Shown here: piece after piece, positions 1 to 64,000 of the stretch
Numbering within the stretch: position 1 is the stretch's first letter
How the letters are laid out: each line of letters opens with the position of its first letter
Origin: Lunularia cruciata
Lineage: Eukaryota; Streptophyta; Marchantiopsida; Lunulariales; Lunulariaceae
Reading direction: 5' to 3'
DNA length: 64,000 bases
Assembly: GCA_948567375.1 (NCBI GenBank)
Contig: OX419758.1
Coordinates: 40,315,473-40,379,472, forward strand
Made by a program: the position numbers and the translations under genes
Notes under the pieces: generated by a model
Database searches by the model: none
What the model was told of the DNA's origin: nothing
The model's input: only the letters and a program-made list of their open reading frames with translations

Positions 1-2928
1 TTTCATTGACAGAGAAGCACAGTATATAGACGCGAGGAGCCGCAAGTTCAGGTTCACTACTGATTGATCTTATCTGAGTGCCGTCTCGAGAAACAACCCT
101 CCCGCTCTCGCGCGGATGCTTGCAAAACTTGTGTTGCCGCCACCAGCGATGGTGGCCTGGAAGCACAGGTGACGCGCTTGAGTCCTGCGAGATTGGGAGT
201 TGTTTCGAAGGACACACAGCACAATGAAGACTGCCCGCGGAGCTAGCTAGCCACGAAATGTTGGGGCTCTGTGCGATGACGCGGGCTCCCCCACCCATTT
301 ATTACCAACATATGTTTTGAGTGTTTGGACCGAGTAGTAGTGAGGATCTCGTGTAGGTTGATTATCTGTGTGTGTGTGTCTGTCTTTCTCGTTGGTGGAG
401 AACCCGTGGGACGTTTGTTCTGTAGGACGTAAATCATGTCCAACTTGTGAAGCGCGTGCGAATTATACGTCTCACTTGTATCCATTTGTGCTCTTTTTCC
501 CCTCCATGTTTGAGTTTGCATCGTCTGTCCTCTCCGACTCTGAGTGCTTTCATTTACCGCTTTCCCAGTTTTCTCCTGCTGGAACAAGAGCGAGTCTAAC
601 GATTGCTGTCTGGGATACAGATAGAGATGGGCGTGGAGTGCTTGCGCTGGGTTAGGTTTGTTAGATTTAGTGTCTCGTACGTCGTAGCTTTTGTACAATC
701 TTCTTAGATTCCTGTCATTCTTAGTAATAACCGAGGAAGGAAAGTATTGTAACTATAGAAGTAGCTGTGGGAGGGAGGTTTGGCGAGGTGTGCACAGCCT
801 GAAACTTCAGTACGGATACGGACTTTTAAATCTCAAGAAGGATAAATATGTGGTGTATTCCCAATAGCAGCACCAGTTCGAGAATTTCGGCCTGGTTAAT
901 AACCTTGGGATACGTGCAATGGGCAAGGATGACACTGAAATCCTGAGGATACTGACTTCTTGAGCTCACGGACGATCCAGCTGAACAGCTGGGACTTTCT
1001 TTGCCCTCGAACGAGCAGGTAGAGAGGTTGAGGATGTAGGCGGGAATATCCGTGACGCCGGAAAGAAACTGGTACATGACAAAATCCTTACTCACCTGAG
1101 CCTAATAGGAGTAGTGCTGGAAGGAAAAGGAAAATGATGAAATACAGCAGGTACTACCGAACCGGGATCACAGTGGAATAAGACCAACATGGTGTCATCT
1201 CCTAGTGGACGACGCCGGGGTTATATGTCCCTGGTCTTTCATGTAGAACTAACATTGGTTAATTTGATTCCTCCCTTCCTGTCATGCAAGACCCAAACCC
1301 CCCAGCACACGCGGTGTATTGGAGAAAGTTATTGGAGAGAATTAAACTGTAAACGCTCTTGACAATCAACTTCGCTAAACTGGAGAAGGAATTTGGTAAA
1401 CTGTGCGTACCGTTTGCATCTTACCATCACTACATTCACTCGACGTAGATTGAGGAAGAGAATCATATAAAATGTTGAAAGTGCCACTGCAACTAGTACC
1501 TATCTAGTCTGATCATTACCAATTGAGTAAACCTTCATTACAGTAACATGTTCTAACAAGAAAATAGTACACAGTAGGAAGATAAATCCGGTTCCGGTAA
1601 AATATGAAAATGATGAAAGAGACATGTCTCTAATCTGCGATCAGCTGTGTGAACCTCTAAGTACACTGTCTGAAATTACTAATCACACCATCGACGGACA
1701 AATTGTCGAGAAATCCCCACACAAGCGAGGGTAAATGTCTTGCACGTGACAGCAAACGCTGCGGGAAAAATTATTATACAACAAGCGAGAGAATAGGGTG
1801 TAAAGCTTTCAGACATGAAGCGTCTCGCGTACAGCATCAATCCCGCACGTAACGACAATACACAGAAGCATAATATCACATGAGACAGCAGTTGCTTTAA
1901 AACAGAAAATACAGGCTGGTTCAACCTGGGGCTAGCATAGATATAATGCTGTTCACGTCAAGGACAGCCATGCTGAAGGAAGCTGTTCTCTTCCTGCCAT
2001 GGAATCCAGGTTTCGCTGCTGTGAAGGGACTCCAAAGATTGTCAGGGCTCAGATGTTCTCCAATCCAACAAGAACCGACAACTTGGGACATCTTGAGTTC
2101 AAGTGCCTTGTCACTCAAAATATCATGATCGTTGTCCTTGCAGTCCCAGTCAGGAAGAGTCTGAAGAAATTTCCTGTTTGACAGCTTACGGGAATTATCT
2201 CAAAGATGAAGCGCAGGACAGTAATACTGCTGCTGTTGGTAGTTAAACACCTGTCCCAAATCAACACATGATTATGTGGAATGATGATTCATCACGGTTC
2301 ATTGATCAGGAGAGATTTGTGCCCCAAGGTGCTTCTTTATCATTGAATTGTAGCCTGGATAAGCTCAAGATTCTAACAAGACTTCGTTCAGTTGGTGTTG
2401 GAAAAAGATTCTGAGAAATACGGAGCTGGTTTATGTCTGTAGCGGCAAACTTTGTTTTCTGTGATTTCTGTCAGTTAATAAAGTTACCACCCTGTTTCAC
2501 TGATTGTTCTTCTCCAGTCTGGCCTCGCCAGCCAGACTTTTCAGAGTTAGGGCTTTGTGAAAAGCTAGATAGTGTCGTCCTCCCTGATCTTTCAATTCCG
2601 ATGTCTGGAGTGTAGACCCAATTTCTACCTCCATCGTTCCGGACTTCTCTCTTCTCTGAACTTGGGTTTCCAATAACTAATTCTGTTCCAGCAATAGCTG
2701 AATTTGCAATTAGCTCCATTCCACTTCTGCTGCCACCGAATTTTACAACAAAGAGTGAAACACCTAACCAAAATGAAGTTCAGGTGATAATTTTTCCCAT
2801 TGTGGGAAACACGATTCTAGAATATACCAGCGTCGGTTCTGTCCTCTGTGGGTGTGATTCTCCGTTTCAACGGCTTCTGCTCTCATTCACGTAAAACCAG
2901 CTTGGGATTGATTCTGGTGAGCGTTATA
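1..2928. other. No supportable gene; upstream flank of the O-fucosyltransferase
   Basis: Open frames here are short, mostly start at non-ATG codons and show no recognisable protein. A good minus-strand splice donor (CAG followed by GTGAGT) lies at about 1094-1101, but I could not attach coding exons to it. The stretch just before 2929 probably holds the promoter and leader of the downstream gene; it includes a minimal upstream ORF (ATG at 2772, four sense codons). An 82-codon minus-strand ORF with an ATG (2471-2719) resembles nothing I know and is treated as chance. Confidence 0.4.
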
Positions 2929-5214
2929 ATGATTACCGTATCGGCCGTCTCTGCCAGGAGATTCCGGAGAGAAAAGACTTCATCCTTCAAGAAGGTGTTT
3001 ACATTCTTTATTCTGACATCGTTGGTTCTTCTGCTCTCTGCTTTTTCTGTTGCGAATTGGTTCTCAATATTTCCGGATTTTATTTCCAAGAAGGGGATGA
3101 AGACGTCGTGTGTTAACTTCACGGACCCACAGAGAGCGAGGTATGACTCGTTGAAACTTCTGCCGGATGGGGAGAAGTACATGTGGTACTCCCCACACGA
3201 AGGATTCAGTAACCAAGCTCGGGAACTGGGAAATGCACTGGAGATAGCGATGCTGCTCAATCGGACTCTAATCCTGCCACCGGTGGTAGATCACGGAACG
3301 GTGAAATTTGGAAGGTGTCTCAAACCGCGCTATCCAAGCCAGAGAAAGCTGAAAGAAAGATCATGGAGTGCAGTGCGTAGACATATTCTAGAAACCAGGT
3401 TTCCCATCTCCATCTCTTGACAGCTCTTCTGCTTTCAGACATTGTCACCTACGCTCCTTGAATAATAGGGGTCAGTTCTTGGTCACAATACGAGAGCACT
3501 GTTTCCTCTCTTCGGATGGATTCTGAAAAACACGTACATAGTTCTGTTTAGTTCATGAAATAATTGCGTGGTTTTGACAGCTAATAGGTCAGTGTGAGGA
3601 GTGATACATACCCCCGTCACTTTTCGTAACACACGCTTTTGGTCGCAGGGTCCGTTAAAGAAAATCTGAAATATCTGACATTCTTCTCCTCTACTTGAGT
3701 GGCCAACACTTCTCTGTCCAGAGCTTTCCGGGCACATATTCATCCTCGGAAGGGTCACATTGTCTGCTTCTAGTGAGCCTGGTTTTGAAAACATTTGTAG
3801 GCATTCTTATTCTTTACTTCATGGTTTCTCGGAAATATTGGATCTTTCAGGCAAGACACCATAGAACATCGGCAAATTTAATCGCGAATATTGAAAAGAT
3901 CAGCATCTGAAAGTCTAGACTAGGTTACGAAGATCTGCAGGGTACATTCATAAAGATCTGCAGCTCCTTGGCGTCAGGTCTAGATGCCCATGAATGATCA
4001 GGTGATGTTCTTAAACGCTATCCGAATTGTCTCCTCCCTCTGGTCGAAACTTGGACTGAAGTGAAGGTGACATTTGGTTGTGCAGATACGTTTCCATCGC
4101 AGATATTGTGGATCTGCGTTCGATCAGCCCCAGTTTAGTCAGGACAATCGACCTGCGAGTGTTTCTGGCACTGTGGTGCGGTCTAGACATCACCCCAATA
4201 TGCTCTGGACCAAAATGCAGAAGCTTGGCGGACTCACTCTCTCCACATTGGGGCTCTATGGCAGTTTGTAGACACAGACTCTTCCCCTCCGAAGAAAGTC
4301 CGTCGTGCATGGTTTACGAGGTTGAAGATTACTGTCCCACGACAATCTGGACTTATGGGGAGACTCCATCCACTCGGAATTATCTCGAGCATCAGTTGAT
4401 GCAAAAGATGCGCAAGGATCCCGATTTGTTCAATAACACAAGTGTGATGGCTGCCAATTCTGAGTATGGACTAAAGGTAATTCGGAAGGATATTGTGCGG
4501 TCTCTAGGCTCTGGTTCAGAAGCTGATAGGTTCTTTCTTCTTTCCTTTGGCAGCTTGTTTTCACGAATGTACAAGCATATGGAGCTCAATGTTAATCTGA
4601 GAGCGCCAGACGGGGACCCCTTCATGGCGACCAAGCTGCAGGCGATAAAAAGTGGACACTCGTTTACAGTGGAGATTATGAGAAATGCTCGAACTTTTGT
4701 TGGGAAGAAACTTGGTCAGCGACCTTATTTCTGTGCGCATGTGAGGCTGGCTGACGGAGCTTTTCTCAACATTTGGGACAAGATATTGCCACCCTTGAAA
4801 AAGAAACTGGAAGAACTGGCGAATAGGAAGAAGTTAGATGTTTTCCTCATGACCGACCTAGCACGAGAGAAGTGGAAAGGAACAGTTTTGGAAGAAATAA
4901 ATGCCAATGACCAGTACGAAGTGCACACTTTGGACGGACAAGAAGACTTCATCACCCGAACAGCTCAGCAACTGATGGTTTCTGAGCATGGAGTCAAACT
5001 CGGATTTTTCCCAGGAAAGGTCAAATCATCAGGTGAAAGTCGACAGTCGGTGCAAAAATATGTTCCGAATGTTCGGCTCTATCTTGAAGAGGTGATATGT
5101 ACCTGTGCAAGTTTGGGTTTTCTGGGAACGTTTAGGTCCACTATCACAAGTAATATCAACGATTTGAGAAACGCGAGCTTGTGTCCAGTACACGATTTCC
5201 GGTGGTCTCTTTGA
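2929..5214 (+). CDS. GDP-fucose protein O-fucosyltransferase family, two exons
   Basis: Predicted type II membrane glycosyltransferase of the plant O-fucosyltransferase family, expected to transfer fucose from GDP-fucose in the Golgi. Exon 1 is 2929-3398 and exon 2 is 4086-5214; the intron 3399-4085 has CAG/GTTTCC at the donor and TTGTGCAG at the acceptor. Joining them keeps frame and gives 532 residues, normal for the family. Residues 24-44 form one transmembrane helix after a basic tail. Family landmarks are HEGFSNQ (90-96), ILNRT-like LLNRT with PPVVDH behind it, YVSIADIVDL just after the junction (158-167), DLRVFLALWC (179-188), HVRLADGAF (375-383; the family's H-x-R donor-site region) and CASLGF near the C-terminus. 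The ATG at 2929 is the first in frame; the open frame upstream begins at a GTG. Acceptor substrate and exact subfamily are not readable from sequence. Confidence 0.88.
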
Positions 5215-5560
5215 GATGATACTACTCGACTACCTCAACTGTGTTTCCTTTTTATAAGCAACTGCCAAACTTATGTGACTTGCATAGCATTTCCAGATGA
5301 TTCTGCTACCACCTTGGACCTTCAGGTGCCAAATAGGAGGCAACGTTCATGACCTGAAGTCCATAGCTTCTGCCATATCCAACTCAAATTCTTAGCGTCA
5401 ACCGACTTGGTTTGAATTTGGGAGGGGACCACACGAGTTCAATTGCCACCTTGAGCAACTTCTTCGAATCTGATTATACTGCTGTGAAACTCCCGGAACC
5501 GAAGCCTTAGAATTCAGGAAAGTTCGGAAATGAGTGAGCAAACCCTTCCCGATCATCAAC

Positions 5561-5788
5561 ATGTTTTTGATTCTTTTGTTACAGCATGCTCTGATTCTGG
5601 CTTTATTCTTGTACTTCTGCTCATGTAAAGCACCTGCTAGCACTTGCCTTCAGAAGACATGGAACTGCGTTTGCAGTGCAACATGTGCGATACTTTTCGT
5701 CATGTTCCGAATCAAGAAAAGTTTAGCAACTGAAGATGGAAGTTGTTCAAGCAAAGAGAACATCAGTATTTATGGACTGCCTGGTTAA
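5561..5788 (+). CDS. Possible small hydrophobic/secreted peptide ORF (weak)
   Basis: An ATG-started 75-codon ORF, 350 bp downstream of the O-fucosyltransferase stop. Its first 25 residues are strongly hydrophobic (MFLILLLQHALILALFLYF), like a signal peptide or membrane anchor, followed by a short cysteine-containing tail with six or seven cysteines. I recognise no family. It may simply lie in the 3' untranslated region of the upstream gene, and nothing shows that it is translated. Confidence 0.15.
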   Translation: MFLILLLQHALILALFLYFCSCKAPASTCLQKTWNCVCSATCAILFVMFRIKKSLATEDGSCSSKENISIYGLPG

Positions 5789-5789
5789 T

Positions 5790-8700
5790 GGGGCAATTTG
5801 ATCCATTCCATCCTTGAGTGCATTACGACACTTCTACTGCAGTTCTGAACCCCGCATAGGATTTGCTTGGTCCGACTCACGTGGAAAGAATCCACAACTG
5901 CCGAAAGATCCCACCAAAGCTTCCAGTGGCTCAGAATGACCAACTTTCGTTGGTCATGTGCTAGAAGATTCCGCGGTTCATGTGCTAGAAGATTTCACTA
6001 CTTTGTTCAAAAAAATAAAAAATAAAATTATAAGTGCCAGAGGACTGTACCGCTCCTCTGAAGCTACCCTCTCTTTAATGGGCGACTAATGAACCCAATG
6101 AGTAAAACCGTGACATTCAAGGAAAGGTTTCGGAACATTCCCATTTGACAGGTGAGTCGGCGTAAGCTTCTTTTCAACAATCTATGGTCAATTTCTGTTT
6201 GGAGATTCGACTAATCTAGCTGGAGATGGTGAGCATGAGAGGTTGTTTTGAGCACCGATGTGCTTCAAACTTAGAAAAGAGTAACACCTGGGGAAGACCC
6301 TACTTGAGGTATTTATTCCTCACGAGTTATCTTGAAGCCTTTCAACACTAGAACGGTAATGTTCGAGTGGACCGTCAGTTGGGAGTGCCTAAGAATTGGG
6401 AGAATGAGTTACTCTAAATAACAACGAATCTTGAATCTATAGTAAGTGCGACAGTTCATTTACATCTGGAACCAACCTTAGGAAACTTCAAAATCAAACA
6501 TTCTATTGACTCCTTACATGCTCCACGTCAAACGTTTTACATCTGTTAGCAAGCTGGAGAAGTACAAGACGTCATTCACTCCAGAGACTTAGATCAAGAT
6601 TTTGTAGTATCTTGTATAGGTAATCCTGTGTAAGAGCAATTCCAAGTAGTTTCCTAGGCTAGATTCTTTCATTTAAACAGGTTTCTCAGTTGGAGCCCGC
6701 ACCGGGCCATGAAGCAAGAGGGCACGGCACCAAACTCCGTCGGGAGCCCCACATGGGAGACTTTTATGGAGGATTTCGAGGCAAAGGAACCGTAGCCGAC
6801 TTTCCAGCCCGAAATCAAGTGATTGTTGGAATCGGCATTAGTATCAAAAGAGTACAGCAGTTAGAACCAGATCACCTCAAGAATCAACGATAAAGCAAGG
6901 ACTCAGTGATATTTGCTGGCGTGATTATCTTATGTTTTTCCCTTTCATTCTCTGAATACCAATTCCAATTTTGGTTCCAATTGATTGATTTCTCCTCCAA
7001 CAGTAAACTATTTGGACAACGTGAGAGAGTGTGGAAAGCGATCATTCTCAAATTTTACCATCAAAATATGGAAACTCACGACGTGCTACAAGAGGTTTCA
7101 ACAAGATAGCGCTGTAATCATGCAGCAAGGTGTTGATATTCTTTAGGAGGATTTCCCCACATACAAACTACTACTGATGTCGTGCATGTGATTATAAAGA
7201 GAATTTGCGCGTCCTCTCTTCTCTCACCAGGAGACTTCGTGTTTGTAGGCCAACGCACATCATGTACGAACAGTGCACGACTTAATTCATACAAAAGTCA
7301 TGATCACAGCCACTTCCATGACTAGTAACCACTTAAAGTCTCACGTTTCTTTTCTGTAACCTGCAGCCCTTAGATACAGAAACTTCTGTCAACATGAAGA
7401 GTTTGGTGCTTTCAACATCCTCAAAAGATGACAGCGACCTCTCACCGTATGAGAAAGCCCTCTCGGTGATTTGGATTTAGGATGTGTTTAGTAAGTGAGG
7501 TGTAGTCTGTCATAACCAATTATGCTAGGAAGGGTAACTCAGGATTAAGCTCTCTGATGATATAGCTGGTCAACACTGATGTGATAAATGAAACCTATAA
7601 CTGCTTAGGGAAATCTCTTTCATTCATCATATACAAAGAATCGGTTTGCATCTCCACATGTTTTGAAACCCAAATTGGTTTAAGCTACTACAATTGAAGT
7701 AAAATCTTCGAGGGTTTAACCTGAACTCTCAGCAGGGGTGTCGTGACTCTTAACCTCCAGATAACCTCGGTTCACCTCCTTAATCTCTGCTTAACATTCT
7801 TCCTTCCTGTGACAATAGAAATCTTATCATCAGCAGCATCTTCCAGGCTTGTCTAGAAACTTGCGTTTGAAGGAAGGGTATATCCGTAGAGAATGCCGTC
7901 TTGCTCATTATATTGTGGGCTTGGTTTGACTTCATACATACTTTTGTGGATTCAACCTCTCCATCATGAAACCAGTGACTCGAAGTTCGAGCGCTTATTC
8001 GTTTATCAATCGTGTCACATGTGAAGGTAAGAAATGTAAGTAAAAAATGTGGTCAATGATCTTGCTGGCGCAGACGACAGTGAATCTTCAAGTGGACCAT
8101 GATATGAGGGGGTTTGAATTAAAAACTCACGAGTTAGTGATACCGTGAAGACAAGAGACTCGATAACCTTTTAGATCCAGACTCCCTAAAGCAAAAGACG
8201 GACGAAGTAACTAAAGGGGTGTCATACGTGTGGATGTTTTTGAAATTTTAAGGTGAATTCGAGACTTAGATTTCGCATTTATGTTTTATGTGGGGACGGA
8301 GGTGCCGATGATTAACATTTTTAATGGGAGATTTTAGAATGATCGTTCAAAGGATGGTGCCTTCCTTTTCCATTCGCAACATTGGATGGTTTAAATATCG
8401 CTTGAATGGTATCAACAATCTACGGGGAAAAAAAATAGAAACAACCTTAGTAGTCCATATGACTTTGCTCCAATACTCCAGAACTTGCTCCACTGCTTAC
8501 TAATCCACTTGACTTCGTTACGAAAACACGGGAAGATAATCAACCAAACTGGCTATTTCGAGGTTACAAGACTGTCTGAATGAACTTCTTTGTGGTTTGA
8601 AATTTCTCCTTCGGGAGATAATAGATTTATTTAAGAACCTTTAACTTCAAACACGAGATTAATAAACGGAGAGAAAAGTAAAGTTCAATATATTGAAGAG

Positions 8701-9286
8701 TTAAAACTTTCCTATCGATATAAAAAAGAACAACCTTCACTGTCTGTTTTTCGAATTAAAATGTGAGTGCTCTACTTGCGTGACTATATCCCGACTAAAT
8801 AGAAAAGCGACGTATAAGTAATAGAATAGAACTATAATATATTTCGATCCATTTATCTAAAGCAAAAATGAAAAAAAACCATCTTAGTTTGGAGTCACTT
8901 CAAATTAACAAACTGACATCTCTAGCTATGTCGAGAGCAAAATGAAAATCCAATCTTTAAACAGTATTTTATAGAAACATGCGACTATGCTAATTATACT
9001 ATAAGGGGAAAAAAAGGGAGAAAAAGACGAAGCAATTCCTCTATAGCTTAGAGGTGCATCTCGACATTATAACCATGGCCTTTTTATGTGCTCTTTAAGT
9101 ATAGTAATGCGATTCCCTTGACAAAGTTCCCTGGATTAAGATTTCAAAAGTGCAAGACACTTACCACATCTGCCCCCGACAACCCTATATCATAAAAAAT
9201 AACAAATTGAGAATGAAGAACGTTAATGTTAATATACGTTTGTCACTAGATACCCATACGTATCTATTATATATAAATGTCAATTC
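5790..9286. other. Gene-free intergenic stretch
   Basis: No ORF with a recognisable product. Composition becomes AT-rich from about 8.6 kb. ORFs at 6690-6893 and 6906-7109 lack family resemblance and are treated as chance. Confidence 0.5.
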
Positions 9287-9378
9287 TGTATATATATATA
9301 TAGAGGGAGATGTTAAATAAACATAGAAGTCTCTTAAAATAACATACAAGATGTTTAATCCTCTTTCTAAAACATCCA
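9287..9378 (-). repeat. Left copy of a repeat flanking the Copia element (inverted)
   Basis: Read on the minus strand, this stretch (GGATGTTTTAGAAAGAGG ... then a TA run) matches the plus-strand sequence that begins immediately after the Copia 3' LTR at 17282 at roughly four bases in five, including the transition into a TA microsatellite. It ends about 85 bp before the 5' LTR. The two copies are in inverted orientation. Confidence 0.6.
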
Positions 9379-9463
9379 AACACAATTTTTTTCTTGTATT
9401 ATGCTTTCCCACCACCAAAAAGCTTGTTTGCATCCCGTGATGATGTTGATAATATGCTTTTAT

Positions 9464-9696
9464 TGTTAGGTTTTACTCTTATGCCTTAGGGTTACCTTGT
9501 ATTTGGGATGGCTCACTCACAGGTTTACAGTTAGAGTGGACTGAGAGAATGTTGGAGCACCGGATTTGCATGACAAATATGGTGGTGAGCCTGATTCAAT
9601 AAAGAATTCCCGTGGACATAACGTCACATAGAGGTGAACCACATATCTCTGTGTAATGTGTGTATGTCATTTTGGTCTTTGGTCTGTATTCAAACA
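9464..9696 (+). repeat. Copia 5' LTR
   Basis: Aligns by eye with 17034-17281 along its whole length, from TGTTAGGTTTTACT to the final ACA. Small indels account for the 15-bp length difference, for example an extra 'gaagcattcccgt'-like insertion in the right copy. Confidence 0.88.
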
Positions 9697-9698
9697 AA

Positions 9699-9714
9699 TG
9701 GTATTAGAGCTAGG
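9699..9714 (+). other. Copia primer-binding site (initiator Met tRNA type)
   Basis: TGGTATTAGAGC lies two bases past the 5' LTR. It is one base away from the TGGTATCAGAGC used by plant Copia elements that prime with the initiator methionine tRNA. Confidence 0.85.
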
Positions 9715-9914
9715 TTTAAGAGACAAGAGTATTGCTCACTCAGCTTACAAGGAGTAATCAAAGGAAATCAAGGGCAGCACTTGGTCTGAGGAGAGCCACA
9801 TGAATCAAAGACAAAGAGGACTTGCATCACCCATTGGCTTTGATTGTGAGGGACTGATGGGAATTTAGGGAAAAAAAGACAAAAAAGAGAGGAGAAAGGA
9901 GTACGTGAAGCAAA

Positions 9915-10880
9915 GAAACAATTTCAAAGCTGATTTCTTTGAGATTCGGAGCAACATCTAAAACCAAGGAGTTTTGTGGTGTGAATCCAAGGTCCTTTGG
10001 CAAGTTTGTTTTTGATTTCCCAACCCAAAAATTCCTTAACTGCTTTGGGCTTGACATAGAAGTGCACTGTGAAGGAAGGGAAGGCCTTCTTGGCATCAAC
10101 ACCTGCAGCCTTTGGGTAGTACATAATGATCTCAACTTCATGTTTGGTGGCCTTGGCACAGATTCAATCAAATCCTACAATTGTGACTACACATTTGCTT
10201 ACTGCATTGAAAGTGGTTCTGTTGTAACCTCAGGTTTCTTTTGCATAGCTAAAGTGAGCAATGAGGACAAGTCCAAAACATGGGAAATGTTGCTTAGCTG
10301 CAATCTAGGTTTTAGGACAAGGATGGGTTCCATCTGACGATCCTGTCAAAGAACCATTCTTTGTAGTCCTCATTATTTTTGGATCTAGTAATTTTTCAAG
10401 ATATAAATGAAGCCCAATTGCTAAATTCTAATATGCCAATGTATTTTTTGACCTCAGTATGTCCGGCTCTCTTTGCAGCATCCCCTTCAACGTGTGGTAC
10501 CTGGTTCTGATCTTATAGATTCCAGTACTATTGATGAAGAGAAACTGCTCAACACCATTTACCTTTGCATAATTCACAACAAGTTGTTGACTAATACAGA
10601 GAATGTATGTCTTGAGAGAAGAAAGCAAGGAAGAAATGAAAGGTCTATCCTCCAAGCAACTTGAGAAGTCTGAAGACCAATTTCAGTAGGGAGCTTTCCA
10701 TGCAAGCTGGATCAGCAATTCTTCTTTGATTGCAGTAGAAGCAAAAGAAGGAAGGAAGGATCAAAAGTTGATAGAAGGCTCTTCATCACATTACTACCAA
10801 ATTCTCATTGGAACATAAGGAAGGTAGGAGCTGAAATCTTGAGGAGATGGAGGCAACTTGATGGTGAATGTACTTGCTCA
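9915..10880 (-). pseudogene. CSP41A: Captured, intronless CSP41A-like gene fragment inside the Copia leader
   Basis: Read on the minus strand and allowing frameshifts, this stretch follows the chloroplast stem-loop-binding protein CSP41A in order and spacing. It has QFLFINSTGIYK at about 10512-10556, then VPHVEGDA, NEDYKEWFFDRIVR near 10336-10377, LSNISHVLDLSSLLTLA near 10253-10303, PKAAGVDAKKAFP and HFYVKPKAVKEFLGW between about 10010 and 10140, and SKTNLPKDL then KEISFEI at about 9920-10010. CSP41A is an epimerase-fold RNA-binding protein and endonuclease of chloroplasts. The copy has several frameshifts and stops, no visible introns over about 225 residues, and lies antisense to the retrotransposon, so it looks like a processed cDNA picked up by the element. 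The 5' third (beyond 10640) is only weakly recognisable. Confidence 0.85.
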
Positions 10881-11903
10881 TTTTATCTTCAGCTGCAGTA
10901 CACCTTTCTTCATGACGAGAGACTTAAGGTAGGACATTCTGTCAAAGAAGTTGGTAATGAGGAGAGCTCAAGAGATAATTCTTTTAAAGAATCCAAAGAA
11001 TTAATCTTTGGCATTTTTTTATCAGCACTTATTGACCTTCTAGAGAGTGAAAGCATTTACAGACTTGCACGAGGTAATGCCTTGCTTCACATAATGCTAA
11101 GGTGTGGCTAGTCAGTGTCAAGCTCAGAAGCATGGGACACGTGTAATTAAAGTAAGAGAGGATTCTGCACCTCCTTGTAGCTAGCCCATGTTTGAGAAGA
11201 ACCTGGAAAGAAAAGATTTTGCAGTGTCCATTGTCTATTGCTAACACCTTGTGCCCTCATTTTGATGATGGCACTATTGATGGTGAAGTATGTAGGCAGC
11301 AATATTCTACTTTCCTATTGGCAATGAATTTGGGAGTGAAAACAACAACTTGCAAAATTTCCTTGAATTACCTGAAGCTATTGTGCATTAGTAATCTGCA
11401 ATTTTGCAGAAAGATAATTTATTGTTAGAAAGCCTAAAGATCTGCACAATCCTTATCCAAATTTCTTGAGCGAGTCCCGTAGTGAACTTTTGTAAATATA
11501 ACTGGTAGACTCCTCCTCAGTTAAAGGTTTGCTGTTGCACCAACAAAGACAAGCAAGAAGTAGAACCTAAAGAGAGTCATTGGGGAAGAAGTCTTAGACT
11601 TATGAATGTGGTATAGAATCCAAGGTTTTTACCCCTCCTTGGAATTTTGTTCATAAATTTTGACTTGGGACTTGGATGAATGATCTGTTTAGTGCATTGG
11701 AAAGCTTATCTTCAGGGCTACAATTTGATGCAACTAGATGTTGAATTTGAGTAATTTAAGAAGCTGCTGTAAAACGATTTCTGTCTTATGATCCACTCCT
11801 CTAAGTATTGGAGTTTTAAGGTGGAAGGTTCAAGGACTCAAGAGGAGTCTCTAAGTGCAGCAATAGCCTCTCAATAGTACATGTGGAGTAGAAAAAAGTG
11901 AAG
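10881..11903. other. Copia leader, remaining part, content unknown
   Basis: This lies between the captured CSP41A fragment and gag. Two ORFs without family resemblance occur (10839-11111 on plus, 11029-11247 on minus). It could be further captured host sequence, but I recognise nothing. Confidence 0.35.
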
Positions 11904-12720
11904 ATGGGTACTTTGAAGCTTAGTGGACCCAAGTTTGATGTGGCAAAGTTTGATGGCCATATGGATTACTTGTTGTAGGAACGGCACATGAAAGGAGTAT
12001 TGAGTGCAATTGGTTTGGGTAAGCTCTTGAGGGAGAAACCTGAGGATGTGAGACAAAGTGATTGGGATGATATGCAAGAGAAAGCCGTGAATAATGTTTT
12101 GCTTCACCTTCAGCCCCATGTGATCAAGCAAGTGGAGGATTATTCTGATAGTATCTCCTTGTTTGATGCACTTCAGAGCAAGTATCATCAAAATGAAATG
12201 TCAAATAGATTGTACACCAATCTCAAACTAATCACATTCAAGAAACTAGGACCAACATTAAAGACCATGTGGATACATTTTGTGACCCAGTAGTAGACTT
12301 GAAAAACTTGGGAGAGGACTTGAATGAGGAGCAGAAGGCACTGCACTTGTTGGGCTCCTTGCCGCTGTTCTATCGATCACTTTCATGAGTTTTGTTGCAC
12401 TATGAGAAAAAGACTATTACCTTTGAAGAGTTGAGAGCAGCTCTACTTACGGATGACTTGCAACAAAAACTTGTTGCAACCTCAATGTCATCTTCTACTC
12501 TAGGCAATGTTTTGGTTATCCAACTTGGGAGACCTTAGTGGAGGACTAATGATGGTGATAAGGGGAAAGGCAAGGCTGGGTCAAGGTCTAAGTCTAGAGG
12601 CAAGTCCAAGGAGAGGAAACAAGTGACTTGTTGGGGATGTGGCAAAGTAGGCCATGTGAAGAATGAGTGTAAAGCTAAGGGCAAAGGAAAGGTATATGAC
12701 GGATCTTCAGCAAACATAGT
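11904..12720 (+). pseudogene. Copia gag (UBN2-type) with zinc knuckle, broken
   Basis: It begins at an ATG with the Copia gag opening pattern (KFDVAKFDGHMDYLL) and is soon interrupted by a TAG. It continues from 11988 through the helical gag region (AVNNVLLHL, LFDALQSKYH) to about 12293, then another frame. A CCHC zinc knuckle, C-x2-C-x4-H-x4-C, is readable at 12629-12670 (CWGCGKVGHVKNEC). The product would be the capsid/nucleocapsid protein that packages element RNA. At least two stops and a frame change make this a pseudogene. Confidence 0.82.
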
Positions 12721-12779
12721 TTATGCTGAGGAGGATACTGATCTATTGGATGATCAGTATGATTTGTGACATTGTGGGT

Positions 12780-13080
12780 ATGCCCTTTGTGCCTAATATG
12801 GATGATGAGTGGATTCTAGATTGTTCTTGCTTGTACAATATATGCTATATCAAGGAGCTCTTCTATTCACTTTCAATATCGAATGGTTCAGTTCTGATAG
12901 GGAATGATCAACCTTGTCGGATTGAGGGTATTGGATCCATGAGGCTTCCAATGTTTGATAGAGCTATGCTGAAGTTCAATGATGTTTGGTTCATACCTGA
13001 CATGAAGAAGAACCTAATTTCCCTTGGAGTATTTCATGCCAAAGGTCATCAATGGAGTGTCGGTGATGGGGTACTTTGAG
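12780..13080 (+). pseudogene. Copia aspartic protease region, active site eroded
   Basis: The frame reads WILDCS where Copia proteases have W-x-L-D-S-G/A; the active-site aspartate is present but the following Ser-Gly/Ala is changed. The downstream landmarks GIGSMRLPMFD and MKKNLISLGVF match the pre-integrase end of the protease. A stop at about 13078 separates it from integrase. Confidence 0.75.
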
Positions 13081-13133
13081 TCACTTTTGGTGGAAAGGTT
13101 ATCTTGCAAGGTAACTTTTGAAAGAATATATTT

Positions 13134-14240
13134 GTGTTGAAAGACACTACAGAGCCTTACATTGGCTTCTCCACAAAGTGTGGAGAAGCCAATGTAATTA
13201 GGTCTCAAGATGGGATGATTACTGTGTGGCATTCACAGCTAGGTCATTTGAGTGAAAAGGGTTTGGCTGTCTTGAGAAGAAATGACTTGCTATATGGCTT
13301 GGAGACTGTGAAGTTGGATTTTTGTGAGCATTGCATCTTTGGAAACATAACAGATCTATTTTTGGAGTGGGGACCCACAGTTCCAAGGGTCTAATGGAGT
13401 ATGTACATAGTGATGTGTGGGGACCATCCACTATACCTTCACACTCTAGAAAATTTTACTATGTGATATTTATTGATGATTACTCGAGGTTTATGTGGAT
13501 TTATTTCAGGCACCACAAGTCTGAAGTTTTTGCCACTTTCAAGAAGTGGAAGACCCAAGTCAAGACTCAGATCGGGAAGAAGGTGAGGTATCTAAGATCA
13601 AACAACTGTGGGGAGTATGTCTCTAGAGAGTTTCAGGCGTACTATACAAAACAAGAGATAACTCGCCACCTTACCACAGTATACACTCTGCAACAAAATG
13701 GTGTTGCTGAGCGGCTCAATCGGATATTGTTAGAGCATGCACGTAGTATGTTGAGCAAATCAAAGTTGCCACATGAGTTTTGGGCAGAAGTTGTCAACTC
13801 TACAACATATGTGGTAAATATTTTTCCATCCAATGCAATCAACTTCAAGACGCCTCATGAGTCAAAGTATCAGCAACCAGCTGATTATGGTAGATTGAAG
13901 ATATTTGGTTGTGATGCATATTCACTCATACCTAAGGAGAATAGGTCCAAGTTGGATGCTAAGTCAAAGAAATATGTTTTTCTTGGCTATGAAAGTGGAG
14001 TGAATGCTTATAGGTTATGGGATCCAATAGCATGTAAGGTTGTGATCAGTAGGGATGTATCTTTTAATGAATCCAGATCATTCAAGGAGGGGGAGAATGC
14101 TCAGGCTCCCAACATTGACAAAGGCAACTCTCCCACCCTAGATCTAGGTGAGGAGGGGATTGGTCACTTAAGTAATGAGGAGGAAGGAGGTGCTCCTATA
14201 GCAAATTTCTTGAGAAGCAAGAACAAGTGGAGCAAGTAGT
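13134..14240 (+). pseudogene. Copia integrase, one catalytic Asp lost
   Basis: The gag-pre-integrase zinc motif (HSQLGHLSEKGL ... CEHC) occupies about 13228-13340. The rve core then runs in one long frame (13331-14239). The first catalytic Asp is in HSDVWGP. The second, normally in RSDNGGEY, reads RSNNCGEY, an Asp to Asn change. The Glu is kept in NGVAERLNR. The frame runs on through GYESGVNAYRLWDP, typical of the integrase C-terminus of Copia. The enzyme would insert element cDNA into chromosomes; this copy should be inactive. Confidence 0.85.
13157..13197. repeat. Perfect 19-bp inverted repeat, 3-nt loop, in Copia pol
   Basis: TTACATTGGCTTCTCCACA (13157-13175), loop AAG, then its exact reverse complement (13179-13197). 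It lies in the linker between protease and the integrase zinc motif and is read through by the open frame. Confidence 0.95.
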
Positions 14241-14912
14241 TGCTAGTGAGCAACAAAATGTGCTATGTCAGCCTCATATTGGACCTATATGTAGAGATCA
14301 AGAGGATAGTTCATCCAGGAGGTCATCAAGGCGTGCTAGTCGAGCTCCAAACAAATATGGTACGTGGACTGATTCAACAAAGTTGTTGGATGATGATTTG
14401 ACTTCTGGGGATGATGCTCATGCTTTGGTCTTGGAAGAAGGTGAACCCTCATCCTACAAGGAGGCATGTTCTTTTAGTGAGAAGGATGAATGGTTTGGTT
14501 CTATGGAGAGGAAGATGGAATCCTTGAGGGATAACAAGACTTGGGAGCTAGTGTAATACTCCGAGTACAAGAGAAGAGAGAAAACACAGATTACACACTC
14601 AAACATTTGATGCCCCAAAGGAGCACCTTCTCTTTATTATATAGACAAAGAGGATCTCCTCCAAGGAAGCTCCACCATAGGATTAGGCACACAAATAGGT
14701 GATGTGTCAGCAAGCTCCACCCTTGGATTACTTACTTGGATGGGTGATATGTCTGGTCTAGGTCCTATCTGGTTGGTCAAACAAGCTTTGACGGAAGGGA
14801 ATCTTTTAGGGAATCTTCTTGTAGGAATCTATGAATCATGTAAGGTACCATTGGAAAGCTCTTGACGAGAAAAAGCAGGTGGAGGGAAGGCCAGCCTTTT
14901 CCCTATTTGGGA

Positions 14913-14918
<6 letters not shown>

Positions 14919-14940
<22 letters not shown>
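14919..14940 (+). repeat. Poly-G tract of 22
   Basis: Twenty-two consecutive G bases inside the solo LTR; the exact length may be a sequencing or assembly estimate. Confidence 0.9.
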
Positions 14941-14945
<5 letters not shown>

Positions 14946-15023
14946 AGTTCTGCACATTTTTGAGGCCTAATTCATCCATTTAGGCCTCCAAAATTGGCTT
15001 CAAAGATTTCAGGCATCTTTCGG

Positions 15024-15310
15024 TTCCTACTCTATTAGTTAAAGTCCCCTTTTTATGATGCCTCTATTTGATCTATTTAGTCCATCATGTGTAACATCCT
15101 TCCAAATGTTACCAAACCAATTCTCAAGTCTATTTCAATATTTGATATTTCAATAGTCTCAAGTATTGGTTCTAAGGTTCTCAAATCTATTTTGGTTTCT
15201 GTCCTATTAGTAGAAGTACTCTTTTGGTGATACTTCTATCTGATCTATTTTGACCATCATATATAAAATCATTCTAGATGTTACCAAACCAAATTTCACA
15301 TCTAGATCAT
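15024..15310. repeat. Direct duplication inside the solo LTR
   Basis: The segment from about 15024 (TTCCTACTCTATTAG ... GTTACCAAACCAA) recurs diverged from about 15196 (TTTCTGTCCTATTAG ... GTTACCAAACCAA), with an offset of about 172 bp. Confidence 0.7.
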
Positions 15311-16159
15311 ATGGCTAGCTCTTGGTATTATAGCTAGTTAGATTACCTAAGGATCAATAAGTGATAGTTTGCAAGTGGATCTACAAGTTGAAGGAAGGTC
15401 CTTCCTAGGTTGTATTGCTGGATGCGCTCTTCTATCAATATGTTGAACTCATGTAGAATAAGGAAGGATCAAAGATCTACAAGGCTAGGTTGGTAGCAAA
15501 GAGTTTCACTCAAGAGAAGGGGCTGGACTACAATGAGGTCTTTTTTTTCTATTGCAAAGTAGTCCACAATACGTCTATTAGGTATGCTTGTTGCATTATT
15601 TGGTCTTACTTTAGATCAAATGGATGTTGTTCCAACGTTTCTCTATGGCACATCGGATGAGAGGATCTTCATGAGACAACCCTGTAGGGTTTGTGAAGAA
15701 AGGCTGGGAGGACAAGGTATGCATATTGATGAAGTCCTTGTATGGATTGAAGTAAGCACCTTGCCAATGGAACAAGAGGTTTGATGTGTTTATGCATGCT
15801 CATGTTTCAATAAGAGTTTGTTTGATCCTTGTGTGTACATGAAACCAATGAGTAATAAGACCTTTGGTTTTATTATTCTTGTGTTGTATGTTGATGACAT
15901 GTTGATAGCTACCAAGGATAGATCTAAGGTGAACAAGCTCAAGGCGCTCTTGAGTTTGGAGTTCAGGATGAAAGATCTAGGGTTGGCCACAAGGATATTA
16001 GGCATGGAAATCAAGAGGAAATTGGCACTAGTCAATTGTGGTTGACACAGGTTAAGTATGCTAGGAAGGTACTTGCTAGGTTCAACATGAAGAACTATGA
16101 ACCAGTAAGTACTCCTCTAGCTTCTCATTTCAAGCTTTTAGCAGCATGGTTGTCCTACA

Positions 16160-16820
16160 AATGTCGTGGAGAAGGGTTTGATGGCTAACATTCCTTATGA
16201 GACGGTTGTTGGGAGTCTCATGTACTTGATGACTTGCACTAGACCTGATCTTGCCCTAGCAATGGGTAAGGTGTGCAAGTATATGTCAAATCTAGGAAGG
16301 ACACATCAGTTAAACAGGTATTATGAGAGTTACACTAGAATATGTGCTCTTATTTGATAGAAGATCAATGAATGCTGCATCACTAGGCTATGTAGATGCT
16401 GACTATGGACAAGATCTGGACAAGCGGATGTCAAGAAGGGGGTACGTATTCACACTTGGTGGTGGGTGCATTAGTTGGAGATCTACCTTCCAGAATGTTG
16501 CACAATCTACTATAAAAGCATAGTATGTGGCAGCAATGGAAGCAGCGAAGGAGGCAATTTGGTTGGATAGACTTGTTGCTGAGATGGTGCTAATGCATGG
16601 TAATGTAATGCTTCATTGTGACAGTCAAAGTGCCTTACACCTAGCTGAAAATCAGGTGATGGACAGTAGGGTTAAGCATATAGACATCATACACCACTTT
16701 CTTAGGCAATTTTTGTTTGAGAAAATGTTTGATCTAGTCAAGATTGATGGTAAGCTCAGGTATGCCTTTACCAAAGTCATACCTTTAGAAAGTTCCTCTA
16801 GGCATCGTGCTACCCTGTAG
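16160..16820 (+). pseudogene. Copia RNase H
   Basis: Landmarks in order are VVGSLMYLMTCTRPDL, LGYVDADYGQDLDKR (first catalytic Asp), YVFTLGGGCISWRS, then after a TAG stop AAMEAAKEAIWL and LHCDSQSALHLAEN (catalytic Asp). The end of the polyprotein is HIDIIHHFLR. Two frame breaks and a TAG make it non-functional. RNase H degrades the RNA strand during cDNA synthesis. Confidence 0.85.
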
Positions 16821-17018
16821 GTTGTGCAAGTGGAGCATGAGTACGGAAACCTAGCATTGGAGGTGACCTTGGGTGTTTTGGTTACTATTTCCCTTTGTGG
16901 GCTATGGATATAAGTTCTAGTTTATCTTAGTTTAAAGGAGGGGTCAAGTGATTGGCTATCTGTCTAGAACTTCCCATTGAGTGATGAATTGTTGCAAGGT
17001 TACTAACCCCAAGATACC

Positions 17019-17033
17019 AATCAAGGGGAAGTT
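17019..17033 (+). other. Copia polypurine tract
   Basis: AATCAAGGGGAAGTT immediately precedes the TG that opens the 3' LTR, the expected place for plus-strand priming. Confidence 0.65.
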
Positions 17034-17281
17034 TGTTAGGTTTTACTTGTATGCCTTAGGGTTACCCTGTATTTGGGATGGCTCACTCGCAGGTTTACAG
17101 TTAGAGTGGAATGAGAGAATGTTGGAGCGTTGGACTTGCATGACAAATTTGATGGTGAACCTGATTCAGTAACGAATTCCCGTGAAGCATTCCCGTGGAT
17201 GTAGCCTCACATAGAGATGAACCACGTATCTCTGTGTAATGTGTGTGTATGTCGTCTTGGTTTTTGGTCTGTATTCCAACA
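17034..17281 (+). repeat. Copia 3' LTR
   Basis: Matches 9464-9696 from TGTTAGGTTTTACT to the terminal ACA, with a small insertion near 17180. Confidence 0.88.
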
Positions 17282-17352
17282 TGGATGTATTAGAAAGAGG
17301 ATTAATGGTCTTGTATAATTTTTTAGAAGGTTTGTATATTTATTCAACATTT

Positions 17353-17444
<92 letters not shown>
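17282..17444 (+). repeat. Right copy of the flanking repeat, ending in a 90-bp AT microsatellite
   Basis: It starts directly at the LTR edge with GGATGTATTAGAAAGAGG and continues into an uninterrupted (AT)45 at 17355-17444. It is the inverted counterpart of 9287-9378. Confidence 0.7.
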
Positions 17445-17450
<6 letters not shown>

Positions 17451-18852
17451 GAACGTAAAGGAACATCATTTCGTATCTCATATACACTCTTTCACCATTT
17501 AATCTAGAAAATTTAAAGTGATTTAAAGTGATATTTTCAAGAAAAAGCTTCTAAAGCTATTGATTTATAAGTTATATTTCATTATCTATCTCAAAATTGG
17601 TTAAAGTTGATGACACCATGTTTCTATGGTCACTACGGTCCTCTCGACAGCGAACTACTTCCGTTCGACAAAATTCCGGTACGTGACGAGTGCAGTTAGT
17701 ACAATGATGAAACAAAAAGAAAGAGTATTCAACACATATGGCAAAATGAATACATCTATGAATACAGCGAGGACATCAAAATGTTCATTGTTTTCAACAA
17801 TATAGTCAAAGCTCACAACCGATCCAAATGAGTGGAAAAGCTAAAGAAATAAAACAAGGAAAATAGCAGTCCAGAATCAAATGGAGAGATGACATATGCC
17901 AATAAAAGAGAAAGAAAGATATTGCCCTCCGGAGTGTCATAAGTGCACCCCACCTGACTATCCAACATGTCCAATAAAAGTGCCGGAATCTCTGTGATGT
18001 GTTCCCTTTAGAACTACTCTTTAAAGCTTACCTTTCTATCTCTACTCTGGAACATCCATCATAACTTAGATCTAAGGTAGTCCAGTAGCGGGCCAATATA
18101 TATGATCTCTACCATAGGGATCATATTATCTTATGGTAGAAGAGGTTTTAGTGCTCATGGTTTACGAGGAGATTAATCGATGTGCCTAATCCGTCTACTA
18201 TAAATGAATTAAGTTCTGATAACCGGCTTGATTTGCGTAACTACCGCGGTTAGAACCTCTCTTCGTAACACCCTAATCCTTCTTAAGGGCTTACCCGTCT
18301 ACATTGTAGAGCTGACATCGACGCCACGTGTTGGCTCACACGCGGCGCCTCCATGTACACCACCACTACGAGGTCAGGATCTTCTAAGGTTGGCTGGTTG
18401 TGATCCGGGTTACTAGTTCCGGTCATAGATACTCGCCACGTTTCACTGAGTGGCTAGTCTAGATGGAAGACTCACACAATGGGATGTCAGGCAGAATTAC
18501 TGATGCGGACTTTCCATAGTTACCCTGTTTACGGGAGCGTTTACAGTACGTGGTCACAAATCAGTACGCGGTCATGCGGTTACTTATGCGGTCGCCCTTT
18601 TCCTGGACAGTAAATTATACAAGCTTCAGCTGGAGATGACACATGCTAGAAGGAGACGCCAAATTGTAACCCAAATGATTCGAAATGCATCACAAAGTTT
18701 CATCAACAGAGCTCTTGACCCTAAACTGATCTGTTTCCTCATGGGTCCATGGAAGAGTGGCAATTTGCAAAGGAAGACTGTGATCTCGAGAACCAAAAGT
18801 TCTAAGATCAAGGTAGAAGCCAATCATTCAAACACTATAGCCAAAGAAAGGT
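17445..18852. other. Gene-free spacer between Copia and Gypsy elements
   Basis: No recognisable gene. The block around 18220-18600 is less AT-rich than its surroundings and may be an unidentified repeat. An ORF at 18636-18869 has no family resemblance. Confidence 0.4.
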
Positions 18853-19282
18853 TGTCATGCCATTTGTAGTGTCGTATCTAGATTGCTCGGACAGTGGAGT
18901 TCCAATGATAGTAGTTAGAATTCTTTCAGTAGTTTCTCAAAGATTATTTTCTAACGGTCAAATTTTGTGTTTAGGGTATTGACTTCACCGTGGGGCCTAC
19001 TGTCACTTTGCACCGTCGAGTGTGCCATCAACGAGATTGTTAGAGTGTTAGACAGAGGGTATACTTTTAAAGTGCAGCTCTAGAGAGTTCACTTCTCTGA
19101 TGTTGAGCCTTTGAGTTCCTGGCTATGGTGGACAGAGGCCGGCGAGTATCACCTGAATTCTCTTAGCTAGAGTGTGTGTGACTTGATTGTAATCAGTGCC
19201 TAATTATTGGCAGTTTATAGAGTGATAGATCAAGTATTGATCTGAGTTGAGTTGAGTTGAGAAAAGTAGACAATTTGATTAT
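18853..19282 (+). repeat. Gypsy left terminal repeat (5' LTR)
   Basis: Aligns with 28510-28956 at high identity: GCCATTTGTAGTGTCG at the start, TGGTGGACAGAGGCCGGCGAG in the middle and GATTAT at the end. A run of GAGTTGAGTTGAGTTGAG occurs near the right edge. The sequence just past it (TATATCAGAG, 19280-19289) resembles the iMet primer site. Confidence 0.85.
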
Positions 19283-20669
19283 ATCAGAGAAGTGAAATCA
19301 GGGGGAAATCAGGTGCAAGAACTTTGAGTGTTGGTGGTATCTCCAAGCTCGGTGGATCGTTAGTAGCTCGATTGAAGTTCAGTTTTTCCTTGGTGTGCAG
19401 AAGTTGGTTGCTTGATGGAGATTTGGCAGTAAGGCAGATGGTGTGCTGAAGTGTTGGCCAATTTTTGAGCACAAAAGGAGCAAATTTTGAGCAATGGTTG
19501 TGATTTTGAGCTCAAGAGGTGAAGGTAGGACCAATTTGTTACAATTTGAGCTCAAAAAGTAAAATTGAAGGTGGAGTTGGGAAGCTATTCTCGTGAATTG
19601 GTGATTTGGAGAAACCCGTGTTTTCATTTTGGCTTGAGTGAAGAGTTAACAGGGGATTTGGCGGTCAACCAACTTTAGGGTTTACGTCAAATTTTGGCTG
19701 GATTTTACATCAGATTTTGGCCAAATTTTGGAAGAGGTTTGAAGTGGCAAGAAGAAAGGCCTCATTTGGTGTTTAGAGGCTTCGAGGCATAGCACTGTGG
19801 GCTATGAGAGTATATAAAGGCCTAGAAGGGCCAGAAGGGCCAACAAGCTAGTGTGAGGCTAGCTAGTTTAGAGTAGATCTTGGTAATTGGTTGGCAAAAT
19901 CTGCACATCTTGCTAGATTATGTGCAATAGGGTTTGACCCCTAGATCTCTTGTTCCTAGACTGGTGCCCTAGCCAACTGGTCCACCCTCACTTGTTGTCC
20001 TAATGACTGTGCCACTATTATCTATACACTTGTAGCTTTGGCTAGGAGAGGCAGTTTGATCCCATTCTTGGTGATCCTTGTAGCTTAGGACTTAGATACA
20101 AACTTCTCTTATGTCAAATGCCAAATGGTGGCAGAGTCAATCCCGTGTTATTTTATGAGATGGAGGGTTTTTATTTAGATTTCTTGTGATTCGCCCCCTC
20201 CATTCTCCACTTCCTGTCTGTACACCACGTTTGTGTGAGGTGCCCTGACTTTTGAGCATTGGTGCTCTGGTGTGCTCTCAATAGTGAGGTTGGAGTGATG
20301 ACCAATCAGACTATCTTTGTTTCTCTCCAGAGAGGTAGGAAGTGATGACCTACAGACCCTGAGAGTGCATGTTATGATGGCACGTTACATGTTGTCCTTT
20401 CCCCTAGTATAGTTATCTCAGTTAGAGTTACATTAGTGGGTGGTGCTTAGTTGGTATTGGCACTTGGTGGTGTTGGCACTTGGTGGTGTTTTGCACTTGG
20501 TGGAGTACTTGCGGTTGCAATTTGTGGTTCCAATTTGCTATTGCAATTTGTGGTTGCGGTTACTTTGTCACGATGGAGTTCTTTGGGGATTCTTGAGGAG
20601 ATAGCCCTGTAGTATGCAATGGGTTTACTCAGAGTGGTACTCGATATCAGCTTGTATCTCAGGTCCCAA
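19283..20669 (+). other. Gypsy leader
   Basis: No clear coding domain. It carries a minisatellite-like run near 20457-20550, where variants of TTGGCACTTGGTGGTG and then GCAATTTGTGGTT repeat. Confidence 0.4.
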
Positions 20670-21682
20670 TGAGGGAGGAGATTGACTCTTAGTTGGAGTT
20701 TGACACATGAGTTGATTCGATTGAGAGTGCACTTGGTGTGTCCACATTGTTGTTGTGGGACATGGACAAGATTTATGGGGCCTCTAAAGACCTTAGGTGT
20801 TAGTCTAGTACATTGGGTACCATTGAGATGTATGACTTCATCCAGGAGTTTGATAGTTGGTGTGATCTGCAATAGATGCGGAACCTGACTTTGTTTACAC
20901 CTCTCATGGCATGGAAGGAGTTGTTTCAGCATCCGGAGGGTCCACCGATGGATGACTACCATGAGTTCAGGAGAGCTCATTTAGGGGAGATCAAGTTATA
21001 GAGACAGTATTTGTCTCCGAACTATGTCTCTATCACTTCAAGTTTGGTGGTCAAGAGTAGATTGGTTGTACCTACGAGTTCTAGCTCGAGTAGTGTTAGC
21101 TCAAGCTAGTAGAGGTGCACTAGATGGAAATAGTGCTACTACGAGTGGAGGTACCGTTGTAGGAGGTGGTGTGGTACCAAGGTTTAACCCCATGGTAGAG
21201 TTCTTCTTGTGTTTGAGGCAGAACTACCAAGGAGTGCGGACTGACAAGCTGAGGAGTTTGCAAGAGTTCCAGTAGAAGGCTAGAGAGAGCTTACGCGAGG
21301 CATATACTCGCATGAGGTGGCGGATCAGTTTCACTTAGGGAGTTACTGAGGCCCAAGCAGTCCAATTTTGGTATGGGATACTAGACAGTGAGTTGCAATG
21401 TAGAGTTCGTGATGCTATGTTGTTACACCCTACTTTGCTTACTTTGGTAGTGGTCTTTGGTTTGGCTGAGCATATTGAGCTCAATATGGTGGAGGAGAGA
21501 GTGGTGACATCTGGATATGGTAGGGAGACCTCATCCATAGTTATGACTTCTTCTAGAGTGCACCACACCCAATTGGTTTTTGAGGATAGGGTGGACAACC
21601 TAGATCATATGGAGCAAGTGGAGGGCCTAGTGGAGTTAGATCCATACCTTCATTTTTGAGTCAACATCAGCCAGTGAGTAGT

Positions 21683-22078
21683 TGTAAAAGATCAAATCCG
21701 AGGAGGGAAATAGGAGAATGGAAACTCACATTGGGACACTTGAATGAGGGAAAACTCTGATTGCCTACCATGAGCTTCGGCTTTCGTATTTATAGGTAGC
21801 ATACAAGACCCCTGAAGCTTCTCAAGAAGCTTCCTTGAGCCTCTTTCTTGGAGTGCAAGCCAAGTTAACCAAGAAGCTTCCTTCCTTCCGCCTACTTGGC
21901 GTGCAAGCTAAGCTAGTTAGAAGCTTCTCTAGAAGCTACTTGCTTAGGGCGCAAGTTAACTAGTTGGGAAGCTTCCCAAGAAGATTCTTAGATGCTTCTT
22001 GAATATTCGAGGCTATTTTGACTTATTCTCTACTTCGTAAGCCCGACTAACTTCGTCGCTAAACTCCATATTGTCACA
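21683..22078 (-). mobile_element. Second solo LTR, inserted in Gypsy gag
   Basis: The 396-bp insert opens TGTAAAAG and closes GTCACA. Flanks are GTAGT on the left (21678-21682) and ATAGT on the right (22079-22083), a 5-bp target duplication with one change. Gag reading is interrupted here and continues beyond. Minus orientation is suggested by a TATA box (CTATAAATA) on the minus strand at 21787-21795 with regulatory-looking repeats upstream of it on that strand. Confidence 0.7.
21814..21987 (-). promoter_or_regulatory. Heat-shock-element-like cluster upstream of a TATA box
   Basis: Five exact GAAGCTTC units (21814, 21826, 21873, 21920, 21968) and one GAAGATTC (21980) all fit the GAA-nn-TTC core of heat-shock-factor sites. 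They are embedded in three diverged tandem units of about 50 bp beginning GTGCAAGC or GCGCAAGT. On the minus strand the nearest unit is about 20 bp upstream of CTATAAATA. Binding is inferred, not shown. Confidence 0.55.
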
Positions 22079-22821
22079 ATAGTGGTGTTGCTTGTTGGAC
22101 TTGTGGTGGACTTCTCCATCAAAGAGAGTGTACTCAGGGCAGTGGACCTGATACCTTGAGTGCATCACAACCAATACAAAGGCAATGTGAGCATTGCCAC
22201 AGATTTGGTCACACTAGTGATTGATTTTTTGACCTACACTTGGAGTTACGGAGTGGTAGGGCTACTATGGCAGGTAGTAGAGGAGCTCCAGTTCATGGAG
22301 GATGAGGTGGTGGTAGAGGATCCACACCTAGTAGGGGTGCAATACTTGGCCTTACTTTTGATACAACTATGGCTACTTGGATTGAGCAATTGGAGCAAAG
22401 ATTGGCTAGTATGGCTATTGCTTAGAGGAGATCAGATTTGGGTGTTGAGGCTTCCACTTCATATGTTGGTGACAGAGATGCTTTGGACTTCATGTGCGGA
22501 GCAGCACAAGTGGATCCATCTGCAGCAATGACTAGGAGTGTAGTACGTGCTCTAGAGCCTAGAGGAGCATCAATGGAGTTGGACCTACAGAGAGGAGAGG
22601 TTGGGAGACAGGTCAGACTTCCCCAATCTTTCATGCTATCTGAGGCAATGCAAACAACATCCATGGTTCCTAGACGTCCCAGTGTAGGTGTGGTAGGTGG
22701 TGATAGAGCGCATGATGGACTACCTACTTGTCAACCACCTGCTACTACACAGACTAAGTCTAGCACAATGTTAGGGGCGGCTTAGCTGATTATGCATTGC
22801 TCTTTGTTTTAAGCCAATGAC

Positions 22822-23691
22822 ATGTTTACATTGGGAGTTGACCTAGCTCCAGTGTTCCGGTTGGCTGCCACGCTGTGTGAGAGTAAGGATGATGCAATTT
22901 CTGCTACTAGAGCAGAGGTGGTTGATAGTGGGGCTGACTCGGTTGAGGAGCATTGGATCCATTCAGCGACTAGTGGTTTATGGCAAGTAATAGCGCCTAG
23001 ACCGGCCTTTGAGAGAGCACGGTTCACACTTGCTGTTGTCTTATTGGATAACCAAAGGAAGATTTTCCATTTGGTGGGACCTTTAGGGAAGGTCTATACA
23101 CCACAAAGAGTCTTGTTAGACTCTAGTGCGCAACCCCTTATGTTGGGGAAGGCTGCAGTTGTCGGTATGGAGTTACGGAAGACCAATGTAAAGAAGTGTC
23201 CATTTCAGATCCAGACATCTCTAGGTGGTGGTTTGACAAAGTACATCACATGCGGAGAGCTTGTTGTCCAAGTTCAGCTTGGTCATCCAACTGATAGCTT
23301 GGTGGTGAAAGCTCAGGCTATTGCAACAATAGCTGAGTCATATGATGTGCTAGTTGGGGGAGCAGTGTTATACCCCATGGGTTTCAATATTGACTATTGG
23401 GAGGAAACGGCCTCCTATAGACCAGGTTGGCATTCTGGTGAAGGACAGGTATGTCGTCTACCAGTACACTTTAGTAGTGGCAGTCTTGGCTCACTACAAT
23501 CCGGGACCATGGCTACATCAGTTTTAACTTTTAGTGGTGTAGTTACTTGGCCTGGTGACTTGTTAGAGTGGAATGGCAATGTAGAGGATACTCCAGTACC
23601 AAAGGAGATCACTCGGATTTGGAGTACAAGTGGGATCGTTCCATCCACCTTGGATGTTCCATTATGGAGTTCAGAGGCGGCGTTGAAGTAA
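22822..23691 (+). pseudogene. Gypsy aspartic protease region (longest open frame of the element)
   Basis: A 289-codon ATG-started frame survives intact. The protease active site reads LLDSSAQ (Asp at 23119-23121) where the family has D-S/T-G-A, and the fold continues as LVGGAVLYPMGF. The N-terminal third is gag/linker. The frame ends at a TAA at 23689-23691, just upstream of the methyltransferase motifs, which continue in the same polyprotein order. Confidence 0.75.
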
Positions 23692-23699
23692 CATGCATA

Positions 23700-24800
23700 T
23701 CAGTTGGTGCATCAGGCTTGGAGTGGAGCCTTCATACCATCAAGAGATGAGTGTGAGGATGAGCCTCCAGAGTTGATTACTTTGACATCTCTGGATACCA
23801 CACTCATTGCTTGGCAATATCTAGTAGAGGGGATATGTCTATTGGAGTTGTTTGGTAAGATTAGCACCGGACTAGCTACAATATTACTGGCGGGTATACA
23901 AATACAAAGGTACTTGTATGTAGAGAGAGATGAGATTGCTAGGCAAGTCTCTCTACATCATGTGGCACACTTGGCCTATTGATATCCAGAGTTATTATCG
24001 ATGTCAGCAGTCAAAGGTTACTAGAAGGCCCTACTTGCAGACATTTCCTTATAGAGGGCGCATGATCTAGAGAGATATGGACCTATTCACTTGGTGATTT
24101 TTGGATGGCCATGTTAGAGACATACACATGTTGGCTGAGGTTTGGGTCTTCAGGGTCCTTGTTCTTGTGTGTTTTGGGAGATGTTACGGATACTATGACA
24201 TCTCTAGGTTCATCAGTCCGTTTCTCCAGCTTACCTTTTGGAGAACGTTCCTTTGATGGGTGATTCTTGCACCAGAGTGGTGGCGAGTACACATCAGGTC
24301 CATTCTTGGATGGTACCTACTGTATTGTTAGATGTAGCCAGAGTGGGATCACGGGCTCATTGTCTTTGTCTTTGTCTTTGGTGGACAAACCTCTTACCCA
24401 GAGAGGTTTTACAGCGTGCTTATGATGGGATTCAATGACTTGACCACATCCTTGTTGATGATATCTTGGATGTTGAGCATCTCAAACAGTGGTAGTGGCT
24501 GATATGTCACCTATGGCAGTGGTGAACCTATTTGGATAGCCTAGAGCCGCATTTCCTGCACTCATGCTTTTTGAGAGAGAGGACCTAGACTTGTTTGGGA
24601 CTCACAATTACAGTAGTTGGTGGAGCCCAACGTTGATGAGAGAGAGCAAGCGATGGGTTTTTGCACCGGTATTACCACTATTCCAGCAGTGTCAGAGGCA
24701 TCTAGGCATCAAGTGTTAGGTCAAGCTATGGACTTGAACTGTTTGACCTAGATTGTGAGCCTTGGCTTGGCAGAGCAGCGTAGGATGCACTTGATAGGCA
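23700..24800 (+). pseudogene. Cytosine-5 DNA methyltransferase domain inside the Gypsy polyprotein
   Basis: C5-methyltransferase motifs occur in canonical order. Motif I is LLELFGKISTGL (from 23839; S-adenosylmethionine binding). Motif II is YVERDEIAR (about 23917-23943). Motif IV is GWPC at 24103-24114, keeping the catalytic cysteine of the Pro-Cys pair but followed by TAG where Gln is expected. Motif VI is LLENVP with the ENV catalytic Glu at 24241-24243. A motif VIII-like Arg-rich stretch ends in WWTN (about 24330-24390) and is disturbed by a TCTTTG repeat expansion. Motifs IX-X are AMGFCTGI and VLGQAMDLNCLT (24645-24752). It lies between protease and RT, with TAG/TGA stops and frame changes, so this copy is dead. 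The active ancestor presumably methylated cytosines; sequence preference is unknown. Confidence 0.82.
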
Positions 24801-25130
24801 TCACCACTCGGACACTTGTGAGCCCTGTGCCTATCAAGATGATTCAAGCACGTGGTGGGGGCGATGGACCGAGTGGGCATGGTATTTTTGGGGCACATCC
24901 ACTAGCTATTAGGGAGAGTGGTCTACTTGGAGTCCATCTAGGTGAGCATGGGCTACTTGGATTACACCCTTGGTCCACTTGGGATGCAACTAGAAGACAT
25001 GTGTAGCATGCAACCAGAGTGGAGGGAGTTTTTCACATAGAGGTTGGGACCTCTAGTGGTCGGGGGCATGACACTATTGCTCCCAAGGGCCCAGTGTAGC
25101 AACTAGTAAGTACGTCTTCCACTCCTACTA
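24801..25130 (+). other. Gypsy linker between methyltransferase and RT
   Basis: A glycine-rich low-complexity linker (GGGDGPSGHG-like) with stops and no recognised domain. Confidence 0.45.
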
Positions 25131-26010
25131 CAGCTACAAAGGATACTTGGGAGCTAGATCTTGGACCCAAGCTTACTGGAGAGGAAAGACGGAGGGTTTG
25201 GAGGTTCTTGAGGAGCCACACGAGTTGTTTTGCCTTCTATATGAAGGATTTGGGTGCTTTGAAGGGACATGGTATACGGATTGAGTTGATTAGCGATACA
25301 CCAATTTTTTGACTTCCTTATCGATATAGTGAGATGGAGAGGACATTGATTTGGAGCCGGAGTAGTGACCTTTTTGAGGTTGGTTTGGTGGAGATTTCAC
25401 ATGGAGAGTATGTATCAGCGACAGTGATGCTAGCCAAGAAGGATATGCATGGCAACTACACAGATAGGCGGATGTGTGCAGATTACCGCCCTATCAACCA
25501 ATAGACCAAGGTTGATCGGTATGCCATGCCTACACCGGAGGAGATTTTTGATGCGATTGGGCATGCAAAAGTCTTCAGTACTTTGGATCCTCGAGCGGGA
25601 TATTCTCAGTTTCCGATCAAGGAAGAGGATAAGTCCAAGATAACATTTTGGGCTATTGATCCTCATGACAAAGATGTGTTATATCAGTGGAGGTTCTTAC
25701 CATTTGGGTTGAAGAACGGTCTTGTTGAGTTCTAGAGGGTCATGGATAGGATCCTAGCTGGATTGGATTTTGCTCGGTGCTATATTGATGACATTTTGGT
25801 CTATCGCACTACTGTGGAGGAGCATGAGAGACAGTTGTTGGATGTGTTTGAGAGGTTGAGATCTCATGGACTCAAATTACATCATGGGAAGTGTAAGTTC
25901 TTCCACGAGCAGGTTCAGTATTTTGGGTCACACTATCTACCTCGGAGGACTTGGTGTTCAACAAACCAAGGTAGATGCTATTGCACGTATTCCTCGACCT
26001 ATGGATGTGA
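25131..26010 (+). pseudogene. Gypsy reverse transcriptase
   Basis: Typical Gypsy RT blocks are ADYRPINQ (TAG follows), DRYAMPTPEEIFD, STLDPRAGYSQFPI, WRFLPFGLKN, and the catalytic YIDD at 25781-25792 followed by DILVY. A frameshift near 25930 moves the rest (GLGVQQTKVDAIARIPRP) to another frame. In-frame stops at about 25503 and 25734 are TAG; the second stands where the family has EFQRVMDR. Confidence 0.9.
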
Positions 26011-26600
26011 TTAAAGTGCAAGGATTCCTTGGGTTGGCAAACTTCTATCGCCGTTATGTTAGAGGATTTAGTGCCATTGCCAAGGCCTTGACAAAGTTGA
26101 CCAAGCTTACACAAGAGTGGTGTTGGGGAGATGAGCAAGAGAGACCTTTTGTAGAGCTCAAGGAGAGGTTGACATTTTCTCCTATTTTGAGGAGACCGAT
26201 CAAAGGACAACCATTTTAGGTTCATATTGATTGGAGTATGTTGGGGCTTGGAGCGGTGCGTGCTCACCCATCATGATGATGAGAGGAAGGAGTTTGTGGT
26301 GGCCTATGCTAGTCGCTCCAACAATTCAGTAGAGGCAATGTATAGTTCATATGAGGGAGAGTGCTTGGCAACCGTTTGGGCAATAGCACATTTCCGATGT
26401 TACCTATTTGGTAACCCTTTCACTCTCATCACTGATCATCAGCCACTGAAATGGTTGATAGAGTCCGACAAGCTTTTAGGGAAGCTTGCACAATGGGCTT
26501 TGATTTTATAGGAGTATGATTTCACAATTGTTCATAGACCTAGAGTGGTGAACCGTGATGCAGATGGGTTGAGTAGAAACCCATGTCCCAGCTAGCAGGA
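26011..26600 (+). pseudogene. Gypsy RT connection and RNase H
   Basis: The connection domain GFLGLANFYRRYVRGFSAIA is followed by RNase H landmarks VVAYASRSNN, YSSYEGECLA and TDHQPLKWL. It ends near DADGLSRNPC. TAG stops occur at PF-stop-VH (about 26218) and LIL-stop-EYDF (about 26510), both at positions where the family has Gln, and one frame change lies near 26265. Confidence 0.88.
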
Positions 26601-26886
26601 TCAGATCGGAGCATGTTGGCATGGTGAGACAGATGAGGAGATGGCGCCAGGTTGGCATGCATTGGCCTTTCTGTGTATATTTTCAGAGGCTTTGGTGGTA
26701 TCCTTCTCAACACATACAAGAGGAGTTATTGAGGTTATAGATCTAGAGAGTGAAGATATTGGTACAATTTAACGAGACATTCATGATGATGTCTTAGTGA
26801 TGGACTATCTTTGCACTGGTGTTGTGGGTGGCAGAGTTGGGGCCAAGGAGAGAGACAATGTTCTTTAATGAGCCAGATGGTTCAGA

Positions 26887-27830
26887 TTGGATGGCAGACA
26901 CCTTTTGCGTGTATGGGAGGATGGTAGAGTGCAAGTAGTACCACTTCCATCTCAAAGACCACAATTGGTCCGTCATGCTCATGAAGAGTTAGGATATTTT
27001 GGAGTCAAGCGTACATATAGCTTACTCCAAAGTCATTATTGGTGGCACGGAATGCAGACTGAGGTACAACAGTTGAATTGCCCAATGTGTGGTTTGTGAC
27101 CGAGTTAGAGCATCATTCAATGCTCCTATGCCACAGTTACACCCATTACCTATCATGGGACTAGGTTACCATTGGAGTTTGGACTTCATTGGACCTTGGA
27201 CGACTTACCGTTAATCGTGAAACATCATCAGTATATTTTGGTGATGGTGAAGCACTTCTCTAAGTGGATTGAGTTGGTGGCACTTCTTGACAAGTCTAGT
27301 GAAGGGACAACTTACTCATTCTTGGATCTAGTTCTTAGTCATTTTGGTGCACCAACTGAGGTTTTTGAGGGTTTTGACTGATCAAGGTACACAGTTCTTG
27401 GAGGAGTTTTAGGTCTTGTGTGACAAAGCTTTGATTGATCATTATACTACATCTTGAGATCACCTTGAGGCATATGGCTTAGCAAAGATAGTGGTTCAGA
27501 CGATGAAGAGAGGATTGCAAAAATATGCTTTGTAGAGAGGCCACTTAGGAGATTGGGATCTCTAGTTACCTTGGTTGGCCATGGGGTATCGGTTCAGCCG
27601 GCAAGCCTCCTTAGCATCCTTCTCTTTGTACTTTCTACTCTATGGACGAGATCCAAATTTACCTACAGCCATTTGTCAAGATGCTATTGTAGTTTTGGAC
27701 TTGGATGACCCCGATGTATGGATGAGCACATATTCTCAACGGGAAGAGATCTTTTGGAGAGTGATGCCGATGGCCTTTGAGAACTTGGCGATTGCTCAGC
27801 ATAGAGATACTTTACGCTATGCTACCATTT
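26887..27830 (+). pseudogene. Gypsy integrase
   Basis: The H2C2 zinc domain is HAHEELGYFGVKRT ... NCPMCG (about 26970-27098). The catalytic core has HWSLDFIGPW (first Asp, about 27165-27195), TDQGTQFLEEF (second Asp, about 27378-27410) and the Glu region EAYGLAK (about 27465). The conserved PWLAMGYRFSRQASLASFS and LLYGRDPNLP follow at 27570-27665. Stops and frameshifts interrupt it throughout. Confidence 0.85.
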
Positions 27831-28070
27831 GAGGAGGAGGTTATTGACCCTTAATCCATCAATTTCATCCAGGAGACTATGTATATCTATAGCAGACAAC
27901 ACCGATGACACTTGATGTTTTGACATGCTTTGCCATCCGGAGTCCTTGTGTTAGAAGGATGTGATGGTGTTGTTTGGAAGGATCATGTGCGCAATTGTGC
28001 GCCATGCCACCTCCCAAACATTGATGGTACTATGGACCTAAGCTTGGCACTTGTAAGTGTAGGCTTGAGG

Positions 28071-28205
28071 TGTATGTTATGTGGTTCTTCTGGTGGAGCT
28101 GCTACTATGTTAGTGTGTGATAGCTGTTTGAGAGGATGGCATATGGCATGTATGACTCCTCTCCTCACGGTGGTTCCTTAGGGACAATGGTTATGTTCTA
28201 GATGT
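28071..28205 (+). pseudogene. PHD finger at the C-terminus of the Gypsy polyprotein
   Basis: Cysteines and histidine follow the C4HC3 PHD pattern: C-M-L-C (28071-28082), C-D-S-C eleven residues later, H-M-A-C, then W-L-C-S-R-C ending at 28205, with the Trp two residues before the penultimate Cys typical of PHD fingers. One TAG stop lies inside (VVP-stop-GQW, 28179-28181). Upstream is WKDHVRNCAPCHLPN, the end of the integrase tail. PHD fingers usually read histone H3 tails; this position is where chromoviruses carry a chromodomain. Confidence 0.8.
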
Positions 28206-28509
28206 ACTTGACCTATAGCTACTTCATTCTTTATATGGTATAGATTGCGGACAAGTGACTAACGATGGGGCTCCATAACACCCGGCCTCTTGATCTTTGC
28301 CCATTATAGGGTATACCATATACTTAGAGTAGATGGCTATCTGGAGTTAGAGGGACCTAACAACCAGTTAGAGGGACCTAACCGCCAACTAGAGTGGGCA
28401 ATTGTGGCACTTTAGAGTCTATTTATGACTTATGTGTGAGTTGTGCTTCTATAGTGTATGATGTTGACAGCGATGTATATTGTGTAGCGATGTATATATG
28501 CACAACAAC
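28206..28509 (+). other. Gypsy 3' non-coding end including repeat X copy 1
   Basis: Contains a duplicated AGTTAGAGGGACCTAAC near 28346-28390, a purine-rich AGAGTGGGCAA, then the 107-bp repeat X (28401-28507) that recurs directly after the right terminal repeat. Confidence 0.6.
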
Positions 28510-28956
28510 TGTCACGCCATTTGTAGTGTCGTATCTAGATTGCTCGGACATTGGAGTTCCAGTGATAGTAGTTAGAGTTATTTCAGCAGTTTCTCAGAGA
28601 CTACTTTCTGACGGTCAGATTTTGTGTTCAGGGTACTGACTTCATGGTGGGGCACACCGTCACTTTGCACCGTTTGCACCATCGAGTGTGCCATCAATGG
28701 GACTGTTAGGGTTTCAGACCTAGCTCAAGTCCAAGGGGTATCTTTTCGAAGTGCAGCTCCAGAGAGCTCACTTCTCTGATGTTGAGCCTTCAAGTTCTTG
28801 GCTATGGTGGACAGAGGCCGGCGAGCGTCAACTGGATTCTCTTAGCTAGAGTGGGTGTGGCTTGACTGTAATCAGTGCACAATTGTTGACAGTTTATAGA
28901 GTGACAGATCAAATACTGATCTGAGTTGAGTTGAGAGTGGTAAACAATCTGATTAT
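28510..28956 (+). repeat. Gypsy right terminal repeat (3' LTR)
   Basis: Matches 18853-19282; it has an extra segment near 28715-28740 (GACCTAGCTCAAGTCC) absent or reduced in the left copy. Confidence 0.85.
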
Positions 28957-29061
28957 TGTGGCACTTTAAAATCTATATATGACTTATGTGGGAGTTGTGC
29001 TTTTATAGTGTATGATATTGATCGCGATGTATGTTGTGTAGCAATGTATATATGCACAATA
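28955..29061 (+). repeat. Repeat X copy 2, directly after the Gypsy LTR
   Basis: ATTGTGGCACTTTAAAATC ... ATATGCACAA matches 28401-28507 with only scattered differences. The two copies flank the right LTR as direct repeats; the left LTR has no X beside it. Confidence 0.85.
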
Positions 29062-29260
29062 AAATTTCTGTAACAATGAATAATAAACACAAGAGCAAGG
29101 CGACCACGTAGAACACATGAAGGACCCCATCAAGCCGTACGTAAAAGGGAGAGACAAAAGAAGTAAAAGGGGGCTAGGGCCCAATAGTATCGGTATGAAA
29201 AATTCACTGTACTACACCTAAAATATCCTAGCTATGCAAGTTTGAAATAATAAACACCAA
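29062..29260 (-). repeat. Retroelement 3'-tail repeat, copy A
   Basis: On the minus strand it contains CTTGCATAGCTAGGATAT, TTGTCTCTCCCTTTTACG and GGCTTGATGGGGTCC, matching copy C at 51530-51690 and copy B at 31640-31860. A further diverged piece may lie at 29405-29475. Confidence 0.65.
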
Positions 29261-29819
29261 GCTTGACCAATCCATCGCGAGCTTGGTGGTCTTGCTGCCC
29301 AGAGGACGCTTATAGATTTGCACCTCTCCAAACTGTCACCTCCTACTGCCGCAACAAGTGCCATGTTCCATCCTGTAGTGGTGCGATTTACCTTAAGTAT
29401 CGTATGATGCTAGAAAAAAAGGCGACGCACAATATGTAACAAAAAGGATCGGAAGACCCCATGAAGCACAAGAATCATATTATGCTAGTACATATAGAAC
29501 TAATATACAAGTCATATGCACAAAGGGATCAAAGCCAATTCGGAATCTATTATGACTGTTGTGAGCAACATAATAGGAGTTTGTATTCAAAATTAGCCAC
29601 GCTAAACCTCAACTTACAGTCTCGTCCGGAAGAAACTAGACGAATGCATCCAGGATAAAGGTTGTATTATGGGGCTTGGAACTGGGCTACGTATGTAGCC
29701 TGGACTGCAGTGATGGAGTCCACTAACTGGGTGTCACCTAGTGAAGCTGGCATGCATGAAAGTAGATCACGTAGTCTGTCAATATCGTAGTCCGTCTACA
29801 GTAATATGCGCTAGATTCA

Positions 29820-30005
29820 AGAAACTTTATTTGTCAAATTTGGATTTTGCTGCTGTGGGAATTGGACACGACCTTTCCTCCAAACCTTTTCGCTGGTGCT
29901 TCTTGGAATCTTTTGCATGAGCTCGTTGGGAAGACGTGTAGTGTATGGAGGTAGCGACTGAAGAAGACCTTTTGCTCGATTCTGAAGCTCAGATTCATCG
30001 CTCAT
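29820..30005 (-). CDS. Weak 61-codon ORF, unrecognised
   Basis: An ATG-started minus-strand ORF (MSDESELQNRAKGLLQSLPP...) with a hydrophilic, protein-like composition, in a locally GC-rich block. I recognise no family. It could be an exon of an unseen gene or chance. Confidence 0.12.
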
Positions 30006-30332
30006 ATGGGTTACAATCGCAACCGCAAGGCCGGAAATGGGAACAGAGCACCGCTTCGAACCGGCGGCCGGTTCTCAAAGCAGGTATGCTTGCGAGGAAA
30101 CGGAATACCGCCTCGCAAAAGACAAAACTGCAATGCGACCTGGACATTGGGACTCCCGTCAACTAAATTCATTGAACTCCTCACAACCGGCTCTACCAGG
30201 TGGACGCACCTTACACGGTCGGATACGACCGGCAGATATCACACCGAGCCGCAGCCGTGATCTTGGTTATTCTCGTGTAAGGAACGAGACGGGAAACGTC
30301 TGCCGTAGACTGCGTTTCTGAGACATGTGCGG

Positions 30333-30521
30333 ATGGAAAGCTTGGACTTGAAAGTTCTATTGTGGGTACTTGTTTGTCTCAATGTGCTCGTGGGAATATC
30401 AAAAGTTGAACAATCAAGTGGAGAAAGAATACCAACATGCGTTCCACCTTTAACTTGGGAGGCCTCTATCATATTAGATTTTGGATCAACTCGTGGGATA
30501 AATAATAAAAGAAAGGTTTGA
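30333..30521 (+). CDS. Possible first exon with signal peptide
   Basis: The ATG-started frame begins MESLDLKVLLWVLVCLNVLVG, a good signal peptide, followed by a polar segment containing one Cys. A possible splice donor (AAAG then GTTTGA) is at about 30514-30515, but I found no continuation. No family is recognised. Confidence 0.2.
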   Translation: MESLDLKVLLWVLVCLNVLVGISKVEQSSGERIPTCVPPLTWEASIILDFGSTRGINNKRKV

Positions 30522-33500
30522 TTATATCAATCAAGCTGGACGATTCGATATGGATCATTTCATCTTATAAAAGAGAAAAGGACTGGATATACCAAGGGTA
30601 ATCTCTATTTCTGTCCTTATTCAAGTACAGGTATGTCCCACATTTCGTGGTTACTAGACCCCCATGTACTCAATCTATGTCCCAAGAGTAAGTCCTCTTC
30701 CTTTCGTCTTATTGATCTGAATGCGATTCCACAATATGGAGGACTTACATATTTCATATAGGCGTGCTATGCTAGTTGGAAAAGGAAGTAAGGTATGTTG
30801 ATATCTAGCAGCCTAAATAAGGTAAATCGCTTCATAGACTCAGTCTATTATAGTTTAACATGAAGATTGTGTTCACATCAAATTCCAAACTCGAGGTTTG
30901 AGATTAGTACATCGATGGTTAATATTTGCAACAAATGCATTGTTCAAACTAACAATATGTATCAGGAGCAGCATACATCGTTGAAAACATGCGACTACCG
31001 ACCTAATTACTTCCATGATTTAAGCATAAATACATGTGTCATGCACCTAAAAGAGAAGAAACGAGGAATAATGTGTCTTCTTAAATTTTGAACTTGTATA
31101 AATATAATTCCACCGAATTTCTTTTTAATCTCGTTAGCTTGAAGTCTCATTCTTGGGTATAATGTATTTCTTACAAAAGATATGAATATTATCAGTCAAT
31201 TTGGCATTTTGACGGTCTTCTCCATCTATACCATTTTATTCTTCTGGCGTGAATCAACTGATTCCTCACTCCATTTTACCATCTTCCGGACAACAAGCAA
31301 GAGATCTATCTCTGGAATCAATCCTGCTGACTCTTGTTTATATTTAAGACTGGGGAAATATCTGACTTGCTTCTCCGTTAGTTTGGTTAAAGATGGTGAA
31401 GTTATTTTGGACATAATTTAAACATAATTTAAAAGGAAACTAAAAGCAAAAACGTTCACTTTTTAAATAGCCGTGACAGTACTAAACGGACATAGATATA
31501 TCGCTGAATCAGGAAAAAAACAAACAAACACAAAACACAAACCATGCGTGAGAGAAATTCTCTTTACTTTAATTAGTTACCCAGCTCTGCAAGCCATGCA
31601 AGAAATTACTCTCTTTTCTTCTGCCTCAGCTCTTCCACATATGTACAAAACCTTGTGCCGCATCACCTCTTGGGATACAAAAAGACAAATAAAAAGCAGG
31701 CGACTGCGTAATAAAAACGAAGGATGGGAAGAACCAATCAAGCTATACAAGGGAGAGACGAAAAAGATAAAATGGAGCTAAGTCCTAATAAATTCTATAC
31801 AAAAAATCTGCCCTATTGGACCTAAGATATCCGAGCTATGCAAGTTGTAAGATCTACAAACAACTGGAACATTAGAAGAAACATCACCTCATGTGATTGC
31901 TCTACTATGTATTACACCAACCAGTACTCTTTGTAGAGCCATGTACACATGCTGTCTAAAATATTCTACAAAGTATGAGAGTGAAAATGGTACCCCTAGT
32001 GCCTAACATGATAAGCTCTCGGTGCACTCCCTTGCAAATGTATCTAACATTGTGTTCATTGCTCCATATAACTCCAAGGTTTGAGGAACAGAGAAATGAC
32101 CTTGCTGCATGTATAACTCCAATGTTAGAGGAACAAAGAAGTGACCTTGCTTCATGCCCTTATAGAAACAAATAAAATATAAACTTATGAAGGAGTAACT
32201 TCAAATACACGCTACCCATGCATGAGAGCACTCGAGGGCACGGACGTCACCATATCTGGATCACGAACAGCTCGGGAATAAATACCCAAACAACACTCCT
32301 TTGCGTGGGCTGAAAGGGGTCCCGGTACAACTGAAATCTTGTGACCTTGCAAAGGTAAACCTGAAATAATATGGTCAGTGTTCTAGACCTACACACACAA
32401 AAAGAGGCAGTAGAAAGTTGCAAGAACTGCCTCGTGTCTATCTTGCACAATTAGTTTACTGTTCATCTCTCTTTCGTTGATCTGAAGTTAGCAACAGTAA
32501 AGCAGTTTACAGTTGGACCGAAGAGAGAATTGATCACTAATTCCATACTTAGACAGAGATTATTGTTTGAAACCTCACCGGAGTTAGAGCAGAAACAAAT
32601 TAGAATTCCTGAGTGATGTGGGTATTGTTGGACCTAAAAGAGAGTTTCTTTAACCTGAAGATTACTGTTCTGTTATTTTCTTTTCTTCACATGTTCTTGC
32701 GGCATTTTGACCAAAGTTTTCACCATGGACAGAAGTTATGGCACCTGAAGATGACTCCTCTAGCCCGCAACGGAGTTACAGATGACTTAGTGTACCACAA
32801 AAGGAAAAGAAGAAAAAGCAGACAGCAAGTGCACCCGAGAGTGACTTAGACGCTAATTACACACTAAAATGAAGATTGGTTGACACGTCAATGGAGTTAG
32901 AAATGACCACAGTTCTTTGGTGATGTTGACTATAGTTGAGCCGGGCAATTCGGGCAACCGAACTGAGCCTGATCAGATTCTGAAGAAAGACAGTCTTTGA
33001 GAGCATGGTGTGATGACGTCTGGACGGCGGGGTGTGTCGTGAGGCCGGCTTACCGCCCGCCTGCCAGGAGGAGACAGAGATTATCTATTAGCCATCAGTG
33101 GAGAGGAGGCGACGAGGAGCACGAAACGACTCATTGGTTGAGTAGAATAATGGATGGATAAATGGGCAAGGGTTGGGGAAGAGGAGGAGGAGGAGGTGGT
33201 TCAGTTCGCCGCAGCGGCAGTAGTTATGAGCACGGATCTGCTTTTGTTGTTATTCTGTTCCGTTTTGGTTAAAGTCGTAGTACTGTAGTGCTTTGAGAGT
33301 AGTCAATGTTTAGTCTTTTATTATTGTGGTAAGGGTGGATCTGTTGTTGTGGGCTCCAGAATGAAGAAAGAGGAGGACGAGCATGTCATTTCTTGCCTGC
33401 ATACTCGTGGGCGATGATAGATCTGTTAGAAGTTTGTAGTCACGAAATGGTGAACAGGCACATAATTGACGGTGGTGGATGTGGACGTGCCTGTTCAAGC

Positions 33501-33880
33501 TGCAAAGGATTTTGACTACCTGACCGACCGATTGCTGCTGCTCGCAATCCTACAAACGAGGAGGGGAGGAACAGGAGGCAGGTGTAACGAAGGTCTTGAT
33601 ACTGTAGATTGAGGGAGAAAAATCATCGAGTGACCAGATGCAGATCAGACGCATAGATCCCAAACCACCTACCTCTTCCTCCTCTGTGTGTTACTTTGCA
33701 ACATCAGCAGAAGAATGCAGCAGCAGGCGGAAATGAACAGGAGCAGAAGAAGTAGAGGCATTACAGCAGGAGGATTAGGAGCAGCAGGCGCAAGATGTGG
33801 CAAAGCATGGACAAAATCTGAGCTCTCCGGCTAGAACTGGTGCTAGTTAGTTAGCCTTTTTCATAGCAGAGGAGCATAAA
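30522..33880. other. No recognisable gene; includes repeat-tail copy B
   Basis: Short ORFs without resemblance. Repeat-tail copy B lies at about 31640-31860. From about 32950 the sequence turns GC/purine-rich (GAGGAGGAGGAGG at about 33182), as often seen upstream of plant genes. Confidence 0.4.
31640..31860 (-). repeat. Retroelement 3'-tail repeat, copy B
   Basis: On the minus strand: ACTTGCATAGCTCGGATAT, CGTCTCTCCCTTGTATAGC and TTCCCATCCTTCGTTT, close to copy C at 51530-51690. Confidence 0.7.
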
Positions 33881-35110
33881 CGAGTCCTTAGATTATACCG
33901 GATCCTTCCTTCCCTTTCCCTGAGGTGGTATCTGGTCTTCTGCCATCTTCTTTTTGTCTGTTGCTTGTTTGTCTCATTGCTAAACCTCGACCGGTGGGTG
34001 CGCTCTTTTCTGTGCTCCGGAGGTCCGCAAACCCCACCTCCAGATTTCCTTTCACCCTGCTCCCATCAGACGTTTCGAACGAGAATACAGAAGAACCGTA
34101 CCTTCCAATCTTCCCTCTCCTCTTCTGGCAGCGGTTCCTCCTGCGAGATTGAGCTCGGCACAATTCCCTGTGATATCACTGCAATAACACTGGGCGACGT
34201 CAGGAAGGACGAAGAAGAGACCCTGAGAAACACTCACAAACGGAGTTACACACTCTGCAAGCTTGGCAGTAAGGAAAAAGTAGGGATCTGGACCAGCCTA
34301 GAGGGAACCGGTTCTCAAATTATGGTTTTCTAGACCAGTTGAGGCCCTATGCAGCTGTCAAATCCGCGGTGATGTTACAGTTGTACCATTCAGTTGTTTG
34401 GATGAAGGTGGATGTGAGGAATCGTGAAGTTCTGTAGAGAGAATTCGTTGTTTGAAGAGTTTGAGATTTTCTGTCACCGATGATACAGTCGGTTTGAAAT
34501 CATCTCAATCTGGACAAAAAAGGCAGGAAGTATGTGGGACGTGGCGAGAGGGATCAGACATGGTGATCAGCGGACGCGATTGTCCTGAAGAGCGTGGAGG
34601 AGAACCGGGGGACCTCTCGTTCGACTCGTCAACGTGATCGTGACATATCGTTTACAACAAAGCGCTGCTGCAGGGAGGAAGGAGTTTGGTTGAAGCTCAA
34701 AATTTAGTGCCAACGGTAGGGTTATCGGGTGGGTCCTTTCCTTTGGGGTGTCTCGGCGGTTTCCTCCACCCTTCTGCATTGAGGGTGGGTCTGCTTGAAA
34801 TGGACGAGGCCGCGCCTCACATGAATGGAGCGTCGACATTCTTGCACGGGGTGGCGAGAGAAGGAATGGTATATTGCGCTGCCGCCCTGAGTATTTAGTT
34901 CTGGTTTTGGTTTTGGTTATGCTTATTGAGGAAGAATTGACTGTGGAGTCCGTTTGATGGTCAATTTCAGGGTTATTTCAACTTTGCATTTCTGTACAGA
35001 CAGATTTTTCTCGTGCTCTGGATCTCAAAGAGTAGATTTGCTCATTGTCCTTCTGTTGTTTCATCATATGCCAGTCATTCCAGCCAAGCTTTAAAGTCGC
35101 CAAGAATGCG
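33881..35110 (+). promoter_or_regulatory. Probable promoter and 5' untranslated region of the LPAT gene
   Basis: A comparatively GC-rich block with pyrimidine tracts, just upstream of the LPAT start. Several ORFs of 60-120 codons occur on both strands (for example 33965-34333) without family resemblance. A 5' leader intron ending near TATGCCAG (about 35078) is possible. Confidence 0.35.
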
Positions 35111-37526
35111 ATGGAGGTTGCTAAAAAAGCCAGCGAAGAGACAGAAGTAGGTGCTTGCTTCCCAACAATTGCAATCTCGCAATTGACTTACTCTAGATGT
35201 ATTGCTCCGCGCATCGCGTGTAACCTGGTCCTCGTGGCTGAAGAAGATTACTTCTTTTCATAGCCCGGCAAGTGATTAAGCAGGAACTGCATGCTAAGAT
35301 AGTTGTGCCTGCAATGTGAAAAGGTTTGTGAACCGATTTGAGCGTACTTTGAACCTCTAGAAGGTCTTCATTTCTATCTATGACCTATCTAGGACATCTT
35401 CAGGGGTGCTTTATTGTTTCTTTTTTAGTTCTGCATGGCAGATGTGCAATAGTGTTCTAAAGAAGTCCGTCTATGTTTGATTGTTTTAGTTGGCCTTAAC
35501 TTTTAATTTCAAGTTCTGCAAACATATTACACTATGTTTTAATTTCAAGTATGTGGGAGCATAATTCATGGGTGTTGCCTTCACAGTGATGCACAGATCG
35601 ATTGTTGATTCAAGGCTTAATCCCCTTCTGACTCAAGTGTCGCTTGTTGGTGCAGGGTTCTCAGTCACACAGGCCTTTGACTTTGTACAGGGTGATTCGG
35701 GGCATTCTGTGCCTTCTGATTCTTCTATCAACCGCGTTCGTTACTCTCATCATTCTCGGCCCAATTACGTTTATTTGCCTGAGACTTTACAGCGTGCACA
35801 CAAGCAGGAAATGGATCGGAATTATATTCGGACACTGGCTCGGGATGTGGCCATATTTGTTTGAAAAGATCAATGGGACGAAGGTTGTTTTTTCTGGGGA
35901 CAAAGTTCCAGTTGGGGAACGGGCTTTCGTTATGTGCAATCATCGCACCGAAGTTGACTGGATGTACATATGGAATCTAGCAGTCAGAAAGAAACAAATT
36001 GGGTACACAAAGTACGCTCTGAAGAGCAGTGTTCGGAATGTGCCAATATTCGGCTGGGCTTTCCATGTCCTGGAATTCCTTCCTTTGGACAGAAAATGGG
36101 AGTTGGATGGACCTGTTATTGAAGCATATCTCAAGAGTTTCGAAGATGCTGTAGAACCATTTTGGTTTGTACTTTTTCCCGAGGGCACCGATTTCACGTA
36201 ATCACTCCTCTCTGTTTTTCCGTTTTTCTATATTATGGCTCTCATTGTAATGGAAACATTCCTTTTCCTGTACTCAGTCAGAACGTTCCGGCTTCTCTCC
36301 TATCATTAATCAGTTTCCCTGTGGACGCTGCTATGATTGGAACAAGTTGGGATAGAGCATGAACTGACTGAAGTGTCGTTTTGTTGCTGTCGGGATAACG
36401 TTTTCAAAGCTTCAGTTTGAATCACGTTTCAACACGTTTCAATGTTTCGATTGATTGGTTCTCTCTCCAGCCTAATTTTGAAGCATGAAAAGTTGAGTTG
36501 TCCCGCCCGTAACAAGATCGTTAAAACTTTTGCAGAGAAGAGAAGCTAGCTAAAGGCAACGATTATGCAAAAAAGATGTCTCTTGGTTTCGAACTTCGCC
36601 ACGTACTTCTCCCTCGGACGAAAGGTTTCACAGCGTGCTTACCACTCCTCAGCGAATCTGTGAATGCAGGTAAGAGTTGATTCAGTGGGTTGATCCAGGT
36701 TGTCTTGTATGTTATAGAGAGAATCCACTGTTCGACGCTGCTGTCTAGAAGTGCGAGTTGTTTAGAGAGTCCGCTATGGTTAAAGTCTGGAAAACATGGC
36801 AACGTAGTTTGTCCGGGACAAATGTGAAAAGCTATGACCTGTGAGCTTTCAATTTCTTCACAGGGCAAGTACTAAAGCTAACAGGTCATGACTTTGGAGA
36901 GGTCTTGCCAGTCGAGATTGAAGAACAAAACGCGAGCTACTTCGGTGGAAGCGTCCACTTGTTTTGACTCCGTATTGAACTCTATTGTTGGTAGAATCTC
37001 TAAATTTTACTTGTAAAACCTTCTAAAAGGAAACACTCGAGTAGTTGATACTCTGGGCTGATGAGATCCGTGGAAAGTTTCAGTTTCTCTTACTTGACAG
37101 CTCGTTTGTGCAGTTTATGACCTGACTATGGCCTACAAGTATCGCTCCCCGCTCTTTATCGACAATCTCTTTGGGATCGATCCTGCTGAAGTGCACATCA
37201 ACGTCCGGCGCATCCCCATAGAGGAGATTCCTACTTCAGAGGACGAAGCTTCATCCTGGCTCTATGACGCCTTCTATCAGAAAGATCGCCTTCTGATGGG
37301 TTTTCAGAGAGATGGTTCCTTTCCGGGTGTAATGGATGAAGGAGAGTTAGACACGCGCGTATTCATCATACGACTAGTAGTTTTCACCACTTTGAGCTTC
37401 CTAGTGCTGAGATTTGCATTGTTTCAATATTGGTGGCTACAAGTCTACGTGGGGTTTAGTTGTGTAGCCCTTCCCACCTTGACCTTTTTCAACATCAAAC
37501 CCTCTCTACTCGATTTCAGACATTGA
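35111..37526 (+). CDS. LPAT: 1-acyl-sn-glycerol-3-phosphate acyltransferase, plant LPAT4/5 type, four exons
   Basis: It acylates lysophosphatidic acid to phosphatidic acid, likely at the endoplasmic reticulum. Exons are 35111-35146, 35656-36197, 36536-36669 and 37114-37526; every junction is GT/AG and the joined frame gives 374 residues, close to the 375-378 of Arabidopsis LPAT4/5. Motif I is NHRTEVD (His108, Asp113; H-x4-D), motif III is FPEGT (186-190), and a motif IV-like LLPRTKGF is in exon 3. One or two hydrophobic helices precede the catalytic domain and two more close the protein (VFIIRLVVF ... SCVALPTLTFF). The 12-codon first exon is inferred: its ATG is the first in frame, it ends at GAA/GTAGGT, and it joins in phase to a residue pattern (GSQSHRPLT) that matches the family start. 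All catalytic motifs are intact, so this is probably functional. Confidence 0.92.
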
Positions 37527-38476
37527 GGAAGGACTCGTGAAAATCAGATTGAAATTTTAATGCGGCTACCAGCTTGGGAGATGGTCAAAATGAGTCCTTA
37601 GAGGCGGGTAGTGACTGGTGACGTGATGTGAAGTACATCAAGTCCTGTAATAGATGGCAGTATTGAATGAATGCATAGATACGTACAGGAGCTGCTTCTC
37701 ATAGCACGAGTTTTCAGAGGTACGCAGGTCTGTACATTACGCATCACAAGCTTGATCCAAAAGCCCGGGTTGGACAGAAAAGACTCAGCTTTGTGGTGCT
37801 AGACAACAGGAGACGGGGGCATAAGTGTCAGTTTTTAGCTCGCATGCGTAGGCAGGTAGAATCCAGTTCTAGATTCTGTGAGAACTATTTCTCACCCCCA
37901 ATCAATGACTTCCCGTCACATTGTAAGGATAGCTCACTAGGACAGATTGTTCAGAGAGTCAAGATACATGAACAACCTCGAAGAAGCAGCACTCTCGGTG
38001 GCACGTCTCTACCGCACCCTTTGGAACTAGTTGTACTTTATTCAGGAATTGGACCTGGTCAATCAGGTGGCGAATGCCACATTTTTCCTCTGATCACGTG
38101 AAATGTCTTGCAGGAGAGACAACTGTCTCCACCAAGGTGCAAATTGATACAAAGATGGAAATAAATGATGGTTTTACGCCGGATGCAGATATTGCACATC
38201 ATACTTGTGTGTTTAACGACATTTCTCTGCATGCCTCGTTTTTGAGGCCTAACATCTTTAACAGTTATTGAGAAGAGTTTACTTTTCCTTGCTTTTTCTG
38301 TATGGCGGACATATGGGCATGTACAATTTTGGCGTCTATTTGAGTGATAGTCATGAGCTTGGGCCCAGCCCCGCGTAGTGAACAAGTGTTGATCGAACAG
38401 CTAGCTTAAACAGCTCAAATAATTTCCGCTTCCGTTCACTGTTCAGGATTAGCTCAATCATTGTGGTGTAAGTACA
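37527..38476. other. LPAT downstream region, no gene
   Basis: ORFs such as 37793-38101 (plus) and 38059-38385 (minus) show no family resemblance; part is probably LPAT 3' untranslated sequence. Confidence 0.4.
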
Positions 38477-38511
38477 CCAAATGTTGGACTAAATGATTGT
38501 CCAACATTTGG
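38477..38511. repeat. Perfect 13-bp hairpin
   Basis: CCAAATGTTGGAC, a nine-base loop, then GTCCAACATTTGG. No U-tract follows, and there is no adjacent gene end to make it a terminator. Confidence 0.9.
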
Positions 38512-38727
38512 CATAACCTCTTACTATTCGGCGAATCTGCTCTGTATAGAAACTTCCTATTTTGCAAGTAGACGAGTTCCTCCTGAGGTCAAACAACGTA
38601 CGTGGTTTCTCGAAGTCGGTTTACACAATACTTTTGGAAACCACTGACTCAGTGACCACAGGAAACAGAGATAAAATGTCGGTATTTGGTTGGCACCCTC
38701 TCTCCGGGTAGACTGCGCAATGTGAAA

Positions 38728-38870
38728 GCTAGTCGGTTTTCAATGACTTGACTCCGACGCCTGGTTTGGCACTCCACGCAATTTCCCCACTGCATGAGCT
38801 AGCCGGTTTTCAATCTCTTGACACCGACTCTTGGTTAGACAGCATCGAGCCTGAAAAAATATTCACTCCT
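38728..38870 (+). repeat. Local tandem duplication, about 70-bp period
   Basis: GCTAGTCGGTTTTCAAT...GACTCCGAC (from 38728) recurs as GCTAGCCGGTTTTCAAT...GACACCGAC (from 38798). A companion piece, ACGCAATTTCCCCACTGCAT, also occurs twice. Confidence 0.8.
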
Positions 38871-39125
38871 ACGCATTTCCCCACTGCATTGGCGACGTGA
38901 TGGGAACTTTCATCGTTGAAATCATGTCAACTTTGCATGTGCTCCAGCTTTCATCTAAGCCTAAATCCAGGAGACTGATAACCAGGTCACATATGCGGAA
39001 AAAAGTGAAACCATGGTTGCATGGTTGAAGTGTGGCAAGCCTTTCCGCAGTGAATGCCGGATCGATACATTTATCTTCTGTGGCAAAACTCGACAGCTAC
39101 ACGACGCACATGGCTGGTTCTTAGG

Positions 39126-39416
39126 TCACCTCCAGGAAATAGGAAGGTGCGAAAAGATCCAGTAACAGAAGCAAGCTCTTAGCTCTACTCTCGCCTCGAG
39201 AGAGAAACCCGGAAACACCTTCATCTTGTCTTTTGCAGTGTTCGTGGCACTAGCCGGTTCGGTGGTAAAATCTATCTTGATAACTCGCTGACAGCTAGCT
39301 AGCCCAAGAAGTGGACCATGCAGCGGAATGTGCTGTCCTTTGAAATTGCATTTCTTGCACAAACCATCCATCCCATCATCATCGTCAGCAGTAGCAGCAG
39401 CCGGAGCGGCAGGCAT
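39126..39416 (-). other. ATG-started minus ORF, unrecognised, low support
   Basis: A 96-codon frame beginning with an Ala/Asp-rich stretch then CKKCNF. The long acidic run comes from a trinucleotide repeat (ATC/GTC). No family and no clean splice sites were found, so it is likely chance. Confidence 0.12.
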
Positions 39417-39726
39417 TTGCGTATATTACCACCTCCCCCTGCTGCAAAATAGACACAGACTTCTCAATATTTTGGCTTTGATCCAGTTGCAATTGCTGGC
39501 AGGTTGTGCAAGAGCAGCAGAATCAACCCCGTAGGTCCTTGATTACGGTCAGATCACAGCTATTGCGGGACGTCTTGTAATTGAGACCCACCATGGCTGT
39601 CACTACACAGTACTAGAGTTCAGGAGGCCAACGACGATTAGAAACGAGCCATGCCATATACCATACTTTGATGAGTGCTGGCAGTTTCACAACAGAAGAC
39701 CTGAGACGCGGAAGCCCATCTCTCTT

Positions 39727-39788
39727 CTCGCTATGATCGCAAATTTTATGGGCATTGTATTGGCCCATAAAATAGCGGTCATAGCGAG
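39727..39788. repeat. Fold-back with about 26-bp arms
   Basis: The left arm CTCGCTATGATCGC...TTTTATGGGC (39727-39753), a nine-base loop and the right arm (39763-39788) pair with only a mismatch and a short bulge. It could be a small MITE or a hairpin RNA precursor; no flanking target duplication is evident. Confidence 0.85.
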
Positions 39789-40661
39789 GCTGCTAATGCA
39801 TCGAGTGTTCATCATGAACATTGGAGACAGTTTGTGACATTTTCCTATTCATATGATACTTATACAGACATGTGGACCAATATGTTACAAGTCAAGTTAG
39901 AAATGATAGGAAATAGACAAGATAAGACAGAATTGAACACTATGTTCACAAGTAAGAGGACTTTTGAAAATACTTGTCATTGTCACAATAAGAGGACTTA
40001 CCATGACATTGACAATTTTCATATCAAAGTGATTTACATACTGCTCCATTGAAATGACAAAACGCAACCATAAAACCACAATGGCTACTCATCTTGACCC
40101 AAAAATTGACACCGTGGAGTTAAAGTCGAGTTCCTTCAAACACACGATGCACCTTAGAGTGAAACTGAGGTGGTGTTCAATTGAATTCCAACACCATGGA
40201 TCAGCTGTTTTAGATTCTAAAAGGAATCCAGCTTAAAATTAAAGAAGACATTTTGATACGGATGGTGAGAATAAGTTCTTGCGAAGTTCTAAAATTATAC
40301 CCGTTCGTTTAATGCATGTTCAGACGAGATTAACACTTTTGGGCCAAACCAAACAATACCGCCTACCGCAGAATGTGAAGTTTTCCATGATGATTCCCTA
40401 GATGAAAAGTTATTATTCTCGATTTTCGATCACTATCATCATGGTATTTACTCACGGAAGAACCATATCACATATATAGATATAGTCCAAGGACATATTT
40501 ACACATACATATAAATTAAGGGTTTTGTACATCAAAAGAAAATCGATCGCAACTTATTAGAACTTTAGATCTGAGGATATGACTTCACTAAGTAAGCAGG
40601 CATATATATAAATACTTAGTCCTTTGTGGTTAGGCTACTTAATATGTATAATTTGAACACT

Positions 40662-40870
40662 ATCTGACAGCATTGTGTTCTGCATTAAATTATGTATAAG
40701 AAAATCACGTAGTTTCTATTGTAATAATATTATTTATAACTTACTTATATACATGATATTATATAAATACAAATTATCACCATCCTATCACATATAGTAT
40801 ATTATAAATAATATTATATAAAAGAAATTTGTGATTTTCTTTTAAATACTCAATGCAGACCACATCAGAT
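40662..40870. mobile_element. MITE-like AT-rich fold-back
   Basis: The ends ATCTGA...TTCTGCATT and AATGCAGAC...TCAGAT are inverted. Inside, AAGAAAATCAC (from 40698) pairs with GTGATTTTCTT (to 40842) and ATAATATTATTTATAA with its complement, giving imperfect arms of about 80 bp. No coding capacity. Confidence 0.55.
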
Positions 40871-41765
40871 TTATCATTTATAATCGTCATCCAGTCGCAC
40901 ACGCATAACTAACATCTCGTTATTAGTTCCTCTGTGGCAGATATAATATCAAACAACGTTTCAGACCAAGTCCTTTCCATTCAGCTGCAAGGAAAAACGT
41001 TAGTTTACGAAGCAAAAGTTGAGTTTGAAAATTGGACTTCTTCAGTCTTAGAGGACAGATTCCTCCGAGCCGCAATTCGAAACCATGGAGAAAAGGAGAG
41101 ATTTAACTTCTCGAAAATCTTGGTCTCTATCGTTTGCCACTAGACCCTGTGGAAGTCCCAGGGCTTCAGATCATCAATCTTACCAGCAAAACTCGGAATG
41201 CATATACGTCTTGGCCACCTGAAAGTATGCTCAAGCGGTGAGCGAATCACTTTTAATGTCATTTTCATCACAGGCATGGGAGTCCTTATGGCGCATTCAG
41301 AAAAGCTAGATGTATGGGTTTCTGTTGCCGCTTATCATGCATATCATGAACCTGTACTTATCAGCTAGTGTATGGGATGCTTAGATCGAGTGCGTAATTG
41401 GAACTGGAAACCAGCGAAAGCTGTACCTTGTTAGAATCAGTTAGTCTGCCGTAATCTAATGGAACAGGTCGAGAAAAGCGTTGCTCCTGCTCATGCAACC
41501 AGTCTCGATCAGTGGTTTAACAGTTTATTGCACCCTGCAGATGATCGAAAAATCCAACAAACTAGCTACAAATGCTTCATATTCATCAAGTGAATCTCAA
41601 ATTTGAACCTTGTATTAAGATCCAAGCACAGTGTTCACCATATTTACTCTTTCCCATCAGAACGCACCCGTTGCAAGGTTATCAACTGGGTTCTTTCCCG
41701 CGGAAGCTGTAGCACTTTTCCGAACATCGACCTTCAATCTTGAAATTGAATCTTCCCAGGTTTAT
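40871..41765. other. Spacer, no recognisable gene
   Basis: Contains a GTG-started ORF (40934-41143) without family resemblance. It lies downstream of the minus-strand F-box locus and may include its 3' untranslated region. Confidence 0.4.
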
Positions 41766-43280
41766 CTAGACGTTGGCAAATGGATTCAGGCCTGGCATAA
41801 AGTTATATCCCATCCACCTTCTGAAATAGATTTCAGGATCTGGAATGGGCGGAAGCAAAGTCCACGTATGACTTTTGATGTGATAACTCCAAACTGTCAT
41901 AGAATTTTGAACTGACTCGTACAAACTGAAGTAAACTAGATCCCCGCTGCAACAGGTGCTGCGAACTGAAATTTTGCATCGCTCTTTGTAGCAGAAATTT
42001 GTCGGACTTCTTGACCATGATTCTCTAGGCACTTGCAGTGTTTCTTGGTTGATCGGATGAAACAATACTTCATAGTTTGGTCGTGCAGATGCAGATGTGC
42101 TGAATCGCTGCCCATGCACCAGCAACATGAGCACGAGCTGACAACCATGAACGTGAAGACTCGAATAAACTTGAGCTCTAAGATCTATGTGAATTGAAAG
42201 AGTGGTGTATGTCCATACTGCCGTCTCCACATTGAATCTCCATATACAGCGTCTGAGAGAGTTGGTTTCGTACTCTAGGCAGAAGAGATTACCATCTAGG
42301 TAACAGATCTCCGATTGCAGAAACTGTTTTCCAGTGATTTGGTACAAAGGAGGCCGCTTCACTTTGGACTCTATAAGTTTCCATGAACCTATCTTTGGGT
42401 CATAAAGTTGAATTGTGACCGTGATATGTTCTATTTAGCCCTGCAGGGAGAACAACAGTACTACTTTGTAGTCGAAACGACCCTCTGTAATCACGAAAGC
42501 ATATGAGGGTTGCTCTCCACCACCAGGAAGAGCTGGAGGTGGCAGATCGGCCCAACTACCTGTGAAGAGATTCGATATTCGCACCTTGGTTTTTACACGA
42601 TCTAGAGTCCCGTGCCTCCATACTCTGCAGAGAAGACTTCCTCCAGAACTTACAAGGCTCCTTCTCGTCCGGATCCCAATATCTGTGAAGCTCGCTGGTG
42701 GAATCGATCTAGGGATCTCGATCTTATGCCACTTGTGAGATCTTCTTTCGTAGCCTAACAGGTTCGATGAAGCAGGCAATGTGGGACCAAAAACTGGCCA
42801 GTTTAGAGAATTTGACAGAACTTCATGATGGAATGAGGTGCAGCCAACAGGGATTGGAACTTTGTAAAGTGTGGACATTGATAGAGCCCCTGCCTTATCC
42901 AACATTTTTATGGCCCATGACTTAGACAGTAAACGAGCTTTCAGAATAAGAGGATACGGTATTTTCGCAATTGCCTTCTCAACCATAGCTTCGGGAAGTT
43001 CAAAAATCACCCCAAGTATCTCATCAGCTAAAGTCCACTCAGGTGTAACCCAATTACACCAATCAGGTGTGTATCTTCTTTCATGCATCCAAATCACCTG
43101 AACTGAATTCTCCGAAGCTCCTCCATTTTGTCGACTGTAAGTTTGTATTGCTGAATTGATTATTCCTGCATTATCCTCAGCTTCTGCTTCAGGAGACACG
43201 AGCATATCATGTTCGCCACTGTAACAGCATATGCATCTTCCTGCCCTCTGACCCCTGTTTTGCTGCACACGCACATTCAT
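41766..43280 (-). pseudogene. F-box protein gene with one in-frame TAA
   Basis: One minus-strand reading frame runs from the ATG at 43280 to 41766 (505 codons including the final stop), interrupted only by a TAA at 42435-42437 (codon 282). Residues 94-122 form an F-box (LPEAMVEKAIAKIP ... RLLSKSW), which would dock to SKP1 in an SCF ubiquitin ligase. Later repeats of hydrophobic strands ending in Trp (LYDPKIGSW, WRFNVETAVW, WSYHIKSHTW) suggest a kelch-like/F-box-associated beta-propeller for target binding; two of these motifs fall after the TAA and the third close behind it. No other in-frame TAA, TAG or TGA lies in the frame. It could be a recent pseudogene, a truncated but active protein, a small unrecognised intron, or a base error. 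The ATG is the first after an upstream in-frame TGA. Confidence 0.8.
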
Positions 43281-44623
43281 TTGCTGTTCAGCAATTCTTG
43301 CGCTATCTGCACCTTTTTGTAATCCTGATTCTCCATCTATCTCTTGCCAGTTTCAAGTCCTTGTTGCTTGTGATCAACTGAGAGAGATTTCGATGCTCAG
43401 GAAAGAGAATTCTGCAGATCTCAGAGAGAACATTTAAAGGTGGGTGTCTTACCAACGGGTGAATTCAACGGATGGATCATACCAAATTGCAGAGATACAA
43501 GAAGCGCGGAATTTAAACTCGAAGGTATCAAGGGCTTGTGCTCTGTCTATTCAAATTGTACAGAAGTGACAGATTCCAAAGAACTCGTATTTCCTCCCGT
43601 TCCATCCTGTCGCTATGGATCTAGACCTGCATTACTTTCTTACATAGAAGGTTAACGTTCGCAACGGAGAACTCTACGAGCTGCCTGGTCTGACTACCCT
43701 GGAGCATCGTGTACTAAAAGCTTAGTTTCATTCCGAGTCACATTGTTGTATAACTTCAATGCTACACAATCACCACTGGAGCTGCTGACGAACCACAAAA
43801 GGCAGGAAATACGGAACTTGTTCACTCTTTGCTCCAATCCATAACTTTACCGCATTCAATACAGCTTTACATAGCCGGCTTAATGTAACTAATGGATACT
43901 CACCGACTCCTCTTACTGGTGAGTGATACTGCATCCGTCAGTTAATGTATTCATCACAGTGACACAGGCTTGGACAAGGTGATCCGATGCCTGAGTTAGA
44001 AACTTTTGTGTCTTGGTACGTGTAAACATAGTTGTGAATTAGTAGCAAGAGATAGTCACGTACTTCTTGAAATTGCAAATTGTTTCAAATCTGAGATGAA
44101 TTGGCAGTCCACATGCATATTGCATGCATAAGGTCCTCCTTGATTCATAAGCTGGAACGCGTGCGCATATGACATGTTACGACCCTCTCATTCATGAATA
44201 AGAAGAAGAAAAGGAAGGTTCAACAAGGAAGCAGAAACCAAATTTCACATCTTGCCAATGTATAGAACAAGAAAACTGCTGACGATAGGAATGGAGAAGA
44301 ATTTCAGCGGTGTATATTTGCATACATACACGGAAATCATCAAAGGCAAATACCACTAGAAATTTTAAGTTTCTGGTCATTCACGTCCAGATTTTTTGTG
44401 ATTAAATCACCCAAAGTAGTACTCGTAAACTTAATGTATTCAATTTATATACAGTGATACACAACCAAGTTGCGAACAGGTTGATGTATGTTTGCCTTAA
44501 ACCTAGAGTCTCCACCGTTTGCAGAGGTTCAACTTCCTCACCGGAGTTGCTCTTACAGTTGCTGAACCACAGCCAAAGTTCACATGATGAATCCTCCTTG
44601 TGTATGTTCAGATCTACACTTAC
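43281..44623. other. F-box upstream region, no gene seen
   Basis: Probable promoter/leader of the F-box locus, then the putative intron downstream of the orphan exon. ORFs 43440-43655 and 44192-44380 resemble nothing known to me. Confidence 0.35.
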
Positions 44624-44896
44624 CGCATTTTGCGAAACATGCTAGCCTCAGAAGTGGAATACTTTTCCACATGGACATAATGTGCTTGTGTCAAACCGAG
44701 AAATAACTGGTCCCGTTCTGAGATTGTAAGCTTGGAAATCCAGTCGATTTGAAGAGCATAAATTTCAACATCTCGTTTCGTCTTCAACTCCTTCAGGAGC
44801 GCGTTTAGCACTCTTCTTGGTTTGGAGTACCATGTATACTGATTTGAGAATTGTCCTGGATTGAAACCACTCTTCCATGCTTTGTGTTCGAACATC
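44624..44896 (-). CDS. Internal exon of an unrecognised minus-strand gene
   Basis: A 273-nt open stretch on the minus strand lies between a strong acceptor (TTTATTTTTTCAG) and a perfect donor (CG then GTAAGT). It codes about 90 residues of well-composed protein (FEHKAWKSGFNPGQFSNQY at the start; RRVLNALLKELK and LTISERDQLFLG later). Both junctions are phase 2, so the exon is symmetric. I do not recognise the family and could not find the partner exons. Its upstream neighbour on the same strand would lie above 44.9 kb. Confidence 0.5.
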
Positions 44897-47787
44897 CTGA
44901 AAAAATAAATCTGCTGCAAATTTGCAGAAGCGTCAGACAGAGATTGAAAGGGTAAGATGCAGCTTTTGGGCTACAGATCTGACAGCATGTTTCAAGACAT
45001 CCAGGTATGTGTGATGTGTAGAATCTGCGATGAAGAACTCACTTAATTTTGAGAACGATCGAATCTCTGCATGCTCGTGATTCAGTTGAGTGATGGTTAG
45101 AAGCTAATAGTCCTGTCTAGTCACTCTTAAATCTAATAGTCCTGTCTATTTACCAAGTGTAAGGGATTCCGAAGTTTTAATACTCTTGTCACCTATCAGC
45201 TCTTAAGCACAAGGAGTTCTGAGAGTCAAGTCAATCTCCTTACGAGATAGTGCTTAGCTGCACAAAATCATTCACTAACTACCAGGTCCTATAGCTAGCT
45301 TGCAATGAGATTCAATTTGAATCAGTTTGCGGCTGAAAGAGTGCACGAGTCCGCCAACTTGTGACTCTGGCTCTGCATGTGTGAACGATCAGGACCGAGT
45401 TCAGCCAACTTGGTGTATACAAGATTGAGTTTCGTTGGCATCAATAAGTACTATAATGACAGACAAGGTTTCATCAGATCGTAGTTGTACAAGCGCTTGT
45501 AGTTTGAAACGCATTTAATTGACGTTTGAGGATTGACGATGTAGATCTAACAACGTTCACAAGCGCCGAATAAATGAAGTCCATATCTGCTCTAGCTCCA
45601 TAAACCCGTTGGCAGATTCCGAACTAAGCGAATCATGAACGAGGTATTTCCAGAAATTAACTCTTCTCTTTGCATGGGCTGTTTGAAGTTGGCAGCATTG
45701 GCGCTGAAGGAACTTTGAACTTCAAATTCTTATCTGGGGAGGTTTATTTTGATCATTGTAAGTAGTAATATACTAAATGGGTGTATCTCTCTGAATTGCT
45801 TCGTGTTATTAGCAATCAGATTTCCATATTTCCTTCTTTGGAATTGGTGAATTGAACTGATTAATTGATGGTGAGACTTCTGATATGATGATCGTATACA
45901 TTATACTCTTCATCAAGACCATAACTGCTTTTAGTGGTGAGGCTGATTAAAATATCTGAATTTAACACTTATGTACCGAACCATAAACCATAAAACCGTT
46001 ATGGTCATGGTTCTCTCGTCAGATTAAAGTCTTATTGATAAATCTAGAGCAGTTTTAATGCACCAAAGTAATTACGGCAGATTTACAGAGTAGATTGATA
46101 AATAATGGCGCCATTAAGGGCAAAGCACTTGTCTGCTACAGTCCTCAATATGAGGAGACCCTAATATATGTTTGCAAATGTCCAAATACAATCTTCAAAC
46201 GTTTTACGTAAAACGTTCCGAGTAGCTTCTTTCATCTGGACCGGGTAGCGACGGCATGTGACCTAACCTAACACAACATAACATAACCTAACCTATATAA
46301 CACGGCGGTGTGAAGTTGAACCTCTTTGAAAAGACAGCCGGATATATAGAGAAAGTGAGTCCAGGTCTAGTGGTTGAAGCTAAGAATGTACAAATCGGGC
46401 TTTCCCTGGCAGCGGAAGTGGAGGGTAATGCGTGAGGCGAGTGGCAAACATTTATCTTTCTCTCTCCCTCGGGCAGTCAAGGAACAGCGGGCTTGAACGT
46501 AATCTGGCGATAATCTCCTCGAAGCAGCTGTCTCTACAGCTTTTGAACGAAAATTGATAGGTATTATCTAAGTCATCGATGACATGATGTGCAGATCACA
46601 TCTTAATGGTGTTCTACAGAACTATAGTACTGATTTAAAGATCAGATATTGACTTGTTTGTCAATTAATAATGGGCAAAGGGTATAGGGAAGTGGCTTTT
46701 GCCTATTTTATTTTTTTAACCAGATTAGGAAAGATCTATCAAACAAATTCAGGTTGTGTTTTAAATGCTACGATATCATTTACTTCATAGGACAGTATTT
46801 GGAATTGACAAAAAATACTCCTCATCCACATAGTCCTACATACACCATCTTTGTCTACTAGAATGGAACTTCAGTTTTAGTTAGCGAAATTCCCAACTCT
46901 TGTTTCTAAATCGTCATTTGCAAGCAATTCAGCATGTTAGGAAACTGAACATCCTACTCAAAGAGTTTTTGATATGGTGAATAAAAAGCGTCTAAGTTGT
47001 CAGTACAAATACTACTCGAGGACTCGTAGTCGAAAATAGAGCATTAGGAGAGGCTTTGGTAGATGGTATAGACGCAAGTGTACGCAAGTACTTGGAAGAA
47101 TCTATAGAATTTAATTAAGTTGAAGTTTAGCTGTAGTTAAAATTTACAGAGATTAAGTTTTTTTAGTCCCCAATGAAAAATATAGGTCAATCTATACTAG
47201 TAAGATATATCATATTATCTATATATATACATTCAACATACACTATCAAAATATAATTTATAAAGAAATCATTCATGAATTCTAAAGTAACACAATAATC
47301 AATTTATTATATTTTAACTCAGATAAAAAAACTCAACACTCAATTCAATATATACTATCACCAACTATTCTCATTACATTATCAAACCACACACTTTAAT
47401 GAAGAGATTCTAGGTGATGCAAGTCTGTTTTTGTACACTATAACCAAAGATTCAACAAGATTCAAAAGTGAGCTATCTGGAATTGCATTTCAAAAGTATA
47501 ACTCTCTTTTAAAGTGACCAAGAATCCAACCTTATGAGCTTGTCTGAAGGCACAACTTTTGACGAGATCAGTGGAACTAATGGTGATTAGTAACACTAAT
47601 ATGAAATCTAACCATCACTAAATACTTTCTGAGTAATTATTTGTATAACTATAACTGCAAAGACTAATATTCAAGTGTATGAATAAGCTAGTTTTGGAGC
47701 TACAAATATCATGATATATATGTACCATTACATATATACACTAATTTAAAGACTTCAAATTACCTCGCATTAGTACTCAGTCCAGCC

Positions 47788-48040
47788 TAGAATCCACTCA
47801 AAGGTTCGTAATAGCTATTACGAACCTTTGAAGTAGTTGAATGTCCACTTAATAGATATTATCAGTAGCTATACATTTGTGAATGATATCATTATACCTT
47901 ATCTGAAAAATATTAATCTTTTAGAATCCACCCAAATAGTATTAAGAGTTTTTCAAGAAGTTGAAAGTCCGCTTGAATAGATATTATAAGTAGTTATATA
48001 TCCGTGAATAATATCATTATACCAGGTCTGAAAAATTGTA
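47788..48040 (+). repeat. Two-copy tandem repeat, about 134-bp period
   Basis: TAGAATCCACTCAAAGG... (from 47788) and TAGAATCCACCCAAATAG... (from 47922) share GAATCCAC, GTTGAA-GTCC-CTT, AATAGATATTAT and GAATAATATCATTATACC-like blocks in the same order. Confidence 0.75.
47798..47831. repeat. Perfect 34-bp palindrome without loop
   Basis: TCAAAGGTTCGTAATAG is followed immediately by its exact reverse complement. It lies only in the first copy of the tandem repeat; a related single arm (TCAAAGGTTCTTAATAGC) occurs near 51886. Confidence 0.95.
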
Positions 48041-48345
48041 GTCTCATATACCACACAAACTATACATGAACTTTGTAACTTACTTCCAATAGTAACATGT
48101 CTAACTCAATGTGCTGTTGAATTATATAGTTAATGCCATAAACTTCTTGTATTAAGAAAAGCATATACCTCTAAGAGGAGGTGTTTTAAGGAAATCCACG
48201 TCAAAAATATTTGTATGAATATGGAGGAAATTCATTCTATTTACATTAAAACAATATAAAGATTGATAAAGAACAAAGAAGCATTTCTTGGATTATCTCA
48301 CAATCAACTCAGAAATGAGAAAATTAAAAAATGAAGGATATTTTC

Positions 48346-48348
<3 letters not shown>

Positions 48349-48382
<34 letters not shown>
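48349..48382. repeat. (TA)17 microsatellite
   Basis: An uninterrupted TA run. Confidence 0.95.
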
Positions 48383-48383
<1 letters not shown>

Positions 48384-49201
48384 CTTAATGCTGATGTTTT
48401 GTATATGGAAGTGGTCAAGCTTTAAGTATTTAAACAGAAATGCCTTGATTTAAAATTAAAGGGAAATTCTAAAAATAAAGATAATTGTTAAAAGTTTTAA
48501 CTAGATAAAATAAAATATTTTTAAATTAGAATAAAATTTATTAATTTATTCAAATTTAATTTCTAAATTTATAAAAATTATATAATTTAAATTTTAGAGA
48601 GAAATTCTCGAAAGGCAAGAAATATATAGGATTCTAAACATAAATTGGAGCATGTTTGTATTTGAAATAATTTGATATAAAAAAAAACAAAATCAAGGAA
48701 AATATTTGACATTTTATTACCTTTTAAAAGTCAATCAAAAGATTTGTTTGTATCAAGATTGGATTTGAGAGAGATCTTTTAGTATATTAATTATTTAGTC
48801 AGATGACATATCCAAGCAAGATATGGAAGGTAAGTATACCTAGATTGAGTTGGTATGAGCCATTTATGATCCAATCTTTCATAATCTCAAGTTAATATAT
48901 TTTAGAAAAATAGATATTAGAATAATGTCTAGCTTACAAAGTTTCACAAAATAATTTGAATATGTAAATAAATGTTAGAGAAGTAAACTTCTCACATTGA
49001 ACCTCCCTTGAAAAGGACTAAATATTTAGTTCTAATAATATATATTTGGGTTCTAATATTAGATATCTCATTGTCAATATTGCACATTTGAGTTCCAATA
49101 CTAAGTTCTAATATTGGATATTTGAAGTCTAATAATAGATATAATCAACTTAAAAAAATAAGAAACTATAATAATGTTTTTATAGTCATTTATATTATCA
49201 A

Positions 49202-49228
49202 TTACATAAGCTGAAGGAACTTATGTAA
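49202..49228. repeat. Nine-bp hairpin
   Basis: TTACATAAG, loop CTGAAGGAA, CTTATGTAA. A similar layout with AGCATTGAC and GTCAATGCT around a GAAGTTAAGGAACTTA loop is at 50275-50308. Confidence 0.8.
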
Positions 49229-50930
49229 GTGTACATAAAGAGAAATTTTTAAGAAAGTTTAACTTAGGTAGAGATGGAAAATCTTCAATAAACAACAAAA
49301 ATTAAGACTAATTAACACAATTTAATATTATTTGATTTCAAATAATTTTATTTTTTAATGGGAATAATTATGTTAGATTTTAGAAATAGACAGAGATATT
49401 CTAAATTAAAATAACTACTCTTAGATTCTAAAATATCTAGCACTAGATACCTCTAAAACGGTAGTAAATATTTTGAGATTTTATTTATCTTTTCAATCCA
49501 ATCATGAGATACATTTACTCAGAGTCATGATAGGATCTAGAAAGGTAGATATAATCTCAAATATTTCATTCTTATTTGGATACGGTTTAATTTAAATATA
49601 TAGTTTTAGAATATATATTGAATCCAAGTTGTAAAAAGTAAGTATAAGCAAGATTCAAATAGCATGGTCTTTCATAATTCAATACTAATTATAGTATTTC
49701 AAATTATACTAGATTTTCTAATAATAGAAAATAGAAAATTAAACAATATTTAGCACCAAATTTTTAATTTAATCTGGATATATAAACAATGCTATTAAAA
49801 CAAAGGAATTTCTCATCTAGGATCTTATTAAAAAGATTGCTTCTAGAGTTTTCATTTTAGACATTTGGGTTTAGGGTTGTTGGATCCTCCCCAGATAAAA
49901 TATCAATATTAGATATTTTATTCTGATTGTTGGATATTCATGTTCTAATATTACATTTATATTGAAATGTTGGGTATTTGAGGTCTAATTTATTAGATAT
50001 AGTTAACTTAATAATAAGATGAAATAAGACATAATCCAATACAATTAAATTATATTGCAATTTAAAAACTTCTAACATTACTCAACTTAAGATTAAAATT
50101 AGATTTCTAATTTCAAGAATAGAAATTTTTTGAGAGGTTTAAAATGGATTAAAATGCAAAACTTCCAACTCAAAAAGAAATTTAAACTAAATATTAGAAT
50201 GTAACATTATCTGACCGGAAACGTTTTATTATGCAAAGATTTTATATAGGTTTTGCATGAAGTTATATTTACTTAGCATTGACGAAGTTAAGGAACTTAG
50301 TCAATGCTTTTGTGTAACTTTTGTTTAATCTTTGTGTAACTTCTACATAAATTTGGTATCTAAGTTAAATATTAATAAATCCATGCATACATTTTTTAGA
50401 TACATCTTATTATGATGATAGGTTGTCTTTTTTCTTTTTCTTTTTAATGAAATTCACAAACTATAGAGTTTCAATTTTGTAAAATTTTGTCTTTCCAAAA
50501 TCAATAAAATTTAGAACTTCTATGTAGATTCAGAAATCCAAATCATGATCCAAATCTATACTCAAAGATCTTTACTTTAGCTCCCATCAATATACCAATA
50601 CCTCAATTGAACCAGTTATATATTCAGGTACATTGCAACATGTTTTCAATTTTTTGTAGAATTTGGAGGAGAATGTGGTACATATTTCATTTTTACAATG
50701 CTCTCATGTTGATTGTAAAATAATCTAGGAAATGATTCTTTATTCTACAACTATCTTGAAAGTGCCTTGATGTAAGGAAATAGAGTTTCCTTTATTTTCA
50801 TGAAACAATTTCTGATTTGGATCTCCTTAAAGCACCTCCTAGTGAATGCATATGCCTTTCCTAATACTCACCAGCTACTTTCTCTACAACATTGAGGTTT
50901 TGCCTAGGTTTGGTCTACCCATCTGCATCT

Positions 50931-51525
50931 TTGTTACTCACTTGTGAGTGTGGTTCTACACTAGATGCAGCAGCGGCCCACATGACACAGTGTCCTTTTT
51001 GGGGGACAGAGGATAGCTCCCCATGATGCCATTAGGGACATAGTGTTTGCTATGGCACAAGAGAGTGGATACTTGGCTTGGATGGAGCGTTTGTATGCTT
51101 TGCAAATGACACATATCAGGGCAGACTTATATTTGGTCTGATATGATCAGGTGATAATAGCGGATGTGGTGGTTACGGACCCTACGCGGGATATAGTTTT
51201 GGAGTGAGTAATTACCCATCCCCCTGGATGGGCGGCAAGTGCAGCAGCAGGTTGCAAGGTTTCCAAGTATAGGGGCATGCAGCGAGGTCACCTCTTTGTT
51301 CCTCTAGCCTTGGAGTTATATGGAGTGATGGACACGGCATTTGACACATTTGTTAGGGAGTGCACAAGAGCTTATCATGTTGGGCATAAGGGTGTACCAC
51401 TCTCACTCTCATACTTTGTAGCATATTTCAGACAGCGTGTGTCTATTGTTCTAACAGAGTGCAGTGGCTGGTGCAATCCATAGGAGAGCAATCACACTAG
51501 GTGATGTTTCTTCAAATGCTCCAGT
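50931..51525 (+). pseudogene. C-terminal fragment of a retroelement ORF (PD-(D/E)xK-like region), broken
   Basis: Pieces readable in frame include DAIRDIVFAMAQESGY, ADVVVTDPTRD, KVSKYRGMQRGHLFVPLALE, YGVMDTAFDTFVREC and SYFVAYFRQRVSIVL. The arrangement Asp-Pro ... Lys-Tyr ... FxPLAxExxG resembles the C-terminal region seen in plant and algal non-LTR-type reverse-transcriptase ORFs. Stops at several points make it a remnant. The repeat tail that follows it occurs at two other places in the window. The exact class of element is uncertain. Confidence 0.5.
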
Positions 51526-51695
51526 TGTGTGTAGCCCATACGACTTGCATAGCTCGGATATCTTAGGTGTGGTAGGGCAGATTTCTCATAAAGACTCTAG
51601 TGGGGCTTAGCCCCATGTTACCTTTTTTGTCTCTCCCTTGTAAGGCTTGATGGGGTTGTCCCATCCTTCATTTCTCCTATGCTTTTGCCTTGCTG
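51526..51695 (+). repeat. Retroelement 3'-tail repeat, copy C
   Basis: GACTTGCATAGCTCGGATAT, GTCTCTCCCTTGTAAGGC and TTGATGGGGTTGTCCC. It sits directly downstream of the coding remnant, so it is probably the 3' untranslated region of that element. Copies A and B lie in the opposite orientation. Confidence 0.7.
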
Positions 51696-52980
51696 GATTC
51701 CTAATACTCAAGTGTATGGCGTCAACCAAATACTTCAATAGCATATTGACTTCCTCATCTTGCAACAGAAAGTCAGGGTTGCATGTAAGATTACAAGTTT
51801 TAAATCAGGGTATCATAAACTCCTTCATTACTATATAATTACTTGTGATATCTATTAAAGCTTTAATCTGACTTTAAGCTACTTCAAAGGTTCTTAATAG
51901 CATTTTGGCTTTTATGCAAGGTTGTATATACAATCGAGACCATTTGAAGTCCATAAGTATAATGGCAGATATGTTATATGTGACTAGTATCAAGTTATAT
52001 TGAACATGCATCTTTCATGAGAGAGTAGACAACTTAATCTCTTTAAATGATAATATACTATAGCAACTAAATTAAATTCTAGAGATTCTTTTAAGTGCTT
52101 TTGAATAATGACAAGAAAATTTCAGATTACTCCGGTCCTCTGAAAGACACTTTTCTTGAGAGCTTAGACACTCTTAATTCACTATATCTAACTCTTTTTA
52201 GCCGTATGAGTATTACTCCAGGCCCTAAGAATATTTACTTACAGCTTAGACACTCTTTATTCACTAACATTGTCCATGAAGCAACCACGAGATTTTCTCA
52301 AACTCACAAAGGCACGGCGCGTATCATTTTTTGTTCTAAAGCTATAACGAGTTTCCTGTGCAAACTCACCATAAACTCAGGAGAGGTCATTTGCGGTATG
52401 TATATGAGATTTGTCAAACTCGCCAAATAACCACTTCACATGTGCAGACTATTCACCCTGTAGCGCAAATCTAATGTGTGTTTAGGGACTTGCAGACAGT
52501 AGGGGGTTTTAGAAATAGGTTTGATGGATGTCTACATGATAGATAACAAACTTCATAATAATTTAAAGTGAACTCTGTAACGAGATGAGATTGTAATAAC
52601 TAAATGCTCTGTTAATTCAGTTAAGGGATATATTATACAAATTGCATTCATTAATAAAAATCAAATCATATGTTACGGATGTTTAGGAATGTCGTAACTA
52701 AATAAATGATTGTCAGACAGAGTGACATGTTTCCTCAAGAGAGTGGCCACGTGGTCAGTTGAGTCACATATGATTGATGATTTGGTTTTTGTATTCAAGA
52801 TCCAAAATGGCCCCGCCCAACAATTCAAATTTCTAAACTCAAATTCACCACCCTATGGAGCAAATGTGCGAGTTGTCAGGCAACTAATGGTGGTTTTGTA
52901 GTTTTTCATTGGTGTGGGAAATGATCAGTGTCGCTGTGTGGCAACCAAGAAATTGATTAGAGGTCAAGGATTTTTATGCT
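51696..52980. other. Gene-free; contains a short direct repeat
   Basis: AGCTTAGACACTCTTAATTCACTA at 52161 recurs with one change at 52243 inside an otherwise unrecognised ORF (52095-52430). No gene was identified. Confidence 0.4.
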
Positions 52981-53029
52981 AGGAGTGCAACAAAATTTTT
53001 GCTATAGGAGATCAAGTACCTTGTTTTAG

Positions 53030-54230
53030 TGTAGGAGATTCACTTTTTGACGCTGATCCAAGACCTATAGAGTCATCTTTGGATTCGCAACCTCAACAAC
53101 CATTAGGGAAATTTGGAGACTTGTTGAGGATGGCTTCTTCCGTGGCGGGCAAAACCAAGGAGGATGAATAATTTTGCATGGCAACGTACCATTATAGCCA
53201 AATACTGGATTATTTGGAGGACCCCAAGCATTTTGCACAGATTCATGGTGGGAATTGCAAAAGGCCCATTCAAAAATTGATAGCATTTAGTTTCATGGCA
53301 ACCTTTTTGATTAGGGAGGGACAAGGATTTCCTACTTCTATGACAGGTGACAGACTTTACAAGAAATGGTTGCGGTACATGAAATAGTACAAAGAAACTT
53401 GGGAGCTTAAGAACAAGTCTACATGAGAAGGTCTCACCAAAAAGGAATATGGCAAAGGGTGGAGAACTATAGAAGATAAATTGAATGGAATGTGCCTACA
53501 TTTTGCAAGAATGGAAGCCATGTTTGGGACCAGAGCAAACATAAGTCCACCGACAATGGTAAGTTTAGGAAATTGTAATCCCAATTTGAGCAAGATTTGC
53601 AAGGCTGGCAAGGAGGAGGTCCATGAAGGTGCGCAAGAGTGCTTACAATTCTCATCTCCTCCAGAGGTGATGGTCCCCGACTCGGGCCCCTAGTTGGTTG
53701 CAAACACCCAAGGGGTGGAAAGTTTACCAAGTGGCATGGACAATGGAATCCTATCACCCAAGGATGAGTCTCTATTTGTTCCACCAATCAAGGACTCGCC
53801 TTTCATTACACCACCGCCTTTAACTTCTACAAGGGATGGATCTGATTGTGCTTTCGCCAACCAAGAAGTGGAACATGACCCAAAGAGGAGGAAAGGTGGA
53901 ATATCAGCAAGTACGGTACTCAAGTTGTCACCTAGTATGTCATTATCTCATGATTTAGCAAAAATTACCATGTTGAAGGCAAATACTATAGAATCCAAAG
54001 AGAGGTTACGACTAGCTGAACTAGAAGCCACCAGCATGAGGAAGAGAGAGAAAAAATGATGAGAATGGAAGTAGAGCATGATAGATTAGAGACAAAGAAG
54101 ATGAAAATTGAAATTGAGAAAAAATTGAGCACAAATAAAAGGAAAGCTAGGGCAAACAAACACAAATTTAAGGAGAAGAGTTTGGAATCAAAGCACACTC
54201 ATGAAATCAAATGAGTCTCATACAAGCAGG
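53030..54230 (+). pseudogene. MYB/SANT-like (trihelix-type) ORF of a PIF/Harbinger element, broken
   Basis: The readable part includes YLEDPKHFAQIHGGNCKRP, a helix block (QKLIAFSFMATFLI), LYKKWLRYMK (TAG follows), GLTKKEYGKGW, LNGMCLHFARMEAMFG and NISPPTM. This is the MYB/SANT-like DNA-binding protein pattern that accompanies Harbinger transposases, followed by a basic/coiled-coil tail (KITMLKANTIESKERLRLAELEA, 53965-54055). Stops at about 53168, 53386, 53424 and 53690 break it. The matching transposase lies 4.4 kb away on the opposite strand (58588-59963), so the two are probably the convergent halves of one element. Confidence 0.6.
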
Positions 54231-54739
54231 GAAAACTCCCAAGGAAATAAGTAACTATTTCAAAGTGCTCACTCAGGTTCAATGTCCATCATACTCTATT
54301 GATAGCAAATAGTATACCACCATCTAACCTTTATGATGATTATAATAAAGATGAGTTGAAACTTGATAAATGTTGCTAATATCCGCCTAATGCCGCTTGT
54401 TACCACTCAGTTCCTCTCATGTTTTTCCTTGGCCACACATAGTCAGCCCAAGATGCCACAAGTTGGCGCTCATAGCCGCCTATAAAGTCTTTCTTGCAGC
54501 TGTTAGTCACCACTCAATGCCACACTTCATTGAATAAAGGCCAGCTAGCACTTATCAGTGCTAGTAGGCATTCCCAGATGCTTAATAACGCTCTTAGGCA
54601 CTCGTAAATGTGGTCAGCGCTTGTATGTACTCCTTGGTGCAAGTCATGGCTCGTTGGCGCTTGTCGATGCTTGTTGGAGCTGAGGGACACCGGTGATGGG
54701 TTTAGGGTGGTGACTCTTGATGTGAATGTTGCACATGGG

Positions 54740-54968
54740 TGTAAGGTGATGACACGTTTGATACACAAGGCACAATTGAGTATATAGCACATGAAAATAT
54801 GAGATTTAGACAAAAATATGAGTTCACAAGTGTAAACTTAAAGATAAATCTATACGTGGGGATAACTGAACAAAAGATGTATATAAATGGGGAGCCAATA
54901 GAACCTGAACTTGTGACTATGGTGGTCAATGAGGTAAAGAAGAAGAGGGAGATGCACCATGGTGTCTA
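54740..54968 (+). pseudogene. Short plus-strand coding remnant, unrecognised
   Basis: In one frame: FRQKYEFTSVNLKINLYVG then QKMYINGEPIEPELVTMVV and a basic end. The composition is clearly protein-like but I cannot name the family; it is probably part of a transposon ORF. Confidence 0.3.
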
Positions 54969-56028
54969 AGTGCTACTATTGCGTCTTAAATGGACATAAT
55001 GACCACCATAGAGGCCAATCACTCTCATCCAAGTCTTGATGCTTGATACTGCTAGCAAGAAGAGGATATGGGTCACAACTATGAGAACTCAATCTACCTG
55101 ATGTCCACTCCCTTTGTGCAACTAATAACAGGCCTATCATCATGGACAGATCTGTCCAAAGCACTCATCAAAGGGTCAAATGACCAAGTGTATGATGCTC
55201 TATGTACCCTATAAGGACGGAAGTGAGTAGGGTAGATAGCACCATGTGAATTTTCCTATAATAAGAGAGTGCATAACTATCTATGATCAAAAGATCATGA
55301 AGAAGTAAACCTAATGAAGTAAGATGCTCATATGATCTAACTCTAAGTCCTCTGAACTCAGAATCTTGCTAGATATCTGCTGAACACAAACAGGCCATGA
55401 GGTGAGACCCGTTGTGAACTCCCTTTGGGAGTTTGGACCATTGCCACATGCTCCATAGCAACCACTCCACTCCATCCAGAGTAAGATCTATCCACAAGAT
55501 AACCTCAAAGCATAGCAAATAGAACTGGATGAAATGGCTAACACTAGGATAGGCTACCCACCCTACAGGCCCGGATTGTGTGTGAGGGCACCAACCATGC
55601 CTAGTCGTCCCACTCTCCCATGCACGGAAACCAATAGCACCACAATTTCATAATGATGCCATACAAGTAACATCCACAATAATAATCTTCTTTTGTAGGA
55701 AGCCAAGGAAGAGGATACGTGGAATATACTCTCCTGATGGACAAATCCTCTCTCTAAACTCAGTTTGAGTGCCTTGAGTCTCCACACTATGAGGTAACAC
55801 ATGGGTGGCATCAGTATGGGTCTGCATCTCATGACAAGTATGGGTCTGGTGAGCAATAGGATGTAGTCTGGGTCCAAGATAAGCCACACGAGCCCTCAAA
55901 TGAGCTAGACTACTCTCACTCTCCTCTACATGAGCTCTCATTTGAGCTAGACTACTCTTGTTCTCCTCTACCTGAACATGTGCACTCTTGCACCTCTCTA
56001 TAGCATATATTTACTCTTGTGCCTAATT

Positions 56029-56343
56029 CTATAATTGGACCTTGTAACCCTCTGCCATGGCAATGGCACCTAGTATGTCCATGTCCAAGTCAGCTAATCT
56101 CTGCTCTCTCTCCATCTCAGAAGTAAGCAAGATCAGATGCCTCTCCTCCTTTGCAGCAAGTAAATCCTCTCGCTCACAAAGAGTCTCTCTTGCTCTAGCA
56201 CTAATCTCTCTCTCTCTCTCCTCTACACTCTCCAATCTACTCTCACGCTCAAGCACTAATCTCTCTCTCTCCTTTACACTCTCTAGTCTACTCTCACACT
56301 CAAGGAGATTTCTCTCTACACTCAGCCACTCAAACACAATCAT
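56029..56343 (-). CDS. Coiled-coil ORF of the unidentified element
   Basis: A 104-codon minus-strand frame with an ATG. Its centre is a Glu/Arg-rich helix with an internal repeat (ERESRLESVEERERE and a second ESRLESVKERER) and no glycine or proline over about 60 residues, so a coiled coil is predicted. It ends in LADLDMDILGAIAMAEGYKVQL-like sequence. Neighbouring minus-strand frames (55563-55941, 56742-57365) probably belong to the same decayed protein. Confidence 0.4.
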   Translation of the reverse strand: MIVFEWLSVERNLLECESRLESVKERERLVLERESRLESVEEREREISARARETLCEREDLLAAKEERHLILLTSEMEREQRLADLDMDILGAIAMAEGYKVQL

Positions 56344-56741
56344 CTAAAATGCAAGTGATGTCAACAGAACAAGAAGGAGGTGAAGGTACTCTGAAATGCA
56401 TGGGGTCACCAACCCCCTCCACTGATGGAGAAAGTGGTGAAGGGGAAGAAGAGTGAAAACAAGTTATCTTAACAAAGGGTAAGGGCTGTGTCTCAACACA
56501 AATCTGTTGAACACCTGTTCACAAGTGGTACATTTAGTTATCCATCAAGTACAAATTCATATTTGAATTTAAAAATATATAAGTTTACAAGTTCATTAAT
56601 TCAAGCTTCTTAAATGAATTCATTTATTAAATTTGGTAATGGTATATACAAAAGAACTTTGTATGTTTTCCAAAATATAAATATATGAAAATATATATAT
56701 ATGACAAAACTCAAACCTAATCAATCAATCACTCACCATCC

Positions 56742-57365
56742 TCATCCTCTCCTCCCATCATCAATAGTCTCATCCTCATCCAAGGTATATGCATCCTCAT
56801 GATCATCATCATGCTCTCCCTTGTATATAATCTCCTCCTCTCCATCACTCAAGTACATCACGTCCTCCTCTTGAATAAAACCTCTCTCCACAAAGAGACG
56901 AGTGAGTATCTGCCCAAGGAAGGTGATCCTGAACCTACACCCCTTAGGACTCCTCAATTTGCTTTGCAAACTCCCCACCTCTGCAATGATAGCTCTAAAA
57001 GCTAACTCTCCCTAATCATAATCCTCCACACCAAATCTTCTTGATTTGGTCTTGGTGTTGAGTACCAAATCCCCATGTACAATCTTGGGCCTAATAGTGG
57101 GTGCAACAAGTGCACCCATCAACTAGAAGAAAGCTCGGAATGCAGGATATACACATTGCCTTGCAAGATATCTTTTTGCAACCTTGTCCCTTTGTGGAAA
57201 CCAGTCTGAAACAATAGTGTAAGGAATTGTCCTCCGTCTTAGTGTTCTCCCCCCTGGCATGGCAAGTGCATCTCTAACTATATCAGCGGTCAATTGAAAC
57301 TGCCTCCCTCTTACCAAACTTGTGCAAGAGATGTTCAAATCTGATGTTTGTCCAGCCAGCACCAC
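56742..57365 (-). pseudogene. Transposon-associated protein remnant
   Basis: Two frames joined by stops: 57123-57365 (SLVRGRQFQLTADIVRDAL ... SDWFPQRDKVAKRYLARQ) and 56742-56978 (KLRSPKGCRFRITFLGQIL ... then an Asp/Glu-rich tail). The pattern resembles the transposon-linked proteins common in plant genomes, but I cannot name a family with certainty. Confidence 0.4.
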
Positions 57366-58476
57366 TTGATGAAATTTGCTGGGTGTTGAATGTTATGAAA
57401 TGCTATGAGCCAATCTCTTTCTTGAGTATTTCTCATGTCGGGCCCGTCAACTATCTTTTCATATCCCTAGATTTCTGCCATGGTTCAAATTGAGTTTGCT
57501 CTTCCTCTGTGTTTCTCTTCTCAATCTCTCAAATGTTCTCTTGTTGTTTCTCTCGAGTCTCCAAAGCACTTGTTCAATTAGAAATCCAAATGGAGCTCTT
57601 CTTCTCAAAATTCCTCTCAAAATTCCAACTCTCTCTGCCCTACAGCGAGTTGGTCTCCTAACAATTTGCCTCCTTCAGCTTTGGCAAGTTTTCCTCCTTC
57701 AAGGGAGTATGCTTCCTTCCAACACCCCACTTGCAAAATGATTCTTTCTCCTTCAAACAACTCACACACCCACACACAATCACGAAATGAGCCTTTCTCT
57801 TTCCAACACCCCACACACTCGCAAAATGAGGCTTTTTAACATCCCACACACTAGGGAATGACATGAATTGAAAAGAGTAAGGTTTATATAACCCCAGGCG
57901 GCTGGAAAAGAAAGTTGAATACCAAACATCCAAAATGTACACATCCATGGAAAAAAATCCATATTTCAACCAAAAGAACTCAAATCCCGAGCGGCAACAT
58001 GCAGCACTCCACGTCGCCAACCGGTGCAGGCAAGCGTTACATATTTCACACAGCACCTACCAGTGCCTACCAGCGCCATCTCACAGTGTCTACCAGCGCC
58101 AACGAGTGCATTTATTATTTGTTGATCTTGGAGTGCGGTCCCCAACATCTGCCATCATCTACAAGCGCCATTGAGTGGCACAGTCAAGCGCCACTTGATG
58201 GCCACAAGCCATTTTTGTAAGTTTGTGAGCAGCCTCCAGCGTGTACAAGCGCCATCTCATGGTGTCTACAACATGAGCACACTTAAACTTTTTTCCAACA
58301 TCCTCCGACAAGTGACTTTGAAGTGTAAACTTGCTAAACACCACATCGTATAAGGGTAAGCTCAGGCCTTACAAATGTACAGATTAAGCTCCATAGAATT
58401 CATTTTGCATCTTTTGAATTCTTATCTCAATATTACATCAAGATACACTACTGGTTACTCTAAGTTACCAGACTAT

Positions 58477-58592
58477 GAGATATGAGATGAATAACTGAAA
58501 AATATATATTTTATTATATGGAAACTCAGTCAATGAGATATGAGATGAATAACTGAAAAATATATTTTTTATTATATGGAAACTCAGTCAAT
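58477..58592 (+). repeat. 58-bp tandem duplication
   Basis: GAGATATGAGATGAATAACT...AACTCAGTCAAT occurs at 58477-58534 and again at 58535-58592 with very few changes. The second copy covers the stop codon of the transposase frame. Confidence 0.92.
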
Positions 58593-59963
58593 CGAGTATA
58601 TCATCATTGTGATAATCAAGGCAATGTTGCATCACCCTTGATCTACTTTCTTCTCTACCAAGTTCTATAGCATGAAAAGACATTTCTGAATCTATTTGAG
58701 TTTCCTTTGTAAATCCACCATTGTCCTTTGACCAAAGGTCAGACCTATTGATTAAAAAATTATGTACAATAATACACATTGATACCCACTTTAACAAATA
58801 AGCATTTCTACTATTGTCTTTCAATTGCACTCTTAGCTCACAAAGAGAATGTCATCTAGCTTTCAATACTCCTATACAATGCTCATTTATCACTCTTGCC
58901 TTTGCTAAATATTTATTAAACTCCTGCTTGTCCTCTGATCGAGCCTGCTTGAAAGCGGGGACTAGATGATGCATGGGTACATAACCCGAATCACCTAAAA
59001 GGTACTCCTTTGCCTCAAAAGTGCAACAACTCCCTCTCAGGTCCAAATCATTCTATAGTGAGGATTGCAAGAATGCCATAGTCATGTCATGACATGACCC
59101 TGGCATTCTTGCAAATAAAAAAATCAAATTATACTTTTAGTAAAATATACAAAAAGGATCACCAATCCATTGCAAAAATACCCAACAAAACAGCACATAA
59201 CATAAAACATACCTTCCGAAAAATGCACAATTCTCCCTTTATCATCACAAATAACTTGGCCGTTTATAGAATATGAACCTTTGTGGCTGAAATATATTCC
59301 ACATCCACCGTTGGTCGAGCTGCAAGAGGAAACAATGTTCCATCTACCAAACCAACACAACCAGGAAAACCTTTTTGTGCAAAAACAATGGATATCCTCC
59401 TCCTCTCCTTGAGCTTGGGCCAAGCAACTTGACTCCTCATCACATCTAATATGGCTGTCATAACTCTATCAATAAAAGCAATTGTTGAACCAGCACTAAT
59501 GCCCCAAATATTTAAACCTCATGCAACACAAGCTCCATTGCCATGATGCCCAAATCTATCCAAGGCTAGGGCAACTTGGATCCACATAGGTGTTTGCTCT
59601 CTTCGGTAGCTTTTCTCAAAAATTGTGTGTCTTAATCAAATCCACTAATGTTGAAAAAGAATCCACATCCATTCTAGTAAGATGGAAAAAGGCCTTAGTA
59701 TCAAGATTTCTAAAATACTCCTTCACAAACTCTCTACTACGAGGGTAAGTAACACGGGGTTCCAAGTATCAATGAGTATGTGCATACTCCCACCCACTAA
59801 TAAAACATTCTATCATATCTAAATCTCTTCTTAATTCTTCCTCTTCATCTTCTAATCCTTGTAGCAATATCTCCAAATCTAACCGAATCATCCATTGAAT
59901 ACATTTTCTAATATTTCTGGTTAGTTCTACACAAGTGCTCCCTCTCGGCATGACTTGACTCAA
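58588..59963 (-). pseudogene. PIF/Harbinger DDE transposase, broken
   Basis: Read on the minus strand: N-terminal FISGW..., the helix region RMDVDSFSTLVDLIK (about 59640), CVGLVDGTLFPLA (first Asp, about 59335), HKGSYSINGQVICDDKGRI (about 59230-59290), a probable intron (donor GAAG/GTATGT near 59213, acceptor near 59102), MPGSCHDMTMAFLQ (about 59060-59100), LLGDSGYVPMHHLV (second Asp, about 58970) and NEHCIGVLKAR (catalytic Glu, about 58870). The three catalytic acidic residues are present. Frameshifts near 59290 and 58855 and several stops inactivate it. The enzyme would cut and paste elements at TTA/TAA targets. Confidence 0.88.
59067..59112. repeat. 46-bp imperfect palindrome at the transposase exon edge
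   Basis: GCAAGAATGCCA and TGGCATTCTTGC bracket the perfect 18-bp palindrome GTCATGTCATGACATGAC (59081-59098); only two positions per arm fail to pair. Confidence 0.93.
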
Positions 59964-60940
59964 TTTTTAATCACCATGGATAACTCCTTATTGGCAAAGG
60001 GGCATCTCTCTTCTTGGTGAACTTTCAGCAAAGGGACATCTCTATTCTCTGTGCACACAAAAAAAAAATCTCATAAATTTCATTTCGTAACAAGAAAACA
60101 AGTTCATGAATTTCATTTCATCACTAAGGGGGAACAAGTGCATACATTTCATACTTGTACCAAGAGACAACGTCATAAATTAAAAAAAAATTAAATAAGG
60201 AAATTGAATATTCTGGATAGTAACACTTTAAACAAAATCACTCCTCCTTCTAACCTTCCCACTGCCCGCACTCAAATCTTCCCACTCCAAACAAATTCAC
60301 TCCCCATTCCAACTCTAGCTATGGATCTCTCAAATCTTCATAGGTGGTAAATTTTTGCATGCATTTAAATCTTTCCACTCATGCTTCCTCCAATCTTCCT
60401 TGGTGGTAAAAAATTGTGTTCCCGCTTGTCTAATGCATAAATTTGTCTGTAATTTGATTACCATGGGTGTTGTCAAAACATCATGGATGCTCCGTTTGGT
60501 GGCTGTCACTTTCACTCTAACCCTAAACTATAAACTTTATTTACCCTAATTTGTAATCAATGCACTACGGAGTGATAATGGAAAATTCCTTATCCCTTAT
60601 TTTCTGCAAACCACCTCACATGGAGTGTGCCAATAAATAAGGAACTTGGCCCAAGCTCTGTAACAATACCTTTTCTACCTCTTGGTCACACACCGTACCC
60701 ATTTAGTCAACGCTTTGTAACTATCTATATGAAAAGTTATGAAACTTTGTATAACTATTTCCGAAACCCCCTTGTATGCTTGGTTTCCTGATATGCTGGA
60801 TTGCCCCTTTGAGATTGATGATTTAGAAACAATTGAAAATTGAAAATTTCATTGACTAAAATTGAGATCTGTCTGGAGTAGGCATAGATTGTGCATATAG
60901 GACTATGTGAATAGGAGTCTTATTGGTCAATCCCAGACAC
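59964..60940. other. Gene-free spacer
   Basis: No recognisable gene; ORFs at 60330-60549 on both strands are unsupported. Confidence 0.45.
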
Positions 60941-61663
60941 TGTTAGTGTCTTTTGGACTGAGAGTGCCTAAATCACTTTTCAGTAAACTAGGTAGCGAGA
61001 GCTCAATAAACTCAATAACTAGAAGTTGGTTTACAATATATGAACTAAAGAAACTTATTGTTTGAGTCTGTTGAGGAAATTAATATCTGCATTCAACAAG
61101 GTTTACTACAGATACAAAAGTGAAAACCTGAAGGCTAGTGTTATTGTGTATGCACTTATATCTAACAATGAACGCAACAAGATACACACGGATAAGATAA
61201 GAAACACTACCACCTCCTAACACGATATTCAGGTTCATGTTAACAATGTTATGTTTGGCTTGTTATCATAGACTTGACTGATCAAGAGCAAGAGCAAACT
61301 CAATTGATGAAACATGCAGTGAGTACAGTGCAGTCACATGTCTAGATATATTCAGTCATTACTAAGGCTAAGTATTAAAGTGACTAGATATCTTGAGTGG
61401 TCAATACTCATGAAGTCCAGCCATTCAAAATTCAGGAGTTCAGTTGGATGACAATGATAGGGACTATCTCTGTTTGTGTGTATATATATCTGTGTGCAAT
61501 GAGAAATAAAGGTTTGAATTCGAGTGTGAGCATGTTTTAGCAATGGAGGTAGCTTTTGGGACAGGGAGTAAACCACATTGTTTCCTATTAGTCCTCTGAT
61601 TTATGTTTAATGGGCTTTATGATGTGCTATTGCAAGAGGTCCTTGGGACTGTATTTTCTAACA
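60941..61663 (+). repeat. Probable 5' LTR of the second Copia
   Basis: It begins TGTTAGTG and ends TCTAACA, a short inverted terminal repeat as in Copia LTRs, directly before the primer site. The 3' LTR is outside the window, so the left edge is an inference. Confidence 0.55.
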
Positions 61664-61664
61664 A

Positions 61665-61680
61665 TTTGTATCAGAGCTTA
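61665..61680 (+). other. Primer-binding site of the second Copia
   Basis: TTTGTATCAGAGCTTA keeps the GTATCAGAGC core of the initiator Met tRNA primer site. Confidence 0.8.
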
Positions 61681-61749
61681 GTTGGTCATGAAGAGGGTCT
61701 TGAGAGCTGAGGGTGCAGGGGTGATATCCATATCAAATGTTAATTTCCA

Positions 61750-62560
61750 GTGGAGAAGTTTGATGGGAAAACTAATTTTGGACTTTGGAAACTAAAGATG
61801 AAGGACCTTCTTGTCAAGCAAGGACTGCATAGAGCACTAAAGAAAAAACAAGAGGAAAAAAGTGATGGGATGGGGAAGATGAAAATGCAGATCTCAGAGC
61901 TATTAGCACTATTAGGTTGAACCTTGCTGATGAAGTGCTATACAATGTTATGAATGAGAAACCTGCACCAAAACTATGGGCCAAATTGACAAATAGATTG
62001 TTTCTTAAACAGAAGTTGTATATGTTGAGGATGAAGGAAGACCAGAGTATTATGGAGCACCTCAATGCTTTCAACAAAATCATTTGTGATTTGATGAGCA
62101 TAGAGGTTAAGTTAGAAGAGGAGGATAAGGCATTGTTGTTATTGACTTCACTTTCTCCATCATATGAGCATCTGGTCACAACTCTTCTATATGGGAAGGA
62201 TGATATAAATTGTGAGGAGGTCACTTCAGCATTATTGTCCAATGAGATGCAAAAAAGACAACCAAGAAAAGACAAGTTTAGAGGCTCTATTTATCAGAGA
62301 AAGGACAAGAGAGAGAAAGAGAGAGAGATAAAATCAGGAGTAAATCAAGATCCAAGTCTAGAACTGGAGGTTTCAAAGGCAAGTGCTGGATTTGTGGGAA
62401 GGTTGGACATTTCAAGAAGGCATGTAACAACAAGAGGCTTGATTCCAACAAGGATAAAGGTCAACTTTCAGATCAAGCAAGCATTGCTGAGTCATTTGGA
62501 GTTGTGGATGATGTTTCTATGTGTTACCCAAGACAAAGATCAATTTGAGTAGTCATGGAT
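61750..62560 (+). pseudogene. Second Copia gag
   Basis: The frame opens VEKFDGKTNFGLWKLKMKDLL, then breaks at a TGA-containing region near 61860 and resumes at 61917 (LADEVLYNVM, AKLTNRLFLKQKLYML, LTSLSPSYEHLV). A frame change near 62320 leads to the zinc knuckle CWICGKVGHFKKAC (about 62388-62430). Function as for the other Copia gag. Confidence 0.82.
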
Positions 62561-63660
62561 ATTGGACTCAAGTTGCTCTTACCAGATGTGTCCAAATAAG
62601 GAGTGGTTTCATGAGTACAAATCATTCAATGGAGGATCTGTAATAATGAGGAACAACATGGCTTGTAAAGCTATTGGCATTGGTACAATATGCATTAAGA
62701 TAATCAATGGTATTTTGAGGACTCTTGCTGATGTGAGGCATGTTCCTGAGTTAAGGAAGAATTTGATATCACTAGGCACTTTGGACTCAAATGGTTGGAG
62801 GTGAGGAGCAGAAAACGGAACACTCAAGGTATCAAAAGGAACATTGGTTGCAATGAAGAGCAAGAAGATAGGAAATCTTTATGAGCTTGTTGGATAAACC
62901 ATCACTAGAGGAGTGGCAAGTACTATTTCTAAAAATCAGTATCCCAAAGATCTTACTCAGTTATGGCACCTATGTTTGGGTCATATGAGTGAAAGGGGTC
63001 TAAGTGAATTGTCCAAGCAACAACTTCTAAAGGGCCTTAAAAGTTGTAAGTTAAAATTCTGTGAGCATTGTGTAATAGGAAAGCAACAAAGGGTAAGCTT
63101 TTCCACAAGAGTTCATTGCACAAAGGGAATTTAAGACTATGTGCATTTTGATGTTTGGGGCACTGCACCTATAGCTTCAAAATCTGGAGCATTATACTTT
63201 GTATCTTTGGTCTATTATTACTCTAGGAGAGTATGGGTCTACACCATGAAGCAAAAATTAAAGGTCTTCTCTATCTTTAAACAGTGGAAGGTGATGATGG
63301 AGAAACACATTGGAAGGAAAGTGAAGTGTTTGAGATTTCATAATGGTGGAGAATACAAATCTGGAGAGTTTGATAGATATTGTAAGAGTCAAGGGATAAT
63401 TTCTCACTTTACCATACCAAGTACTCCTTGAAAAAATGGTGTGGCAGAGTGGATAAATCATACATTCTTGGAGAAAGCAAGAAGTATATTAAGCAATGCA
63501 AGATTGGAGAAGAGTTTTTGGGCAGAAGCTATAAATACGGCTTGTCATTTGGTAAACATTCCTCCCTCTATTGCTATTGACTGAAAGACACCTATGGAAA
63601 AATGGACAGGTAGTCATGTTGATTACTCTTCACTTAGAGATTTGGATGCATAGCTTATGT
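62560..63660 (+). pseudogene. Second Copia protease and integrase
   Basis: The protease site reads LDSSCSYQMCPNKEW near 62565 and the domain ends at LRKNLISLGTLDSNG. The integrase zinc region is LWHLCLGHMSERGL ... CEHC (about 62960-63070). In the core the first Asp is kept (HFDVWG), the second is replaced (RFHNGGEY where the family has RSDNGGEY), and the Glu is kept (NGVAEW). TAA, TAG and TGA stops are scattered through it. Confidence 0.85.
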
Positions 63661-64000
63661 TCATATTCAACAAGAACAAAGGACAAAGTTAGATCCCAAA
63701 TCTAGAAAATGTTTATTCCTAGGATATGAGAAGGATACAAAGGGATATAGATTATGGGATCAAGAAAGGTGTTGTCTTGTTGTGAGTAGGGAAGTAGCTT
63801 TTGATGAGACTAGTACAATGAATACTATTACTATAGCAAAAGAAAAAAAAATTAGTTAGAATTTCTTAAGATAGATATTGATCTTGGAAATGAAGACATT
63901 TCACCTCTTGTAAATCTACCAAGTGAACCATTAGAAGGGCAAAGTTCAGAAGTGATTCATGAACATATGTATGCAAATAGGGATAGAAGGCCTCCAAAGA

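What the first reader, a model, noticed from the sequence alone, without database searches (positions are those of the whole stretch)
23700..24800. Cytosine-5 DNA methyltransferase domain embedded in a land-plant Gypsy polyprotein
Motifs I, II, IV, VI, VIII-like and IX-X of C5 methyltransferases occur in canonical order between protease and RT of the same element (LELFGKISTGL, YVERDE, GWPC, ENVP, WWTN, AMGF...GQAMD). Ordinary plant Gypsy elements carry no such enzyme. From memory, methyltransferase-bearing retrotransposons have been described in dinoflagellates and a charophyte alga, so the general idea is known; a land-plant copy in this domain order may be new. An element that writes its own DNA methylation could hide from, or maintain itself in, methylated chromatin.
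Basis: partly seen in the sequence, partly recalled or inferred. Interest (0 to 1): 0.92.

Follow-up and report, generated by a model that had tools for sequence, protein, structure and literature searches.

The report
Methylase-carrying retrotransposon in a bryophyte genome
An abundant jumping gene in what looks like a liverwort genome carries its own DNMT3-type DNA-methylating enzyme and a histone-reader-like domain; the window holds a dead copy, but better preserved relatives occur in the same genome and in other mosses, liverworts and green algae.

The parts
18853..19281 (+). left repeat A1 (starts TGTC), followed directly by the internal region
   Evidence: 84% identical to A2
20738..21655 (+). 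Gag (capsid) remnant in two frames
   Evidence: 76-82% identity to P0001
21680..22081 (.). 402-base insert of unknown kind
   Evidence: absent from the 19 of 20 fetched copies that cover the place
22084..22269 (+). CCHC zinc knuckles
23035..23619 (+). aspartic protease region (DSGA motif in P0001, DSSA here)
   Evidence: label from the motif, no Pfam hit
23800..24817 (+). decayed DNMT3-class cytosine-5 methyltransferase domain, frames 1, 3, 2
   Evidence: other copies
25097..25099 (+). UAG stop between methyltransferase and RT, followed by CAACTA (CARYYA readthrough context)
   Evidence: other copies; consensus from PMC2754532
25328..26099 (+). reverse transcriptase
26100..26604 (+). RNase H
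26908..27736 (+). DDE integrase (zinc finger and core)
   Evidence: H2C2; rve in P0002
28026..28208 (+). PHD finger at the end of Pol
   Evidence: (PF00628, E 1.4e-8)
28402..28507 (+). repeat B1, after a purine-rich tract
28510..28955 (+). repeat A2
28956..29061 (+). terminal repeat B2 (ends GCACAATA here, mostly GCACGACA in other copies)

Best explanation
The window holds a dead copy of a retrotransposon with a Gypsy-type Pol that encodes a DNMT3-class de novo cytosine methyltransferase together with Gag and protease, and RT, RNase H, integrase and PHD finger behind a UAG. Shown: domain order, conserved catalytic residues, DNMT3-like predicted fold, high copy number, presence in bryophytes and green algae, separation of sampled element enzymes from the host DNMT3, split repeats, 4-bp target duplications. 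Inferred: a minority of ribosomes read through the UAG, so the methyltransferase is made and packaged at Gag level; it methylates the new cDNA in the particle or at the integration site; the PHD finger on integrase reads the histone H3 tail and steers insertion, as the chromodomain is thought to do in chromoviruses (recalled). The most likely benefit is that a new copy arrives already marked like the methylated host chromatin it enters, tolerated and silent in most tissues.
For: In single copies the frame is open for up to 1,428 codons before and 1,037 after the TAG (not in one and the same copy; two of 20 have 1,037 after it), in one frame, with the first Met 41-48 codons past the stop, beyond conserved sequence that leads into RT. 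TAG followed by CAGCCA or CAGCTA in 18 of 18 copies printed without fixing that context (2 of 20 had no exact anchor), and CAACTA in the window. TAG in 1,111 of 1,150 genome matches. Motif IV Cys, motif VI Glu and the second Arg of motif VIII present in 135 of 135 domains, gaps not counted. DNMT3 fold. Identity to Marchantia P0004: MT 72, Gag 62, protease 58, linker 49%; to P0008: RT 68, RNase H 80%. MT and RT trees split alike by domain order. Element MTs apart from host DNMT3, DNMT3A and host DRM, support 99/98. PHD resembles those of CHD4, KMT2D, DPF3, AIRE, UHRF1.
Against: No enzyme, readthrough, packaging or histone-binding assay. The within-genome selection test for MT is marginal (singletons N/S 2.22, shared 1.24, Fisher p 0.049, 45 copies) with 7 shared nonsense changes; it is significant for Gag (p 0.0007) and not for PR, RT, RH, IN, PHD. 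In Sphagnum fallax P0024, a broken gene model, MT is only 50% identical while short RT and IN pieces are 79-81%. Five Marchantia gene models (P0006, P0008, P0011, P0013, P0018) join MT to RT or RNase H without a stop, by predicted introns or by lack of the stop; their DNA was not seen. The window decayed by C-to-T at CG and CHG (26% each, CHH 4.5%), as host methylation alone would give. Stop constancy among young copies partly reflects common descent; the 4 non-TAG cases among the 100 listed are TAA, the expected decay product. In de Mendoza 2018 the K. nitens element enzyme showed no activity in yeast, which the authors call inconclusive.
Confidence: 0.6

Rival explanations
1. The methyltransferase is kept for self-restraint: it silences the element in somatic cells so that the host survives, and movement occurs only where methylation is reprogrammed.
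For: The window copy shows heavy CG and CHG deamination. Marchantia methylation is reprogrammed in the life cycle (PMC5784723, passages). De Mendoza 2018 raises slowed transposition as one option.
Against: At least 1,150 junction copies, and A1/A2 at 96.5-99.7% identity in 15 of 16 measurable copies, which were chosen for long frames, do not look restrained; host enzymes would probably methylate the element anyway.
Confidence: 0.2
2. The domain acts mainly as a nucleic-acid-binding or chromatin-recruiting module made with Gag, its catalysis being secondary.
For: It lies in the Gag-protease frame, not with RT and integrase.
Against: Catalytic Cys and Glu are invariant in 135 of 135 domains from distant elements.
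Confidence: 0.1
3. Independent captures of DNMT3 in bryophyte-type and chlorophyte-type elements, not one old capture.
For: The domain sits at two places in the polyprotein; de Mendoza 2018 inferred independent captures in dinoflagellates and K. nitens. In the short-region tree one row of the other layout (P0040) falls among the MT-before-RT rows.
Against: All 30 element enzymes sampled group against host DNMT3, DNMT3A and two host DRM pieces (about 155 columns, four cellular rows). MT and RT trees agree. Both layouts include PHD-bearing members.
Confidence: 0.2
4. A separate element or gene inserted later between protease and RT.
For: None found; the window has another 402-base insert, but at 21,680-22,081.
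Against: In 20 of 20 fetched copies the stretch from before MT to past integrase aligns to the window in one piece; Marchantia proteins hold protease and MT in one protein.
Confidence: 0.01

Closest known systems
KnitGypsy-Dnmt3 of Klebsormidium nitens (de Mendoza et al. 2018, PMC5890265)
   Same: Gypsy-type Pol with an unrearranged DNMT3-class domain, conserved key residues, and repeats described as arranged like DIRS (text and Fig. 4 legend)
   Different: No K. nitens sequence was retrieved, so kinship is untested. PHD is not in that paper's main text; bryophyte elements and a readthrough stop are not mentioned in parts 1-4 of 7, which I read
SymbioDIRS-Dnmt3 of Symbiodinium (same paper)
   Same: DNMT3-class domain in Pol; two domain orders; two tested enzymes methylate CG in yeast
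   Different: Tyrosine recombinase, DIRS type; here a DDE integrase with 4-bp target duplications
Chromoviruses (Gypsy with integrase chromodomain; recalled)
   Same: A histone-reader-like domain at the integrase end
   Different: PHD finger instead of chromodomain, plus a methyltransferase
Orchid Gypsy elements with an AlkB-type RNA demethylase (PMC9289625)
   Same: Plant Gypsy element with a nucleic-acid-modifying enzyme
   Different: RNA demethylase in an extra ORF (search listing and passages)

Membership tests
Ty3/Gypsy LTR retrotransposon | RT, RNase H, then DDE integrase in Pol | tested here: met
   (P0002): RVT_1 1.4e-31, RT_RNaseH 2.6e-36, rve 9.8e-13, in that order
Ty3/Gypsy LTR retrotransposon | two equal direct LTRs at the ends | tested here: not met
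   A1 - coding - B1 - A2 - B2. Hence 'Gypsy-type' here refers to Pol only
Ty3/Gypsy LTR retrotransposon | short target-site duplication | tested here: met
   CATA, ACTT, TCTT in 3 of 3 other copies with both ends in view; the window (aggt, aaat) does not match
DIRS/PAT tyrosine-recombinase retrotransposon | tyrosine recombinase | tested here: not met
   DDE integrase found; no recombinase family among the Pfam matches of the two frames
DNMT3-class cytosine-5 methyltransferase | closest to DNMT3, motifs in canonical order | tested here: met
   DNMT3A 3.2e-17; chains named DRM2 1.0e-10; HhaI 4.3e-9; first 34 of 50 rows DNMT3
DNMT3-class cytosine-5 methyltransferase | de novo cytosine methylation of DNA | not testable with these tools
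   no assay
KnitGypsy-Dnmt3 family | groups with K. nitens element enzymes in a tree | not tested
TMV-type (type I) readthrough | UAG followed by CARYYA, in-frame extension | tested here: met
   consensus from PMC2754532 (passages)
TMV-type (type I) readthrough | measured readthrough | not testable with these tools
   no assay

The most novel reading that the evidence does not exclude
A single old lineage of green-plant elements with a Gypsy-type Pol both writes DNA methylation and reads histones. In bryophytes and some relatives the enzyme sits in front of a regulated stop, making it a Gag-level particle protein that marks cDNA before insertion. The element integrates with a DDE integrase from a form whose repeats are circularly permuted, for example a two-LTR circle opened at the GACA-GC-TGTC junction, which ordinary LTR elements are not known to do.
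Probability: 0.3. Interest if true: 0.9.

Novelty: new variant of a known kind. Interest (0 to 1): 0.74.

Why it matters
Transposons are usually targets of DNA methylation. Here a successful plant element carries the writer and a histone-reader-like domain, in a plant that also has host DNMT3 and, by motif, DRM and CMT genes. Relatives occur in Marchantia, a model plant, which makes the open question of why an element would methylate DNA directly testable. It also means that counts of bryophyte DNA methyltransferases can omit a pool of transposon-borne genes: one Marchantia study lists five host enzymes (PMC5784723, passages), while relatives of this domain stand in the databases as hypothetical proteins.

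Tried and rejected
Later insertion: contradicted by shared junctions. DRM or MET1/CMT origin: DRM2 scores lower and has another motif order (recalled); DNMT1/CMT chains are not listed up to E 0.01, which does not exclude them. Recent capture from the host's own DNMT3: the host exon L001 (DNMT3) lies with DNMT3A and host DRM, apart from element enzymes (short region, four cellular rows; the DRM labels are by motif, recalled). Initiator-tRNA primer site after A1: only ATCAGAG fits the recalled site; undecided. Copy count by a methyltransferase pattern: not completed. PHD count in the genome: asked once, not answered. Fold searches in 'pdb' and 'viral': machine busy; only the VIA-align look was obtained. 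A PHD mention in a mosquito Gypsy paper was a neighbouring gene. Host species is not proven; Lunularia is a guess from genome size and reported Gypsy bursts (PMC9985172, passages).

Full report
What was checked. In the window the domain is broken: it runs 23,800-24,817 in frames 1, 3 and 2 and reaches only 13 bits against PF00145. The claim therefore rests on relatives. A search of the window's own assembly (565.8 Mb, 74 contigs) with PF00145 scored 123 of 2,161 candidates, with open frames of up to 1,428 codons. Of the 30 loci returned, five look like host genes or fragments (L001-L004, L015; read by eye, L001 tested); the other 25 align as copies of the element domain.

Anatomy. Twenty 10-kb stretches around copies with long frames were fetched, so the sample leans to young copies. 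One open frame of 1,428 codons holds a Gag region, two CCHC knuckles, a DSGA protease motif and the methyltransferase; PF00145 reaches E 1.9e-7 and the Gag model is weak (E 0.07, below cut-off). Behind a TAG come RT, RNase H, integrase zinc finger, integrase core and a PHD finger. The window shows the same order. In 20 of 20 stretches the part from before MT to the end of Pol aligns to the window in one piece.

The stop. With an upstream anchor only, 18 of 20 copies show TAG CAGCCA or TAG CAGCTA (one of the two misses was then read on the wrong strand). With a pattern that fixes CAGC.AG, 19 of 20 match, each with TAG; the last, L041, shows a stop at the same place. Two of 20 have 1,037 open codons directly after the TAG; others have 59 to 655. 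In the whole genome 1,150 places match the fixed flanks (control 0) and 1,111 of these have TAG. That count tests the stop, not the context, which the pattern fixed except for one base. UAG CARYYA is the tobacco mosaic virus readthrough context (PMC2754532, passages). Marchantia proteins P0004, P0005 and P0009 and the unnamed P0003 end 68-72 residues behind MT (93 in P0001), as a shared stop would give; but five Marchantia models (P0006, P0008, P0011, P0013, P0018) join MT to RT or RNase H, and no Marchantia DNA was seen.

Relatives. Three protein searches gave 43, 112 and 194 hits (120 of the last listed). Named hits are Marchantia polymorpha, M. paleacea, Riccia sorocarpa, Calypogeia fissa, Sphagnum fallax, S. 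troendelagicum, S. tenellum, Closterium sp., Monoraphidium neglectum and Cymbomonas tetramitiformis; most other hits are unnamed metagenome proteins. Two layouts dominate: MT before RT (30 of 135: bryophytes, Closterium, some unnamed) and MT after RNase H (105 of 135: Monoraphidium, Cymbomonas, most unnamed). The fullest form of the second, RT-RNaseH-MT-integrase-PHD, occurs 67 times among 145 proteins. In the MT tree (78 rows: all 30 of the first layout and 48 of the second, 45 of them a random draw from 73) and in the RT-RNaseH tree (53 rows: 7 and 46) each layout is one side of a branch, support 98 and 99. This speaks for a long joint history of enzyme and polymerase. In a short-region tree 30 element enzymes separate from the host DNMT3 exon, DNMT3A and two host DRM pieces with support 99/98; within it P0040 of the second layout falls, weakly, among the first.

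Repeats and integration. The ends are not two equal LTRs. Seventeen of 20 stretches show A at the left and B-A-B at the right (one with only 73 bases of the left A); L037 has no left A in view, L038 ends at B1, and L046 has its right A inverted; in none does B follow the left A. Outer ends are TGTC and GACA. The inner junction GACA-GC-TGTC is exact in 11 of 17 printed junctions and altered by one to three bases in the rest. The three other copies with both ends in view have 4-base duplications CATA, ACTT and TCTT; the window does not match. The 2018 paper's Fig. 4 legend says of the K. nitens element that the repeats are as in DIRS while the domains are Gypsy. B1 follows a purine-rich tract and A1 is followed directly by the internal region. 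One reading is that the inserted form equals a two-LTR circle, with LTR = B-A, opened at the inner junction. L042 has five extra bases, those that follow A1, at its A2/B2 junction, as joined cDNA ends might leave. This is inference.

Age and selection. A1 and A2 of one copy are 96.5-99.7% identical in 15 of the 16 copies with a match longer than 80 bases; L034 has 89%, L032 gave 77 bases, L037, L038 and L046 none, the window has 84%. So these copies are young and the window copy old. Of 543 differences between window and L035 over 22,083-28,400, taking L035 as the older state, 356 are C-to-T or G-to-A; CG and CHG sites changed at 26%, CHH at 4.5%, the mark expected from host methylation. Selection within the genome: marginal for MT (p 0.049), clear for Gag (p 0.0007), not significant for the other five domains. 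Between P0001/P0002 and Marchantia, MT (64-72%) is more alike than Gag (60-62%), protease (46-58%) and linker (41-49%), and close to RT (68-77%); in Sphagnum fallax P0024, a broken model, MT is 50% against 79-81% for short RT and IN pieces.

What is new. The idea of a DNMT3-bearing Gypsy element is published (PMC5890265, parts 1-4 of 7 and passages). A 2025 paper says that DNMT3 members are embedded in retrotransposons in streptophytes and dinoflagellates (PMC12344493, passages). The searches listed no paper that, by title, abstract or the passages I read, describes such elements in bryophytes or with a PHD finger. Five of these lists were cut (25 of 33, 15 of 45, 15 of 17, 10 of 45, 10 of 15 shown), and the library lacks most subscription journals. 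Hence: new variant of a known kind.

Mechanism. Most likely the enzyme is made with Gag at high level, packaged, and methylates the new DNA; integrase with a PHD finger, similar in sequence to those of CHD4, DPF3, AIRE and UHRF1, places it. That several of these bind H3 with unmodified K4, as the ADD domain of DNMT3 does, is recalled. None of these steps was measured.

Noticed in passing
window 9463-9708 and 17033-17294, with 13328-14239: A Copia-type element between two 84% alike repeats; integrase core and SH3-like domain by Pfam.
   Followed up: partly
window 61866-62552: Copia-type Gag ORF (PF14223, E 6.4e-24).
   Followed up: partly
window 2821-5214: Host gene resembling a plant fucosyltransferase; only a weak O-FucT match for the first ORF, the rest by eye.
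   Followed up: partly
window 35632-37526: Host acyltransferase gene, PF01553 and PF16076 in two ORFs.
   Followed up: partly
window 41766-42434, minus strand: Kelch-motif host gene; the adjoining ORF 42435-43352 gave no match.
   Followed up: partly
window 31698-32111 and 51276-51690: Two inverted stretches, about 80-82% alike, 19 kb apart, of unknown kind.
   Followed up: no
window 48001-50000: Very A+T-rich stretch, GC 0.233.
   Followed up: no
P0109: A polyprotein of this family is filed under a Minisyncoccia bacterium MAG; probably eukaryotic contamination of that bin.
   Followed up: no
L038 near 9325; L046 near 9450-9898: L038 ends at B1 instead of continuing into A2-B2; L046 has its right-hand A inverted. 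Possible recombinants or neighbouring insertions.
   Followed up: no
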